Source: Clavelina lepadiformis
Taxonomy: Eukaryota > Chordata > Ascidiacea > Aplousobranchia > Clavelinidae
Length of the DNA stretch: 64,000 bases
Assembly: GCF_947623445.1 (NCBI RefSeq)
Contig: NC_135245.1
Location: 1,185,501-1,249,500 of the forward strand
Direction: 5' to 3'
The notes under the pieces: generated by a model
Databases searched by the model: none
The model's input: only the letters and a program-made list of their open reading frames with translations
Told to the model about the DNA's origin: nothing
Program-made: the position numbers and the translations under genes
Shown here: piece by piece, positions 1 through 64,000 of the stretch
How positions within the stretch are numbered: position 1 is the first letter of the stretch
Layout of the letters: each line of letters begins with the position of its first letter

Positions 1-249
1 AATTTTTCCGATGTTTTGCTGATAAGATTTGACAATATTTTTATGAATTGTATTACTTGGTATTTAACATAGTAAAATATCATTAACGTACACCTACATA
101 CAACAACATATTTTACAATTGTTGTAGATACTACGACCACAACAAAAATTTATCAATTTCAAGTTTTATGAAACTACAAAAGCTAATTACAATTTGACAC
201 AAAAACATCATTTCAAAGCAACTGGAACATAACTAAGTGCCAATTTCAC

Positions 250-1960
250 TCACAAAAAGAAATCTTTCTTTGCCTCCTTTCCAGCAGTCTTCATGTCTTC
301 AGGTGGCATGTGAGCAAGTACCTACAAAATATACAATCCGTCAGAAATTTAGTGAACAACTTTTGAAGGAAACATGGTGCAAGAACACAGAATGGCCAGC
401 AAGCTGTATGTTTCTTGTTCACATGATAATATCAATACAAATATACAACCAAGCAATACAAGCAGAATGCAACATATGACATGTCATAATGTTCGAATAC
501 ATACATCTAGTTTCCGCTGCTTCAACATGCTATGAGGTGATTCAGGTTCTGAAGTTATGGTAGGACGACGCATGGGAGAATTCATAGGTGCAGTGCCCTC
601 AGAAACGCCAATACTGGTTCCAGCCATAGACATTTTATCAGAATGCAGCTGTTCACCGTATATGAAGGATATTAATTCACTTATAAAATTCTCTGGCAAA
701 TTTTCCTTTGATTCAAATTCAAGGGTTTGCGTGCTTTTGAAATATTTTAATTTGACACCAAGTGAAGTAAATGGAGCAAGCAAAATTGAAGGCAGAAGAC
801 TGAAATCAACCTCATCTGCTGCACTGTTTGTTGAAAGGGACTCGCTAAAGTTTCGCTGCAACAAACATAGAAGTTATTGAGCACCAAAGTTGTTGGTTGT
901 TGAAGATAAAAATTTGGATTTAATTCAATATTCAGTGTCTCAGCACTAAGATTAAAATAAACAAAGCTTTCGGCACTGCTAAAGTATTAAAAGTATTTCA
1001 GCTCTACCTTGTAAGAGCAATTAGCCTGGGGTAACAGCAATTGAGTTCTTTTGCAGAATAAGGCTGAGTGTACGTAAGCTCTTTTTTCCTCAATGACCTC
1101 ATCTTGGCCAAGACGATTGCATTTCAAGCACAGATCACAGAGATAGGATTCCTCCTGAAGCCTTACTAAATCCTGTGCAACATTGCTTGTACTGTTTCTT
1201 GCTAAATCAGCCTAAATAAGAGAAAATTTGGTTTTAGGGTATTTCTTTTAGGTGTAAATATATGTTTTTAAATCAAGAACGGTCAAATAACCAAAGCGAT
1301 TAACCTTAATTAATATGAAGAAATGATGCTTGGGAAAAATTACTCAAAAACCTAAAAGTTGAACTAGCTTTAAAACTATCAATCTATGAAGCATGTGTGG
1401 CAGTGGCCCAAAGGTCATGAAACCGGAGATAGACGCCGCACAACATGTCTTCTTAAGAAGCGAGAAGAAACTTTGGCTTTTTGAATAAAAAGTATAATTT
1501 ATTGGCCATGAGACAAACACAAAAAACATACAGCGTCGGAGAGTTCCTTAAGCTTGGTTGTGAGTTCGTATTGTGCAACTAAACATTGGATTTCATCCGT
1601 GCTCCAAGCACTTGTCAAGGCACGTATATTGCGACCATGGACAGAAAGCTTAGATGCAATCCTAAAAAAAAACATGGGCTGCATGGACAATATTTCCGAT
1701 TACAAAATTTCAAATTTATGAAAATGAATAATTAATCATTGCATTGCACATATTAACTTAAATAGCTTAGAATTTCTTCTCATTTACCCCAAAACCAGGC
1801 TAAAACAGAAGCTTGTGAGTTGTGCCTTTGATATTTACGCTAATTGTATGTTATACCTCTTGTAGATTTTTGGCAGATTTAGCTTCTTTTTTAGAGATGA
1901 AAATGCAAGCCTTGTTTTTCTTTCACGTTGCGCCAACTTTTTTTTATGAGGGCCGGTCAT
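250..1960 (-). CDS. BTBD7-like short BTB-domain protein (5 exons, complete)
   Basis: Coding exons on the minus strand are 1857-1960, 1532-1661, 1008-1211, 505-855 and 250-321. All joins keep frame and give 286 residues from the ATG at 1960 to a TGA at 250-252. The N-terminus has a basic stretch (LKKKLNLPKIYKR), then TSAWSTDEI, LVAQYELTTKLKELSDAADLAR and a BTB-like core: ESYLCDL where BTB proteins have the 'SDV' strand, AYVHSALFCKR where they have 'HRAILAAR', and FISELISFIYGEQL where they have the 'LLHYLYTGE' helix. From memory the order and wording match the start of vertebrate BTBD7. That protein exceeds 1,100 residues with two BTB domains, whereas this one stops after one divergent BTB and a short Ser/Pro-rich tail ending KKDFFL. 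BTBD7 acts in epithelial branching through E-cadherin control; function here is unknown. The gene model is firm, the family call moderate. Confidence 0.62.
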
Positions 1961-2409
1961 TTCTCTTGTGTACAGAAGTCTGGATCTACAATCAACGCAG
2001 TTCCATATCATTCAATAAGCAGACAGATACGTAAATACCATTGTGTTTACATCATTGACATGGTTGTAACCATCTTCTGTAAAATTCTAAAACCAGGTAT
2101 ATTTGTTATACATTAAGACAGCTATTAGTTAAAAACATAAACATATTCACAGCTCCAAAATTTTAAGGTGATAATCTACAATAAAATATGCAGCATATTG
2201 TTATGATAAGTATTGTGGTATGTACTGCAAGAATGTCTGCCACTTTAAGCACATCATACAACTGATACTGTTAAAGTAAAACCAAAGCTTTTAATTGTTC
2301 TTTGTTTCAGCTCACTGATTTTCAACCTATTTCCATTCACTGTTTTCCCATAGTGGAAAGTGCGGCATCGTCACACAGAAGATTCATCAATGTGCACGCC
2401 GAACTTTTT

Positions 2410-2575
2410 TATCTTCACACCAACTTATAATAAACAAAGAAAAGCTGGTTGTTTGAACACCAATTTATAATAAATAAGCAAAAAATTTAGGCTTCGATGC
2501 AAGCCATGATGCCAAAATTTGCGCTTTGGCACATAAAATTTCTTGACGAAAACTGCTATACTTTCTAGTCTGGTT
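2410..2575. repeat. Interspersed repeat R2, copy 1
   Basis: The core is a stretch like 'AACAAAGAAAAGCTGGTTG', then 'TTTGAACACCAATTTATAAT', and later 'TTGACGAAAACTGC'. The same string order recurs at 16425-16550, 31733-31815 and 35815-35950 in this window. No coding sequence is visible. It is probably a degenerate short non-autonomous element; ends were not resolved. Confidence 0.55.
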
Positions 2576-2821
2576 GTTTCTTTTAATAATGAACCAATTC
2601 TCTCTGTGTTCTAACCCATATATCTCTATATATATATATATATACTCATTATCGATAAGTCTCCTTGAATTGTAAAATTAAAATATGTTATACTTCATTA
2701 AATCAATCAAACTGCTATTAAATATCGTACTTATGCAACAGAAAAAAACCTCAAATCCAAGAAAAAAGTGCGGCCGTTAACTTCAACAACAACAACTTTA
2801 GAATTCGAAGGTACAATTTCC

Positions 2822-3035
2822 GGGTCTAGTGCAAAAGTGCACAGCCACAGGATGTATTTGTATCATAGCCTATATACTAGGCCCCAGCTACTCAAATTGT
2901 GACGTCATTTGGTTGTGCACTTCTCCACTAGACCCAACAACCAAGTGACGTTACAATTTGAGTAACTACAGGGTCTATTATCAGATTATACAAATGCATC
3001 CTGTGGTTGTGCACTTCTGCACTGGGGCAAGACCC
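2822..3035. mobile_element. Small inverted-repeat element (MITE-like), family M1
   Basis: The left end starts GGGTCTAGTGCAAAAGTGCA and the right end reads back as GGGTCTTGCCCCAGTGCAGA. Long imperfect arms continue through CACAGGATG / CATCCTGTG. Inside is a second inverted pair around CAAATTGTGACGTCA and GACGTTACAATTTG. A shorter relative lies at 31637-31734. There is no ORF, so this is a non-autonomous DNA element of unassigned superfamily. Confidence 0.65.
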
Positions 3036-3275
3036 CAAAACTTGCTGTTCCACGTAGCCTAGCCTAGGTAAAAGCAAACCTCAAAATAAAATCTAGGCTA
3101 TGTTGGAATAAGTTACTCAACACCAGAAAACGTCATAACTGGTGTCGGTAACATCATCAAACCTGATTTTGTAACAACACAAGTGACATCACTTCTTACT
3201 TGGTGAGTTGAGAGCCTATAGCCTAACTAGTAATCGACTAAGCGGTATTGTTAAAATAGAGAACTGCTATCACTG

Positions 3276-3286
3276 AAGATGGCGTC
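3276..3286 (+). promoter_or_regulatory. YY1-type motif (AAGATGGCGTC)
   Basis: AAGATGGCGTC fits the YY1 consensus AANATGGCGNC, which often overlaps transcription or translation starts. It lies about 1.3 kb upstream of the BTBD7-like ATG. The ATG inside the motif opens only a 23-codon frame. The motif is seen; its use as a promoter element is a guess. Confidence 0.25.
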
Positions 3287-4830
3287 CATTTTGTCAAAAA
3301 CCGGACACAGCGCCACTTATACCGAGTGCTCAATTTGCTTAACACTTTAAGGCGTAATATCTCTCCACATTGCATACGTAGCTATTTTAATCGGAGCTCA
3401 ACAGGTAGTTGGGGGCACCCCTCTTCTGCGTTCCCAGTTGATTCGGTTATCTTTCGTTAGTTATTCACAGCCTAGAGATATGGGATGTAAACAAAGATTG
3501 TATCTTTGTTTGTTTTGTGATAATAAAGGGATATTATAGTATACAAATTGAACAGAATATAGAATTCTTATTTTCAGACGTCTGCTTTACGAAACATGAC
3601 GTCAATGATAGATATCTTTTCGTACCGATAACTTTCTGTTTTCCGTTTTAAGTCGTGACATAAATATCACGCCTCTTTCTTTCTTTCTTTCTTTCGCGCC
3701 TGACTAAAAGCAATGCTTATTTTGATTTCTCAGTTTTAATTAAGCTTATTTCTTGGACATTGTTCAGAAAGGAAGTGTAGAAAGACTTCACAAAACCGCA
3801 GTCAAGGTCGACTTATATTCAGTACCAAGATTCTGACTGATAGTTTTTTTAATACATTTGATCTTTAATATTTCTCAAGCACAGATGAACGATCCCATGA
3901 GTTCGATATACAGGGAAAAGGTTTTACGAACCTTAATCCAATCCAACACATCGTCAAAATGAAAGACCCTTGGAAATCAGGGAGATGTCAACTATTGTCA
4001 ATCAACAAAGAGTTATCTTGAGTACAAAAGATTTCTAGGGCAATGCAGTTAATAACTTGTCAATCACTTCAATAACTGTTTGTGCTGCAATGTGGTTACT
4101 TCGCCGATAAACGTGTTTACCAGACATGCAGTCAAAACAATCAAAAATCTGCATTTGCGTTTAACAATCCAATTGTAAGCTGGAGATGAATGTTTGCGAA
4201 TAATAACGATGTGCGACAACACGGTATAGACCACGTGCACAATTTTTCGTCATAACTTCTTACTTTGCCTTCCACGTAAATAACAAACAGTCAGAAAACT
4301 TCGTAAAACCATGCAAGTAATTGTTTTATCTGATTTCCATGAAACATTGCGACGTCAAATTTCAACCCATTACGGAATGGTTTTTCTATTCGCTACTTCG
4401 CTAAGCTCATTGAACTGATCCGAAGTACAAAAATAGCCTATACAGGAAAATGAATTGGGAAATATTTCATACAACAAGCCAGAGCGTGAAACGCAATGAT
4501 AAATACGGAATCGCCAATGATGTAACAACTCCTGTAAGCGTAAGACATTATAAACCCATTGGGGAATGGTCTTTTCTACTCGCTACTTAAGAAATTTTGT
4601 CATGCAAAACTTAACAAGACCCGTATAAGTTATTCAATATCTTGAATACTGTAAGTAAGTTTGGAAATGCAGCAGCCCGTAGAGGTAAACACTTTCAATT
4701 CGACTGTGAATGTCTGATGATAAAATCAATGCATATTCAAGCTTGAGCTAAGCTTCAAGCCAACCCATGTCTTTTAATTACAGTTCATTCCGGTTTCAAT
4801 CTTAGCAAAGTGAGCTAAATCAGACCCATG

Positions 4831-7800
4831 TTAAGTTTGAGTTTCTTCAACTTGTACGCCAGGAACGCCGCCATCCGAAGTCGAACGAACTGACGAAAAT
4901 ACAGTGGTGAGATTCTGACGAGTTTTGGCCACCATTTTGTCGACCAGATTGGAATAAAGTATCGGGTTTAGCGAGCTGTTGATCGGGAGCAAGACAATTG
5001 CAGTTATGGCGTAAGCCACGTCGGAGACTGGGACGCCACTGAAGTTGATAAACGCCATAATGCAGAGTGGTATCCAGCAACAGAAATCCGTGATCACAAG
5101 TCGAAGGATTTTGTTTTGAAGTTCTAAAAATTTACGATTCGCAATAACCAAAACAATTGTTTGGTGGGAATATTAAAAACGCGTTGCATACAATGCAATA
5201 TCATCTACATAGTTTTGGCAGAAGTGTTTAGTCTATAAATGGTCATTTTTTAGTAAATAAATAAATTTATTGAAACCATCCATTGATTGCAAAACACTCA
5301 CTTTTAGCCGAACTTTGCTTTCCACGTTTCCCACCAGAAGTGTTACCAGTCGGCATCAATTTCTTCTTTGACGTGAAGTAGAGAGCGATGTAGGTGCAAG
5401 CGACGTAGATAAAAGCAAGAAAATTGAAGATGTTCACTGAAAGAGAGAAAGGCCAAGATCCTTCCTCAGAAGTTACAAAGATTCGAGGAAGACAAACGCT
5501 GTTGGCACTGTAGTAGCTGTTGAAATTATTAAAGACTGGTGCTAGTTAACCTGGCCCTACTTCTCTCCACAAAGAAACTCTAATAACCTGAGCATCCTTC
5601 AGTGCACACTCACCCATAGTAACGTGATATGTCCAATGTTTTCTGTTCCACTATTCCTCGTTTGTTTAAAATATCCTGCAGTTGACCCCAAGTGGTTGCA
5701 TCTCTTATTTCTGAGATGGTTTCGTTTGGAAGGCTGGCGTAGTTTGGGTCAAAGGTCAACATTCGTTCGGCCCAAACTTTAACGACATCATAGGACGCAG
5801 TTGCGCTTTTAAAGAACGGGTTGTCTGCAAGTGTTGCTCTATCGGTGAAGATGTGTTCCAAAGATGGAAAAAACGGAAGAGCGGCAATCACTCCTGCGAT
5901 GATCCAACTCATCGCGATCATGATAAGAACAGACACGAGCTTCGGACAGAGTGAAGCTTTAAACGGCTTTAAATAGGAATAAGTTGCAAAATAATTCTCC
6001 AACAAAAAGTTGTATTGAAGTAAAACGTCTGTTATTTATAACAACTGAAGACTGTTTAGACAAACACCACTACAAGTGATGCATACCAAGTTTTTTATCC
6101 TAAAACAATAATTAACATCCCATATATCCCAAGTTGAATTTCCAGAACGTTCAACATAAACTTACCTTAAGAATGACGTAAAGCCGAAGTGACGTCAATA
6201 ATATCATTGTGACCACAGAGCATTCGCTGGAAAAAACAACCAGGACTCCCATTGTCAGGCAGGTGGCGCTAGAGAGCCAACGTAGAGAGTTGACGCAATA
6301 AACTCCGCTGAAAACGGCGTCCATAATTGCCAGCATCAAGAGATATATCCCCATAAAGAAATCGGCTACGGCCAGGTTAAACACGAGAAGGTGATTGGCT
6401 TGCATTGAAGCAGACTCGAATCGACCGAGTTGACGAATTTCACTGATAATGACAATCTGAGAACATGAAGTTGTCAAACTCAAATTTCAAACAGCTGTAG
6501 AGTTAGTGTTGCAATAACATTACTTTATATCGCGGGATCTCTGCGAGTCAGTTACGAGATTTGTACTCATGCTTTGGAAAGCTAGCATAAGTATAACTAC
6601 TTCTACGTCACAGATATAATTTACGCCATTGCCGCATATAGCCAACACGCCCATTATCCAGACGATGGCGCGCAAGATAGGGTTAGCAATGAGATGATAT
6701 CTTGAGGAGAAAGGGTCATCGTTCGAGAACCTGGTGCCAGATGGACACTCGTCGCTTAAGTCGTCACAATCGCCGTGCCCGTCAAATATCTAAACGCAGT
6801 TTGTCAATCCAACGGTTGAAAATGCTTAATGACAAGTTAAAATGTGATGTTTAGGTTTAACTAATGGTATAGGTTGCACGTCGTTAAGTTGACAATGCAC
6901 ATTGTTATCACTTTCAATTATCCACCTTTTCCTTTGTTACAAACAGAGGACTTTTGTCTTGGCAATAAAATCTTCCGTCTGAATGGCAATTGAGTTCGTC
7001 CAGTGCATCCACGCAGTCAATTACGCCGTCACAAACGGTTTCATTTGCGACCGACACCTGCGCAAAGCGGTAAATGTGAAAAAAAACTTGAAAGTAGCAG
7101 AGTCGTAATGAATGGGGTCGGAGTCACTTTAGGGAAGCAGCAATTGAAATAGAAAGGAAACTCACTCTCACGCCATCTACGTTGCTGCAACGAAATCGCT
7201 GGGGACATATTTCTTCGGCTTCGTCTTCACCGTCATCGCAGACGACAACTCCATCGCATAGCGCCGCTAGTGGCAAGCTTATGAGATCTCCTGCTTTGCA
7301 ATAAAATCGTTCCGGGCAATACGTTTCGTCTTCTCCTGCAGGAAAATGATCTTGAATTTTTTTTTTATTTGCATTTGGGCAACTTTGGGTTGGACCGAAA
7401 AGCATTGTTACGTCACCTGAATCACAATCAACTCTTCCGTTGCAAACAGCTGATTTACGAACGCTGACATCTCGGTTGGCCTTGCAGTAATATCTGTCAG
7501 TGCAGTTGGCCTCATCCAAGCCGTATTCTTCCATTTCAGAACTGCTCGTGTCGTTAGAAATACTTCTGTTATTTTTGCTGTTGTCATTTCTCGATAAAGA
7601 GCGTTTTGTTTTGTTAAGTTGTGACGTTGGTGGGAATGGTGGCGGATGATTGTACAAATTCGGATTATATTCGTCATAGCTGTTTGAATGGTATTCTCCT
7701 CCGTAACCGTATCCACCGTATACATCTCCTTCGTAGTATGAATGGTTTCCATCGACTTCCGCATAATCCGGTAAACTGATTGTCTCTGTGCTGCCCTCAA

Positions 7801-10404
7801 TCGGGGACAAGGAACACTCAACAAAGCCATTGCATATCTCAAGCGCAGAGAAGTATGAGTTATAAAAATACAGATCTCCGACGTGGAGCCGTCCGTCGAA
7901 TGACGGTTGGCTAAAAACCTCGGCAGCTTCGGTGCAACGTTTATGGGACTCGATGGGAGGATTTATTTTCTCTGGCGGTGGCGCAGAACAACCCGACACT
8001 CTTTCGTCGGATGTTCCCGAAATCAAACATTCGTTGCGTCCGTCGCATAAAGTCGCGATTCCCTCAATCACAGGCGACCATGTTTTGTCGTAAGCGTTTC
8101 CGTAATTCCATCGTCGATTGACGTAACCAAAGCAAGCCAATCCACAGCGACATTTGTGCCCGAAATCGCTGACTAGACCATCCTGACACTGCAATGTGCC
8201 GGCGCAGTAGCTGTACCTGAAAAAATGTAGACCGTTAAAAAAATGCCGAATTTGTTTTTTTATTTCGGCCAATTGCATGTCGCGACAACGCTAAAACGTC
8301 GCGCTTTAAAGTCGTTTTAACGAACAAAAATATCATGACTCTGCTGACTTTTCGTCCCTGTTATCCCAACAATCTCCGGTAGAATCGCACACGGCCGATC
8401 GTTTGACGCACGTTCCATCTCCACACGTCACCTCCCCTACGTCACAAGTTGTGTTGGAAGGCAACCTGGTCAAATAGAAATCATAAAATACTTTCCTCAA
8501 TTTGCAAAAAATAAAATAAAAAATTATGAAAAACCAAAAGCATTTAAAAACAAACCGATTAAATATTGAGAGTTAATTTAGAACGCAATTTTATAAGATT
8601 TACTTTTAGAACACTCCAAACTCTATAATCTGCATGGAAACTATTTTCGCATTTTATGCAGCTTCTTTGCGGCTAATTATTTAATAATTGTCACTTACTC
8701 TTTGCGCCCACTTCCGCCTCGCATTGTGACGTAATTGCAGATTTCTGGCACATTCTCGCACAAGCATTCGTCTGTGAGATCAGAGCAGTCGATGACGCCA
8801 TCACACACTTTATGACGCGGCACGATCATGGAATCATCCAAACATTTGAAGCATTTTGCGCGGTCAAACTTGACAGATGATCGATGACGCAAATCCCTTT
8901 GGAGAAGGTTGAAAAATAAATAGATTGCCGAAGAGTTTCTTAGCAGTCTCTCGATTGGCGAAATATTGGAAAAAAATTTTTAGAGTTGTTTACAGTTTTT
9001 CTGGAAACCAAGCTAAGCTGTAGATGAAAGCGTTTGCGTTAGAAACAAGATTATTAATATTTTATAAACTTCGTTTTCTTAGCGAGAAAATTTTGTTTCT
9101 TTGCGGAACAAATTACAGGTTCTGTTTTTATTTCCGTAGATATTAACTATTGATGTACATTGTGCGGTGAATAGCATTAACAATGTGCATACGCGACCAG
9201 TAAAAATAAATTTAAATTCCATTTTTCAATTTTTTGGTTCTCAACTCAAGTGATCAAAGCCTAAATACGAGCAGGTAGGCTATAGTTAATTCCACAATAT
9301 CTTTAACGCGTTTACAATAAGGATAACATGTCAATAAACCAACATTGCAGTATCCACACATGTTTAGTAACTTATACCTTCCGTCGTCACCGCTAGATGA
9401 TGATATGTAGCACAGGTCTTCCCCACGGTCACAGTCTTCCACTCCGTCCCAAAGCAACTGCTGAGGGAGCATACACAGCGCCCCTTTGCGGACACACTGA
9501 AACCCGATGCCGTTCTTGAAACCATGATTTTCAAGGCAGCCCACGACGTTCTCACCGCAGCACAAACCTGACCTTTCTACGCACAATTTATGCTCGCCCT
9601 GGCATCGGTAATGACTCGGGCATCCTGCGTCACAAAGATCGACGTCATCACATCTGACGTAGCTGTCGCAGACGTACTTTCGATTGATTGCACAGGTTCT
9701 GTTTGATGACGTCATTTTGCAGCTAAGAAACAATGGATGTAGATTTAAGCAATTTTTGTCAAAAACTCGTTTAAATAATTTTCAACGGCTGACACATTTA
9801 CCTTATTTGGTCAATTTCGCATTCAGAGCAGTTTGTTGACGTCACTATTTCGTCACTTCCGTCGAAGCAATCTTCAAGTCCGTCACAGAACTTGAGCATT
9901 TGTATTTGCGTGCCGTCGAAACACGTAAAATCTGGAACAATTACATTCAGGTGAAAAGAAGCTTAAAATCGGGTCTTGGCCTGTGATATGAGGCAGAAAA
10001 AAGTCTCCAAGACAGTGAAAAATGTTGATTCGTTGACAAAGTTCACTCGAACATGTAAAGTCTGTTGTAGTTACCATAACAGTTATTCGACGTTGTACTG
10101 TGTACCGGTGATTCTATTTCTGTTAAAATATACAACTGACCACAATCGTTACGTTACAGCTTTTGATAAAAGTCATATATTTGTGTGAGGTTGATTTATT
10201 GCATATAAAGTGCAGTTGGAAGTTCGTTAAGTCAAAGTTGGAGAGACCAATTCAATTATACTTGAGTTATCCAAAATTTTCTGTTGGCGAATTTTACTTA
10301 ACCAGCTTCCACTACAATATCTAAAACTTACTGTTATTTTGCGCATGTACGTTGCACACTCTTGCAATGTTTACCAACAAGCAGAAAGCAAAAAAACAAA
10401 TCAT
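4831..10404 (-). CDS. LDLa-repeat rhodopsin-family GPCR (GRL101/relaxin-receptor-like), 12 exons
   Basis: Exons on the minus strand: 10332-10404, 9802-9931, 9378-9722, 8699-8896, 8349-8465, 7166-8216, 6926-7057, 6625-6789, 6166-6456, 5614-5996, 5302-5516, 4831-5123. Lengths sum to 3,393 bases (1,130 residues) with every phase consistent. The first exon encodes a signal peptide (MICFFAFCLLVNIARVCNVHA). About eight or nine cysteine-rich LDLa-type modules follow, with cores such as CDGVIDCSDLTDEC and GDCDDLSDEC. The large exon carries a Tyr/Gly/Asn-rich linker between modules. TM1 ends in ICGNG across an exon junction, TM2 has NLAVADFF, extracellular loop 2 is long, TM6 begins DFCCWIPL and TM7 ends LNPILYS. 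The TM6-TM7 wording is that of the LGR group. I see no leucine-rich repeats, unlike relaxin receptors or snail GRL101. The position expected for DRY reads S-L-R. Ligand unknown; probably a G-protein-coupled surface receptor. Confidence 0.85.
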
Positions 10405-12540
10405 CCCTTTAGATTAGAAAATAACGTAATCTGCATGAGCTATAGCTGCGTCTGCGTGCACAAAAATGATTACATTTGACTTCATATTCTCAAAAAACAT
10501 TGCAAAGGTTAAAGCAATCTCATGAAGAGGACACATAGACCATCGCCCTAGCTTATACGGCTATAAATCTTTAATTTCAAACTAGGATGCTTTATCTGGA
10601 ATAAGCAACGCTCTGTTGAAATAACGTTTATTTTGTCATAAAAAAATGCATGATGCGCTTTCACTTGGACTACAAAACTTTAGAAATATTTGCAAGTTAA
10701 TTAACTTCATTTTTATGTGTACGCTACTCCTGGTCGGAATAAACGAATATTTAACAAGTAACTTTGCCAACGATTAGGTCTATGCTAAAATCCTGGCAGA
10801 AAACTGCGTAACCTACTTTTACAGAAATATTGCTGCATCCTTTGGGTGTTTGTCTAATGATCAGTCATAGCATTCACAGTTTTAATATTTAAACCAGCGA
10901 TCGTTGACTAACGGAAGTCGACAGTCTGTGACTCCAGCAGAACATAGCGCTGTAAGTATAGGCCCAACTGTAAAGATGGGCGTCTAAGCGTTGGAACTTT
11001 TACTGCTTTTTTGGAAAAAGCTCAGGGTTTCAATTAAAAACTGATTTTCTGACCAACCTTCTTGTTAAAACTTTATATTTGTATTTTAGTTCAATCGAGA
11101 TCGAGTTCGTCTAAGTTTTTTAATTTATCGCAAAAGATAAATACGAAGAGAACAAGTACTTTACCCTGTCCAAACCGGGCTCGCGACATTACTATTTTAA
11201 TTAGATGTGGCCGACACTGCACGCACATTTTCAATCGTTAATTACATCGAAAACTATACGTAGTAAACTGATCGGATTTTTACAGGTTAGTAGCAAAAAC
11301 ATCTAGCTTCCTGTATACAGTATAATTGCAAAACCAAAGAAAGTGCATTTAGTATAAAATAAGTATTTCTACAAGTGATACATTTCTAGAAATTTTTCTT
11401 GTTACGCCGCGCCCCCGCTGTGCGGAAAACCAGCTGACCGCGAGAAGAGAAAACAAGAGAATAGTTAGTCGAGTTAGTGGTGCGTGAATGAGTAAACGAA
11501 AACGACACGCTTCAATGCGGAGAGAGAGCAAAATTATGAAAATATGACGATATCTCAAAAATTACAAAATCCAACTTTATACAACAAACATGGACAGATA
11601 GCTGAACATTTTTAGGAAAAGACACCAAATTTCAAGTTTCTACAGCAAACAATGCAACTGTACGCCACGTTTTGCTGTGACTGTGTGTAGGAAAAGCCAC
11701 ACCAAGTGTAAATATGGTTATGATATTTTTGAAAGTGTTTTATAATTGAAGATTACCAAGCAACTAATGGTTCCGAATGTGACTGGCACCGTAATTATAC
11801 ATCAACAAAACTATCATCCCCATATACAGTAACCTTATATTGGAATAAATTTAGATTTTTTTCTTCAAACAAAGCGCAACTTGTTCAACAATTAATTAGC
11901 TTAGAAAACTTTAATGAAAATTAATAGAGTGCCCACCAACGCAATATCTTTACGTTCCTCAAATCTGGAGCAATCCACAAGGTTAAAGTGCTCCTGAGTT
12001 TTGAAAATATTCTTCTTCTAAGGCTATAAATTTCCGCAAAAATTGTCCCATTCTGCAAACACTTGTTCTATCGCAACCAAAGCTCAGCTGCAAAGTATAT
12101 GATGTTTTAGTTAACGCGAGAAAATCGAACTATAGACAAGACTCTCGTTAGGGTTGTAACGAAATGGTTGTATGTCGTACCTTATCCTGTAAGGGCGACC
12201 AAATCACTACAACGTTTGTCGGTTGAAATGTTTATTATCCTCGATGATAAATGAGCCTCAAGGTCGTTGTTTCGCTTTTCTTAATCTTAGAATTAATTGT
12301 TCACCATGACAACTGTATATTCTGATTATATTGAAGCTTCTTTGAACGATTACATTTAAATAAAACATTGACACAGCAGCTACAGCACAAGGCTGCTGAA
12401 GCTGCAAGTATGTTGCAGCTATTAACTTAACACACAAATTGATTGAATAACTCACGTAATATAGGCATGCACAATTGTTATGTCACGTTTCATGAAAGCG
12501 GTTTCCGTAAAAAACACAGTATATCTTCTTATCGTCACAG
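10405..12540. other. Intergenic stretch upstream of the GPCR
   Basis: This is about 2.1 kb between the GPCR start codon and the left end of the nested transposon. It should contain the GPCR promoter, but I can name no motif. A copy of interspersed repeat R1 occupies about 12170-12440. Nothing else could be supported. Confidence 0.5.
12170..12440. repeat. Interspersed repeat R1, copy 1
   Basis: It contains the strings 'CTGTAAGGGCGACCA', 'AGGTCGTTGTTTCGCTT', 'CATGACAACTGTAT' and 'ACGATTACATTTAAATA' in that order. The same order is found reversed at about 48420-48660, and the second half again at about 32930-33080. Three copies on both strands show a dispersed family. No ORF is seen; it is a short non-autonomous element of unknown class. 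Confidence 0.65.
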
Positions 12541-12919
12541 CAACGATATAAAGAACATGATGGGAAACTACCTCCTCCTCGTTTGTTTCTTTTTTATGAG
12601 AAGAGAAGGTGTTGTTTCGCCCGCGTCACGCATGGTTGCTGATACATACTCACTCACACTACGCCAGTCGTGGCGAAAAGTTATACGCATTTGCATGGTT
12701 CATTTATCGATTACTAAGAAGTGAGGTTGCTGTTTACGTTGTTTTGACGATTCAAACGTGTGTAACCTATCAGTTGCCAACATGTCGTTTGCACCAGCAC
12801 TTACTGCAGAACGATGAAGAGTGTAGAATCAAGCCTGTATCATCTTCTGCTTTGCAAGCTAATGATCTCTTTCAGTAAGTTAAGAATTACGATAGGCTGA
12901 GGCTACAAGCAGAGACCTT

Positions 12920-13618
12920 TTAACACTAGAAGGACGGCAATTTTCGTATGGGTACCTAGAAGGACGGAGTGCGTCAATTGACGCAAAAGGTCAAAACGGC
13001 GCAAATCAAACGTTTTTTGTTGAGAAAACTGTGCTGTTGCTCCGAAAAAACTACTTCTATCGCATGTCCGCTTTGTGCATTTTAATTAACAAAAGTAATC
13101 GCATTGAAAATACAAGCACTCGTGCCTAAACACTTCTGTTTCACGCAACTCCTTTTTCTTCTTGCACTCTTCCGGGACTTCTCTCCTGTTCTGGCGCATT
13201 GTCCCTACGAGGCTGCACTTCTTTCAACGCCAGGTCAAGTGAGGTGAAAAAATTATCGCAAGTGACATTGTAACCTCCTTGAAAAAGCGGAGCCATGAGT
13301 TTCAGTACAACGTCGGTGGGCACACTCACGTGGGGGCTCCTTGTGTCATCTTTTCCAAGGTAAGGAAAACCGTTGAATAAATATTTGTTTTCAACGTCAA
13401 CTGCCAGCCAGAACTTTAGACCAAACTTGTCTGGTTTATTGGCCATATATTGGATGAACTTGCAGCGTGCCTTACACGGCAATAGTTGCTCATCCACAGT
13501 TATCTTCCACTGTTTCTTCCAATTTTTCATCACGGTTTTGCGATGCACCACTTAAAAGTTATAGATGCACTTAGGTTGAAAATGCGTCAATTGACGCGTC
13601 CCGTCCTTCTAGTGTTAA
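12920..13618. mobile_element. Non-autonomous piggyBac element
   Basis: TTAA lies at both edges (12920-12923 and 13615-13618), the hallmark piggyBac target duplication. The termini read CACTAGAAGGACGG on the left and CCGTCCTTCTAGTG on the right. A subterminal palindrome GCGTCAATTGACGC occurs near both ends, and there is a second AGAAGGACGG just inside the left end. At about 695 bp it is far shorter than an autonomous copy. It lies wholly inside an intron of the transposase gene of the surrounding element, so it inserted later. Confidence 0.88.
13141..13551 (-). pseudogene. piggyBac transposase fragment (DDE_Tnp_1_7 family, PGBD4-like)
   Basis: The minus-strand frame gives about 136 residues including TVDEQLLPCKARCKFIQYM, KPDKFGLKFWLAVD, YLFNGFPYLGK and NVTCDNFFTSLDLA. 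This wording is typical of the central part of PGBD/piggyBac transposases, and two of the acidic catalytic positions are present (D in TVDEQ and in TCDNFF). The N-terminal part, the C-terminal catalytic region and the cysteine-rich tail are absent. The fragment fills much of the short element and cannot code for a working enzyme. Confidence 0.85.
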
Positions 13619-15116
13619 GTATATGGTGCTTATGGCTTTATATGATTTAGAAACTCTCTCTCACACCAGGAAAATAGAAGGGTGGATGCATTTAATGAGT
13701 TTACTTTTGCATGTTACTGGTTAGGTGTAAATACTGTGATGAAAAATTTAAAAGTCAGCGAGGTTTTTAAGTTCATCAAAAGGTCAAGCATCGTGGTTAT
13801 TTAGGTAAGTCCTGCTGCCTTAAGGTTTTGTATATTTCTCTAAGTTTACATGTTTAGCAGGATAAATTTGCGTGTATGCCAAATACAGGATTTTTCACAA
13901 GCTAACATTTTTTAAGGCCTTTCCTCTGAGAAGTGTTCTTGCAAAACAATTAAAAGTATGTGGGTTGAGGTATGTGAATCACCAAACGATTTGACGACAG
14001 AAGCCATTGATTACTTTATGAACATTTTCGCCACCAAACCAAATGGATCTGAGTTGTTGACAACGTTTAGTATAGATGGCATATCTAGAATTCTTCATAT
14101 TTTTGGCCCGAATGCAGATCGATGCAAATCACTTGAAGCCACAAGAAAAATGTTTGATCTTTTTCTCAGGTATATATTTTTATGATTCAGCTTAATATTT
14201 ATTGTGATAAGATATCAATGTTGTATTATACTGATATTGAATGGTGTGGTAATATGTTCCAACTTTCTGAAATCAATTGCAATAAGTTGGATTTTTTACT
14301 CTAGGAAAATACACACAGAAAAAAAAACAGAATTGCCATCAAGTAATCTCACTCCTGATGAAATTAGTATTCTCGAGTATGTTGGAGGATATATTCTGCG
14401 TAAACTGAAACGCAATGGAGATGAAGAGGAACTTGCCATTTTAGCACAGCTGGAAGACACCATAAACTGTTTTGTTCCTTCTGATAATTCATTAATTTCT
14501 ATCTTACAGTGCAATGAGTATGGGACACTGCTTAAACCTAATCAAACATTGCTTGATGTACTAAAGTTTTTAGAAATTAACTTTCGAAATCACGCAACTT
14601 TAAAAGATACCATATCTAATGCAGTTAGTTCTCTTGATTTGTCAGAGTTGCATGACATCACTAATAATTATGACTTAGATGCTTATGTTTTGCAACGTGT
14701 TGGTCACCTTTTTTTTCAAAATTCGATCGTTTCAAAAGGCGAAGGTACTAAAGTCAAAGTTAGTTCAAAGCCGTAATTCTAAGAACATCAGTCTACGTAA
14801 ATCACTGAAATAATATCTGATGCGTTTACAAATAATCTATGTTCTTTATTATCGATGACTGTAGTTTGGGCAACAAATACACTACTTACTGAAAAAGTAA
14901 GCAATCAAAAAAATGTGTTTTAATCACCACAGTGAGAAAATTTCAAAATGAATTAATCAACAATTTCAACATTGCTCCCTTTTACTTGTTTGTATTGTTT
15001 CATGCGACGAATGAATGAAAACGAATGTGACAGCACTGAAGCGTAACGTGGGCGAAATAAAAACGGTACTTCCCCTAGCAGTTTCCTATCATGTTCTTTA
15101 TATCGTTGGTCACAGG

Positions 15117-16177
15117 GTCTCATTTTTGTCAAGAATCCATAGGTTTAATTAATTATTTTTCGTTTGATTCAATTAAAGATTTTTTTAGTTGTGAGCAAAT
15201 TATTGTTATATAATTAAATGAGCAAATTAACAAAACAAAATATGTGCTTTACCTTAACGTAACTTTATGGGGATTCTTAGGGTGGCAAGACTATACTACT
15301 TAAGTAGTACTTATCTGTTAAAGTAATATCTAGCCATGCTTTGAAATACAGGGTGTTGGATACCATTCCAAAGATTGCCAAAAGATGTAGGCTAGTACTT
15401 GCGCTTCAGGTGATATAACTAAGCCATCGCTGATTGTAAGTCAACAAAACAAAATTCGTCAGATAAGGAGAGAAATTTCCTATTCTAACTTGTTGCTATA
15501 CTTGTTTCTATTTTCAACGTACGACATCTGATAGTGGACAAAACATTAGAAAAATTAAAGCGTCACTTAGTGGGTACATTGACACAGTGATGCCATCTGT
15601 TTATGCATCCGTACCTTGAGGAAGAGCGCCAGACTGCAGAGTATGGGAGCTTTCGCCTAGATCTCGGGTGCGTGGAAGCAAATTCCCGGTGTCGTGCATT
15701 GCGAATTGTGGTCCAGGGCTAACCGGCGGTAGTGCAGGCAAGATGCAGCCACATACGATGGAAATTGGGGGGAAAACGGTGTTTCCTGTTTGTTTTTATA
15801 TAGATGTCGGTTTTAAACGCTAATTTTGCAGTATATATCGGAGCAAAAGTTAGTGTCTTCTTCTGTTATGGGGACACCAGTTTGCCCTGGTGTGCAATAC
15901 CGTTTTACAAAAAATCTGGTGTGTGCTCTTGTCATATTCTGCAGTCTAGGAAGAGCGGATATGAAATGGGGACATTTGTCATCGTTTGGGGGAAGAGGGG
16001 AACCGAGAAGGAGAATCCTCACTAACGACCAGTCATGTTTCCTTTTTACGATGCAGTTTAATTTGATGTCTATAACTTGTCTGAATTGTCCGCAGACTAC
16101 AACCTGACAACTGTTTGTGTTTAGGTCGTTGTTATAATTAGGCCTAGTCTGTTACGTAAAAGAAATTATAAACCACC
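15117..16177. other. Intergenic stretch before NSRP1, with a possible short element
   Basis: About 1 kb separates the transposon's right flank from the NSRP1 start. Around 15600-15760 the base composition is higher in GC than its surroundings, with a string like CTCGGGTGCGTGGAAGCAAA that faintly resembles a tRNA-derived SINE head. I could not confirm A and B boxes. No gene is seen. Confidence 0.4.
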
Positions 16178-18805
16178 ATGAATCATGATGGCAAGTAAGT
16201 GAATGGATAGCTTTTAAAATAGTCTGCATGATGACAATATATGCTAATGATATATGATTTAATTTGTCTTGCTTGCAGTTAAAATGGCTTGGCTTAAACG
16301 TAATCATGCTGAAGTAGACTATATCTTAGGACATAGTAGAAAGTTTGCATCTGCACGCATGAACGCACGAGAATCATCAACATGCACCCCATACTTTTTA
16401 TCATCATAACGAATTATAGTAACAATTAATCAATAAAAAAAGAAAAGTCAGTTGTTTGAACATCAATTTATAATAAATTAACAAAGAGATGAGGTTTTAG
16501 TCCACGCTATCATGTGATTACTCGTCGAAAATTGCTGTACTTTTCAGTCATGTCTTAGGCTACATAACTAGATAAAAATGCTGTAAATGATTTAATTTGA
16601 AGATGAAAACCCAAACTAAATTATGCAATGCATTGAATGATGTTATATCCATTATCAACTCCACAAAATAAACTTGTGGTTCCAGAGAACAATATTTTTT
16701 TGAGAAAAACTGTCCTAGGCCAAGAAATAAATTCTGCAAAACTGAGCTGAACATGTTAACAACCATTTTTATCTGGCCATAAGATCGGTGTTTATTGATC
16801 TTTTTAACTTTTATTTTTAGGTACGGATTAATTTTGCGCAAAAAGCAACCACTTTTCCAAAAGACAAAACCATCCAAGCTAACACCAAGGTTGTCAGTGT
16901 TTAGCAACGCCGACTCCAGTGATGAGGAACATGGACAGAAGGAAGTCAATTCTCAGATTCACCGTGAAGCGATGAAGAAGATTGTTAAGAAGCAGGTTAG
17001 GAAAGTTTTGAGAGAATTTTCGATCATTACTGATTACTGCAACATGTAGTTTGCTAACGAGATGTTTGTTGTCATTTGTTTCGGTTTCCCTCTTACATGT
17101 GTTATCTATGTTTGATTCCTTTCTTATTTGTTTTATCTATTCTAGACCTTTTCCTTTCATTGCTTTTACTTGCTATAGCTGCACGTCTACAATTAGTCTG
17201 TTTCCATTTTATGTGTAGACAAAAATGGAGATCCAAAAGGCACTAGAGGAAGATGCGACGGTCTACGAGTACGACAGTATTTATGATGACATGAAACAAA
17301 AAACGAATCAAAAGAACATTCCGGCAAAAGTATCAGCAGCAGACAAAGCCCGCAAGGTAAACAACTTCTTCAAATATTTACAAACGATTGTTCGCTCCAG
17401 TTTAAAACTCTTTGCAACTTCAGCCAAAATACATTGGAAGTTTAATGAAAGCGGCAGAGTCTCGGGGTCGCGAGCGACAACGCGTCGAGGAGAGGAAGAT
17501 CGAAAAGGAGCGCCAGAAGGAAGGAGATGAGTTCAAAGATAAACCGGAGTTTGTCACATCCGCCTATCGAAAGCGGATGCAGGAGCGAGAAGCTGAGGAA
17601 GAGGAGGAAAGAAGAAAAGCTGCCATCGAAGGTTATCTTTTCTTTGTTGGATCTTTCTCAGTTTTATTGCAAAATATTGTTCCTGGTTTGCAATACAATG
17701 ATCATAGTAGACTACAAAAATCAGACTTCATCTGAACATGCTTTTGTTAAAGTGATTTATATGCCCATGCTTTTTACAAGCATTTTGTCCACCTTTTCAA
17801 CTTTACCACTTGCTCATGCAGAAATCATGGATGTCCGTAAACAGAAAGATCTCAGTGGATTTTATAAACATCTTTTACGCCAGCAAGTTGGTGAAGCTTT
17901 ACCTGGTGAAAGGTCAGTCATCAGCGTTATGTTTGTCAACGTTATACACATTGTGTGTTGCTGGTGACCGCTCTTATCGCCTTGGGGTGTTCTCCAAGTG
18001 GCTCCATTGGGGTTTTTACCCACTACTCAGTTCTTTCTACAGGCTTTGATAATATCTTAAACAAACTTTTTCCAGATTTATCTGAGTTACCAAAACTGAC
18101 TTTAGCTTCGGAAAGATTGTCATGTTGCAAAATTTATTATCTCGCCTTCGCAGGTTGAATGAAAGTGAAGAACCTGGAAAAGAAACAGCATCCACTTTGC
18201 CTGAAGAAGATCAGGACACTGACCTCTCTTTTTCAAGTTCAGACGATGATTCGAATCCTCCTGAACAAGGGTTGTACGATGCATCACCGAAGTCCTCCAA
18301 GTTTTCATCCTCAAGTCCTTCCAGAGATCAAATTGAACAAAAAAAATCTTCCGATTCAAGAAGATCCCCACAAGAAAATCGTGGAGAGAGCAGAAGGTAT
18401 CGTAACAGTGGAAGATGTCGATCCGATGAGGATGAAAATTATTCACGAGATCACTCCCGGAGATCACGCAGCAGGGAAGGCGGGGATAAAAGGAGAGACT
18501 CAAAACTCGATCGGAAACATCCAAAAGAAAGTGATGATCAAAGAAAACGTACCAACGAAAATGCAAAAACACAATCAAAAAATCACGAACGCCGACGTAG
18601 ATCGCGAAGCAACAGTCCTGAGCAGAAACTGAAAAAACAAGACAATGATTGTCAAGAAAAGCGTAAAGATGACAAGTCTGTTTCATCAAGTAAATTTGAG
18701 AAGCGGACAAATGTTGGTGCAGCGATGTCGGCAAGAGACAGGTACCTGGCCAGAAAGAAAGCATTAAAAGCAACACGGGCGCCAGTGGACCCAGATTCTG
18801 ATTGA
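16178..18805 (+). CDS. NSRP1: Nuclear speckle splicing regulatory protein 1 (6 exons)
   Basis: Exons are 16178-16194, 16821-16995, 17219-17356, 17424-17631, 17822-17912 and 18154-18805. Phases close to give 426 residues. The ATG sits in a good context (ACCACCATGA) and the first exon contributes only MNHDGK. Diagnostic strings are YGLILRKKQ, QKALEEDATVYEYDSIYDDM, KYIGSLMKAAESR, EFVTSAYRKRMQER, VRKQKDLSGFYKHLL and, near the C-terminus, VMSARDRYLAR-type MSARDRYLARKKA. These match the conserved coiled-coil N-terminal half and C-terminal signature of vertebrate NSRP1 (CCDC55). The middle is Arg/Ser/Glu-rich, as in RS-type nuclear proteins. The family localises to nuclear speckles and alters alternative splice-site choice. 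The protein is shorter than the human one (about 560 residues), mainly in the RS-like part. Confidence 0.95.
16425..16550. repeat. Interspersed repeat R2, copy 2 (first NSRP1 intron)
   Basis: Contains AAAGAAAAGTCAGTTGTTTG, ATCAATTTATAATAAATTA and CTCGTCGAAAATTGCTGTAC, in the same order as the copy at 2410-2575. It lies in the first intron of NSRP1, between exons 1 and 2. Confidence 0.5.
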
Positions 18806-19851
18806 AAAAATATTCTCTAACATTTGGTTCCAAGACGTGGCATTAGCTGTGTTAGGTTCCTCACTGGCTTGCTATGCTGTCATTATTGCAGCAGCGTCCT
18901 TCTATTTACTTGGATCGTTGCTATAAAGGAGGAAAAAACTGAGTCATTGGTTTCCAAGGGAGAAAGATCTCTCACGAACAGTGGCAAGCAATTGAGTCGT
19001 GTTTCAAAAAAGTTTATTACTACAATTTAATCGAATGGTGAATAAGCACGGGAAGATCTTTTGAAATAAATTTAACAAACTTGCATTGATATTATATGCG
19101 ATGATATAAAAATCAAAGTGAACCAGGTCAATGTAATAGAACACTTACGGAAAAAATTAAAAGCTCACAATTGCGATAAGAAAATACTAATTTACCACTG
19201 TAAAAAATGCCTGGGTGTATAAAGTTCTCCGCGTTTCATAGATTATAACACTATTAACGGCTCAATGACAACAGTTCTGCATCATCAAGTAATACTAATG
19301 ACAGCATTACTCGTTAACAATCGGACCAGGTGGAATGCTACCATACTGAAATAACAGTGCACTGCATGGAAGGCAAGGAATGAATGTGATCACAGGTGAA
19401 TAAACCGATCTACTGCACCCAGCTGCTATGTTCGATCAGTGGCAAGACTTAAGACTTACTTATACCCTAGGTCGGCATCTGACAGAGATCGCCCTTCCAC
19501 AGAAACAGTGGCTGATCGTCATTTTTGATTCACGCATTGTCTTGTTGAAATTGTTCACGGGCAACTAGTACAACTTGATTGGACTTGGTCATCGATTAAT
19601 TGATATTTCCAAATGAATTTGTATGAAAACTGGGACTCGCTGAAACCAATTAGTCAACGAAAATGACCTAAAAAGCTGGCACATAAGCCAAGGCAACTAG
19701 ATGCAGCGGATAGGTGCTAAGTGCTAAGCATGATCAGTGCATTGCAAAATGAGCTGAAAAATACGATCATGGAATGCATATTGCACAACAAGAAGTGTAA
19801 TTCATTACTAAACTGATGCTATGAGGAAAAAAAAGAAAAAATGTAAAAAGT
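18806..19851. other. NSRP1 3' region and convergent intergenic gap
   Basis: NSRP1 (+) and the EVI5-type gene (-) end toward each other here. A polyadenylation signal AATAAA at 19065-19070 could serve NSRP1. A string GTGGCAAGCARTTSAGTC at about 18940-19030 recurs at 20785-20870, marking a dispersed repeat. No gene is visible. Confidence 0.5.
18940..19030. repeat. Dispersed repeat shared with 20785-20870
   Basis: Both places contain CAAGGGAGAAAGATCTCTCA-like sequence followed by GTGGCAAGCAATTGAGTCGT and a TTTCAAAAA run. At 20785-20870 the shared piece lies inside a longer hAT-like element, so this is probably a fragment of the same family. Confidence 0.5.
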
Positions 19852-22800
19852 TTATTCCGACAGCTTCACTAAGGCTTTAGTCTGAGGTGAATTGTTCTGT
19901 GAGTCCTTGCCTACGCCGCATTTTGGGAAATTATCATTTTCAGCCGAGGAGTAAGCATCCAGGGATCCAATCCTCTCCTCATCCATGGAAAACTGATCCT
20001 CGTTTGCTCCTGGAAGATCAGTTTCGCTTGTTATTGTGGCGTCGAACAGAAGCTCGTTTAAGTCGCTCTCATCAGAGCTTTCATCTTCGAATTTCTCCTC
20101 TTCTCGCGATCCGACCTGCCTCCGGAGACGACCGATCTGCTGCTGCTGCTGAAGGACTTTCATCTGAAGTTGGTGGATGATCTTGGCGGACTCTTCATCA
20201 TGCGAAGGTGCAGATAATGAAGAGAGTTTTATCGCATCTGGTTTCTCATTCAACTGGACACGACGAGATAAATAAATAAAATCAATAATTAGTTTTTATG
20301 AACTGTTTTTTAACAAGCAAAACATGGGGTTCTTTTGATCATGAAGTAAACAAGCAACGAATAATGATATTAGCATCTTATGGTATTAGACAGCATGGTT
20401 AACAAAAGGTTAATAAAAAAACACTGATTAATAAAAGATTAGCCACTGTCCGTCATGGTGAAAACACTCACCTTATTTTTAAGGCCGGCAATTTCCTGCT
20501 TCATTTCAGCAATCTCCATGGTGCTCTCAGCTTCACGCAGCTTCAGCGACATCAAAGCTTCCTGGTTCTGGGAAAAGTCAGGACAAGTCATAAACAGATA
20601 CCGACATGGACCAATGACACTTAGCCACAGTAAGGGAAGTATTAGGCATAGTGCACTGTTTCTTAACCAGTGGACCGTGAATCGGGACCATTGTGATTCA
20701 TAGTTGCTATCGAAAACAAATTTTTTGTAAAAGTTTGTATTACATGACTAAAAGATATTGTCAGTAAAAATTAGTAATTTAAATAAGTCAACAAGGGAAA
20801 AAGAACTCTCATGTACAGTGGCAAGCAGTTCAGTCATGTTTCAAAAATTATTACAATTACATGACTACCATATAGTGTCAGTAAATTAGTCAGCCTCAAT
20901 GTAAAAGTGGTCCGCGACTTGAAAATGGTTCACTTAGCAGACATCAAACCGGACATGCTGTTGGATAATTTATCCAGTTTATGAAACACAAGCGTCAATA
21001 TGGCCTTAACATATTCGAGATATTAACATGCTAAAGCAAGTATGTCCTACCTTGCTTTCCATATGAGCCACCCTGGCTTTGGCCTCATTAAGTTCTTGCT
21101 GCAACACTCGTTCGTTATCGCAATAAACTCGACTTTTTTCACGCAAATTGCTTCGATCGTCTTCTGATCTTCGTAGTTGTGCCGAGCAGATATGATTCTG
21201 AATGTGAAGAATTTGGTGATGATATCTTTGTTTTTATTTCTATGGAAGTACTGTGTACGTCGAATAATGCATATTGTTGTTGTTTGTTGAAAGAAACAAT
21301 TTATTGTAGACTGTTATAAGTAAAAACAACCGCAAAGAGTTTTGAGAGTTTGGCAGAACTCCAAAACTACAAGGACCCTGTTTGGCGGATAAAAGTCAGC
21401 CATAAGACATATTTTATATAAATAACCATAAAACTCCTCAGCCAGAGTTAAAGGCAGTAAATGAGCACTAAGCCCTGAAAATAATATATTCCTTGTGAAA
21501 TATTAAATCAACTCACAGCAGTCTCCAGTTCAAGAAGCTTCTGCTTGATATCAGCGAGCTGAGAATTTAATTTTGCTTCTCGGAACCTCGCAGACATTAA
21601 TTCCTCTTGCAATTCCTGCAACGCTGCCTTGCTCGTGTGACTTGACTTAAGCGTCGTTCGTCGAGTGTTGGTCATACGATTCAGGTGTTTCTTCATAATT
21701 GAAATATAAATTCGTAAAATCTTTTGAAATTTGTTTGTGTCATTTTTTTAAGGTTCCATTTTAACACAATCTATGGACAATTCAACCTGTGGGCGATGGA
21801 ACCCAGTGGTCAATTCCAGTGCTATTGATGCAGCTGTTGAGTTGATCAGAATCATATATTTATATGATCTCGATGCACAAAGAACAAGAAATAGCATAAA
21901 AATATTATGCAGGTGACGACATACTTGCCAGTTTTCCTCCAAATTATGGAGTTTATGCGTGAGATCTTTCATGGCACCGTTAGCTTCCGCTTCACGAAGT
22001 TTTACGGCGATTAGCTCCTCCTGAAGTGAGGTGACTCTTGATTGATCCGTCAGCTCCCGATTTTTCTCTTCCAGGTCGCAGACTTTCTCCTGCAATGATG
22101 AAACGATATAAAAAATGAGAAATCTCGGAATACAAGGAACTATAACATATCATTTTATGATTCTTTCTACAAGAATTTTGCAGCACAGTAAAGGTTTGAA
22201 AACTTGAAGCTGAACAAATCCATCTATTTCTCTTAGTTAATAAAATTTGGTAAAATTTATACTATCACTAGAGATAGACGATATGCACTGGAGATATATA
22301 ACAATATAGAGATCATAGGCACCAGTTACGATGATGCAAAAGATATCTAGGTGAAAGAGAACTGAAGTAAAAAACTCCCACTGAATTTATTGAAACTGCA
22401 TATGTTTATAATCGCAATTTGCAAGTATCCCTTTGCCAGAATAATAATAAATAATAGTGAGTTAATGTACAATGTGTTCTGGTAAGATGACCTGTAGGTT
22501 GTTGTACGTAACGATAAAACAACCGGTTGTGATGTCATCAAACGCATCAAAAACGGATCATTAGACACAGAAATAAGACTTGCTGTTGTTACACGTCAGT
22601 ACCTGTAATTCACTGATGCGCGACACAGATTCAGTTTCCTTCAATTTTGTTTGAACCAATTCCTGTTGCAGATGAATGACAAACGTCTCCGAGTATTGGG
22701 GGTTACCCTTTTTCTTTTCCTCGCAATTACAATTACCTGGGGAGAACGGAAAAGATTTCATACAAGTGTGTGTAATATGAGCAGAGTGAAGAAAAGCAAA

Positions 22801-25341
22801 TAAAAACGCAGATGGTGCAATATATTCTGACATGTTCGATACTATTGCTCAATTATCCTATCTATGTATTTCACAAGTATGCACACATGAGTCAGCCAGA
22901 AAGTAGGTTAAGCCTGAAAGGGCTTGTTTTGATGCTGGCACCATTATAATTGTGATCGGTTTGGTGTAGAATGGCTTAAGATTAAACAATGGAGATTATA
23001 CTCAATGTAAGTGGACAGGCGATGAGTCATAATGTAACTTCACCGCATTTATGACATCACTACGTGTTGCTAATTATAGTAACTGCAAAACTTTATCCCG
23101 GGAGCAAAAGTGCAAAAAAGCTGTTATGGTAGTTTATAAATAAACATAACACAACAAAGTCTAATTCATAATTAATGAGCAATTACGGCTTGGTAAACAA
23201 TACCACTACAGCAGGATGCTTGCACCACACAGTAATCTCAGCAACAACTTATAAATAATATATACCTGAACATCCATATTTACTGCACATATATATACTG
23301 CAATAGTGTAGTAATGTGTTCTTAGCAAAAATCAAAAATCTCTCTACTTTAACACAAACGTGTTTCACTTGATATTAAAATTAATGATACTCTGCATAAA
23401 AAGTACACAATCGATGCAGGTTGACTTACTATTTGTGGAAGAAGCTTCAGTTTGGCTTGAAGGTGAATTTTGGGAGCTGTTCAACATCGCTTGTCTCTTT
23501 GCAATGCTGAGCTCTTTCCCCATCTTGATCTTCTCTTCGGCCTCAACAGCACGATTTACACGATCCTGCGTCCAACGAGATATTTTGCGACAATTCAAAT
23601 AAACTGTTATTTTGCTAAAGTTACAATTGTGGAGCACGCATACATCATCTGGTTAACATGTTCGATGCTGCCAAAACTAACGTGTTAAATATCCAATTCT
23701 GACTTCTTGTAAATATTTCAAAAACCTGTCGAAAAAAACAAAACTTTTGTGTCATAAGCTACCTGTATGAGTTTATCTGCCAGAGTTCCATTCTCAGACT
23801 CCAACGACCCAATTCTTTGACGAAGAAGCCGATTTTCGGTTCGCAGCCGCCGCATCTCAACTTGTTCTTCCTGTTCTCGGCTCTTCATTGTCATGTAGTC
23901 CTTTTCTAATCTATAGACACATTATAACCACAGTAAATGACTTTGCAAAGCATAAAACTTTAAAGGTTATGTGACAATGCAATACGACACATATGTCATA
24001 ATAGGATCAATGTGATGAATGGTGGCAGATACAGCATAACTGCCATACCTTATAATAAAGCTTTCATAGCGTCAAAAGTTAAAATTCACAGATAAAATTA
24101 AGCACGGAAACATTTTATAGAACTTGTTACTGACACAAGGGTTTTGATCCTAAATCAAACACGAGACATTAAATTAAAATCAACAAAGTTCCAAAAAATA
24201 TTCACCCTCAATCACCTGGTAACGACAAGACAAAGTGAGATTTATGACAAACAAACGATATAAGACGGAAATATTTAAAGGTTTGAGCAAGCATTCAGCG
24301 TAAGACCAAGATCGTAATCTTTTGTTTACCAACACAGAGAAAATCAAGAACCTACCCACCACCAGGAAACGGCTGGTAATCAAGCAAAGGAAACTCAAAA
24401 TCTCTGCTGTATATAAAGAGTAAGCAGAGGAACAAACAGAGGAAATTACTTTTATTTGTTTGTACGTGACTCTGTTTACAGACTTTGCCTCTGCCAAACC
24501 GGTCACATGTTTTAATTAAAGGTTGCTAAAAAATCGATAAAATGTTTAGACACAAACAAGGCAAGAAAGTCAGTTTAAATTAACAGTCTTTCAATATGTT
24601 AAGATGATAACAAGAAATATAAAGGTGGCAAGCTAGCACTGCCCTTGCCCAACCATATAATCACACACAACAGTGAAACGACCACTTCCAAGTAATATTC
24701 TCTTTAAAAAGGGCAAAGTCAAAAATATGTACATAATAACAGCAAGCATCATCTAGATATGCTTCATTACCGGACAATTTAAGTTATTTGAGCGCACATT
24801 ACGCCTACAGGCACTGTAAGCACTCCCGTTGAGCGATGGATCACTTCAAACGAGCTAAACATACTCACTTCTTCATTTTCTTGGGATTGTACCGAACGAG
24901 GGCATAAGCTCGTTGAAAGAGGAGATCCGGTGCTTTGTTATAATACTCCGATAAATCCTTTTGTATATGCTGCGTAAAAAAGTAAACAATAGTATTTTTA
25001 TCACAAATATAATTGTTAAAATATTTTAAACAAAATGGTTTGTGTCATGAAACTGATTTATTCGTGTAAAAGTTTAACAAAAGTCATGTAAACCTTCCAA
25101 GCTGACTTGTTGTGGTGGCCATGCGAATATGAAGAATATGGGCATATTATGAATGTAAATAAACAAACGTTAAAATACCTTCAGCATTCCTTCCATGTCA
25201 AGCTGTAACAATTCATTTTCGCTGCTTAAGAGTATAGCCAGGCCGACACGAAAGATGATTTCCATGCCCTAAGCAATGATTTGATTTATGAAAATAATCT
25301 TTAACATGAAAGAGTCTACGTGATTCGATGTAGGAGCTACT

Positions 25342-25376
<35 letters not shown>

Positions 25377-28300
25377 CTTAGGTTTAATAACAGCATATTT
25401 TTATCATGTTATTATTGCTAATTTTAGATTGAGCTGTAGATTGAGTATACTTATGAGCATGTTGTACGTTTTATACATTTTTCAATAAGAGAAGATTATT
25501 TCAATTGGAGACAAACACACAATATAGTGAACACACAGTACCTCTGATATAAAGACATCTAATATCCGATACGCAAGATTGACATCAAAGAAAGTGGCAA
25601 ACAATGTTAAAAACCAGGATGACGCGAACATGGACGTATGAAAAGCCTGTGCTTGGAAATGGGCCATTAATTCAGACGAATGTTCCTGCAGGAGAAGTTG
25701 TTAATCATTCATCAATGAAATGCAATAGCATTCATAAACAAACAAATATCTCATCACATATGTTTGTTTACTACATTCACTGCTTGTTTCATTATCATAT
25801 TGGGCAGGGCATGGAAAAATTTACTGTGCGGCTGATAGCTATGGTAGCTGTAAAAAATCATGAAAGTTACTGTCGTTGCAGACTTGATAAACAGTCTGTG
25901 AACATGATTCATGTGAACTGGTTTGTTGCTGGAATAATTTTATTGCAAATGCAACTCAGGGTGGTCTGTGAATCAGTCCATGTTACGGTGACAACCAAAA
26001 AAAAGCGGCATTTATTGTAAAGAGTAAGTGGATCACACTGAAACAATATATTCCATATATATAACAGGCCCTATTTGATGTAAATTTCTTGATTTATCTG
26101 TTTTTGATTAAAAACCATATGACAAATAACTTTCCCAAACTGCACACTTGTAACTACGTTGTCTATCTTGATATTAACACACACAAAGAAAGGAACAGAA
26201 AGCACATTGTTCCAATGTAAGCAAAATCAGATGTACTCTGGTTTTCTATAAACCAAGAGCATTATTACATCTACAAACAACATTATTTGCTTTGTTCACA
26301 TTTACAACGTGGCAAATATGAGGCACCAGTTTTCAAACATCATATTCATGCAACAGGTAATGATATCTGCAGCATAACATGGCCAATTATATAGTGACTG
26401 ATAAAAGCACAAAATATATCCAAGGATTTTTGCTCTATGAACAGTACAAGTCATGAAATGAAAATGGTGAGAATGTTTTGTGTGCTAACGTGTACTGAGG
26501 GCATGTGCACCACAAATGCAAAAAAATTCCGTTTTACACAACAAACTCAGCAACACAGGAAGCAAGACACGTAATGTGCAAGAGAAAGTAGTAGTAAGTA
26601 TAATACTTGGTGAATAATAGACTGCAAAAAATAGGGAAGATGGGATTTAGCTCAAGATAAAACTTGCCTTGTTGTACGAAATCGATTACACCAAGTAACC
26701 TGGTATGACCTACAGTCCAATTTTGCTAACGTACCAAATTTTTGCTAACGTAGGCAAAATCATTAGAAGCGAAATCTATCCAAAATTTAATTTAACTTTA
26801 CACTTCCAGGACAACATCGAACAATGCAGCCATATTACAACAACAGTGGCATCCAACGTGAAAGTAAAGTAGGCTAACCACCTTTTAAATTCTTCTTTTT
26901 TGGTTTAGAATGTTTTGACAAAGTGCTATCTTTTTGTTTAGACAAAACGCAGTTTGTTGACATGACGCCGACATGTTTACGTCAACCCACTAACCTGCAA
27001 AAGGTTTTCGAGCTGGTACATGCACAGACCAAGTTCCGCCATGGATGGTTTGAAAAGTTCACGAAGGCGATAATCCCGCATCAGCGAGACAAAGACACAA
27101 AAAGCCTCCTCCTCTGGCATTTGCAGAAGAAGCAAACCGGCTATAAACGCACTTCCCTGACAATATCCAACTTCTCTGTCCATCAGCGAATAAGCCTGCA
27201 GAAAAATGTTGGCAGGTTTGAGATTATATAATAGTTCAAAGGTGTTAGACCCTATTCCAAATGAGCATGTGTATATATCAATCGGTATGGTACACAGAAA
27301 AAATTCCCAAATTTACATGAGTTTTGTTCAATTGTGGAAAATCATTGGTTTCTATTATTACTTTGATAACATTGAAGAGAACTTCTTGTCCATTTCCGTC
27401 CTTTTCTTTGAAAAATTCTTGCTCAGGGTAAGTTCTCGCAATATCTCTTTTAATTAATTTTTCAGACGGAGATCTTTGCTTTAAAAATTCGGCATATTTT
27501 TCACGGTGGGGTGAATTGTGAGCTTCACAGAGAAGCTGCCAGACCAGTCCACGAAAATGCTGTGGTATGCCACAACGAATCATTTCCTGAATCAATTAGA
27601 AATGTTAGACTTCCTTCTCGGTATTTCCCAACGCAGGTCATATTTAAAGAAAACACGTCAAGCATGCATTAAATTTAACTCAAAGTAATTATCAAGCTAC
27701 ATGAAGCCTGTATCCGGCAACAACATAGTAGCATACCTTTAACTGCTTTCCATTTCTCTTTTTGAATTCATACCAATCGTTGACAATCCTGCCCCATATA
27801 ACCCAAGTTTTGTTGTCTGAATTATGCAGCGATGTGCTGTTGTTCCCGCTATCGTTACTGTTCGACGATGCGCTGTGTACAGAGACTGATGTAGGTGATG
27901 CAGATCCATTACTGCTCCTCCGGGATGTTGCGAAGTTAATTTCACTTGAAACTGACTTCAGAGATTTACGATCAGATTCTAGTAACCTGCGAACAAGACA
28001 GTTGGTGAGATTTTACAGACATTACAATAAACTAATTGCAAAAATATCGAGACTAATAAAAACAAAACCAATAACAAATCAACTAAACATAGAGATATAC
28101 AATTATACATACAATAAATCATGCTATATAGAAAAAATAAAATAAGTAAATACAATAAACACTTCTATGCTTAAATATATAAGCTACCGATTTTGCTCTT
28201 CTATCTTGGCAAGTATTTGAATTTCTTCTGCGTTTAACTCTTGATGTGAAGCGCCAAAGGTAGGGCTTGATTCCGATCTCATGGAACGCATATCTGCTGA

Positions 28301-28661
28301 TAAATTCCACAACTTAACCGGCAAGCATCAAAAGCGGTAGACACAAATAATGTGCTTCCGTTGACCACCAACAGTGTATGTAGCACGGTTAATATAAATC
28401 AAACCAAATTTTACAACGAAAGCAGTGTCACTTACGATAATAAACATAAAATCTGCGCTTACTGTGCAATCAATCAAAATTACAACATACTGTTATTGAG
28501 TGCTTTTTCATGTAAAACTGCTGGTTTAGATATCACACTTATGTCACCCAACGAGTTAGAAGATGGAAAAGCGCCGTCCATCCGATTCGAAGTTGGACTG
28601 GATGAGAGATTAGTTGCTGGAAAACCGACCAAGTCTCTCATCCTTTGTTTGAACTGTCCTG
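19852..28661 (-). CDS. EVI5: EVI5-family Rab GTPase-activating protein (16 exons seen; 5' end not found)
   Basis: Minus-strand exons: 28539-28661, 28188-28293, 27737-27986, 27362-27586, 26995-27195, 25542-25685, 25179-25268, 24869-24969, 23763-23910, 23430-23565, 22603-22736, 21925-22089, 21517-21690, 21051-21197, 20472-20567 and 19852-20253 (stop). All junction phases agree. The order is: ELNAEEIQILAKIEEQNRLLES, a Ser/Asn-rich linker, WVIWGRIVNDWYE, then the TBC domain. It has both catalytic fingers: IKRDIAR (Arg finger IxxDxxR) and REVGYCQG (Gln finger YCQ). A long coiled coil follows (RLRTENRLLRQRIGSLE, QEELIAVKLREAEA, LEENWQKHLNRM) and an acidic tail. EVI5 proteins act on Rab11/Rab35 membranes and at centrosomes and midbodies. 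The first coding exon, if separate from the Met inside 28539-28661, was not found. EVI5 versus EVI5L cannot be told here. Confidence 0.94.
20650..20950. mobile_element. hAT-like non-autonomous element in an EVI5 intron
   Basis: The left part reads CACTGTTTCTTAACCAGTGG and the right part has GTGGTCCGCGACTTGAAAAT then GGTTCACTTAG. That is a degraded inverted relation typical of 'TTCTTAACCAGTGGTCC' hAT short elements. It lies between the EVI5 exons at 20472-20567 and 21051-21197. The ends and target duplication are not clear. Confidence 0.45.
25348..25378. repeat. (CA)n-(TA)n microsatellite in an EVI5 intron
   Basis: A CA dinucleotide run passes directly into a TA dinucleotide run, between the exons at 25179-25268 and 25542-25685. 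A simple compound microsatellite, likely length-variable. Confidence 0.85.
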
Positions 28662-29197
28662 CTACAAGATAAACAGATCATGAGTTGGCTGCTGTCTGCA
28701 ATCGAGGTCGTGCAAATTCACGTGATATTTGTTTTTACAAGGAAATGCTCAGGAAGAATCCCGGCAAAAGCTAGCTTGGACGATTTTTATTGCTTTTGTT
28801 AACGACAGCCAGGCAAAACATGTCAAATGATGAAAGCATGCCTTGTATATTACGTATATTGGATTGTAACTAAGCAACATTCAGTGTGGCTGTTATATAC
28901 GCTGCTTGATATATTGTATAGACTGAAGAAAAGCATCCTGCGTAAAATGTAAAGTTTTGCAATACATTATGTACACAATGCATTACACCATAGGCCATAA
29001 GCCAAATCCATAGGCTATAAACAAAGAATAATCATATAATTATATAACTTCAACTGCCTTAACTTCAGACAAATTTCGTTAACATTCCCAAATAAATTTG
29101 TAAAGATTATTTTTCCGATACATTTTCTTCTGTGGTTTAGACATTAATGGTCTTGAGGTTAAGTTGTGGTGAGTGGTTAGTTCATAGTTATCTAAAA

Positions 29198-29828
29198 CAG
29201 GGGTGGGCAAACTACGGCCCACGGGCCGCATGCGGCCCGCGGGTCCATTTTCTGCGGCCCGCCGGCACTTGCAGAAACTCCTACTCATCACTTATTGTTT
29301 TAATTAAACAGGTTACCTGACAAAATATTATTCCCTTTACGAGTGTGTTTTTCTCTTCACTTTCAGTGCGTAAACACACACACGTCAGTCGCGCATGTAT
29401 TGCAACATACACTTCTCACGCATTGCTTGACTCAATTGTTTGATCATAAAATACAATTACGGTAGCGGCTACCGTAGGCCTACCGTAATACCGTAAGGCG
29501 TCAGTCGCGCATGTATTGCAACATACACTTCTCACGCATTGCTTGATTCAATTGTTTGATCATAAAATACAATTACGGTAGCGGCTACCGTAGGCCTACC
29601 GTAACCGTAAAACTGTGAACAGTTGCACAAGTCTCATTAAATTTTGTGATGATGATTGCATAGATTTAAACGTAACTGAGTGTGGAATACAAAAATTGTG
29701 TTTAATATGAATATGCGTTTATTTACACACCGGGTAAATTTTCCTACTTTGTAATGAGAATGTGCGGCCCGCCGGCTGCAACATTTTTTCAAATGTGGCC
29801 CTCAGTACAAAAAGTTTGCCCACCCCTG
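29198..29828. mobile_element. Non-autonomous hAT element with 8-bp target duplication
   Basis: Termini are CAGGGGTGGGCAAACTACGG on the left and, reading inward from the right end, CAGGGGTGGGCAAACTTTTT. ATCTAAAA flanks both sides (29190-29197, 29829-29836) as an 8-bp target duplication. Subterminal GC-rich blocks (GCGGCCCGCCGGC) appear near both ends. No transposase frame is present. A 116-bp internal sequence is duplicated in tandem. The clean duplication and near-intact ends suggest a fairly recent insertion. Confidence 0.9.
29384..29610. repeat. 116-bp tandem duplication inside the hAT element
   Basis: The unit begins GTCAGTCGCGCATGTATTGC at 29384 and again at 29500. It contains CTCACGCATTGCTTGA, a palindrome GTAGCGGCTACCGTAGG and ends near TACCGTAA. 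Only a few positions differ between the two units, so the duplication is young or maintained. Confidence 0.88.
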
Positions 29829-31636
29829 ATCTAAAAGGGTAATATTGTAAGTTTTTTATTGTTCGAAGTTAAGAGTCTTTTTTTCCTTAACTTTGGACAA
29901 GGTAATTTGAAAATTGCCTTTCCCATTTCTACTGGGATACAAAAGTCAATCAATGCAATTTGAAATTTTTAAATTGTTTCAAGAGCAATAATGCTAAAAG
30001 TCATTGGTTATTTGTTGATATTAAGTTGTAAATTTAATAAGAAACTATCTTTTTTAACCTGTTCCTCAGTGGCAATGGAGGTTACCGGATTACTGTTGCC
30101 AATGGCTGGTGTATGCGACAGTGTAAATTGTGTCTAATATCTCATCAAGTCCTCATTAATTCTAATTTACATGAGCTATATATGGTTTTTTTACTATTTG
30201 TTAATCATTTATTCCAAATTTTAAACCAAAATTTAGGCTGTTATGTGCTACGTGTCACAAAGATATTTGACTTTTATAGTCCTAGTTCGGACAGTTTTTT
30301 AAAATTTCAACCATATTCCATATATTTTATTGCGTAATTATATTTATAACAATACATCCTTAATCTTTCTATTTACACATGATTGAGCATTTAAAATTTA
30401 AAAAACTGTTTTTTTTTTATCAGCATCAAAATATGGACTACTCCAAAAAGATCAAAAACCCGCCGAAAATTTTTTAACACTGGGTGAAAAATCATTGTTT
30501 TTTGTTTGAAAAACAATCCAAAAATATCCTACCATAATGTAAAAAAGTTTTAGGCAAAAGCGTTCTTCAGTGTTCGTAGCAGTGAGAGTTAAAGAAACTG
30601 TCCAAAGTTTGGACGCAGTTCGAAGTTAGGACGATTGATGGTAGGTGTACAGTACATATGCCAGAAATGCAATATAAAGGATTGTAAAAAGTTTATAACC
30701 ACTAAAAGTTATAAAGGTCCATCCATTGTAAAACATGGAAGTTAAAAATTTGTATGTAATGTACCAGCACGTACTATACAATGTAATACTGATTTTCTAT
30801 CTTGACTGCGAAACATGACAATAAATGGCTAAATGTTAAGAGTGAATTTACAAAAATTAACTACCGTGAGGTCACTAAGTCATACTCTACTTTCCCCAGA
30901 ATTGTGCTTAATGATGTAAAGAAAATGAACAATTTATGAAGCAGTACAATGAAAAAATCTCACAATCAACGGCAACACAAAATACAAAGGTATTCAGTGA
31001 ATGGCAATAAATGAAAAGCATGAATCACAACTGATATATCGATAAAAGTCAATACATATGTAGGTAAGAATATGCTGTTGGATATGGTGAAATACGAACA
31101 AAAAGTTTAAAAATGACGTAAGGAAGTATTCATACTAAACGATTATAATATCATTGGTTTATTTAATAACCAATGTAAGGTGAATCAGAATGAAACACAC
31201 AAAGTCAAATTCCAAGGGTAATGAGTTTTCTGCAGATATAGAAGACATACAAATATATGAAGACAGCATGAGTGCTTGATTATGTGAGCGCATGTTGGAT
31301 CTCTTGCATATAATACATTCAGCGTTTCCCAATCATTTTGCAAAAAAGCATATTCTTCAAAACTTACCTATCTGCGTCATTGAGAGTATTCCATGCAGTT
31401 GTATTTGTTTGATTTTGAAAAACTCCCTTTAGTCTAGCACCTTATCGGTAAGCAAGTTCCAGAGTTTACAAAGCTTTACAAATATCTGCCACGCCAATGG
31501 CAGTGTTTGTTTTATAACTTATCACATTATTGTAAACATTTTAACAGCACAGCAACCTACAAGTATATACAAGGTAAAAAGTTAAGTGTGCAACCTAAGT
31601 TATGACATTCATCTCAAGCAGCAGAACAGCTTAGCA

Positions 31637-31734
31637 CGGGTCTAGTATACAAGTGTACAGGAGGCCTTCATATACTAGACCCGAGCTACTCAAATTGTGA
31701 CGTCATCTGGTTGTACACTTGTATACTACACCGG
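31637..31734. mobile_element. Small inverted-repeat element, family M1 short copy
   Basis: The left arm GGGTCTAGTATACAAGTGTA and right arm GTACACTTGTATACTACACC are inverted. The middle contains CTACTCAAATTGTGACGTCA as in the copy at 2822-3035. At about 98 bp it is a compact non-autonomous copy. A fragment of repeat R2 abuts its right side. Confidence 0.65.
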
Positions 31735-31815
31735 AAAACCTGGTTGTTTAAATGCCAATTTATAGCATATAAAAAAAGAATTGAGGTTTCAGTGAACACG
31801 ATTTCTCATTGAAAA
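31735..31815. repeat. Interspersed repeat R2, copy 3 (partial)
   Basis: Has CTGGTTGTTTAAATGCCAAT, TTTATAGCATATAAA and CATTGAAAACTGCCTTAC. It follows directly on the right end of the small M1 element, suggesting that one inserted next to or into the other. Confidence 0.45.
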
Positions 31816-32869
31816 CTGCCTTACTTTACCGCAAGGTCTTTTTCCGCCTTACACCAAGCAATTCTTAATTTTCATTAAGCTGCGTTATTGATTTGAATTG
31901 CGAAATAAATTCTATCTAAAGACTTGAGGGCCTAGAAAAGTTTGTATAAATAAAAATTTGACTCCTGCGCCAGTTTCCGGACACTTTTTGCGCTACATTG
32001 TATATTATTAGTACTACGCTGGTGTGGCGCAAATTTTGGCAGTACATCTATTGCCGTATTGGCGCATTTATTCGGCGCACTAAAACCAAAACTTTCCAGT
32101 TGGGCCGTAACTTAGAGTGAACACTGAACAGCGATAAACAATGAACCTGGAAAACGGTGTTGCCGGGTAAAAATTTCTATAAACTTCAGAAGCATCTTGT
32201 CGAAATTTTCACTGGCATTTACAGCGCTTTGTATTTTCTGGTATAAAATTATCAAATTTGATAGTTTCCAGATTAAAATATTCATATGGATTAATTTCTG
32301 TTCTTGTAGATTTCGATTTTTTATTATAGGGTCGTGATTTATCCGTTTTGACAAATATATGTATAAATTATTGCGGTTTGTTTATTTTTTGTTTGGACAT
32401 TTCTAGTTTGCTAATTATTGATTTACATGTTTTCAATTTTTTATTATCCTATATGTAAAATTGCATATTGTTCAAAAAAATATACTCCTTCGTTTGAACA
32501 ATGACATATCAACCATGATGAGAAAGTTGGTCACGTGCTCTCGTTTTCCTTCTCGACGGTCACGCTCCAGTGCATAAATGAATCTAAACATAAATCGGTT
32601 GTCATTAACTTTTCACTCGATTAACAATTTGTTGTCAAGTCTGTTCTGCACAGTTTGGGTAATGATTCAATGAAAGAAATGTTGTAAACTGTGCGATGTT
32701 TCTTTTACACTTGCAGGCTTGCACTGACTGTATGCACAGCTATGTGTAAGTAGACCTACATGAAGATACCCCAGACCTGGTCCAGGCAGAAAAAGTTTGC
32801 AAAGTAAGCACCTAATGCTAATGACTATGTAATGAAAAGTGGTATATGGTACCTTAACCTGTAAGGTTT

Positions 32870-33080
32870 GCCAACTTCCTTACAAAGTCTGTTTACTTGT
32901 GTATATCTTAACAGTGAACTTTGATAGACTTCAGCAATAATAACACAGGAATGACAACTGTATAATCTGATTATATTTGAAGCTTCTTTGAACGAATACA
33001 TTTAGATAGAACATTGTGACAGCTACATAATAAAGTCGACCACTTTCTAGGGTTAACTTCGTAGACTGTTAAGTGACGAC
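32870..33080. repeat. Interspersed repeat R1, copy 2 (partial)
   Basis: From about 32935 it carries ATGACAACTGTATAATCTGA, GAAGCTTCTTTGAACGAATA, TGTGACAGCTACATAATAAA and GTCGACCACTTTCTAGGGTT, in the order seen reversed at 48420-48560. The first part (CCTGTAAGG) is more diverged. Confidence 0.6.
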
Positions 33081-33289
33081 TGATAATTCGTAATGCACGC
33101 ACAGTAAGAGGGAAGCAATCGATTACGTCACGCAGTGTTATGCTTCGCTGATTCGATAGACGAGAATTCTATGTCGTACACAATTTTATATTTCATTAAT
33201 TGATATATTTATCACAACTAGATGTAAATTTTTTCGTATTAACTGTGCTGATGCGGTTCACTTTTGTAAATTAGAGTCACAGATCGATA

Positions 33290-33551
33290 TCCGTTGTGCG
33301 TGCGGGTTCATGAGGGTTCATGTGCGGGTCACAGAAGCGATATCCGTCATGAACATAACCATAAACTCGTAGCTGAACATTTCAACTCAACGGGCCATAA
33401 CATCAAAGACTTCTGCACCACCGTATTACCTAAATTAATTTCTAATAACCGCCTTAATCGCAGAATTGAGGAACAGCGCACTATTCACCTCTTTAATTGC
33501 AATCATGACGGCCTTAACAGAAATGCCGGTTTTATGGGACTTTATAAATAA
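33290..33551 (+). mobile_element. Retroelement tail: Penelope-like GIY-YIG endonuclease C-terminus
   Basis: The plus frame ending at 33551 gives HNHKLVAEHFNSTGHNIKDF, then NNRLNRRIEEQRTIHLFNC and DGLNRNAGFMGLY. This resembles the C-terminal end of GIY-YIG endonuclease domains that follow the reverse transcriptase in Penelope-like elements (typical wording 'HFN..GH...D' and 'R...E...I..L....GLN'). Only the distal piece is present, with no reverse transcriptase upstream, so this is a 5'-truncated fossil. The ribozyme-like motifs a few hundred bases downstream fit that class. Confidence 0.55.
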
Positions 33552-33763
33552 ATATTCATTATTAACTTTAATACAGCTTTATTTCCGTTTTTTTTTTTCA
33601 TTTACCAACTAATTTTTTTTTATTACGTCATTAAGTAATTCGTGGTTGGTTGGATGCATGTAGATATTACGTCACAATTGCGTTTGTTGTTTCCTAGCAG
33701 ATCTTTACCTAACAGTTTTGAAATATTTTGTGCCATTTCGCATTAGCCTGACGAAGCAAGCTT

Positions 33764-33921
33764 ATCATCAAATACAAGGCGTAACTGGTGAAAACAGAAA
33801 CTTTATTTTCTGCCAACGTTTCATTAATCCATTCGGGTTAACTTCATCAGGGTTAATGAAACGACGGCAGAAAATAAAGTTTCTGTTTTCACTACAGTAG
33901 CTGTGCCTTATATTTGATGAT
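33764..33921. repeat. Inverted-repeat insertion flanked by a 13-bp direct repeat
   Basis: The arms run from ATCATCAAATACAAGGC (33764-33780) and GCCTTATATTTGATGAT (33905-33921), with a nearly perfect inner pairing around AGAAACTTTATTTTCTGCC. GAAGCAAGCTTAT occurs just left (33753-33765) and again at 33958-33970, as if duplicated on insertion. It interrupts a second ribozyme-like sequence that begins CCTGACGAAGCAAGC. Confidence 0.6.
33812..33852 (-). ncRNA. Hammerhead-ribozyme-like motif (Penelope type)
   Basis: On the minus strand the order is CTGATGA (33844-33850), a short stem with loop (TTAACCC / GGATTAA), then GAAAC (33818-33822) followed at once by the self-complementary ACGT. CTGANGA, stem II and GAAA are the invariant hammerhead core. 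A minimal stem III of the ACGT kind is known from Penelope-associated ribozymes, which are thought to act as dimers. The motif also lies in a longer hairpin, so chance is not excluded. Cleavage activity is inference. Confidence 0.45.
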
Positions 33922-34929
33922 TATTTTATGCCTGGTGGCAACCATAGTATATTTATTGAAGCAAGCTTATGTTTGCGAAAGATCGTGTAGTAAAATCAAT
34001 AATAATGTTAACCTTCAAAGTGTCAACTTTTATCTTGTTTTTTTTATTTTACTTCAATTTTATCAACAATTTTTAACATCAATTTACTACATTTCTTTTC
34101 TTCCAACATAATCTATAATAAGAGGTTGCGCCAATACATATTTCTAGTGAAATAGTATCACTTCCTTTAAAAACATGTCTACTTTGATACAGGCCTGACT
34201 ACTGGCAATACAACTGAACAAAATACTTCTGCCTAACCGAGAAATAAATAAAGAACTGAAGGTTAATTTCTTAAGCTCATGACCAAATTCCGAAACTGCT
34301 GTAGGCAATACGCCCCCGCATTACGTACGTTCAAGTTAATATCTGTAATCATTTCCAGAAAAGAAACAATCTATGGGTGCAAGATGCTGAATTTCAAAAA
34401 TGTCTTCATCTATTAAAAACTTTTCTGACAAGCCTTCCATTACACTTAGTTTATACTTGCATGGTTGCACAGAAATGAACAAACAAATGTGGAAAACACC
34501 TTGCCCAAGCTGCAAACGTGTATGCATTCAAGCGTGACAATGAACAAGGAAAAAAGGGCCCGGGGAGAATAAACAGAAAGAAGGAAATAAATTAAGAGGA
34601 GAACGCAAACCTGAAGTTTCTCGTCCTGGTTTACATGTCATTGGTTTGAATATGTACTGGAAATTTTATGCGTCTCTGTAGAGTAGGCAAAACTGCCACT
34701 TGGCAACACTGCAACAAACCAAAAATATTATTTTATTCTTGTAATTAATGTAAAACCTTTTACCACTTTTTATCACCGTCCAAAAGGCCTAAGAGAGAGA
34801 GAGTACGTCATGCTATGCTACAGTAATTTTAAATTTAGCAGACAATAAATAGTAGAGCATTTACCCAACATTCAAAAGCTTCTCTTTCTGTTGACAATCC
34901 GATATTTAGAATAGTGTACAGAATAAAAG

Positions 34930-35075
34930 CAAAAGTATTTCTCGGACCTGCCAAATGTTTTATTCTGCTTGGATCTTAGGTATATATATTTCCATGATGT
35001 TGTAGAGGCAAAATATATATACCTAAGATCCAAGTAAAATGAATCGGTTGGCAGATCCGAGAACTATTTTTGCCG
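34930..35075. repeat. Long near-perfect hairpin
   Basis: The left arm CTTGGATCTTAGGTATATAT pairs with ATATATACCTAAGATCCAAG on the right. Pairing extends outward, more loosely, through TTCTCGGACCTGCCA / TGGCAGATCCGAGAA. Arms total about 60 bases with a loop of roughly 15. There is no ORF, and no flanking duplication could be fixed. Could be a foldback element or a rearranged terminal repeat. Confidence 0.6.
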
Positions 35076-35814
35076 TTATTGCACACCGTAACGAAACCTT
35101 AATCCAATTACCAGTTTTTCAGCAAGTTTAGATGACGTAGTAATTGTCATTTTTTACTTTGTGGCGAATAGACTTAAAAATTTTTATATAATATAGGCCA
35201 TACTCGCCAACGGTTATAGCAATAGTTTCCGGCGCATTCTTAACAAAATAAAATTTCAGTTTTACCTAGAATGTTCTCATTCCCTTTGAAACCAGAAGCA
35301 GCCAATTTGGTGCAATTTAGCAGTAACATTTCGCTAACTTAAAGTCTATTTATTAAATAATTTTTTAAGCTTTTGCTTATAATTTGTTATTAAAAATGTG
35401 TTTTGATATGTTACCAGAATAAATGGACTGCTTTGTAAAAAAATTTCACTTTAATAAAAAAAATTTTCTCTTACATCAATGAGTGTCTCTTTCGGGGATT
35501 TTAGACAATGCTGGAATCATAGACATGTGTAGTGCAAGTCGTAGCTCAAGCTGGTTCCTATTTTAATTCCAATTAATAACAGTAAGACAAGCTAGCCTAA
35601 TGAAACTAGGATATGGGAGCTGTTATAGCCTACGCCTTGACATCCTTTTGGGAAATCGTGCAAATAGGCAAATTTTAGAGTAACGCGTAAAGCTCCAATT
35701 TTTGTGTTTTTATTATGAACTGGTCTTAAAACAATGAACTTCTGCTTGTATTGTATAATATAAATCGGCATGATGATGAAAAAGTTTTTCGAAAGTTTTA
35801 CACCAATCTGTAAT

Positions 35815-35950
35815 CAATTAAACAAAGAAAAACTGGTTGTTTGAGCGCCATTTTTTAATAAATAAACAAAGAACTGTGGCTTCAGTGCACGTCATTACAC
35901 CAGAATATGCGACTTTGAACACACGATTTCCTGTCGAAAAAATACCGTCC
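35815..35950. repeat. Interspersed repeat R2, copy 4
   Basis: AAACAAAGAAAAACTGGTTG, then GAGCGCCATTTTTTAATAAA and CGATTTCCTGTCGAAAAAAT follow the order of the other R2 copies. It lies about 500 bases upstream of the NAF1 start codon. Confidence 0.5.
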
Positions 35951-36419
35951 CACATATAGCCAGAGCCTTGCTCGATTGAAAAACCTATAGGCTTAGTCTA
36001 GTTTCTATTTAAAAACTGTGTTCACTTAGAAATGCACTGTAGAAAGATTGAATAGAATTGGTGTTGGCGCCTCTGCAAGCCTGAGATCGCAGTGAATCCT
36101 GCCTTAAAATACAGACAGGCATCAGCTTAGAGTTATCAAACTTCCACTATAGTGTTTATTCCAAAAGAGAACAGCTGGGAGTTTTAGGTACAGTCCAAAT
36201 ATATCTGTTAATAGATTACTTAAGTACAATCTTGTTATTTTTTTTATAGTTTGGTCAGAGTCTTCAGACTAAGATTATAAATATTTTGGAAACATTACTG
36301 ACTTATTTGTACAATATTCATATAGAGGTGTTGCCAATTGCATTACAACAGTCTGGCTTTTGGTCAGTGGGACTATGAGTAATTTTTAGGTGTAGTTGAG
36401 ATTCTTAGTTACTGGAATA

Positions 36420-39400
36420 ATGAGTTCTGAAAACAACATTGCCCTGTCAGATGAGGCAATGCCCAAGCATGAAAATATTAAACAGGAGTTAACAACACCT
36501 ACTGCATATTCGAACGATGATCAAAAAATCTCAGTCACCAGTAGCGGCATGACAAAACTCATCGAAGCTTATTCCTTTTCTGATGATGAAACAAACAGCG
36601 ACAACGAAAATGAACATGATTGCAATCTTGGATCAACAATCTTTAGGAACCCTTCTGTTAAAAACGAAGCAAAAGAGGATTCGAGTTTAACTGATGTTTT
36701 AAGCAACGTTCATAACAATCAAGCGTCAACGAGAACTGATTTAAGTTGTGTTTCCAATTTACAAAACTCTGCAGAAACTTCAGGTGGTTATTTGATTTGT
36801 ATTGTTGTTGAAGTTTACAAACAATTCAGTAATTTGTGTATTTTTTAATGTTTAAGAGTTGTTCTGTATGTATAATATATATTAGTTTGCTCTTTAATGT
36901 TAACGCAACATGTGTGTATGCAAAATATAACGAAAGCACTTAAAGCACTGTTTTAAGTGAAACATAATTATTTTGCAGACAAATTTGTGTCATCAATGCT
37001 TGAAGCTGTAGCTTCGATTGAAAGCGAGCCGAGTGAAAACGAATCAGACGAGATATCTTCAGAGAGTTCAGAGGAAGAATCCTCATCGGAAACTGAAAGG
37101 TTTATAGATGGTTAAAGATAAAAGTTTTGTATATGTTTGATAAATATTCTAGCCAAGAACTACAGTATATATAACCAATTATACAATTTTTTGTTTAAAA
37201 TCATGTCTTATTTTGTTAAAAACATCAATTTTTTAACATATTTGTAGAAAATTGAAAAATATAAATTATAAGTTCATTATTTCAAGTTATGAATAGATAC
37301 AAATAGAATACTGAGTAATAATAGAATTTTTATTTTCAAAGTTCAAGTTCGGAATCGAGTTCGGAAGATAATGACGAACAATACAGACAAGCTCGCCTTT
37401 CATTGCAGAAACTTGAAGAAGAAAAAAAAACAACTGAAATTGGGTTTGGGAGCATTTTGCTCGAGGTACTCCATATTTATGCAGAAAATATGCTGAATGT
37501 ATTTAACGGTTGTTTAAGAAAGAATTAGATCAGATTTGTTTTATCACTTAAAATAACAAATAAATTTTAACCAACTAGAAACATGAAAACTCAGTTTGAT
37601 GTGGCATTGGTATTTTGTTTTTCTTGTTCAATTTTTTTGATTTTTTTTACTGTAAGTGTTTCCAAGTTTTGTAATTGTTCATCTCTAGCATTCTTAGTTT
37701 GTTATGATTCTTTATTTACTGGTAACTGCAGACAAAACCGGAAATAAAGAACGTTGACGTAGTTTTACCTGGGACTGTTGCACTGCAAGTGATTGGAGAA
37801 GTTAACAGCATTATCGATGACAATGTTGGTTAGTAATAGGCCTATTGGTTCTTCATAATTCCTTTTTACATATATAATACACCACATGTTTGGTACAAAC
37901 AATGTAATTTCTACATTTACATCATTTTTGTTGTAAAATGGAAGACATGTATATTTGCATTGTTCATAACAATGGGCATTGTCATAAACTGATTGCTCTG
38001 ATTTGTGCAAGATTTTTGTCAGTTTGTTTATAGGTGTTTGTTTGTGTGGCTAGAATTAGGGCTGTAGGGCTCCATGTTTTTAATCACAAGGCGCAATGGC
38101 AATGATAGTTGAGATTTTGCTTGTATACATGATCGCTTATCTGGTTTATGTAATTGCCGTTGAAGAAGACGACTCGAATTTTCTATAACATGTCTCCACA
38201 TTCTGTGACTTGTTTTGTTTTTATCCAGTTGTTATCAAAGCAATACCGAACAAACCTGCATTGAATTTGGATAGCGTCCTGTTCCTCGAAAACAGAAGTG
38301 TTCTTGGAAGAGTGAGATTTAAATTTACTGTATTTTGCTTTTTTGATTGAATGGTGACACCATTTTGTGGTAAATTTAATGATTTGCTTTCAAATTACCA
38401 GACAGATGTCGGAAAAGTAATTTGAAATTTAATTTCCTGTCTGCAATCTGTCCACTTTTCAGATTTATGAAACTTTCGGTCCTGTTTCCGCCCCGTATTA
38501 TGTTGTTTGTTTCGAAGAAGGCAAGATTCATGCCGGTGTTGCAGTGAATCAACAAGTTTACTCTGCACCTGAAATAGGAGATTTCACCAGCTATGTCCTC
38601 ACTGCTCAGTTGAAAGTGTAAGCTAATGAGTTTGAGAAATAAAGCACATTCTGTAGTCTGGTATGATCTGATTAAGTCGGGTATCATCTAGTCATTATTA
38701 TCAAATGTTTTGTGAAATTTTGTTAAACTGATGTCATTAACAATGCGTCCAGTTTAAGAGGCTCAGACGCGTCGTGGTTGGATGACAGAGAACCACCAGA
38801 TAACGCCGTTGAATATTCAGATGATGAAGCGGAACGAAACGCTAAGAGACAAAAGAAAAAAAGGAAAGCACCACCTGACAATAAACCAATCCAAGGTAGA
38901 ACTTCACATCTTCTGTGTCTGGGTGCTTTGTTTATTTTATTCTACGTTTCACATCTGTTTATACCTAACAGAATATACTGTAAATACATAAAATTATTCT
39001 CATGATGTAAACTACAATTTAGCATGTGTGTTGGTGTGTACGTTTAACTATCTATTTATCATGTAAATTCATTTATTGCATTAAACTGATTTGTCAAGAC
39101 AAGCGGGAGTGTTATAAGTTTTCCATTCTAACTAGGTGATGCCCCTAATCCGAGATCACGCCAAAATCGTGGAAGAGGCAATTGGACAAACAGAAGCGTC
39201 AGGTGCCTTGTTTAGGACAATTCATTTTCACGTCTAATCTGGTTAAAAAATTAATTCGGTTCCCGTGGACTTGTACACATTTGAAGTTTACACATATATT
39301 CACTTCATATACTTTTGATAACAAACCAGAATCAGCTTTATAAGATAACATTTCCACTGGTGCAGTTACGTGGTTACATTTGCATCATAAATTCTCGTTT

Positions 39401-40112
39401 TCAACGATAACGTAATGTTGCATGTTTCCGTTTCAGCATTCGCAACCCGCATGCTCAGCTGCAGGAGTCAGATGTTGGGTGGATGAACGCGGTTACTAAC
39501 ATTCGCCATTACAAGCAAGGTAGACAGCTTTTCTTCCGTCCGTGACTAAAATGTGTAATCTTAATTAGAATAAGCTGCGGAACTAACCATGTGCTTCGCT
39601 GATAATTGGCAAGAGTTTCCGGCTAATCTATGGCATTAAGTGTTGATGTGAATTTATCTGTTATCATTTTAAAATTCTTAGGCTCTGGGTTCCACTTTCA
39701 TTTTTATTTCAGGTGGTGGACCCTTTCATCGTTCTATGACCCCAAACTTTTCTAACGTTCCATCGGGACCTATGTTCGGCCGAGGTTTTATGCCCGGCCA
39801 GATACCTTCATATTCTGGGAGTAAGTCATATGCTTTGTAGTCGCATAATGCTCTGCTTGTGCATGGCAAGCGTGACCACGACCAATTAGCCTGCACCATT
39901 TTGAATTAAGATAGTTAATGATTTCATTATATAATAAAGTTAGTGACTTCATTGTGTTTTTTGCAGTGATGACGAATCCATCTGTCTCGTGGCGGCCGCC
40001 CGGGTGTATACCGCCACCTCCCGGCGATCCGTCAAACATTTTAACCGCACCCGCTCATCCGCACATGTTTCCTCCGCATTCTGCCCCGATACCTCCACCC
40101 CCTCCTCCGTGA
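36420..40112 (+). CDS. NAF1: H/ACA ribonucleoprotein assembly factor NAF1 (11 exons)
   Basis: Exons: 36420-36783, 36979-37099, 37342-37465, about 37733-37828, 38229-38311, 38463-38617, 38753-38895, 39136-39202, 39437-39519, 39713-39820 and 39967-40112. The ATG at 36420 (MSSENNI) is the first ATG of the frame. The N-terminal third is acidic and Ser-rich. The centre is the GAR1-like fold: [49 protein letters not shown] and QQVYSAPEIGDFTSYV. Then come GSDASWLDDREPPDNAVEYSDDEAE with a Lys-rich run, an Arg/Asn stretch, and a Pro-rich tail ending in seven prolines. All these match NAF1 order in animals. NAF1 binds dyskerin during H/ACA snoRNP and telomerase RNP assembly and is later replaced by GAR1. 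Two AATAAA signals follow at 40227 and 40243. Confidence 0.94.
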
Positions 40113-42114
40113 CGTCATTTATCTATCTATGACGTATGCAGCTCGTCAGTCACATGTAGTTGCTCTGTTTGAAGACTCATCTTGCTCATGACTCACTGCC
40201 TTTCAGCAAAAATCATGTTGTGTTTTAATAAAATTTTTGCATAATAAAATTGCATTTTTCTGAACACGAGATGGGGCGCAAGTGTACTTTGCTAATAAGT
40301 AATTAAAGATATTCTTGCAATAAAAACAGTTAAAAGCGCAGCTGTGGTATAATGCTAGCATCGTTCAGTTATGTCACAGTTGTTTCCGTCAAGCTGTTTT
40401 TTAGAAACTTTGTCCTCATGATGCGGCTACAATCGGGTTTAGTTTTTCTTTAGGTTAATGGGCTTAAAAGGGTCAAAGTAGTATTTGATAGAAAAGTGTT
40501 TATCTGTAGACTAAATATAGAAACTTATTGCGTGTTTATGTAGTGAGTTGATGCACAAAACACCTTTGACTCATCAATTATAATTGTGTCAACGAATGGT
40601 GTGATTCAAACCAACTGGCACACGGTAGCCTACTGTAGTAGGCACCGGAATACCATCTGGAGCCCATAACGTTTGACAGGTTTTTTTTTTTTTATTGTAA
40701 CTTAAGCCATTTCAGAAAGCAGCCCACGCATGCTGTGTATAACTATAGTGGGTGCGGCCATAAGTGCGAGTGAATCGTTTCAGAGTAACTAAAAGTTCTT
40801 TACGAGTTAGAAGTAGGCCAAATGTTGTTGGTAGTTGACTTGACTTCTAAATTATCAAGTGTACGCTTGTGGCTTACAAATGACTCAAAGCTAGTTATTA
40901 CCTTGGGCATCAGGGTACGAGGGAAAAGACAGACAAAGCTTGTAGGACGAAGGCAGGTAGACCAAAGGCGTTCGTATTTCACGTTTTGAAATGTGTATAG
41001 CGCTTGTGTGGTTTACTGTCGGAACAAAATCTAAAAATGATTACTAGTAAAGTAAAATAAGAAACAGGATATATTTTGGCACTCTTAAGGTTAACTTTAT
41101 ATTTTTCGACACGATCTCTTGCAAGCATAAGCTTGCTTCTTCAGGTGTAGCCTACTGCTTATGCTTGCGAAAGCTTGTGTCGAAAAATATAAAGTTAACC
41201 TTAAGAGTGCCAAACTATATCCTGTTTCTTATTTTACTTTAAAATTTGGTTAACACGGTTCAGAGTCAGACAACATCAACTTTGTAAAGTTTATAAAGCA
41301 CAATCAGTTGAACAATAGAAAACCTGTGGACTGCGCTCATAAACTTGCCAATAAGAATGAAGCCTTTCTAATGGACACAAACCTTCATTGTGAGGATTCG
41401 TGTGGCTTAAGGACTAAACTTAGGAAGCATGAACTTACAATTTAGGCAGCACGTTCATTACGTAGGCATAATGATGTAGAATTGTGCGAATTTGGTCTAT
41501 TTTTGTGTTAATAAATTCATGATTTGACGTAAATGCCGTCATAGATGGCTGGGTTCTAGTAGGCTATAGTTAACGTCTTAAATCACCCGTGACGCTTTCG
41601 TCAGAGCATGGCATATAGCGAAACAAATTTAACGGTGTTTGGTGAGAAAATCTTTTTGTTTCACTACGTTTACGTACTAGAAGTAAAAGTACTTGAATAG
41701 CAGGGAACTAACGTATCCTTCCGATCCGTTTTTAAAACAACCAATTGTTTTTTCTTCAAATAGGGAAACTCCCATGTTGCTTCTAAAAAAAATTCTATCG
41801 AAATTAGTTCGTGATAATAGAAAAGCTAAAAATAGTACACTCTGCTTTTGCCATCTATCCGGTTTTAGGCGGTGGGCATTTTATGCGCTATTGTTAATGT
41901 TGAGACAGTTTAATGGGCTGAGACACAGAGTTGAGTTGTATGTGAGTCACTTTAAATATGGTGATTCTGTTTTCCTGCATAGTCCAGGAAATTTAATTAA
42001 AGGCTTCATACCTCTGCGTCAAAGAAAAGAAACTCAGGTTAATTTCACAGAAGTTTTGTTCGATTTTTGGGTTTAGCTAAAGCGGTATAATGCAATAGCT
42101 TAGTAGATGTAGAA
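40113..42114. other. Intergenic stretch between NAF1 and wolframin
   Basis: Contains NAF1 polyadenylation signals, a long inverted repeat at about 41049-41241 and an unremarkable open frame around 41700-42076 with no ATG at its head and no domain I know. No gene is supported. Confidence 0.5.
41049..41241. repeat. Long inverted repeat with hammerhead-like stem II
   Basis: The left arm AAAGTAAAATAAGAAACAGG ... CTTTATATTTTTCGACAC is mirrored on the right by GTGTCGAAAAATATAAAG ... CCTGTTTCTTATTTTACTTT. Near the centre the minus strand reads CTGAAGA then AGCAAGCTTATGCTTGC, a perfect six-base stem, as in the broken copy at 33747-33990. The GAAA box is altered to AAGA on one arm; the other arm still has GCTTGCGAAAG. 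It looks like two terminal parts of a Penelope-like element in opposite orientation. Confidence 0.55.
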
Positions 42115-45100
42115 ATGGAAGAATTATCGCCAAGAGACATAAGTGAAGAAGTTAATAATCCAAAATGCAATACAAAACATGCTTCTGAAGCCTTGTATGA
42201 CCTCTTAAAACCAAATAAACGTAAGTTGGTTTATAATTAAAACTGTGTGTGTGTGACCAGTTTGCTACGTTTCACATTAACTGAATAATCATCATCTGTT
42301 TTAAACATTGTTACAAATGTTAAAAAATCCAACTGTTTCTTTAAATTTTAGCAGGTGGCGGTGTTTCCACTGCACATGCCCAAGTCCAGCACCCGCTTGT
42401 GAAGAAGGCAATTAGCAAACTGAAGAAGTACGAATAATAATTCTTTGCTATAAGTAAAAAGGTTTCAAATTTCAAAGCTAACTTTTATCCATTTGCAGTT
42501 GCACATGTATTCATAATCTCAAGCTTTTCAAGTGTTTGCATTTGAAATACCAGTTGTTTGTTTTCTGGGGATCCTCTTATTCTGTTAGTTTGTGAAGCTT
42601 CATTGTTTACATATATGCCAGTTATACAATAGTGAAATATAAATACTGTTTTATTATATTAGAACAAAGGATTCCGATTCCGAGGGCATTTTAGTAAAGG
42701 ATTTGCATCAGTTAAACAAACGTTTTATGTCTGGTCACTTGCCAAGAAAAAAATCTCATCATAAATGTGATGACTCAGACACAGACGACGACGATGATGA
42801 GGATAATAAAGAAATCCCACCAAAAGCCACTGGAATGTTTGCAAAGGTTCATTATTTGTCTAACAGTTTACGATTATCCTACATTTCTGAGTAGGTAAAA
42901 CATGCTGGTGGCCTGATACATCTTCCTGATGTGTATTTGTTTCTTCGATGAACACTTTTCAAGTATTTTGTTGCAGCTTCTTGTTACGCAAATTCAACTT
43001 GTCACCAAAGCCCGAAACTATGCTTTAAAGTATGGTTCAAAAGTGAGCAAGACCTGGCTTAGGAACATCATTCCAACCAACCAGATTGTAACACTCGCAA
43101 GTTTCCTGGTGTACACTTACATTCTAAATGCCCAGTTTCTCTCCATTTTTATTCCTTTAGCTCTGTTCTGTATTGGTTTCATTGTCATGATTTTTTCCAC
43201 ACTGCGCAGTGTTAGAGGTTGGTGCTAACTTCAAAATGTTGATATGATAATAACAATTATACTAAAATTCAGTTGAAATAAACCATTGTAAGGAAGCTGA
43301 TATATATCAAACTTTGTTGATAAATTACATTTATTAAGTAATGCTCAAGCCCAGTTGAAGTGAGGGTTTTTCTTCACTTTGTTTAGGTGAAAGTCGCTTT
43401 AAAGAATTTGTGGCCTGGTCCAATTTATTGACCTCCCTGGATACAGTAATGGACGTTGTTGAAGCCGAGGATAACTACTTTAAGAATCATATTTCGCCTT
43501 TTGTTTCTATGCCATTTGCAGCGTTACTTACTGTCATGTCATTTGCTATCTGTCCACAAGATCCGATGCCAAAAGCTGAGATTGCTTTGATATCTTTGGG
43601 CCTTTGTGTCACCAGCCTGGTGTCATTTAAGGACAGTTTTTACTGGCAATCCTACATGTCTTTTGCTTTCCAAATTGTTGCTTCTCTGTTAGAAAGTTTT
43701 AATCGCTTTTCTTCTGATGTCGCCGTGGTAGGACTTTCATTTGAAGTAATGGGTGGAGTTATGATCCACTTCAATCTTGCCGTCTTGTTCCGCATTGCTT
43801 CTCTTGCCCTTGCAATTAGCTTGCCGTTTCACAAGAAATTTCGAAGCATTTTTGCTGGAATCATGCGAGGCTTAGCTCCCTGGTTGTTTGTCGCCATCTG
43901 GTGGGAAGTGTTCTCACTTTTTTTCCATTATACGACTGTCAAGACTCTAACGAGAGCTGGGATGGAGGTTTTTCTCCTGCTTTTCTCACTTCCTTCCGCG
44001 ATCCTAATCTTCGGATATGGCTTGTTCAAATATCTTTTGCAGCTTCCGCTTCTAAAAATTTTTGTTGTTGTCACGATGCTTGGTGCTGGTTATTTTGTTA
44101 CCAGAATATCTCGGGCCGGACAATCACTTTCGTCACGCTTCAGATTGAGCAAGTTCGGACCCGCAGCAAAGATCATGGTATACACATTGTTGATGCTATC
44201 TGGGCTGATGCTGTTTGTCACTTACAGTCCAGCTGGTTCCCAAGTCTTCAATTCCAGCCTCACTTGGGATGATTATCAAAGTATTTGTCACAACAATGAA
44301 GCAAGCGATGGCAATGAAGCTCTCACAAAACAGTATTGCCACCATCTTAATGGCCACCACATTAATTGGGCAGGAAATATAAGTAACGTGCGGATAGTGG
44401 CCATTGAAAACAAGGTACAATAGCTATGTACAACTTTACAGAAATGCCACTAGACTGCAAATATAAAACTTGCTGAAAACTTTATCTAATCTATCTGCAT
44501 TGGTGATAATAATGAAAAACATGAATAGATGTGATTGTTATATAGATTACACTGTAGATTTAAAACTACCTTCACATTTTAAATCGTGTTTTTACAGTTC
44601 GAAGCAGTTGCGAATGTTTTGCCATCGTATTTATCTGACTGGTTGTCTTGTACATTTGGAGATGAATTCCCTTCCCAAGATTACTGCAAATCTTCCCTCA
44701 ACAACAAGATGCTTTGTGCGATATCGAAGCACAACCGCAGGGAATGCAACCTTGAACGATACAACAAATACCAGTTCTCTTTCGTTGCTGAAATGCTCAA
44801 CGTCGATCAAACACATGGGTCCATCAAAATCAGTGCAAGCAACAAATTTAAGGTAAAAAGAATGAGAATTTTATCGATTTTATGTGAATGCTCTGTAGCA
44901 AGCAGATGATTGAATTAAGCTTTTAGGGGATAGTTGCCTTTTAAAATATATCATTGTGTTAGCAGTATAAGATTTGCTATTTACTTGTGCTTAATTGTTA
45001 TCAGCTATTCTTCAATGTTGTCAATGGATTTACTTTATTTGAAGGATCTTGCTTTCCACCTGCGGCCAGGAATGACAGTTTGCTACAGTGGCTTACTCAA

Positions 45101-45284
45101 TGCCGATGCTGGAGAAATCAAATTAAACAAACTTAACATCCTGGAGGAGTCTTCATTTAAGGTCCGGATCAGTACAGATGAGACCATGAGCTCCATGGTG
45201 GAGGATGCGATCTCTGCTCTTCTTCGATTCCTCTTCTCGCCTTTCATCACCTTTGAAAGTGCAGAAGCAGATGAAATGAAGTGA
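42115..45284 (+). CDS. WFS1: Wolframin, ER membrane protein (7 exons), short N-terminus
   Basis: Exons: 42115-42220, 42352-42427, 42663-42846, 42977-43217, 43387-44414, 44598-44852 and 45045-45284. They close to 709 residues. An in-frame stop (42088-42090) precedes the ATG. Diagnostic wording: KTWLRNIIPTNQI at the first membrane span, about nine hydrophobic segments in the large exon, FNSSLTWDDYQSIC, NGHHINWAGNISNVRI, LPSYLSDWLSCTFGDEFP and LERYNKYQFSF, all in human wolframin order. Human WFS1 has about 890 residues, with Sel1-like repeats in its cytosolic N-terminus. Here the first membrane span starts near residue 145 and that repeat region is not visible. Wolframin resides in the ER membrane and affects ER calcium and the unfolded-protein response. 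Exon 2 has tandem acceptors (TAGCAG), allowing products one residue apart. An AATAAA lies near 45568. Confidence 0.96.
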
Positions 45285-45788
45285 TTATGGTGATTTCATC
45301 CCAGGATAATATCAGATCAGCACAGACATCTTATAAGGCTTGTACTACAGCTGTTTGTATGACGTCATTTTACGAAACCAATTTTGCTCATGCTAATGCC
45401 AAAAGAGTGACGTCACCTGTCACTCAAATGATTTGTGAATTTTGAAAACTTTCTAATATAAATTATCAGGTGTTTATTCTTTGTTGGTAACATTTAATTG
45501 TGTTATTTCTGTATCAAAAATGCCTTTTATTTCACTCTGAAGCAGCTATACCAGCATTAAATGCCATAATAAAGATGCAATGAACTGCCATATTGTGAGT
45601 ATGTTAGTGGCGTACATTTTTGACATGGTGAGTTTGTTTGCTATGTACCGGTTTCTTATCACTTCTAACTTCTTTTGTGTATTATAGCAACTTTTTTTCT
45701 TTTCTAACCTGTAGTTCCAAGCTATGCATGCTTTGCAGTATTGGTAAGTTTTGTTCTCTGATGCACTTGTGTCTGAACTACATTGTTT

Positions 45789-45986
45789 AATATGCATTAG
45801 TTGCACATTGTTTGGAAAATGCGTTTACAATTATCAACACAATTCAAAAACTTGACGTTTGTTTTATTTCGTTGGTACAATATTATGTATTGTAATTAAT
45901 AATATGCTTTAGTTGCACATTGTTTGGAAAATGCGTTTACAATTATCAACACAATTCAAAAACTTGGCGTTTGTTTTATATCGTTA
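45789..45986. repeat. Direct repeat of about 86 bp, two units 111 bp apart
   Basis: Both units carry TTAGTTGCACATTGTTTGGA, AAATGCGTTTACAATTATCA and ACACAATTCAAAAACTTG, differing at only a few positions. A 25-base spacer with TATGTATTGTAATTAATAA separates them. Near identity implies a recent local duplication. Confidence 0.85.
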
Positions 45987-46109
45987 GAGCCGCTATGGGT
46001 GGGTAATCAAGCGAAGGTATCGCAGTGATCAGCACTACAACGCTACGAGTTGAAATTCTTTGGCTTTGCCAACAAGAACCTTCACAAACTCAGACAATTT
46101 CTCTCTTTC

Positions 46110-46260
46110 TTGCCCCTTTCAGTAGGGGGAGGTTGACGTTCTTCCATCGATGCCAATCAGTTGTGGAGATAACTGTACAGAAGTTATTTCTTGAGTGCGC
46201 AGTAAACGCATATAAAGTGCGTTTATGGATCTTCTTATTGACACCAATAACACTGGTCAA
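46110..46260. repeat. Interspersed repeat R3, copy 1
   Basis: Contains CTTCCATCGATGCCAATCAG, TTATTTCTTGAGTGCGCAGT and AAACGCATATAAAGTGCGTT, followed by ATCTTCTTATTGAC. The same order recurs at about 51590-51740. The conserved GCGCAGTAAACGCATATAAA segment ends in a small inverted repeat (AAACGC / GCGTTT). Likely a short non-autonomous element. Confidence 0.7.
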
Positions 46261-46619
46261 CAATTTTTTTTTTGTTGCATGAGATTTTTTAACTGATTCT
46301 AGACAATCTTGGGATGCTGATTTCAAATCTGCAATCAGTTTCTTTATGCATGCTCTAGTTTTCATGCAATCGAAAATTTAAATTTTTTCGTTTCTGGCTC
46401 ATATTTAGTGTGCGCTGTCTGTATGGTACAGTACCAGTGTTTCAGATAGAAGCTTTCAGCTCTTTTAAGTTGTAGCCTACTGCTGTTTAAGGGCGTTTGA
46501 AAAAGCTAAGCAGTTTGATTATAGTGAGGTATTGCGGATAGATGCTGTAGGATAGGTTATAAGCTCTATTTTACACTCGTAAATCCAAAAATAAACCTGA
46601 TTCATTTTGTTATATCAGT

Positions 46620-47835
46620 GGTGTGTACACGCTTTCTCGTCAAAGATGAAATATAACATCGTTCGTGAAGCCTACCTACAGAGCTTACTTTGGCATCCAT
46701 CTTGGCGATCAAGATAAGAAATGGTCTCCACATATTGTGTGCCATAACTGCGAACAAATGCTCAGAGACTGAACAAAAGGAAAGCGGAAGAGTCTGCCTT
46801 TTTGCATTCCAATGGTGTGGCGTGAACCCCAAGATCACACGACTGACTGCTACTTTTGCATGGTAAATATGAAAGGTGTTGGCAGGAAGAGCCGACTAAT
46901 GCTTACTTATCCATATATACCATCACCTATACGACCTGTTCCGCACTCTGATAGATTCCTTCCTCCAGTCTTTAGTGGTTTTACATTTTCTGAAGATGAG
47001 GAAACTGAATCGGAAAGGGAAGAGGTTATGGAAATGGAGTATAAAAGAACAGATACAGAATCTGAACACTCTTCTGGTGAAACCAGAGTAGCTGTTCAGC
47101 AGTTTAATCAATCAGAACTGAATTACTTAGTACGTGATTTAGATTTGTCCAAGCAAGAAGCTCAGCTCTTAGCCTCTAGACTCAAGGAAAAACAGGTTCT
47201 AGATCAATCTGTAAAGGTTTTCTTTTTTCGAAAATAAGAAGAGCTCTTTCTTCCCTATTTTTCAAAGGAAAATATGCTGGTATATTGCAACGATATGCCT
47301 GGTCTTCTCGAACAACTGGGTATCTCCTCGTATGATCCAGAACAATGGCGATTGTTTTTGGACAGTTCCAAGCGCAGCCTCAAGTGTGTCCTTTTACACA
47401 GTGGAAATTTTTATGAAGCTGTTCCAGTTGGTCACTCCACTGTCTTAAAGGAACGGCATGATGACATCAGAATTGTTATGGATTTGTTCAGATAACATGA
47501 GCACAACTGGATCATTTGTGTTAACCTCAAAATGGTTAGTTTTTTGCTAGGTCAGCAAAGAGGATACACTAAATTTCTATGTTATCTATGCATATGGGAC
47601 AGCAGAGCACGTGAAAAACATTGGACACAGAAGGAGCGGCCCTTACGTGAAACATTTCAAGTCGGCATGCCTAATGTAACACACAACCCAATCGTAAGCA
47701 GAGACAAAATTGTTTTTCCGCGCCTGCACATCAAACTAGGTCTCATAACACAGTTTGTTAAAGCTCTAAATCCTGACAACGAGTCCTTTCATCATCTTCT
47801 TTACACTTTCCCTGCTTTGTCATATGATAAAATTA
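46620..47835 (+). pseudogene. Decayed copy of a repeated invertebrate gene family (WDSRA-type), function unknown
   Basis: Consecutive frames read WSPHIVCHNCEQMLRD, MVWREPQDHTTDCYFCMVN, LTYPYIPSPIRPVPHSD, a Glu/Ser-rich spacer, YDPEQWRLFLDSSKRSLKCV, VNLKMVSFLLGQQRGYTKFL, CYLCIWDSRAREKHW and FPRLHIKLGLITQFVKAL. I remember this string order from multicopy, unannotated predicted proteins of hydra, aphids and other invertebrates, which suggests a mobile-element gene, but I cannot name the superfamily. The Cys/His pairs (CxxC, CYFC) hint at zinc-binding segments. The copy is broken at several points and does not code for one protein. No terminal repeats were found. Confidence 0.5.
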
Positions 47836-48419
47836 CAGCAGCAAACTCAAAAAGCGTACAAACGCAGAAGTTATTGGATTGCCATCATTCTTTTCAATGT
47901 CCTTTTGCAAAAAAACATCGCTTATTACATGTATTTTACCAGCAAATATGTTCTTTGTTACATTTTTTCAAACATTTGGTGCCTAATTGTCTGTAAATAC
48001 AAATGCTAGTGGTAACACAATAATTTCTGGGAACCTATTTTGGTTTTGAGGTTGGTTATTCGACTATAAGCAAGAACGTCATTTGACAAATCATGTAATT
48101 TTCAAAAAATTTGAATTTAGTAAATAAAAAATCTCAATTTGCAAAAAATCTAGACCTTGCAGAAAAAAACTAAGGTCAGATTCGGATTCAGCGCCCCCAA
48201 ATTAGGTAAGAACAAGTGTTGGTAGAAATGCAACAAAATTTTTGTTGACCAGTGTAATGAATAACAGCACTGTGATGATATTATAAAATTGTTTGCAAAT
48301 CGAATGCCGCATAGACTACGGAAATCGGCAAAGCAAAGCATTGCGTTACGTGTCGCCTATGCATGACTTCCGGTGTATCGTTATAATTCGTGACGTGATT
48401 TATTCTTTCATTTACAGCT

Positions 48420-48660
48420 ATTCGTTGCGTCACAGTCTACGAAGTTAACCATAGAAAGTGGTCGACTTTATTATGTAGCTGTCACAATGTCTTATTTAAT
48501 GTAATCGTTTAAACAAGAAACAATATAACCAGTTTATACAGTTGTCATGGTATACAATTGATTCTAAGATTAAGAGAAGCGAAACAACGACCTGAGACTC
48601 ATTTATTATCGAGGACTACAATTCAACAGACAAACATTGTAATTGAAGTGGTCGTCCTTA
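48420..48660. repeat. Interspersed repeat R1, copy 3 (reverse orientation)
   Basis: Read on the minus strand it gives CTGTAAGGACGACCA, AGGTCGTTGTTTCGCTTCTC, ATGACAACTGTATAAACTGG and AGTCGACCACTTTCTATGGT, the fullest copy in the window. It matches both 12170-12440 and 32930-33080, each of which keeps only part. Confidence 0.68.
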
Positions 48661-48694
48661 CAGGCCAAGGAAAGACAAACATCCATTTCATTAC

Positions 48695-48785
48695 AGCACC
48701 TTTGCTCAGCCTGGATGTATTCATCTCCAGTAAAAGTTACATTGGGACGAGTTGACGAAGCTGCTTCGATTAAATCGATGAACAT
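48695..48785. repeat. Repeat R4, copy 1 (partner at 51750-51835)
   Basis: CAGCCTGGATGTATTCATCT, CCAGTAAAAGTTACATTGGG and ACGAGTTGACGAAGCTGCTT recur at 51750-51835 with few changes. In both places the string GTGCTGCGTTTAGT follows a short way downstream (about 48899 and 51882), so the shared unit may be longer than listed. Confidence 0.65.
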
Positions 48786-48897
48786 AAAAATAAGTCATGC
48801 TGGTTTGTTATTAATGTTAATATTTACCATTGTTTGCTTAGGATGGCTTTGGTTGATACGAACAACGTTTGATATACGTCAGCAACAGCTTGATTGA

Positions 48898-48968
48898 GTG
48901 CTGCGTTTAGTGTAGCGTTTAGCGTTAGTATTTAGCGTTAGTATTTGCGTTTAGCGTTAGTATTTAGT
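48898..48968. repeat. Short tandem repeat with AGCGTTAGTATTT units
   Basis: Units of the kind TTTAGCGTTAGTA repeat four or five times with small variations between 48898 and 48968, about 200 bases before the Kelch start codon. Simple-sequence tandem, probably variable. Confidence 0.75.
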
Positions 48969-49164
48969 TTGCTGATCAAAATGAAGGTAACTAGTTTGAA
49001 GAAATACAAATCGGCTGAAACCCGTGACTAATTTTGCTAATTTGCTGTTGGCTATTGGTATGCGAGCATTTCAATATGGTTGTTGTAAGTAGCAAATTTA
49101 TAATCGTTTATTTTATAAACTTAGGTGTTTTCTGTAAGTTAAAGCAAAATCTCATAAGTTATTG

Positions 49165-50823
49165 ATGGCCGAAATACGAAGCAAAACTCTTCAAAGAAAA
49201 CTTCAGGATGATCAGAAGTGTAGGAACATCTATTGTGACTTCACAATACGATATGAAGATCAAGAATTTCATGTCCATAAATGTGTGCTAGGAGTTTTCT
49301 CGGATTTTTTCAAAACCATGTTTGTTTCCAGAATGAAAGAAAAATATGAAAACGAGGTCAAATTACCTGAAGTTTCTGCTAAAACAATGAGAATTGTCAT
49401 CGAATTCCTTTATGATGATGACGTCAAAGTTAACAGGGAGAATGTTTATAACTTGCTGTCTGCTGCTGACTTTTTACAGATTTCTGTTTTGAAAAAAGCT
49501 TGCCGGGATTACTTGGAAAATAATTTCAGCGATAAAACAGCAATAAAAGATTGGGTAATGTTGCGTAGATATCAAGCGCAAAGCCAGTCGGTAGAAACAA
49601 AAATTGTGGAAAATGGAGCTTCCATTTTTAAGCAGAAAGCAGTATTAGAACTAGATGAAAACGATTTTGAAATTTTGTTGTCTTTGACTAAAATGCACAT
49701 CGCTCCTTCTGTGAGGTATAAATACATCATGAATTGGATAGAACATGATTGTAGCGTCAGAATGAAGTATCTTGATTCGTTGATAGAACACGTCGACTTT
49801 TCATTGCTCCCGAAGAAGTTTTTAACTGAAATTGTTTCCAGAAATGAAGTGATTCGTAAATCTGCAACAGCAATGGCCAGAATCTTGGACGCAGTCTGTC
49901 AATTTTGTACTGACAATTCTTCTAATGGTTGTAAGGTGGCCTTTTTTACATCATGTGATGACGAAGACCAGCTCCATCAAGATATACAGAAGCTACGAAT
50001 GTTCAGTGCTGAGGCTATTGGATGGAAAGAGTTGGCATCTTTTCCTTGGAAACACCGAACAGCCGGAATACTAATTCAAAACGACAGAATTTACATGTTA
50101 GGAGGACACCAAGCCAAGAGCAAATCTTCAAAAAAGGTAAAATACTTGAATCTCTATGACGTGTCGTCCGATTGGACGGATATGACGTCAATGCACACAG
50201 CAAGGCGAACTTTTGCTTGTACAGTCTACAAAGACTCCATCTATGTAGCTGGTGGTCGAGTGCACGACTCAATGTGGACAAAACAAGTCGAATGTTATGA
50301 CTTTGAAAGTGGAACGTGGTTCCAAAAGGCTGGAATGATTCAGAGACGAGCAAGACACGCGACAGTCGCTCATCGTGGATTATTGTATGCGCTTGGTGGC
50401 GAACCAAATCGATCATCTGCTTTAGAAAGTGTCGAATATTACGACGGTATAAGTTGGAAAGAGGCCGCTTCCATGAACAAACCAAGATACGATTTCTCTG
50501 CAGTTGTGCTTAATGACCAGGTATACGCCATTGGCGGCGGTGACGAAGATGATTTGACTTCGGTTGAACTTTACGATCTTCGAGCAAATGCCTGGCATGA
50601 CGTTGCATCTATGACTAAACAAAGACATGGTCACGTGTATGCCTGTGTAGCCAATGGGAAGATATACGCGATGGACGACAAGGACCAATCAGTGGAAGTG
50701 TATGATCCAATTGTAGACGAATGGAGTGATGTTACACAGATACCTGGGGACCAAACAAATGATGATGATTATATTGATTTCAGCTCCATTGAGAGTTGTT
50801 TATTCAGTGAGGATGAGGATTAA
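49165..50823 (+). CDS. BTB-BACK-Kelch protein A (KLHL-type CUL3 adaptor), intronless
   Basis: A single uninterrupted frame of 552 residues starts at ATG 49165 (MAEIRSKTLQRKLQ). The BTB domain spans about residues 20-120: CDFTIRYEDQEFHVHKCVLG, FSDFFKTMF, VIEFLYDDDV and LLSAADFLQI. The BACK domain follows to about 235 (CRDYLENNF, WVMLRRY, VLELDENDFEILLSL, YIMNWIEHD). Kelch repeats fill about 280-530, seen as YMLGGH, IYVAGGRVHD, LLYALGGEPN, VYAIGGGDEDD and VEVYDPIVDEW. The tail is acidic. KLHL proteins normally recruit substrates to CUL3 ubiquitin ligases through these three parts. No orthologue among vertebrate KLHLs is obvious; it groups with the three related genes downstream. Lack of introns suggests descent from a retroposed copy. 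Confidence 0.93.
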   Translation: MAEIRSKTLQRKLQDDQKCRNIYCDFTIRYEDQEFHVHKCVLGVFSDFFKTMFVSRMKEKYENEVKLPEVSAKTMRIVIEFLYDDDVKVNRENVYNLLSAADFLQISVLKKACRDYLENNFSDKTAIKDWVMLRRYQAQSQSVETKIVENGASIFKQKAVLELDENDFEILLSLTKMHIAPSVRYKYIMNWIEHDCSVRMKYLDSLIEHVDFSLLPKKFLTEIVSRNEVIRKSATAMARILDAVCQFCTDNSSNGCKVAFFTSCDDEDQLHQDIQKLRMFSAEAIGWKELASFPWKHRTAGILIQNDRIYMLGGHQAKSKSSKKVKYLNLYDVSSDWTDMTSMHTARRTFACTVYKDSIYVAGGRVHDSMWTKQVECYDFESGTWFQKAGMIQRRARHATVAHRGLLYALGGEPNRSSALESVEYYDGISWKEAASMNKPRYDFSAVVLNDQVYAIGGGDEDDLTSVELYDLRANAWHDVASMTKQRHGHVYACVANGKIYAMDDKDQSVEVYDPIVDEWSDVTQIPGDQTNDDDYIDFSSIESCLFSEDED

Positions 50824-51589
50824 TTTGGTTCAATTAATTTGGTTTGGTAATGATGATGTTCACTACAGGGCTGCTTCCAGTAACTATGACGATTATGAAG
50901 ACGACTGCCACAACTAGTCATGCAGTTTACTCCTGCATTTTCCAACAGTCATCGATGTCCTTGTACTTAAACCTGGCAGATGCTCATGCGTTGTTTATTT
51001 GACATAATGTGGTTAATGTGCGGTGTTAATGTATCACTTGTAAGACTGGACTGGAATCTTTATAATTGTATATCCATACTTGTCTTCCGATATGTTTATT
51101 GATAATGATGCAACCGTAACTGTATGTCTATTTTATTTGCCTTTAACGAAGCAAACTTAAGCTTGCTGCATAGTTTCTCGTTTACCAAATCATTCTAAAT
51201 ATTGCTGATATGCTTATTGACGTATTTAAGTCGTGTTTACTTTGATTTTCTAATAAGCCATTTTTTAAACATTAACCAGGTTTATGATAGCATTTAACTT
51301 TTCGACGTCACTACTTAATTCCATCAGAAACTGTTCGGGTCAAAGGTTAGATAACCAGTTGAAAGGTATACCCGACCCTTTTCCGCAAAATTTCTAAGCT
51401 TTATGTCAACTTTGCTAAGCTGGAAAATTCTACTATGTTGTAGAGATCATTATGGCTTGGTTGATTCTGAGAAACTTCATTTAAAAATATAAACCTGTTT
51501 AGACCAATCAGAAGGCAGCATGGTTGGCGTTGTTTTCTAGCCTGGAAATTACCACAGCAGTTGGCGTGCTTCGATGTTCCAAGCAGTTC

Positions 51590-51740
51590 CTAGCTTCTTT
51601 CAATAGGGGTTAGATTGACATCCTTCCATCGATGCCAATCAGTTGTAGTGTTTTACTGTACAGCAGTTATTTCTTGAGTGCGCAGTAAACGCATATAAAG
51701 TGCGTTTATCGATCTTCTTACTGACGACAATAATTAATAA
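51590..51740. repeat. Interspersed repeat R3, copy 2
   Basis: CTTCCATCGATGCCAATCAG, TTATTTCTTGAGTGCGCAGT and AAACGCATATAAAGTGCGTT are shared almost exactly with 46110-46260. R4 copy 2 follows at once, so R3 and R4 may be parts of one longer element. Confidence 0.7.
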
Positions 51741-51749
51741 TAGCGCCTT

Positions 51750-51835
51750 CGTTCAGCCTGGATGTATTCATCTCCAGTATAAGTTACATTGGGACGAGTC
51801 AACAAAGCTGCTTCGATTTAATTGATGAACAATTC
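51750..51835. repeat. Repeat R4, copy 2
   Basis: CAGCCTGGATGTATTCATCT and AAGTTACATTGGGACGAGTC match 48695-48785. It lies directly downstream of R3 copy 2. Confidence 0.65.
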
Positions 51836-52310
51836 TATAGATACTATATATAATTATATATGATGTAATTCTACTTGATTTAGTGCTGCGTTTAGTAGCT
51901 CAAAATTACAACTAACTACAACGTTTTATACAACAATATCAAAAAAGTTTCAGCGGAACAACATTAAATGATAAAATGGTGAAAACCAACGATATTATAA
52001 GAGATATGCGGCGAGAAATACAAACAACAACGATTAATCTACTTTGAGACAGTAACAGTATGTACCATGGAAAAGGAAATTGAAATTAAACATTTAGTTC
52101 GAAATATTTATACTCTGCGCTTTTTTGGCTACTTTGGTATCAAGATGACCTTAATTGATCAATCATAAGATATGTTTTGGTAGGCTATGTGCAATTATAC
52201 ACTATAAGCTAGTTTTTGACAAACATTTAAAAAATACAGTATATCAGCAATAACCTACGACTAAAGTAAATATGAACTTCTTGAGTAAAACAAACGTCGA
52301 GACTCTAGAC

Positions 52311-52609
52311 CAGTGGTTCCCAACCTGGGGTCCGTGAGTGTCTTAGTTGCATGTAGGCTACTTTGTTTCTCTATTGTTTGTGCAACGAAAGAAGAGAATC
52401 ATAAACATTTTAAGACGCTATTTCATTGAAATTTGCAGCAGCTCCCAAATATATCCGATATTACAGTAAATATCCCTCAATAGTAGGTTATGCATTAAAT
52501 AACAAGACATTTTCTGATTGAATTCTTGGCAAATTTTAGGTACGGGTCCGCAGGCTTGAAAATTTATTAAAAGGGGTCCACGACTAAAAAAAGGTTGATA
52601 GATAACTAG
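52311..52609. mobile_element. hAT-like short non-autonomous element
   Basis: The left end reads CAGTGGTTCCCAACCTGGGG. The right end AAAGGTTGATAGATAACTAG is a decayed complement of it. GGGTCCG and GGGTCCACGACT sit near each end. Flanks TCTAGAC and TCTAGAT may be remnants of the target duplication. No ORF; older than the copy at 29198. Confidence 0.6.
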
Positions 52610-52634
52610 TATCTAGATAGACTAGATACTATTT

Positions 52635-54245
52635 CTAGATATCAAAGATATCTAGTCTAAACTCATTAGCTTGCAATTTTGTATCTTTGACCAATTCACT
52701 CCATTCATCCACAACTGGATCATAAACCTCCATTGATTGTTCCTTTTCGTCCGTCGCGTATATCTTCCCATTGGCTACACAGGCATACACGTGACCTGAT
52801 CTTTGTTTGCTCATAGATGCAACGTCATGCCAGGCATTTGCTCGAGGATCATAAAGTTCAACCGAGGTCAAATCATCTTGATCACCGCCAATGGCGTATA
52901 TCTGGTCATTGAGCACAACTGCAGAGAAATCGCATCGACGCTTCTTCATAGGAGCAGCATGTTTCCATCGGACACCGTCGTAATATTCGACAGATTGTAA
53001 TATGGTTGACTGATTTGGATTGCCGCCAAGTGCATACAATAGACCACGATGAGCGACCAAAGCATGTTTCTCTCGTTTGCTGATCATCCCAGCTTTGCGG
53101 ATCCACGTTCCGCGATCAACATCAAAAGATTCAACCTCACTAGACCATAATGTTTGATGCACTAGACCACCAGCTACATAGATTGAGTCGTTGTACGCTG
53201 CACAACCAAAACTTCGCCTTGCTGTGTGCATTGACGTCACCTCCTTTAAACCGGATGACGCGTTATTGAGGTCACAATACATTGCTTTATTTGAAGATTT
53301 GCTGCCATTTTCAAACCCTCCCAACACATAAAGTTTATCGTTCTTCACCACTAAACCTGCTTTTTTATGTTCACAAAGGGAAGTTTCCAACTCTTTCCAT
53401 TCCTCAGCATTAGCATTGTAAACCTTCAGTTTAAACGTTTCAGATATTATAACCATTTTGGAAGAAATTGAACAATCACCAGAAAGGCCGTCAGACGAGA
53501 TTTGACAAATTGCATCCAAAACCATCGCCATTGTGATTGGGGATTTTCGTATTGTCTCATTTTTCGAAATTTTTTCCACAAGAAATTTCTTTGGAAAACC
53601 CATAAAGTTTACGTTTTCCATTAACATGTCAAAGTAGTTTTTTCTAACTGTGGAATTTTGCTCTATCCAAGCCATGATGCATTTGTACTTTATCGAATTG
53701 TGAACTTTCATCAATTTAAGCAAATAAGAGAAATTATCAACATCTAACTCCAACAGGGAATTTTCTTTTATCACAGAGAAACTTTTTTCGCAAATTTTGG
53801 TTTCAAAGCAATTTGCATCTACGTTACAATTTTTCAATATCAACCAATCCTCGACTGATCTATCTACTCAAAAGTTATTTACCAAGAAATCCCGGCAAGC
53901 TATTTTTAAAGCAGAAATCTGTAAAAAGTCAGCAGCAGACAGCAAGTTGTAAACATTGTCTCTGTTAAGTTTGACGTCATCATCATAAAAGAATTCGATG
54001 ACAATTCTCATTGTTTCAGCAGAAACTTCAGATATTTTAGCCTCGTTTTCATGCTTTTCTTTCATTTCCGAAGCAAACATTGTTTTGAAAAAGTCAGAAA
54101 AACTTCCGACAACGCATTTATGGACGTGAAATTTGTCGTCTTCACATCGTATTATGAAGTCACAATAAATATTTTCATTCTTTCTGTCCGCTTGAAGTTT
54201 TCCTTGAAGGGATTTGCTTGACGATTTGAAATTTGAAAATGTCAT
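52635..54245 (-). CDS. BTB-BACK-Kelch protein B with an in-frame UGA between BTB and BACK
   Basis: From ATG 54245 (MTFSNFKSSSKS) to the stop at 52635 the frame runs 536 codons, broken once by TGA at 53868-53870, in the context NNF-stop-VDRSVEDWLIL. The part before it is a full BTB domain (CDFIIRCEDDKFHVHKCVVG, FSDFFKTMF, VIEFFYDDDV). The part after has BACK (VLELDVDNFSYLLKLM-like SLLELDVDNF, CIMAWIEQN) and Kelch repeats (LYVLGGFENG, IYVAGGLVHQ, LLYALGGNPN, IYAIGGDQDD, MEVYDPVVDEW). Frame is conserved on both sides and nothing else is damaged. The reading could be a fresh pseudogene, a polymorphic nonsense allele, or programmed UGA readthrough as described for Drosophila kelch. It resembles gene A most closely. 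Confidence 0.8.
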
Positions 54246-56627
54246 GATAGGTAAAAAAAACGTATTCAACTTATATGCAGGCTAGCAGCCTGTCAACAGA
54301 TTTAAACTCAATTTATTTTAATGCTGATCTAGCCGACGTTTGACAAACAACATACAAGCATGCTACAGTACTTATTACCTTTACTAAGTATTTCGATAGA
54401 CAAGGACAGTTTTACGAAAATTATCATTTGCTGTTTCTTTTATATCTGCTGGCGGCCGAATCAAACGTATCTATGTAATCGTTTTTGCCGGTATTTACTC
54501 GAACACTTCATGGTCCTCTGAAGGAATTATTAACCTTTCTTCCAGCACTGTCATCTACCAGACCACAAACGTAATAGTAACTCAAGGCTTACAATGGTCT
54601 TTTAAGGCAGCGCAACTCTTAAAGCAAAAAAATAGCTTTAATATGCCGGTAGCTAGTATCACTGTGGCTGAAACTTATTACACCGGATAAGAGAACGTTT
54701 GCCTGTTGTTCAAGGAACAATGACGTCATATAACGTCACATGATCATGATGTTAAGTTGCTTCAGTCGTTCACGTTACTCAGCGTCACATGTAAGAGAGA
54801 CAGTTTACGTTTATTTCAATTATTTACTGTCAGGCGTTACATTAACTTTTTTATCATATCCTAAACGTCATATCAAGCGTCATCATTTTTATTTATAACT
54901 GTTGTTCTATCTACAACTGCCACGACGGTTTCGGTTACGCAGTAATGCGCGTGTGACGTCGTAAGTGGGTTTTGAACTCGTCACACAAGGAATATTATAA
55001 TTATGAGTTGCAGGAATGAATCATAAGAATCTGACCACCTTACTCATTCGCTAAATGTATAATTATTACGTGCGTTTGTTAATAAACAACCCATCGTTTT
55101 TTCACGTTTTGATCACACTTAAAACGGACTTCAACAAAGCCCAGTGTGTATTCATAAGAATATTAGTACAACTGGAATGCTTTTATATTGGCTATACAGC
55201 AAAATCCGCTTAAATTGTTTGTTTAAACCATGATTCATCTTTTACAATGACCGCTTGGAGTTGATAAAGGTAAAATGCGTTCAACTTGCAGTCATGGGTT
55301 GGCATATTATCTGTACACTCGTAAACCTATAACAAGCGAAAAAGTCGTTTTGTGTTGATCAAAGCCATCGATTCGAACTGAAATACAGTGGAAATTAATG
55401 GATTAGTCTTTACCTCAACTGGGAATGTTTTTAGAAACTTTTTACATTCTAAAGCAGAAAACGATAAACCAGCAACGTCCACAACTTAGGCTAAATCTAT
55501 AAAATCAAGTGATGGTTCTCGTATTAATGAGCAAAACTGTTTGCCTAAAGTCTAAACGTTAGAACACTTCTCACTTTAAACTTGGTTTGTATTATCTCTC
55601 AATACACTAAAAGCGTGAGACATCATAAGAACAAGTCAAGAAGAAATGCAATGGGCGCATTTTGCCGATTTTCGGTTTCGTGAAAATTAAATGAAATCAA
55701 ATGCACGGGAAAGTCAATAATGTCGGGATGATCAAGTTTGAGAACATCAAAGAAGCACAAAATCGTTTTGATAAGAACTTTGACTTACAAAACGTAAACC
55801 GCTAAATGACATCCTGCTTTTTTAATACACAAAAAGGTATTAATGCTACTTATAAGGTTATGCATAAGGTACATACAGCTAACAAGGCTCACTAATTTTC
55901 AAAAGTACGTAACAGCATAACCCCTCACAACACAGAACCATAATTGGCTGTTTTGATAAGGTGAGTGCTTCACCACATGCCGAGCTATTTCCAGCTTTAT
56001 CAATGAGTCAGGCATCAAGTGGTATCATTTTCTCACGAAGATAATAACACCTAACTTTGGACTGCGTGAAAATGCAACCAAACGATTCTATTTAGAGATA
56101 GATGAATGAAACAAGCAGCCAGCAATCATTAGTGGTCAGAAGCGACAAGAGAAAAATGGTAGTAAACCACAGCTTGCTTGACCCATGGGATCGCTTAAGT
56201 TCATATGCAAAGGTGTTTGTTTTAAAGAATTCATAAAACGTTTCCGGTCTAAATTCTAATCATATATTTAAATTTTAAGGATGCTAAAGTAAAGACCAAA
56301 GTGAAAATTATGCTTTCGCTAATCAATGAAATTCTTAATTTAATGAATTTAGATTTAACGAATTAGCAGATTGTGTCATTTTCTCACAAGAACAACTTGC
56401 CTTTAGTGAAAATCAATGTGATTATATTGTAGCGGGTAAGATTGTTTGTAATGTAAATATACCCGGTGTTGAGTAACAATTTATGAGAAGTTAGCTTCAT
56501 TTATCTCCCGGCCGTATTAGCTGTATGTAGGCCTACTTTGCATGTGTTTAACTTCCATCTTGCCTAACTATAAGTTATAATTGCCCATATCGGTGACTTC
56601 TTCTTGTATTCTTCCAGGATTTTCTCA
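54246..56627. other. Intergenic DNA, nothing recognised
   Basis: About 2.4 kb of AT-rich DNA between Kelch gene B's start and the claudin-like gene's stop. I found no exon with homology, no terminal repeats and no RNA gene. It should contain the Kelch B promoter. Confidence 0.45.
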
Positions 56628-57481
56628 CTAACAATCTCCTCCTCCTCCACCGCACTCTCCTCCTCCTCCTCCATCGCACCCTCCTTCTCCACCACCAAAT
56701 CCTCCTCCACCGCCACCACCAAATCCTCCCGACAAACCGATTCCTCCACCGCGACTGGGATGACTCACATTTCCAGTAGACTCACATTTACAGAACATGC
56801 AGCATGCCACGAACATTGTGAGAATAGACAGAACAACTGATACCCAACCAATGTAATATGAATAACCAGCTTGCCCTTCACCCGTTCTGCCGAACGTTTT
56901 GTCGGTAAAAGCAGACAATCCTATTACTTGACAGAGCACTGCAAAAACAACACAGTGAATGTGGTTAGAATTACGGTAAATAAAATCGTTCGTAAAATCT
57001 TGCAGGATGTTTCAAAAATGTGCTTTGGTCAAGTTAGAACCATTTGTTAGAGTCTAACATAAGTAAACATGTGTTAGACTATTCGATAGCTTGAGTAAGA
57101 TTATCAACCTGCTATTACAAGCATCCAATTGAGCGCTTGAAAACATTTCTTTATTGCCAGTAATCCTGATAGAAGGAGGAAGGGTATTGCCAGAAGCAAA
57201 GTCCATCGAGCTGTTCCTATTGAATTACCAAAACAAGGGCAACCTGCGTCACGAACAAGATCATTCCAGCCTTGGGACGGGAAGGGATAACAATTTGTGC
57301 CGTTGCTTTCCTTCAGGCATATTCTCCACAATCCTAAAATGGCTTCGGTAACATTTTTTGGGTCTTCTCCGTATTTTATATCTATGAAGAGCCATTCCGG
57401 TGTTGTCAGAGATATTACGTCTAAGCTCAAGATAAGAAAGATCGTGCACACGTACACGACGATTTTAGGCATTTCCTTCAT
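56628..57481 (-). CDS. Claudin/PMP22-superfamily four-span membrane protein with Gly-rich tail (2 exons)
   Basis: Exons 57109-57481 and 56628-56938 join in frame to 227 residues from ATG 57481 (MKEMPKIVVYV). There are four hydrophobic spans: VCTIFLILSLDVISL, WTLLLAIPFLLLSGLLAI, LNWMLVIAVLCQVIGL across the exon junction, and YYIGWVSVVLSILTMFVACC. The first extracellular loop has the claudin-type signature: W at TPEW, then GLWRIC and a second cysteine at GTNC. After the last span comes a cysteine pair (CMFCKC), a short linker and a striking Gly-rich tail with scattered Cys, Glu and Asp, ending GDC. Claudins end in a PDZ-binding YV; this ends differently, so it may be a claudin-like rather than a true tight-junction claudin. 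Cellular role unknown. Confidence 0.75.
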
Positions 57482-60400
57482 ATTTTTTCATAGATTTTAT
57501 TTACTCGTTCAAAAATTCTGTAATTTAAATAAAATGTGATTAGAGATCGTCTTCGTTTCTTTAAACGCTTTAAAATGATGATTATATTGACCGACAAATG
57601 CGCCGCTATAGCATCATTTCTTTCTATTAATCAAATATTGGATCTTTCTATGTGCTACATGCCTCTTTGTGATGTCATGATGTTAAAAATTTTATTTACC
57701 AAATCTACCTAAATTCGATACATAATGTTCACTCGTCTGCTCAAGCGGCGTTAAACGCATATTATGCTACGCAGGAATCTACTTACGAGGTTAAAGGATA
57801 ACAAGGTAAACAAGATCCACACAGATAAATTGTTCCAACACAGCATGGAAACGTCAACTACCCTGCAATTTACGAAAATCTGACGTCACTGTTCATCCAT
57901 ATATGGATTGCGCGGTCGTATGTTGCCTGCAGCACTTTTAGTTCTGCTCTTTCCTAAACTATTCTTGATCTGGACACGGTTGCGTAAAAATGCGATATTT
58001 TAAAAAAATCGTCACTGCAGCCTCGTCTCCTCTGACATCATATGATTATATTAACAATAATGGTGACACACTTTAATTCAACATATGCTCTGATAGTTTT
58101 CACATTCTCTTGAAAAAAACTTGCTTTGAATTTTAGGTGGTTGACTTATTTAAGTTTTTGGTTAATCGGATCCTGTTTCCATTAAGCATATGTTTTCAAA
58201 TTTAGATAAAAATAACGTTTAATTTGGCCAGGTTATAAAAAATGATATGAAAGTGACCATTCTACGCTCAAGCAATGCTGCTTTGCAAATGCTTAATTCG
58301 TTTGCCATATGATGACAATTAGTCTTGCTTAAAAACATTCGACAGTAAATCATCTCCGTTCATGATAGCTTATTGACATATACGCCAATTATTTCTCTCT
58401 GGTTTGCGTAGCATTGAATTCAAGCGCGGAATGAAGTAAATTTTACGTTGAATTCTTGTGACCAGTGATGGCCAAATAACGTAGGCTACAACACAGTGGT
58501 CAACTAGTGCTTCGTTGCTTAAGGTTTCAAGCGGTAATTATTCCAAATTCCTATTGATTTGTAGATGCATGGATATGAAATCCATGGTAGCTTAGCCTGC
58601 GTCTTTCTGTCAGTTCTCTCAAAGTAAAGTGTTTCGCGGTCATTCCAGCAAAATGAGTTTCTGATGTCAACAAAACTCAGCAATCAACGTCGCTGAAGGC
58701 GATAACAAATACTTACATTTTTGCGTCATTCCGCGAGCTGTTTTCCATTACATATACCGTTTGCTTATTTCTCAATACCAACTCTGCCATATTAACAAGT
58801 GCATTTCCGTCTATTCCTATTAACAATCGCTTCAATTTCAGATAAAAATATCTCCGAGCATTCCAATGGCAGAGAGATGTTGCGGTATTACAAAACTTAT
58901 GAAAGTTATGTTTTGTTTGCAACATGGTAATCTGGATCGGCTGCTTGAATCTCGATTAAATTCAGTCATGAAATAACTTAAGCAGCCGTGAACGAGACTC
59001 GTAAACCTGTAGCGATTCAGTCACATCTAATCGTGAACAAGTCTATACGGAACATTATACTTGACATTTAACGGCATCGACATGCTCGTATAGATGCCGC
59101 TAACAACACTTTAAGTTTTTTCCAGAACATTTTTAATTTGCATTTAAGATTTTTGTTCAAAGTCAAATACGTTTAAAATTTCTTCTGTACTTGTAAATGC
59201 ATATTTTATTGGAACAGTATAAAACAAGGAAACAAGACTTGAAGATATCGTCAAACATGTGTTTTTATACTCAGCGAGAATTTTTTCACATGGCTTCTAC
59301 GTTAAAATTTTAACCTGTTCTGTGGTAATCAGTTGGATATGTAACTGCCGGTTAAGTTATGTCTTACAAAATCGCATAAAGATAAGTTAGTGTGTATTAA
59401 CTTATTATAACTTATAGATAAACATTGACATTATCCATTTATACAAAATCTTCATCTTTCGACCAATCCATTCCAGTTCCAAATATCTTGAACATTAGTC
59501 TTCACCGATTGGTTTTCGTTCACCACAGCGTACACATTGACGCCAATAACTTGTTTTGTGCTCTGATCTTTGCTGCGTGTATGAAGCTCACAGAAATAAA
59601 CGAGAATTACCTGGGAAAGTCACAAATACGATTAAAAACCATATCAGAATGTTAACACAGAAAGTTATCGCAGATCCTCCTTTCGAAATACATTATTATA
59701 TTACTTAGGGTCTTAAGTGTTAAATAAATAATTCCCAAAATAGCCAAAGCTATAGATTAACAACGAAACAGCATTGAAAACACAGAATGCGACAACTAAC
59801 TAAGTAATCCATTCAGAGAGTGGGAAGAAGACATGCACAATGTTCTTACCATACTTGAAACAAATGCGCTTGCATTGCCGGCAAACTGACACAAATTTCC
59901 TTGTAATGGCTGTATGCTTGAGATGTCGGATGCCTTTAGCAAGACCTTGCACGGTCTAGAAGTGATAGCTGTGTAGCATTTTATCGGTCAAGATACTACA
60001 AGGTCCTTCATGGATGAACAGGCGTCCGTGCCTGCCTATCTATGAAGGCGTTGTAATCTAATCTATAATTGTTTAGTCATAAACAGCGACCTACCAGTTC
60101 AATGTACTCAGGAATTCAAATCACAATTTTCTTCTGCAAAAAGAAGGAATATCACAATTTCATCCGATTTAAAAAAATACTTTGAAATTATAACTTACTC
60201 TTGGACGATTGTTAGATCAAACCAACACAATACAAGAATTATGCTCGGCTCTTCCTTAAATGTTAGACAAAAGTCAGGTAACTTATAAATTTTAATGGCA
60301 TTTTCCATATCATACGTTCGGGAATTAACAGTGGGCTGAGACACGATGCCTTTACCCATCTGTAGCTTTTCGTCAAATCCAGGCGTTCGCAATAAATTAC

Positions 60401-60627
60401 AACGATAAAACAAAGTTTGCAAGGAGAAGTATAAAAGCAACGCACATTCCTGGTGGCTTAGGCAGAATCACGCGGTCCAAAATCATGATTCGTCAGAGCT
60501 TAATGATTTAGTTGCGTTATAACCTGCCAACAACGTCATTGTATTGCATGAATCTAGAAGTGACAAATGTAAGACTTCAGTTATGTTTAGAAGATTGTTT
60601 CGGATAAGGCAACGGCCGCAATAGTAA
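57482..60627. other. Intergenic DNA, nothing recognised until the Kelch C 3' flank
   Basis: About 3.1 kb without supported genes or clear repeats. From about 60480 the sequence resembles 62640-62758, the flank downstream of Kelch D, so the 3' flank was duplicated with the gene. Confidence 0.45.
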
Positions 60628-62280
60628 TCAGAATGTGTTATTCGCAGGCATCGATATGATTTCGTGCCACCGATCCACAACTGGATCATAAACCTCCACT
60701 GATTGGTTCATGTCGTCCATCGCATATATCTTGTGATTGGCTACACAGGCATACACGTGACCAAATCTAAGTTTTTTTAAACATGCGACGTCACACCAGG
60801 CATTTACTCGAGGATCAAAAAATTCAATTGAGAACAAACCACCATGACCACCGCCAATGGCGTATATCTGACCATTAAGTACAACCGTAGAGAAATTTTT
60901 TCGAGGATTGTTCATTGAAGCGACATATTTCCATTTTCTACCGTCGTAACATTCGACTGACTGGAAAGAAGAAGAATCGCCACCAAGAGCATACAATAAG
61001 CCACGATGAGCGACCAATGAGTGACGTGCTCTTCTACGAATCATTGGAGCTTTTCTAACCCAAACTTGACGGTTAACATTGTAGCATTCAACTTTGTTCA
61101 CAAAGATTCTCTTCTCCCAATGGTAACCACATCTCACACCACCGGATACGTATATGCAGTCTTCATAAACTGCACAACCAAAACTTTGCCTCGGTGTGTG
61201 CATTGACGTCATATCCTTCCAGCCTAATGATACGTCAGTGAGGTCCAAATACCTGGCTTCGTTTGAAGATTTATTTCCACTGAATAATGAGTAGCTAATG
61301 TCACTTTCGTATCCACCAATCATGTAAAGTCTATCTTTGTCAATCACTAAACCTGAATTTTTGTACTTGGGAGAAACGAAACCAAGTTCTTTCCAGTCTT
61401 CAGTATCAGCTCTAAACATGCGCAGCTGAAACTTGACCGACTTAGGGAACTTACTACGGCAATCGAAAGACGTCAGATAGGCCACCTTGGAATCTCCAGA
61501 AAAGTCATCATCAGAAAGTTGTATTTTTGCTTCCAAAGCCCTGGACATCGTGATTGGAGAGTTCAGGATCCAATCATTTTGCAAAACCACATCTGTTAAA
61601 AATTTCTTGGGAAGAGAATTGAGTTTCATGTCTTTTATCAACATATCAAGGTATTTCTTTCTAGCGTTGGGGTCTTGTTCAATCCAAGACATGATATATT
61701 TATATCTTTGAGAGGGTATAATCTTCCATTTTTTTCCTGTTAAATTCAACAAATGTCGAAAATCGTATCCATCTAGTTCTAAAACTGCTTTTTGTTCCAA
61801 AATCGATTGTAGATTTTCAGATATATGTTCTTCTATCTTGCCGCTACGAATGTGATATCGCTTTAGAAATATCCAGTCTGTTAAAACTGTCTCAGAGGTG
61901 ACGTTATTTTCCAAGTAATCCTGGCAAGTTTGTCTTAAAATAAAAATCTGTAAAAAGTCTGCGGCAGCCAACAAGTCATAAACATTCTCCCGTTTAATTT
62001 CGACATCATCACCATAAATGAAGTCAATGACAATAACCATCGTTTCAGCGGAAACAGTATGTATTGTGACTTCATTTTCAGAATTTTCTTTCATACTTGA
62101 GGCAAACATTGCTTTAAAAAAAATTGAGAAAATTCCAACCACGCATTTGTGGACGTAGAACTCTTGCTTTTCGACTCGTATTAAAAAGTCACAATAACTT
62201 TTATTGACTTTGTAGTCTTCTTGAAGCTTTCTCTGAAGAATTCTGCTTCGAAGTTTTTCGCTGGTGGTGCTACGCAACAT
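60628..62280 (-). CDS. BTB-BACK-Kelch protein C, intronless
   Basis: A single frame of 550 residues from ATG 62280 (MLRSTTSEKLRSRILQ). The frame is open slightly further upstream but has no earlier ATG. BTB: CDFLIRVEKQEFYVHKCVVG, FSIFFKAMF, VIDFIYGDDV, LLAAADFLQI. BACK: CQDYLENNV, WIFLKRYHIRSG, VLELDGYDFRHLLNL, YIMSWIEQD. Kelch repeats: YMIGGYESD, IYVSGGVRCG, LLYALGGDSS, IYAIGGGHGG, VEVYDPVVDRWHEI. The tail ends PMP-like in SMPANNTF. Gene D, 478 bp away on the same strand, is a close tandem copy. Expected role is substrate adaptor for CUL3 ligases; no vertebrate orthologue assigned. Confidence 0.93.
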   Translation of the reverse strand: MLRSTTSEKLRSRILQRKLQEDYKVNKSYCDFLIRVEKQEFYVHKCVVGIFSIFFKAMFASSMKENSENEVTIHTVSAETMVIVIDFIYGDDVEIKRENVYDLLAAADFLQIFILRQTCQDYLENNVTSETVLTDWIFLKRYHIRSGKIEEHISENLQSILEQKAVLELDGYDFRHLLNLTGKKWKIIPSQRYKYIMSWIEQDPNARKKYLDMLIKDMKLNSLPKKFLTDVVLQNDWILNSPITMSRALEAKIQLSDDDFSGDSKVAYLTSFDCRSKFPKSVKFQLRMFRADTEDWKELGFVSPKYKNSGLVIDKDRLYMIGGYESDISYSLFSGNKSSNEARYLDLTDVSLGWKDMTSMHTPRQSFGCAVYEDCIYVSGGVRCGYHWEKRIFVNKVECYNVNRQVWVRKAPMIRRRARHSLVAHRGLLYALGGDSSSFQSVECYDGRKWKYVASMNNPRKNFSTVVLNGQIYAIGGGHGGLFSIEFFDPRVNAWCDVACLKKLRFGHVYACVANHKIYAMDDMNQSVEVYDPVVDRWHEIISMPANNTF

Positions 62281-62758
62281 TATACTCAGAATCAAGTTAA
62301 TGTATTTTAAAGCCAATGATCAGAAATTTACATTGCCTACTTTCCTTAGTCGTCTGAAAGTTCATAAATGAATAATGTACAATAATTTTAAAATGGAATT
62401 ATCTCACTGATTTTGTATTAATGGATGCAATTCTTTCACAACCACTCTATCGATTGTGAATTTGGGTTTCTGTTTTCGTCACGTCAGAGACAAAAGTCTC
62501 AGGCAAAAATCATACCACCACAGTAACCAAGATAATCAGACAAAAGCGTACTTAATCAATTAAAAAGTTGTCACAAAACACGTAAAAGAAATGCATATAT
62601 CTGATGTCTAAAACGGAATTAAGCGGTGCGAGATCATGATAAAACCTTGTTTAATAATTTAGCCCTGATCAACGTCAATGTATTGTACAAATGCGAAATT
62701 TAAGACTTCAGTTATGTTTAGCAAATTGTTTCGGATAAGGCAATGGCCGTAATAGTAA
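62281..62758. other. Spacer between tandem Kelch genes C and D
   Basis: 478 bp holding the promoter side of gene C and the 3' flank of gene D. About 62640-62758 matches 60500-60627, including AAGACTTCAGTTATGTTTAG and TTGTTTCGGATAAGGCAA. No other feature seen. Confidence 0.6.
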
Positions 62759-64000
62759 TCAGAATGTGTTGTTCGCAGGCATCGGTACGATTTCATGCCA
62801 TCGATCCACAACTGGATCATAAACCTCCACTGAATGGTTTATGCTGTCCATTGCGTATATATTGTGATTGGCTACACAGGCATACACGTCATCGAACTTG
62901 GGTCTATTTAGGCATGAGACGTCATACCAGGCATTTACTCGAGGATCATAAAGTTCAACTGCGGCCAAACCTCTGTGATCACCGCCAATTGCGTATATCT
63001 GGTCATTAAGTACAACTGCAGAGAACCTTTGTCTAGAATAGTTCATCGAAGCGGCCTCTTTCCATTTTCTACCGTCGTAATATTCAACTGACTGCGAAGA
63101 CAAAGAATCGCCACCAAGAGCATATAATAAGCCACGATGAGCGACCAATGAGTGACGTGATCGTTTACGAATCATTGGAGCTTTTCTAACCCAAACTTGA
63201 CGAATAATATTGTAGCATTCAACTTTGTTCAGAAAGATTTCACTTTCCCCAGGAGTATGAATCTTCACACCACCCGCTGCATAGATGCAGTCTTTGTAAA
63301 CTGCACAACCAAAACTTTGCCTCGGTGTGTGCATTGACGTCACATTATTCCAACCCGACGATACATCACTGAGGTCCAAATACCTGGCTCCGTTTGAAGA
63401 TTTATTTTCATCAACCATTGAAAAACCATTGGCACTTTCGTATCCACCAATCATGTAAAGTCTATCTTTGTCAATCACTAAACCTGCATTTTCGTATTTG
63501 GGAGAAACGAAACCAAGTTCTTTCCAGTCTTCAGTATCAGCTCTAAACATGCGCAGATAAAATTTATTCCAGCGATTTAACTCCTGATCATAATCGTCTG
63601 AGGATAAATAGGCCACCTTGGAATCTCCAGAAAAGTCATCATCAGAAAGTTGTATTTTTGCTTCCAAAGCCCTGGACATCGTGATTGGAGAGTTCAGGAT
63701 CCATTCGTTTTGCAAAACCTCATCTGTTAAAAATTTCTTGGGAAGTGAATTGAGTTTTACGTCTTTCATTAACATATCAAGGTGTTTCTTTCTAAAACTG
63801 GGGTCTTTTTTAATCCACCACATGAAGTGGTTATATCGTTGAGACGATGTAAACTTCCATTTTTTTCCTGTCAGATTCATTAAATCTCGAAAATCGTATC
63901 CATCTAGTTGTAAAACTGGGTTGTGGTTCCAAATCGAACCATAATTTTCAGTGATGTGTTCTTCTATTTCGTCGCTACGAATGTGATATCGCTTTAGAAA
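62759..64000 (-). CDS. BTB-BACK-Kelch protein D, cut by the window edge
   Basis: The minus-strand frame is open from the stop at 62759 to the window end (about 414 codons), so the BTB domain and start lie beyond 64000. Visible: the end of BACK (FLKRYHIRSDEIEEHI, LQLDGYDFRDLMNL, FMWWIKKD) and the full Kelch part (YMIGGYESANG, IYAAGGVKIH, LLYALGGDSLSSQ, IYAIGGDHRG, VEVYDPVVDRWHEI), ending PMPANNTF as in gene C. Long exact DNA matches to gene C show a recent duplication. Some BACK positions that gene C keeps (for example WIEQD) have changed here to WIKKD. Confidence 0.9.
   Translation of the reverse strand, partial: FLKRYHIRSDEIEEHITENYGSIWNHNPVLQLDGYDFRDLMNLTGKKWKFTSSQRYNHFMWWIKKDPSFRKKHLDMLMKDVKLNSLPKKFLTDEVLQNEWILNSPITMSRALEAKIQLSDDDFSGDSKVAYLSSDDYDQELNRWNKFYLRMFRADTEDWKELGFVSPKYENAGLVIDKDRLYMIGGYESANGFSMVDENKSSNGARYLDLSDVSSGWNNVTSMHTPRQSFGCAVYKDCIYAAGGVKIHTPGESEIFLNKVECYNIIRQVWVRKAPMIRKRSRHSLVAHRGLLYALGGDSLSSQSVEYYDGRKWKEAASMNYSRQRFSAVVLNDQIYAIGGDHRGLAAVELYDPRVNAWYDVSCLNRPKFDDVYACVANHNIYAMDSINHSVEVYDPVVDRWHEIVPMPANNTF

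Follow-up and report, generated by a model that had tools for sequence, protein, structure and literature searches.

Results

Gene model and ectodomain

The window, by which we mean the whole 64,000-nucleotide stretch of contig NC_135245.1 from Clavelina lepadiformis, contains a receptor gene on the minus strand (as are all features below), with its ATG at 10404 and its stop codon ending at 4831, exactly where a first-pass annotation had placed it. The model consists of 13 exons joined by 12 GT-AG junctions, the number of joins annotated, with the reading frame kept throughout; its product is 1,093 residues long rather than the 1,130 given before. The receptor is complete from ATG to stop. A signal-peptide-like start is followed by an LDLa-like ectodomain and, beyond a hinge, by seven helices of the rhodopsin class, and a Pfam search with the whole protein returned both LDLa (3.8e-22, in six stretches) and 7tm_1 (1.1e-12).

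Exon 1 (10332..10404) supplies the start codon and an N-terminus (aa 1-25) that by hydropathy resembles the signal peptide annotated earlier. Exon 2 (9802..9931) encodes LDLa-like module 1 (aa 22-59; Pfam 9.3e-09), exon 3 (9378..9722) a cysteine-rich stretch without a Pfam family (aa 68-183) that is 54% identical to paralog L029, and exon 4 (8699..8896) module 2, whose Pfam value of 9.2e-04 falls under the curated cut-off. Module 3 (exon 5, 8349..8465; Pfam 1.3e-07) is by our own reading of the cysteine positions the one core with all six cysteines, the last of which is contributed by exon 6 (7417..8216). The latter exon continues with a degenerate core, a second cysteine-rich stretch without a family, the Tyr/Gly/Ser/Asn-rich linker already noticed in the first pass (7505..7792, about aa 430-525, with a dibasic K-T-K-R site at aa 490-493) and the start of module 5. 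The bulk of modules 5 and 6 and the start of module 7 lie in exon 7 (7166..7335; Pfam 6e-05 and 7.7e-04), the remainder of module 7 and the start of module 8 in exon 8 (6926..7057; Pfam 2.9e-05 and 0.054), and the end of this membrane-proximal module, the hinge and TM1 in a single frame of exon 9 (6625..6789).

When the ectodomain was searched in 10 pieces, LDLa was found in seven at E<=1, in six at E<=0.001 and in three over the curated cut-off, and the other three pieces matched no Pfam family at all. A motif scan recovered eight LDLa-like cores, only one of which has all six cysteines by our own reading, and most modules are weak LDLa. The "eight or nine" modules counted previously are thus about right provided that degenerate ones are included, whereas the wording "LDLa-only" overstates the case. 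The region aa 332-488 was not covered by any alignment to 12 paralog open reading frames.

Relatives in the same assembly and the integrity of the gene

Searching the assembly with the helices gave 129 matches in 86 clusters, 72 of which span at least 250 of the 353 query positions; counted among them are relatives without LDLa modules, interrupted copies and further LGR-like genes. The ectodomain exons align in the same order with paralog L029, with identities of 49-64%, and with paralog L030, with 30-58%, and this ordered agreement is more than chance. In L029 most of exon 6 has no match, nor do exons 1 and 2, whose counterparts fall outside the L029 stretch compared. In a helix tree of 25 rows, comprising own-genome paralogs and three PDB receptors, the window receptor groups with L029 and L030 (support 98/98) and the LDLa receptors all fall together (88/92). 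The paralogs are under purifying selection: among more distant paralogs, the window gene being excluded, dN/dS was below 1 in 13 of 14 comparisons, the 13 for which a ratio could be computed, with values of 0.20-0.76 for the helix parts.

Among 15 paralog open reading frames searched with Pfam, nine carry LDLa together with 7tm_1, six carry 7tm_1 only and none carries an LRR. Because in such more distant paralogs from the same assembly a single open frame runs through both the LDLa modules and the helices, the exon chain proposed here is credible. Two adjacent genes, one for a secreted LDLa protein and the other for a short GPCR, would be an extremely improbable reading given these nine frames, which include L031 with 1,324 residues, and given that the last module and TM1 are joined inside exon 9; the split was rejected on these two grounds.

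A type C2 (GRL101) or type C1 (RXFP) LGR whose LRRs sit in exons missed by the model could perceivably also account for RXFP/LGR-like helices, the more so as GRL101 is described as joining many LDLa modules with LRRs (PMC8286064). It is, however, very improbable. The last LDLa core, the hinge and TM1 are continuous in exon 9, the introns measure 79-481 bases, and Pfam found no LRR family anywhere in the protein at E up to 1, in keeping with the LRR-free ectodomain annotated before. When the 100 minus-strand frames that lie in 4000-14000 and reach 30 aa or more were scanned with a simple LRR motif, a single match was returned, upstream of the gene, and the single-frame paralogs pass from LDLa to TM1 with no LRR between. 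In addition, a 2025 study reports that RXFP/LGR3-type receptors were lost in urochordates (PMC11863921, as far as its accessible text goes). Among the 150 LRR matches listed for the genome, none starts less than 13 kb from any of the 86 helix clusters, the nearest being 37 kb away, while among the 150 LDLa matches listed some lie less than 13 kb from 28 of the 86; since each list is limited to the 150 top-scoring candidates and does not show the modules of the window gene itself, a missing LRR match is weak evidence on its own. Hidden LRR exons were rejected on exon 9 continuity, Pfam, the motif scan and the genome LRR matches taken together.

The seven-helix domain

The helices are encoded by exon 9 (TM1), exon 10 (6166..6456; TM2, loop 1 and TM3), exon 11 (5614..5966; TM4 and most of loop 2), exon 12 (5302..5516; the end of loop 2 with Cys933, TM5 and loop 3) and exon 13 (4831..5123; TM6, TM7 with NPILY, the C-terminal tail and the stop). 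Their best matches in the PDB were 8w1z (1.1e-23), RXFP1 in second place (6.5e-23) and LHCGR (2.6e-21); the top 18 rows were all LGR-type or LRR-bearing and the first other row stood at 4.5e-07, which agrees with the LGR-like identity initially proposed. The protein shows the marks of a class A GPCR, namely seven helices, R3.50, W4.50, the disulfide cysteine of loop 2 and NPxxY. In L031, which has NPILY in TM7, a further N-P-x-x-Y string occurs earlier in the sequence. The S-L-R seen in place of DRY is indeed present, within S-L-R-L-Y: Arg801 (6184..6186) is the retained R3.50, and both 3.49 and 3.51 are leucine. All 22 own-genome rows retain R3.50 and all 22 have a non-acidic residue at 3.49, which may mean unusual coupling or a high basal activity. 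The hinge (aa 682-691, 6682..6711), F-S-S-R-Y-H-L-I-A-N, aligns with F-N-P-C-E-D-I-M-G-Y of LHCGR, in the P10 region of LHCGR and FSHR, which in FSHR has been described as a tethered agonist (PMC9889800, in the text accessible to us).

The distance from W4.50 to C45.50 is 87-104 residues in all 16 LDLa receptors and about 20-26 in the three LRR-bearing ones, the latter range correcting raw values of 18-21, which were too low because 2-5 residues are absent from the PDB rows where aligned blocks meet. In the window gene the exon-11 part of this conserved insertion occupies 5614..5855 (about aa 845-925). A profile of 14 sequences found only weak matches in the PDB (best E 0.18), and Pfam returned five families, each in one of 14 members (best E 0.036), hence no known domain. 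With this insertion in loop 2, and with three ectodomain pieces outside any family, the earlier proposal of ligand recognition by LDLa modules alone may be too narrow.

Arrays of LDLa modules are typical of endocytic receptors, and it is conceivable that the protein mainly binds and takes up its ligand, or signals constitutively, instead of being switched by ligand. The absence of an acidic 3.49 in all 22 rows would fit this reading, as would the lipoprotein or large protein ligands proposed by Kamesh et al. (PMC2396169, accessible text). We nevertheless regard it as unlikely, for R3.50, W4.50, C45.50 and NPxxY are retained and the paralog helix ratios given above point to constraint. A ligand-switched receptor is the reading that we prefer.

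Two cysteines that change together

Behind the membrane-proximal module lies Cys670 (6745..6747), and extracellular loop 1 contains Cys764 (6295..6297). Across the 61 rows scored, the corresponding positions hold both cysteines in 19 and neither in 42, with no discordant row; as L010 and L047 represent one gene, this amounts to 60 loci, 19 with both and 41 with neither. Out of 726 column-residue features, the loop 1 cysteine alone agrees with the proximal one in 61/61 rows, the next best reaching 56. Well-supported branches of the tree, which is built from few columns and has long branches, force at least three joint changes (gains or losses). Since 40 of the 42 rows with neither cysteine fall in one clade, what counts as independent comes down to about three changes and not 61.

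An initial script could score 47 of the 72 rows, with 34 neither, 12 both and one shifted loop 1 cysteine (L071). A second gave the same result for 57 of the 61 rows. For L032, L077, L078 and L079 it had settled on a D-E pair further along; in the printed stretches of these four the cysteine follows the module's own D-E. The loop 1 column was read by script in 60 of 61 rows, the stretch of L074 being too short (a gap in the 726-feature test), and a separate reading found no cysteine there. Eleven of 54 pieces were dropped because one of the two places was unreadable or no LDLa core was seen (L065, L068, L069, L080, L081, L083, L085, L088-L091), and the LDLa-less loci L034-L038 were left out. 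Among the dropped pieces, the loop 1 cysteine is present in L080, L088 and L089, whose proximal module was unread, and absent from L068, L069 and L081. A stop occurs within the stretch used in L064 and L076, and within the piece in L048, L049 and L053.

The covariation predicts a disulfide, Cys670-Cys764, tying the ectodomain to the helices, and the 42 rows with neither cysteine indicate that such a tether is probably dispensable in the largest subfamily. Another pairing, or a chance joint change of cysteines that are free, could produce the same pattern from about three independent joint changes on a tree of this kind, and there are two near-exceptions, both without the proximal cysteine: in L071 the loop 1 cysteine is two positions on, and in L057 a cysteine replaces the loop 1 tryptophan. 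These alternatives are improbable in view of the fact that none of the 61 rows has one cysteine alone at the two places and that no other of the 726 features matches.

Discussion

With a probability of roughly 0.6, we argue that the gene encodes a full-length class A GPCR that belongs to the LGR lineage, lacks LRRs, is most likely one of the LDLRR-GPCRs and works through a tether of the kind proposed below. Kamesh et al. (2008; PMC2396169), in the accessible text, described this class from Ciona, including 14 LRR-free LDL-A receptors, so that an LRR-free LDLa receptor class is not new; the gene does belong to a large paralogous set. Like the Ciona receptors, which have one to ten LDL-A repeats, no LRR and helices like those of relaxin/INSL3 receptors, the window protein combines LDL-A repeats with LGR-type helices and, at the level of sequence, no LRR. 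A lineage-specific expansion is seen in both, with 86 helix clusters here (partial and LDLa-less loci included) versus 32 receptors in the Ciona cluster, numbers that were counted differently. The Ciona repeats, which we compare by description, are mostly classical according to Kamesh et al., whereas most of ours are not. Ciona also has 14 members without recognisable ectodomain domains (PMC2396169), to which L034-L038 look similar.

The LGRs of known type differ from it. Snail GRL101 (type C2), compared by description, likewise places many LDLa modules on LGR-type helices but has LRRs (PMC8286064), and of the multiple LDLa modules and LRRs that define type C2 only the former were found here. 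The helices are similar to those of RXFP1/RXFP2 (type C1), yet RXFP1 is described with one LDLa module and LRRs and has a short loop 2, whereas the window receptor has several LDLa modules and an extended loop 2 but no LRR; the LRR ectodomain behind a single LDLa module that characterises type C1 is thus absent. LHCGR, FSHR and TSHR share the helices and the aligned hinge/P10 stretch before TM1, but the window receptor lacks their LRRs and the P10 cysteine. In the accessible text of Kamesh et al. (PMC2396169) the terms "ECL2", "insertion" and "DRY" are absent and "extracellular loop" occurs in references only; the insertion in loop 2 and the covarying cysteines appear to be additions to what is known of the class.

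In the mechanism we propose, the acidic LDLa array would catch an extracellular protein or lipoprotein-like ligand. The last module, in which the usual partner of C4 is missing, would be held on extracellular loop 1 through the Cys670-Cys764 disulfide, and its movement would displace both the P10-like hinge and the extended loop 2 over the bundle of helices, thus turning the receptor on. It is our tentative view, held at somewhat less than even odds, that in this class the LRR domain may have been replaced by a fixed lever, made of the disulfide-bonded last module, the hinge and the enlarged, conserved loop 2, through which an LDLa array directly drives an LGR bundle, one very large subfamily managing without the bond.

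For RXFP1, the way in which an LDLa module helps to activate helices of the LGR type was still described as poorly understood in 2016 (PMC4837482). A class with LDLa modules but without LRRs isolates the question of how LDLa modules activate LGR helices, and the predicted Cys670-Cys764 bond offers one simple test of LDLa coupling. Collectively, the expansion described here suggests a large orphan receptor repertoire.

Gene model and domain content

The window receptor is encoded by 13 minus-strand exons (10404-4831) with 12 GT-AG joins, and its 1,093 residues comprise a signal-like N-terminus, hydrophobic by hydropathy, 59 cysteines between residues 24 and 684, and a C-terminal rhodopsin-class seven-helix domain (Pfam 7tm_1). 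Of ten ectodomain pieces, seven returned LDLa in Pfam at E up to 1, and in three of these the match also passed the curated cut-off; the remaining three pieces matched no Pfam family at that E-value. The first-pass annotation had proposed an LDLa-only ectodomain; the LDLa modules stand, but "only" is overstated because the Tyr/Gly-rich linker has no family assignment, nor do exon 3 and much of the rest of exon 6. The claimed absence of leucine-rich repeats (LRRs) is, at the level of sequence, borne out, since neither Pfam on the whole protein and ectodomain pieces nor an LRR motif scan of the frames found any in the window gene.

Paralogs in the same assembly lend the exon chain credibility. 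In two multi-exon paralogs, L029 and L030, the ectodomain exons are matched in order, exon 6 not as a whole, and the helix-part joins lie at equivalent positions; residues 332-488, most of the linker, are covered by none of the alignments to 12 paralog ORFs. More distant paralogs hold LDLa array, hinge and helices in a single open frame of up to 1,324 residues, the longest being L031 (113-4084, minus strand), whose uninterrupted 1,324 codons contain 13 Pfam LDLa stretches and 7tm_1. Pfam scans of 15 paralog ORFs gave LDLa with 7tm_1 in nine, 7tm_1 alone in six and LRR in none. Seven paralog pairs gave 14 dN/dS comparisons; one was saturated, and the other 13, some resting on few differences, ranged from 0.17 to 0.76.

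Elsewhere in the window, a DDE_Tnp_1_7 transposase fragment, presumably piggyBac-type, lies upstream of the receptor gene (13144-13551, minus; 2.9e-21). A TBC/Rab-GAP exon (27281-27595, minus; 1.5e-09) has neighbouring minus-strand frames of coiled-coil, EVI5-like appearance, and a long open frame carries a wolframin cysteine-rich domain (43359-44420, plus; 3.8e-12). A Kelch-like cluster comprises genes with BTB, BACK and Kelch by Pfam at 49138-50820 (plus) and 60631-62319 (minus), one with BACK and Kelch at 52638-53867 (minus), and one assigned by resemblance alone at 62762-64000 (minus).

Placement among LGRs

By PDB comparison the helices fall with the LGRs, and RXFP1 helices used as query against the assembly scored highest on loci of the window gene's class. 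In a 25-row helix tree, L029 and L030 are joined to the window gene with support of 98/98. The LDLa receptors as a whole form one group (88/92), separate from RXFP1, LHCGR and the best PDB helix match, 8w1z (91/94 for these three), and from LDLa-less relatives (100/100). The window-protein helices matched the assembly at least 129 times in at least 86 clusters, and in at least 72 clusters the match extended over 250 or more of the 353 positions; these lower bounds take in interrupted copies as well as relatives that lack LDLa. Close relatives of the window gene are clustered at C5:5518367-5590471 (assembly G000), where seven copies lie on both strands. Loci L034-L038 are LGR-like receptors with neither LDLa nor LRR in the frames read, and resemble the "unclassified LGR-like" group of Ciona. 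A further receptor piece, L091, has a P10-like hinge (FSPCENLLG) and is possibly a glycoprotein-hormone- or bursicon-type LGR.

Helices, loops and hinge

The S-L-R in place of DRY is one version of a broader pattern and not peculiar to the window gene, because all 22 own-genome rows retain R3.50 and have a non-acidic residue at 3.49. W4.50 and C45.50 are 87-104 residues apart in 16/16 aligned LDLa receptors, whereas the distance is only 18-21 residues, as aligned, in RXFP1, LHCGR and 8w1z. The insertion is present in four LDLa-less relatives (L034-L037; 95-102 residues) and absent from L038a/b (28 residues); it has conserved positions among own-genome receptors, and neither PDB profile comparison nor Pfam recognised a family for it. 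The P10 region of LHCGR/FSHR, which has been termed a tethered agonist in FSHR (PMC9889800), lines up with the ten-residue hinge preceding TM1. If LRRs were ancestral, we infer that they would have been lost from between the LDLa modules and this hinge.

In 16/16 receptors scanned, the LDLa-like module nearest the membrane has no fourth cysteine. C4 usually pairs with C6 in LDLa modules, and the sixth cysteine, where kept, is therefore without its usual partner. Of 61 rows (60 loci), 19 have both this cysteine and one in loop 1 and 42 have neither, with no row discordant at these two places; the tree requires at least three joint changes, gains or losses, and among 726 column-residue features between hinge and TM3 none besides the loop 1 cysteine matches the proximal-cysteine distribution. 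The simplest reading of this covariation is a predicted disulfide between the last LDLa module and loop 1 (Cys670 and Cys764 in the window protein). A targeted literature search brought no report of such a disulfide to our notice, which does not prove its absence. Any mechanism beyond receptor architecture is what we would infer.

A class known from Ciona

The first-pass suggestion of a lineage-specific receptor class holds for an LRR-free LDLa class on LGR-type helices, but not as a new class, which is already known from Ciona: Kamesh et al. 2008 (PMC2396169) describe 14 receptors there, named LDLRR-GPCRs, with LDL-A repeats, without LRRs and with relaxin-receptor-like helices. As presented there, the class is a lineage-specific innovation and expansion, its ESTs come mostly from blood and haemocytes, and lipoproteins or large proteins are suggested as ligands. 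To what is known of this class we add the long loop 2, the cysteine pattern of the last LDLa-like module with its covariation in loop 1, and the P10-like hinge.
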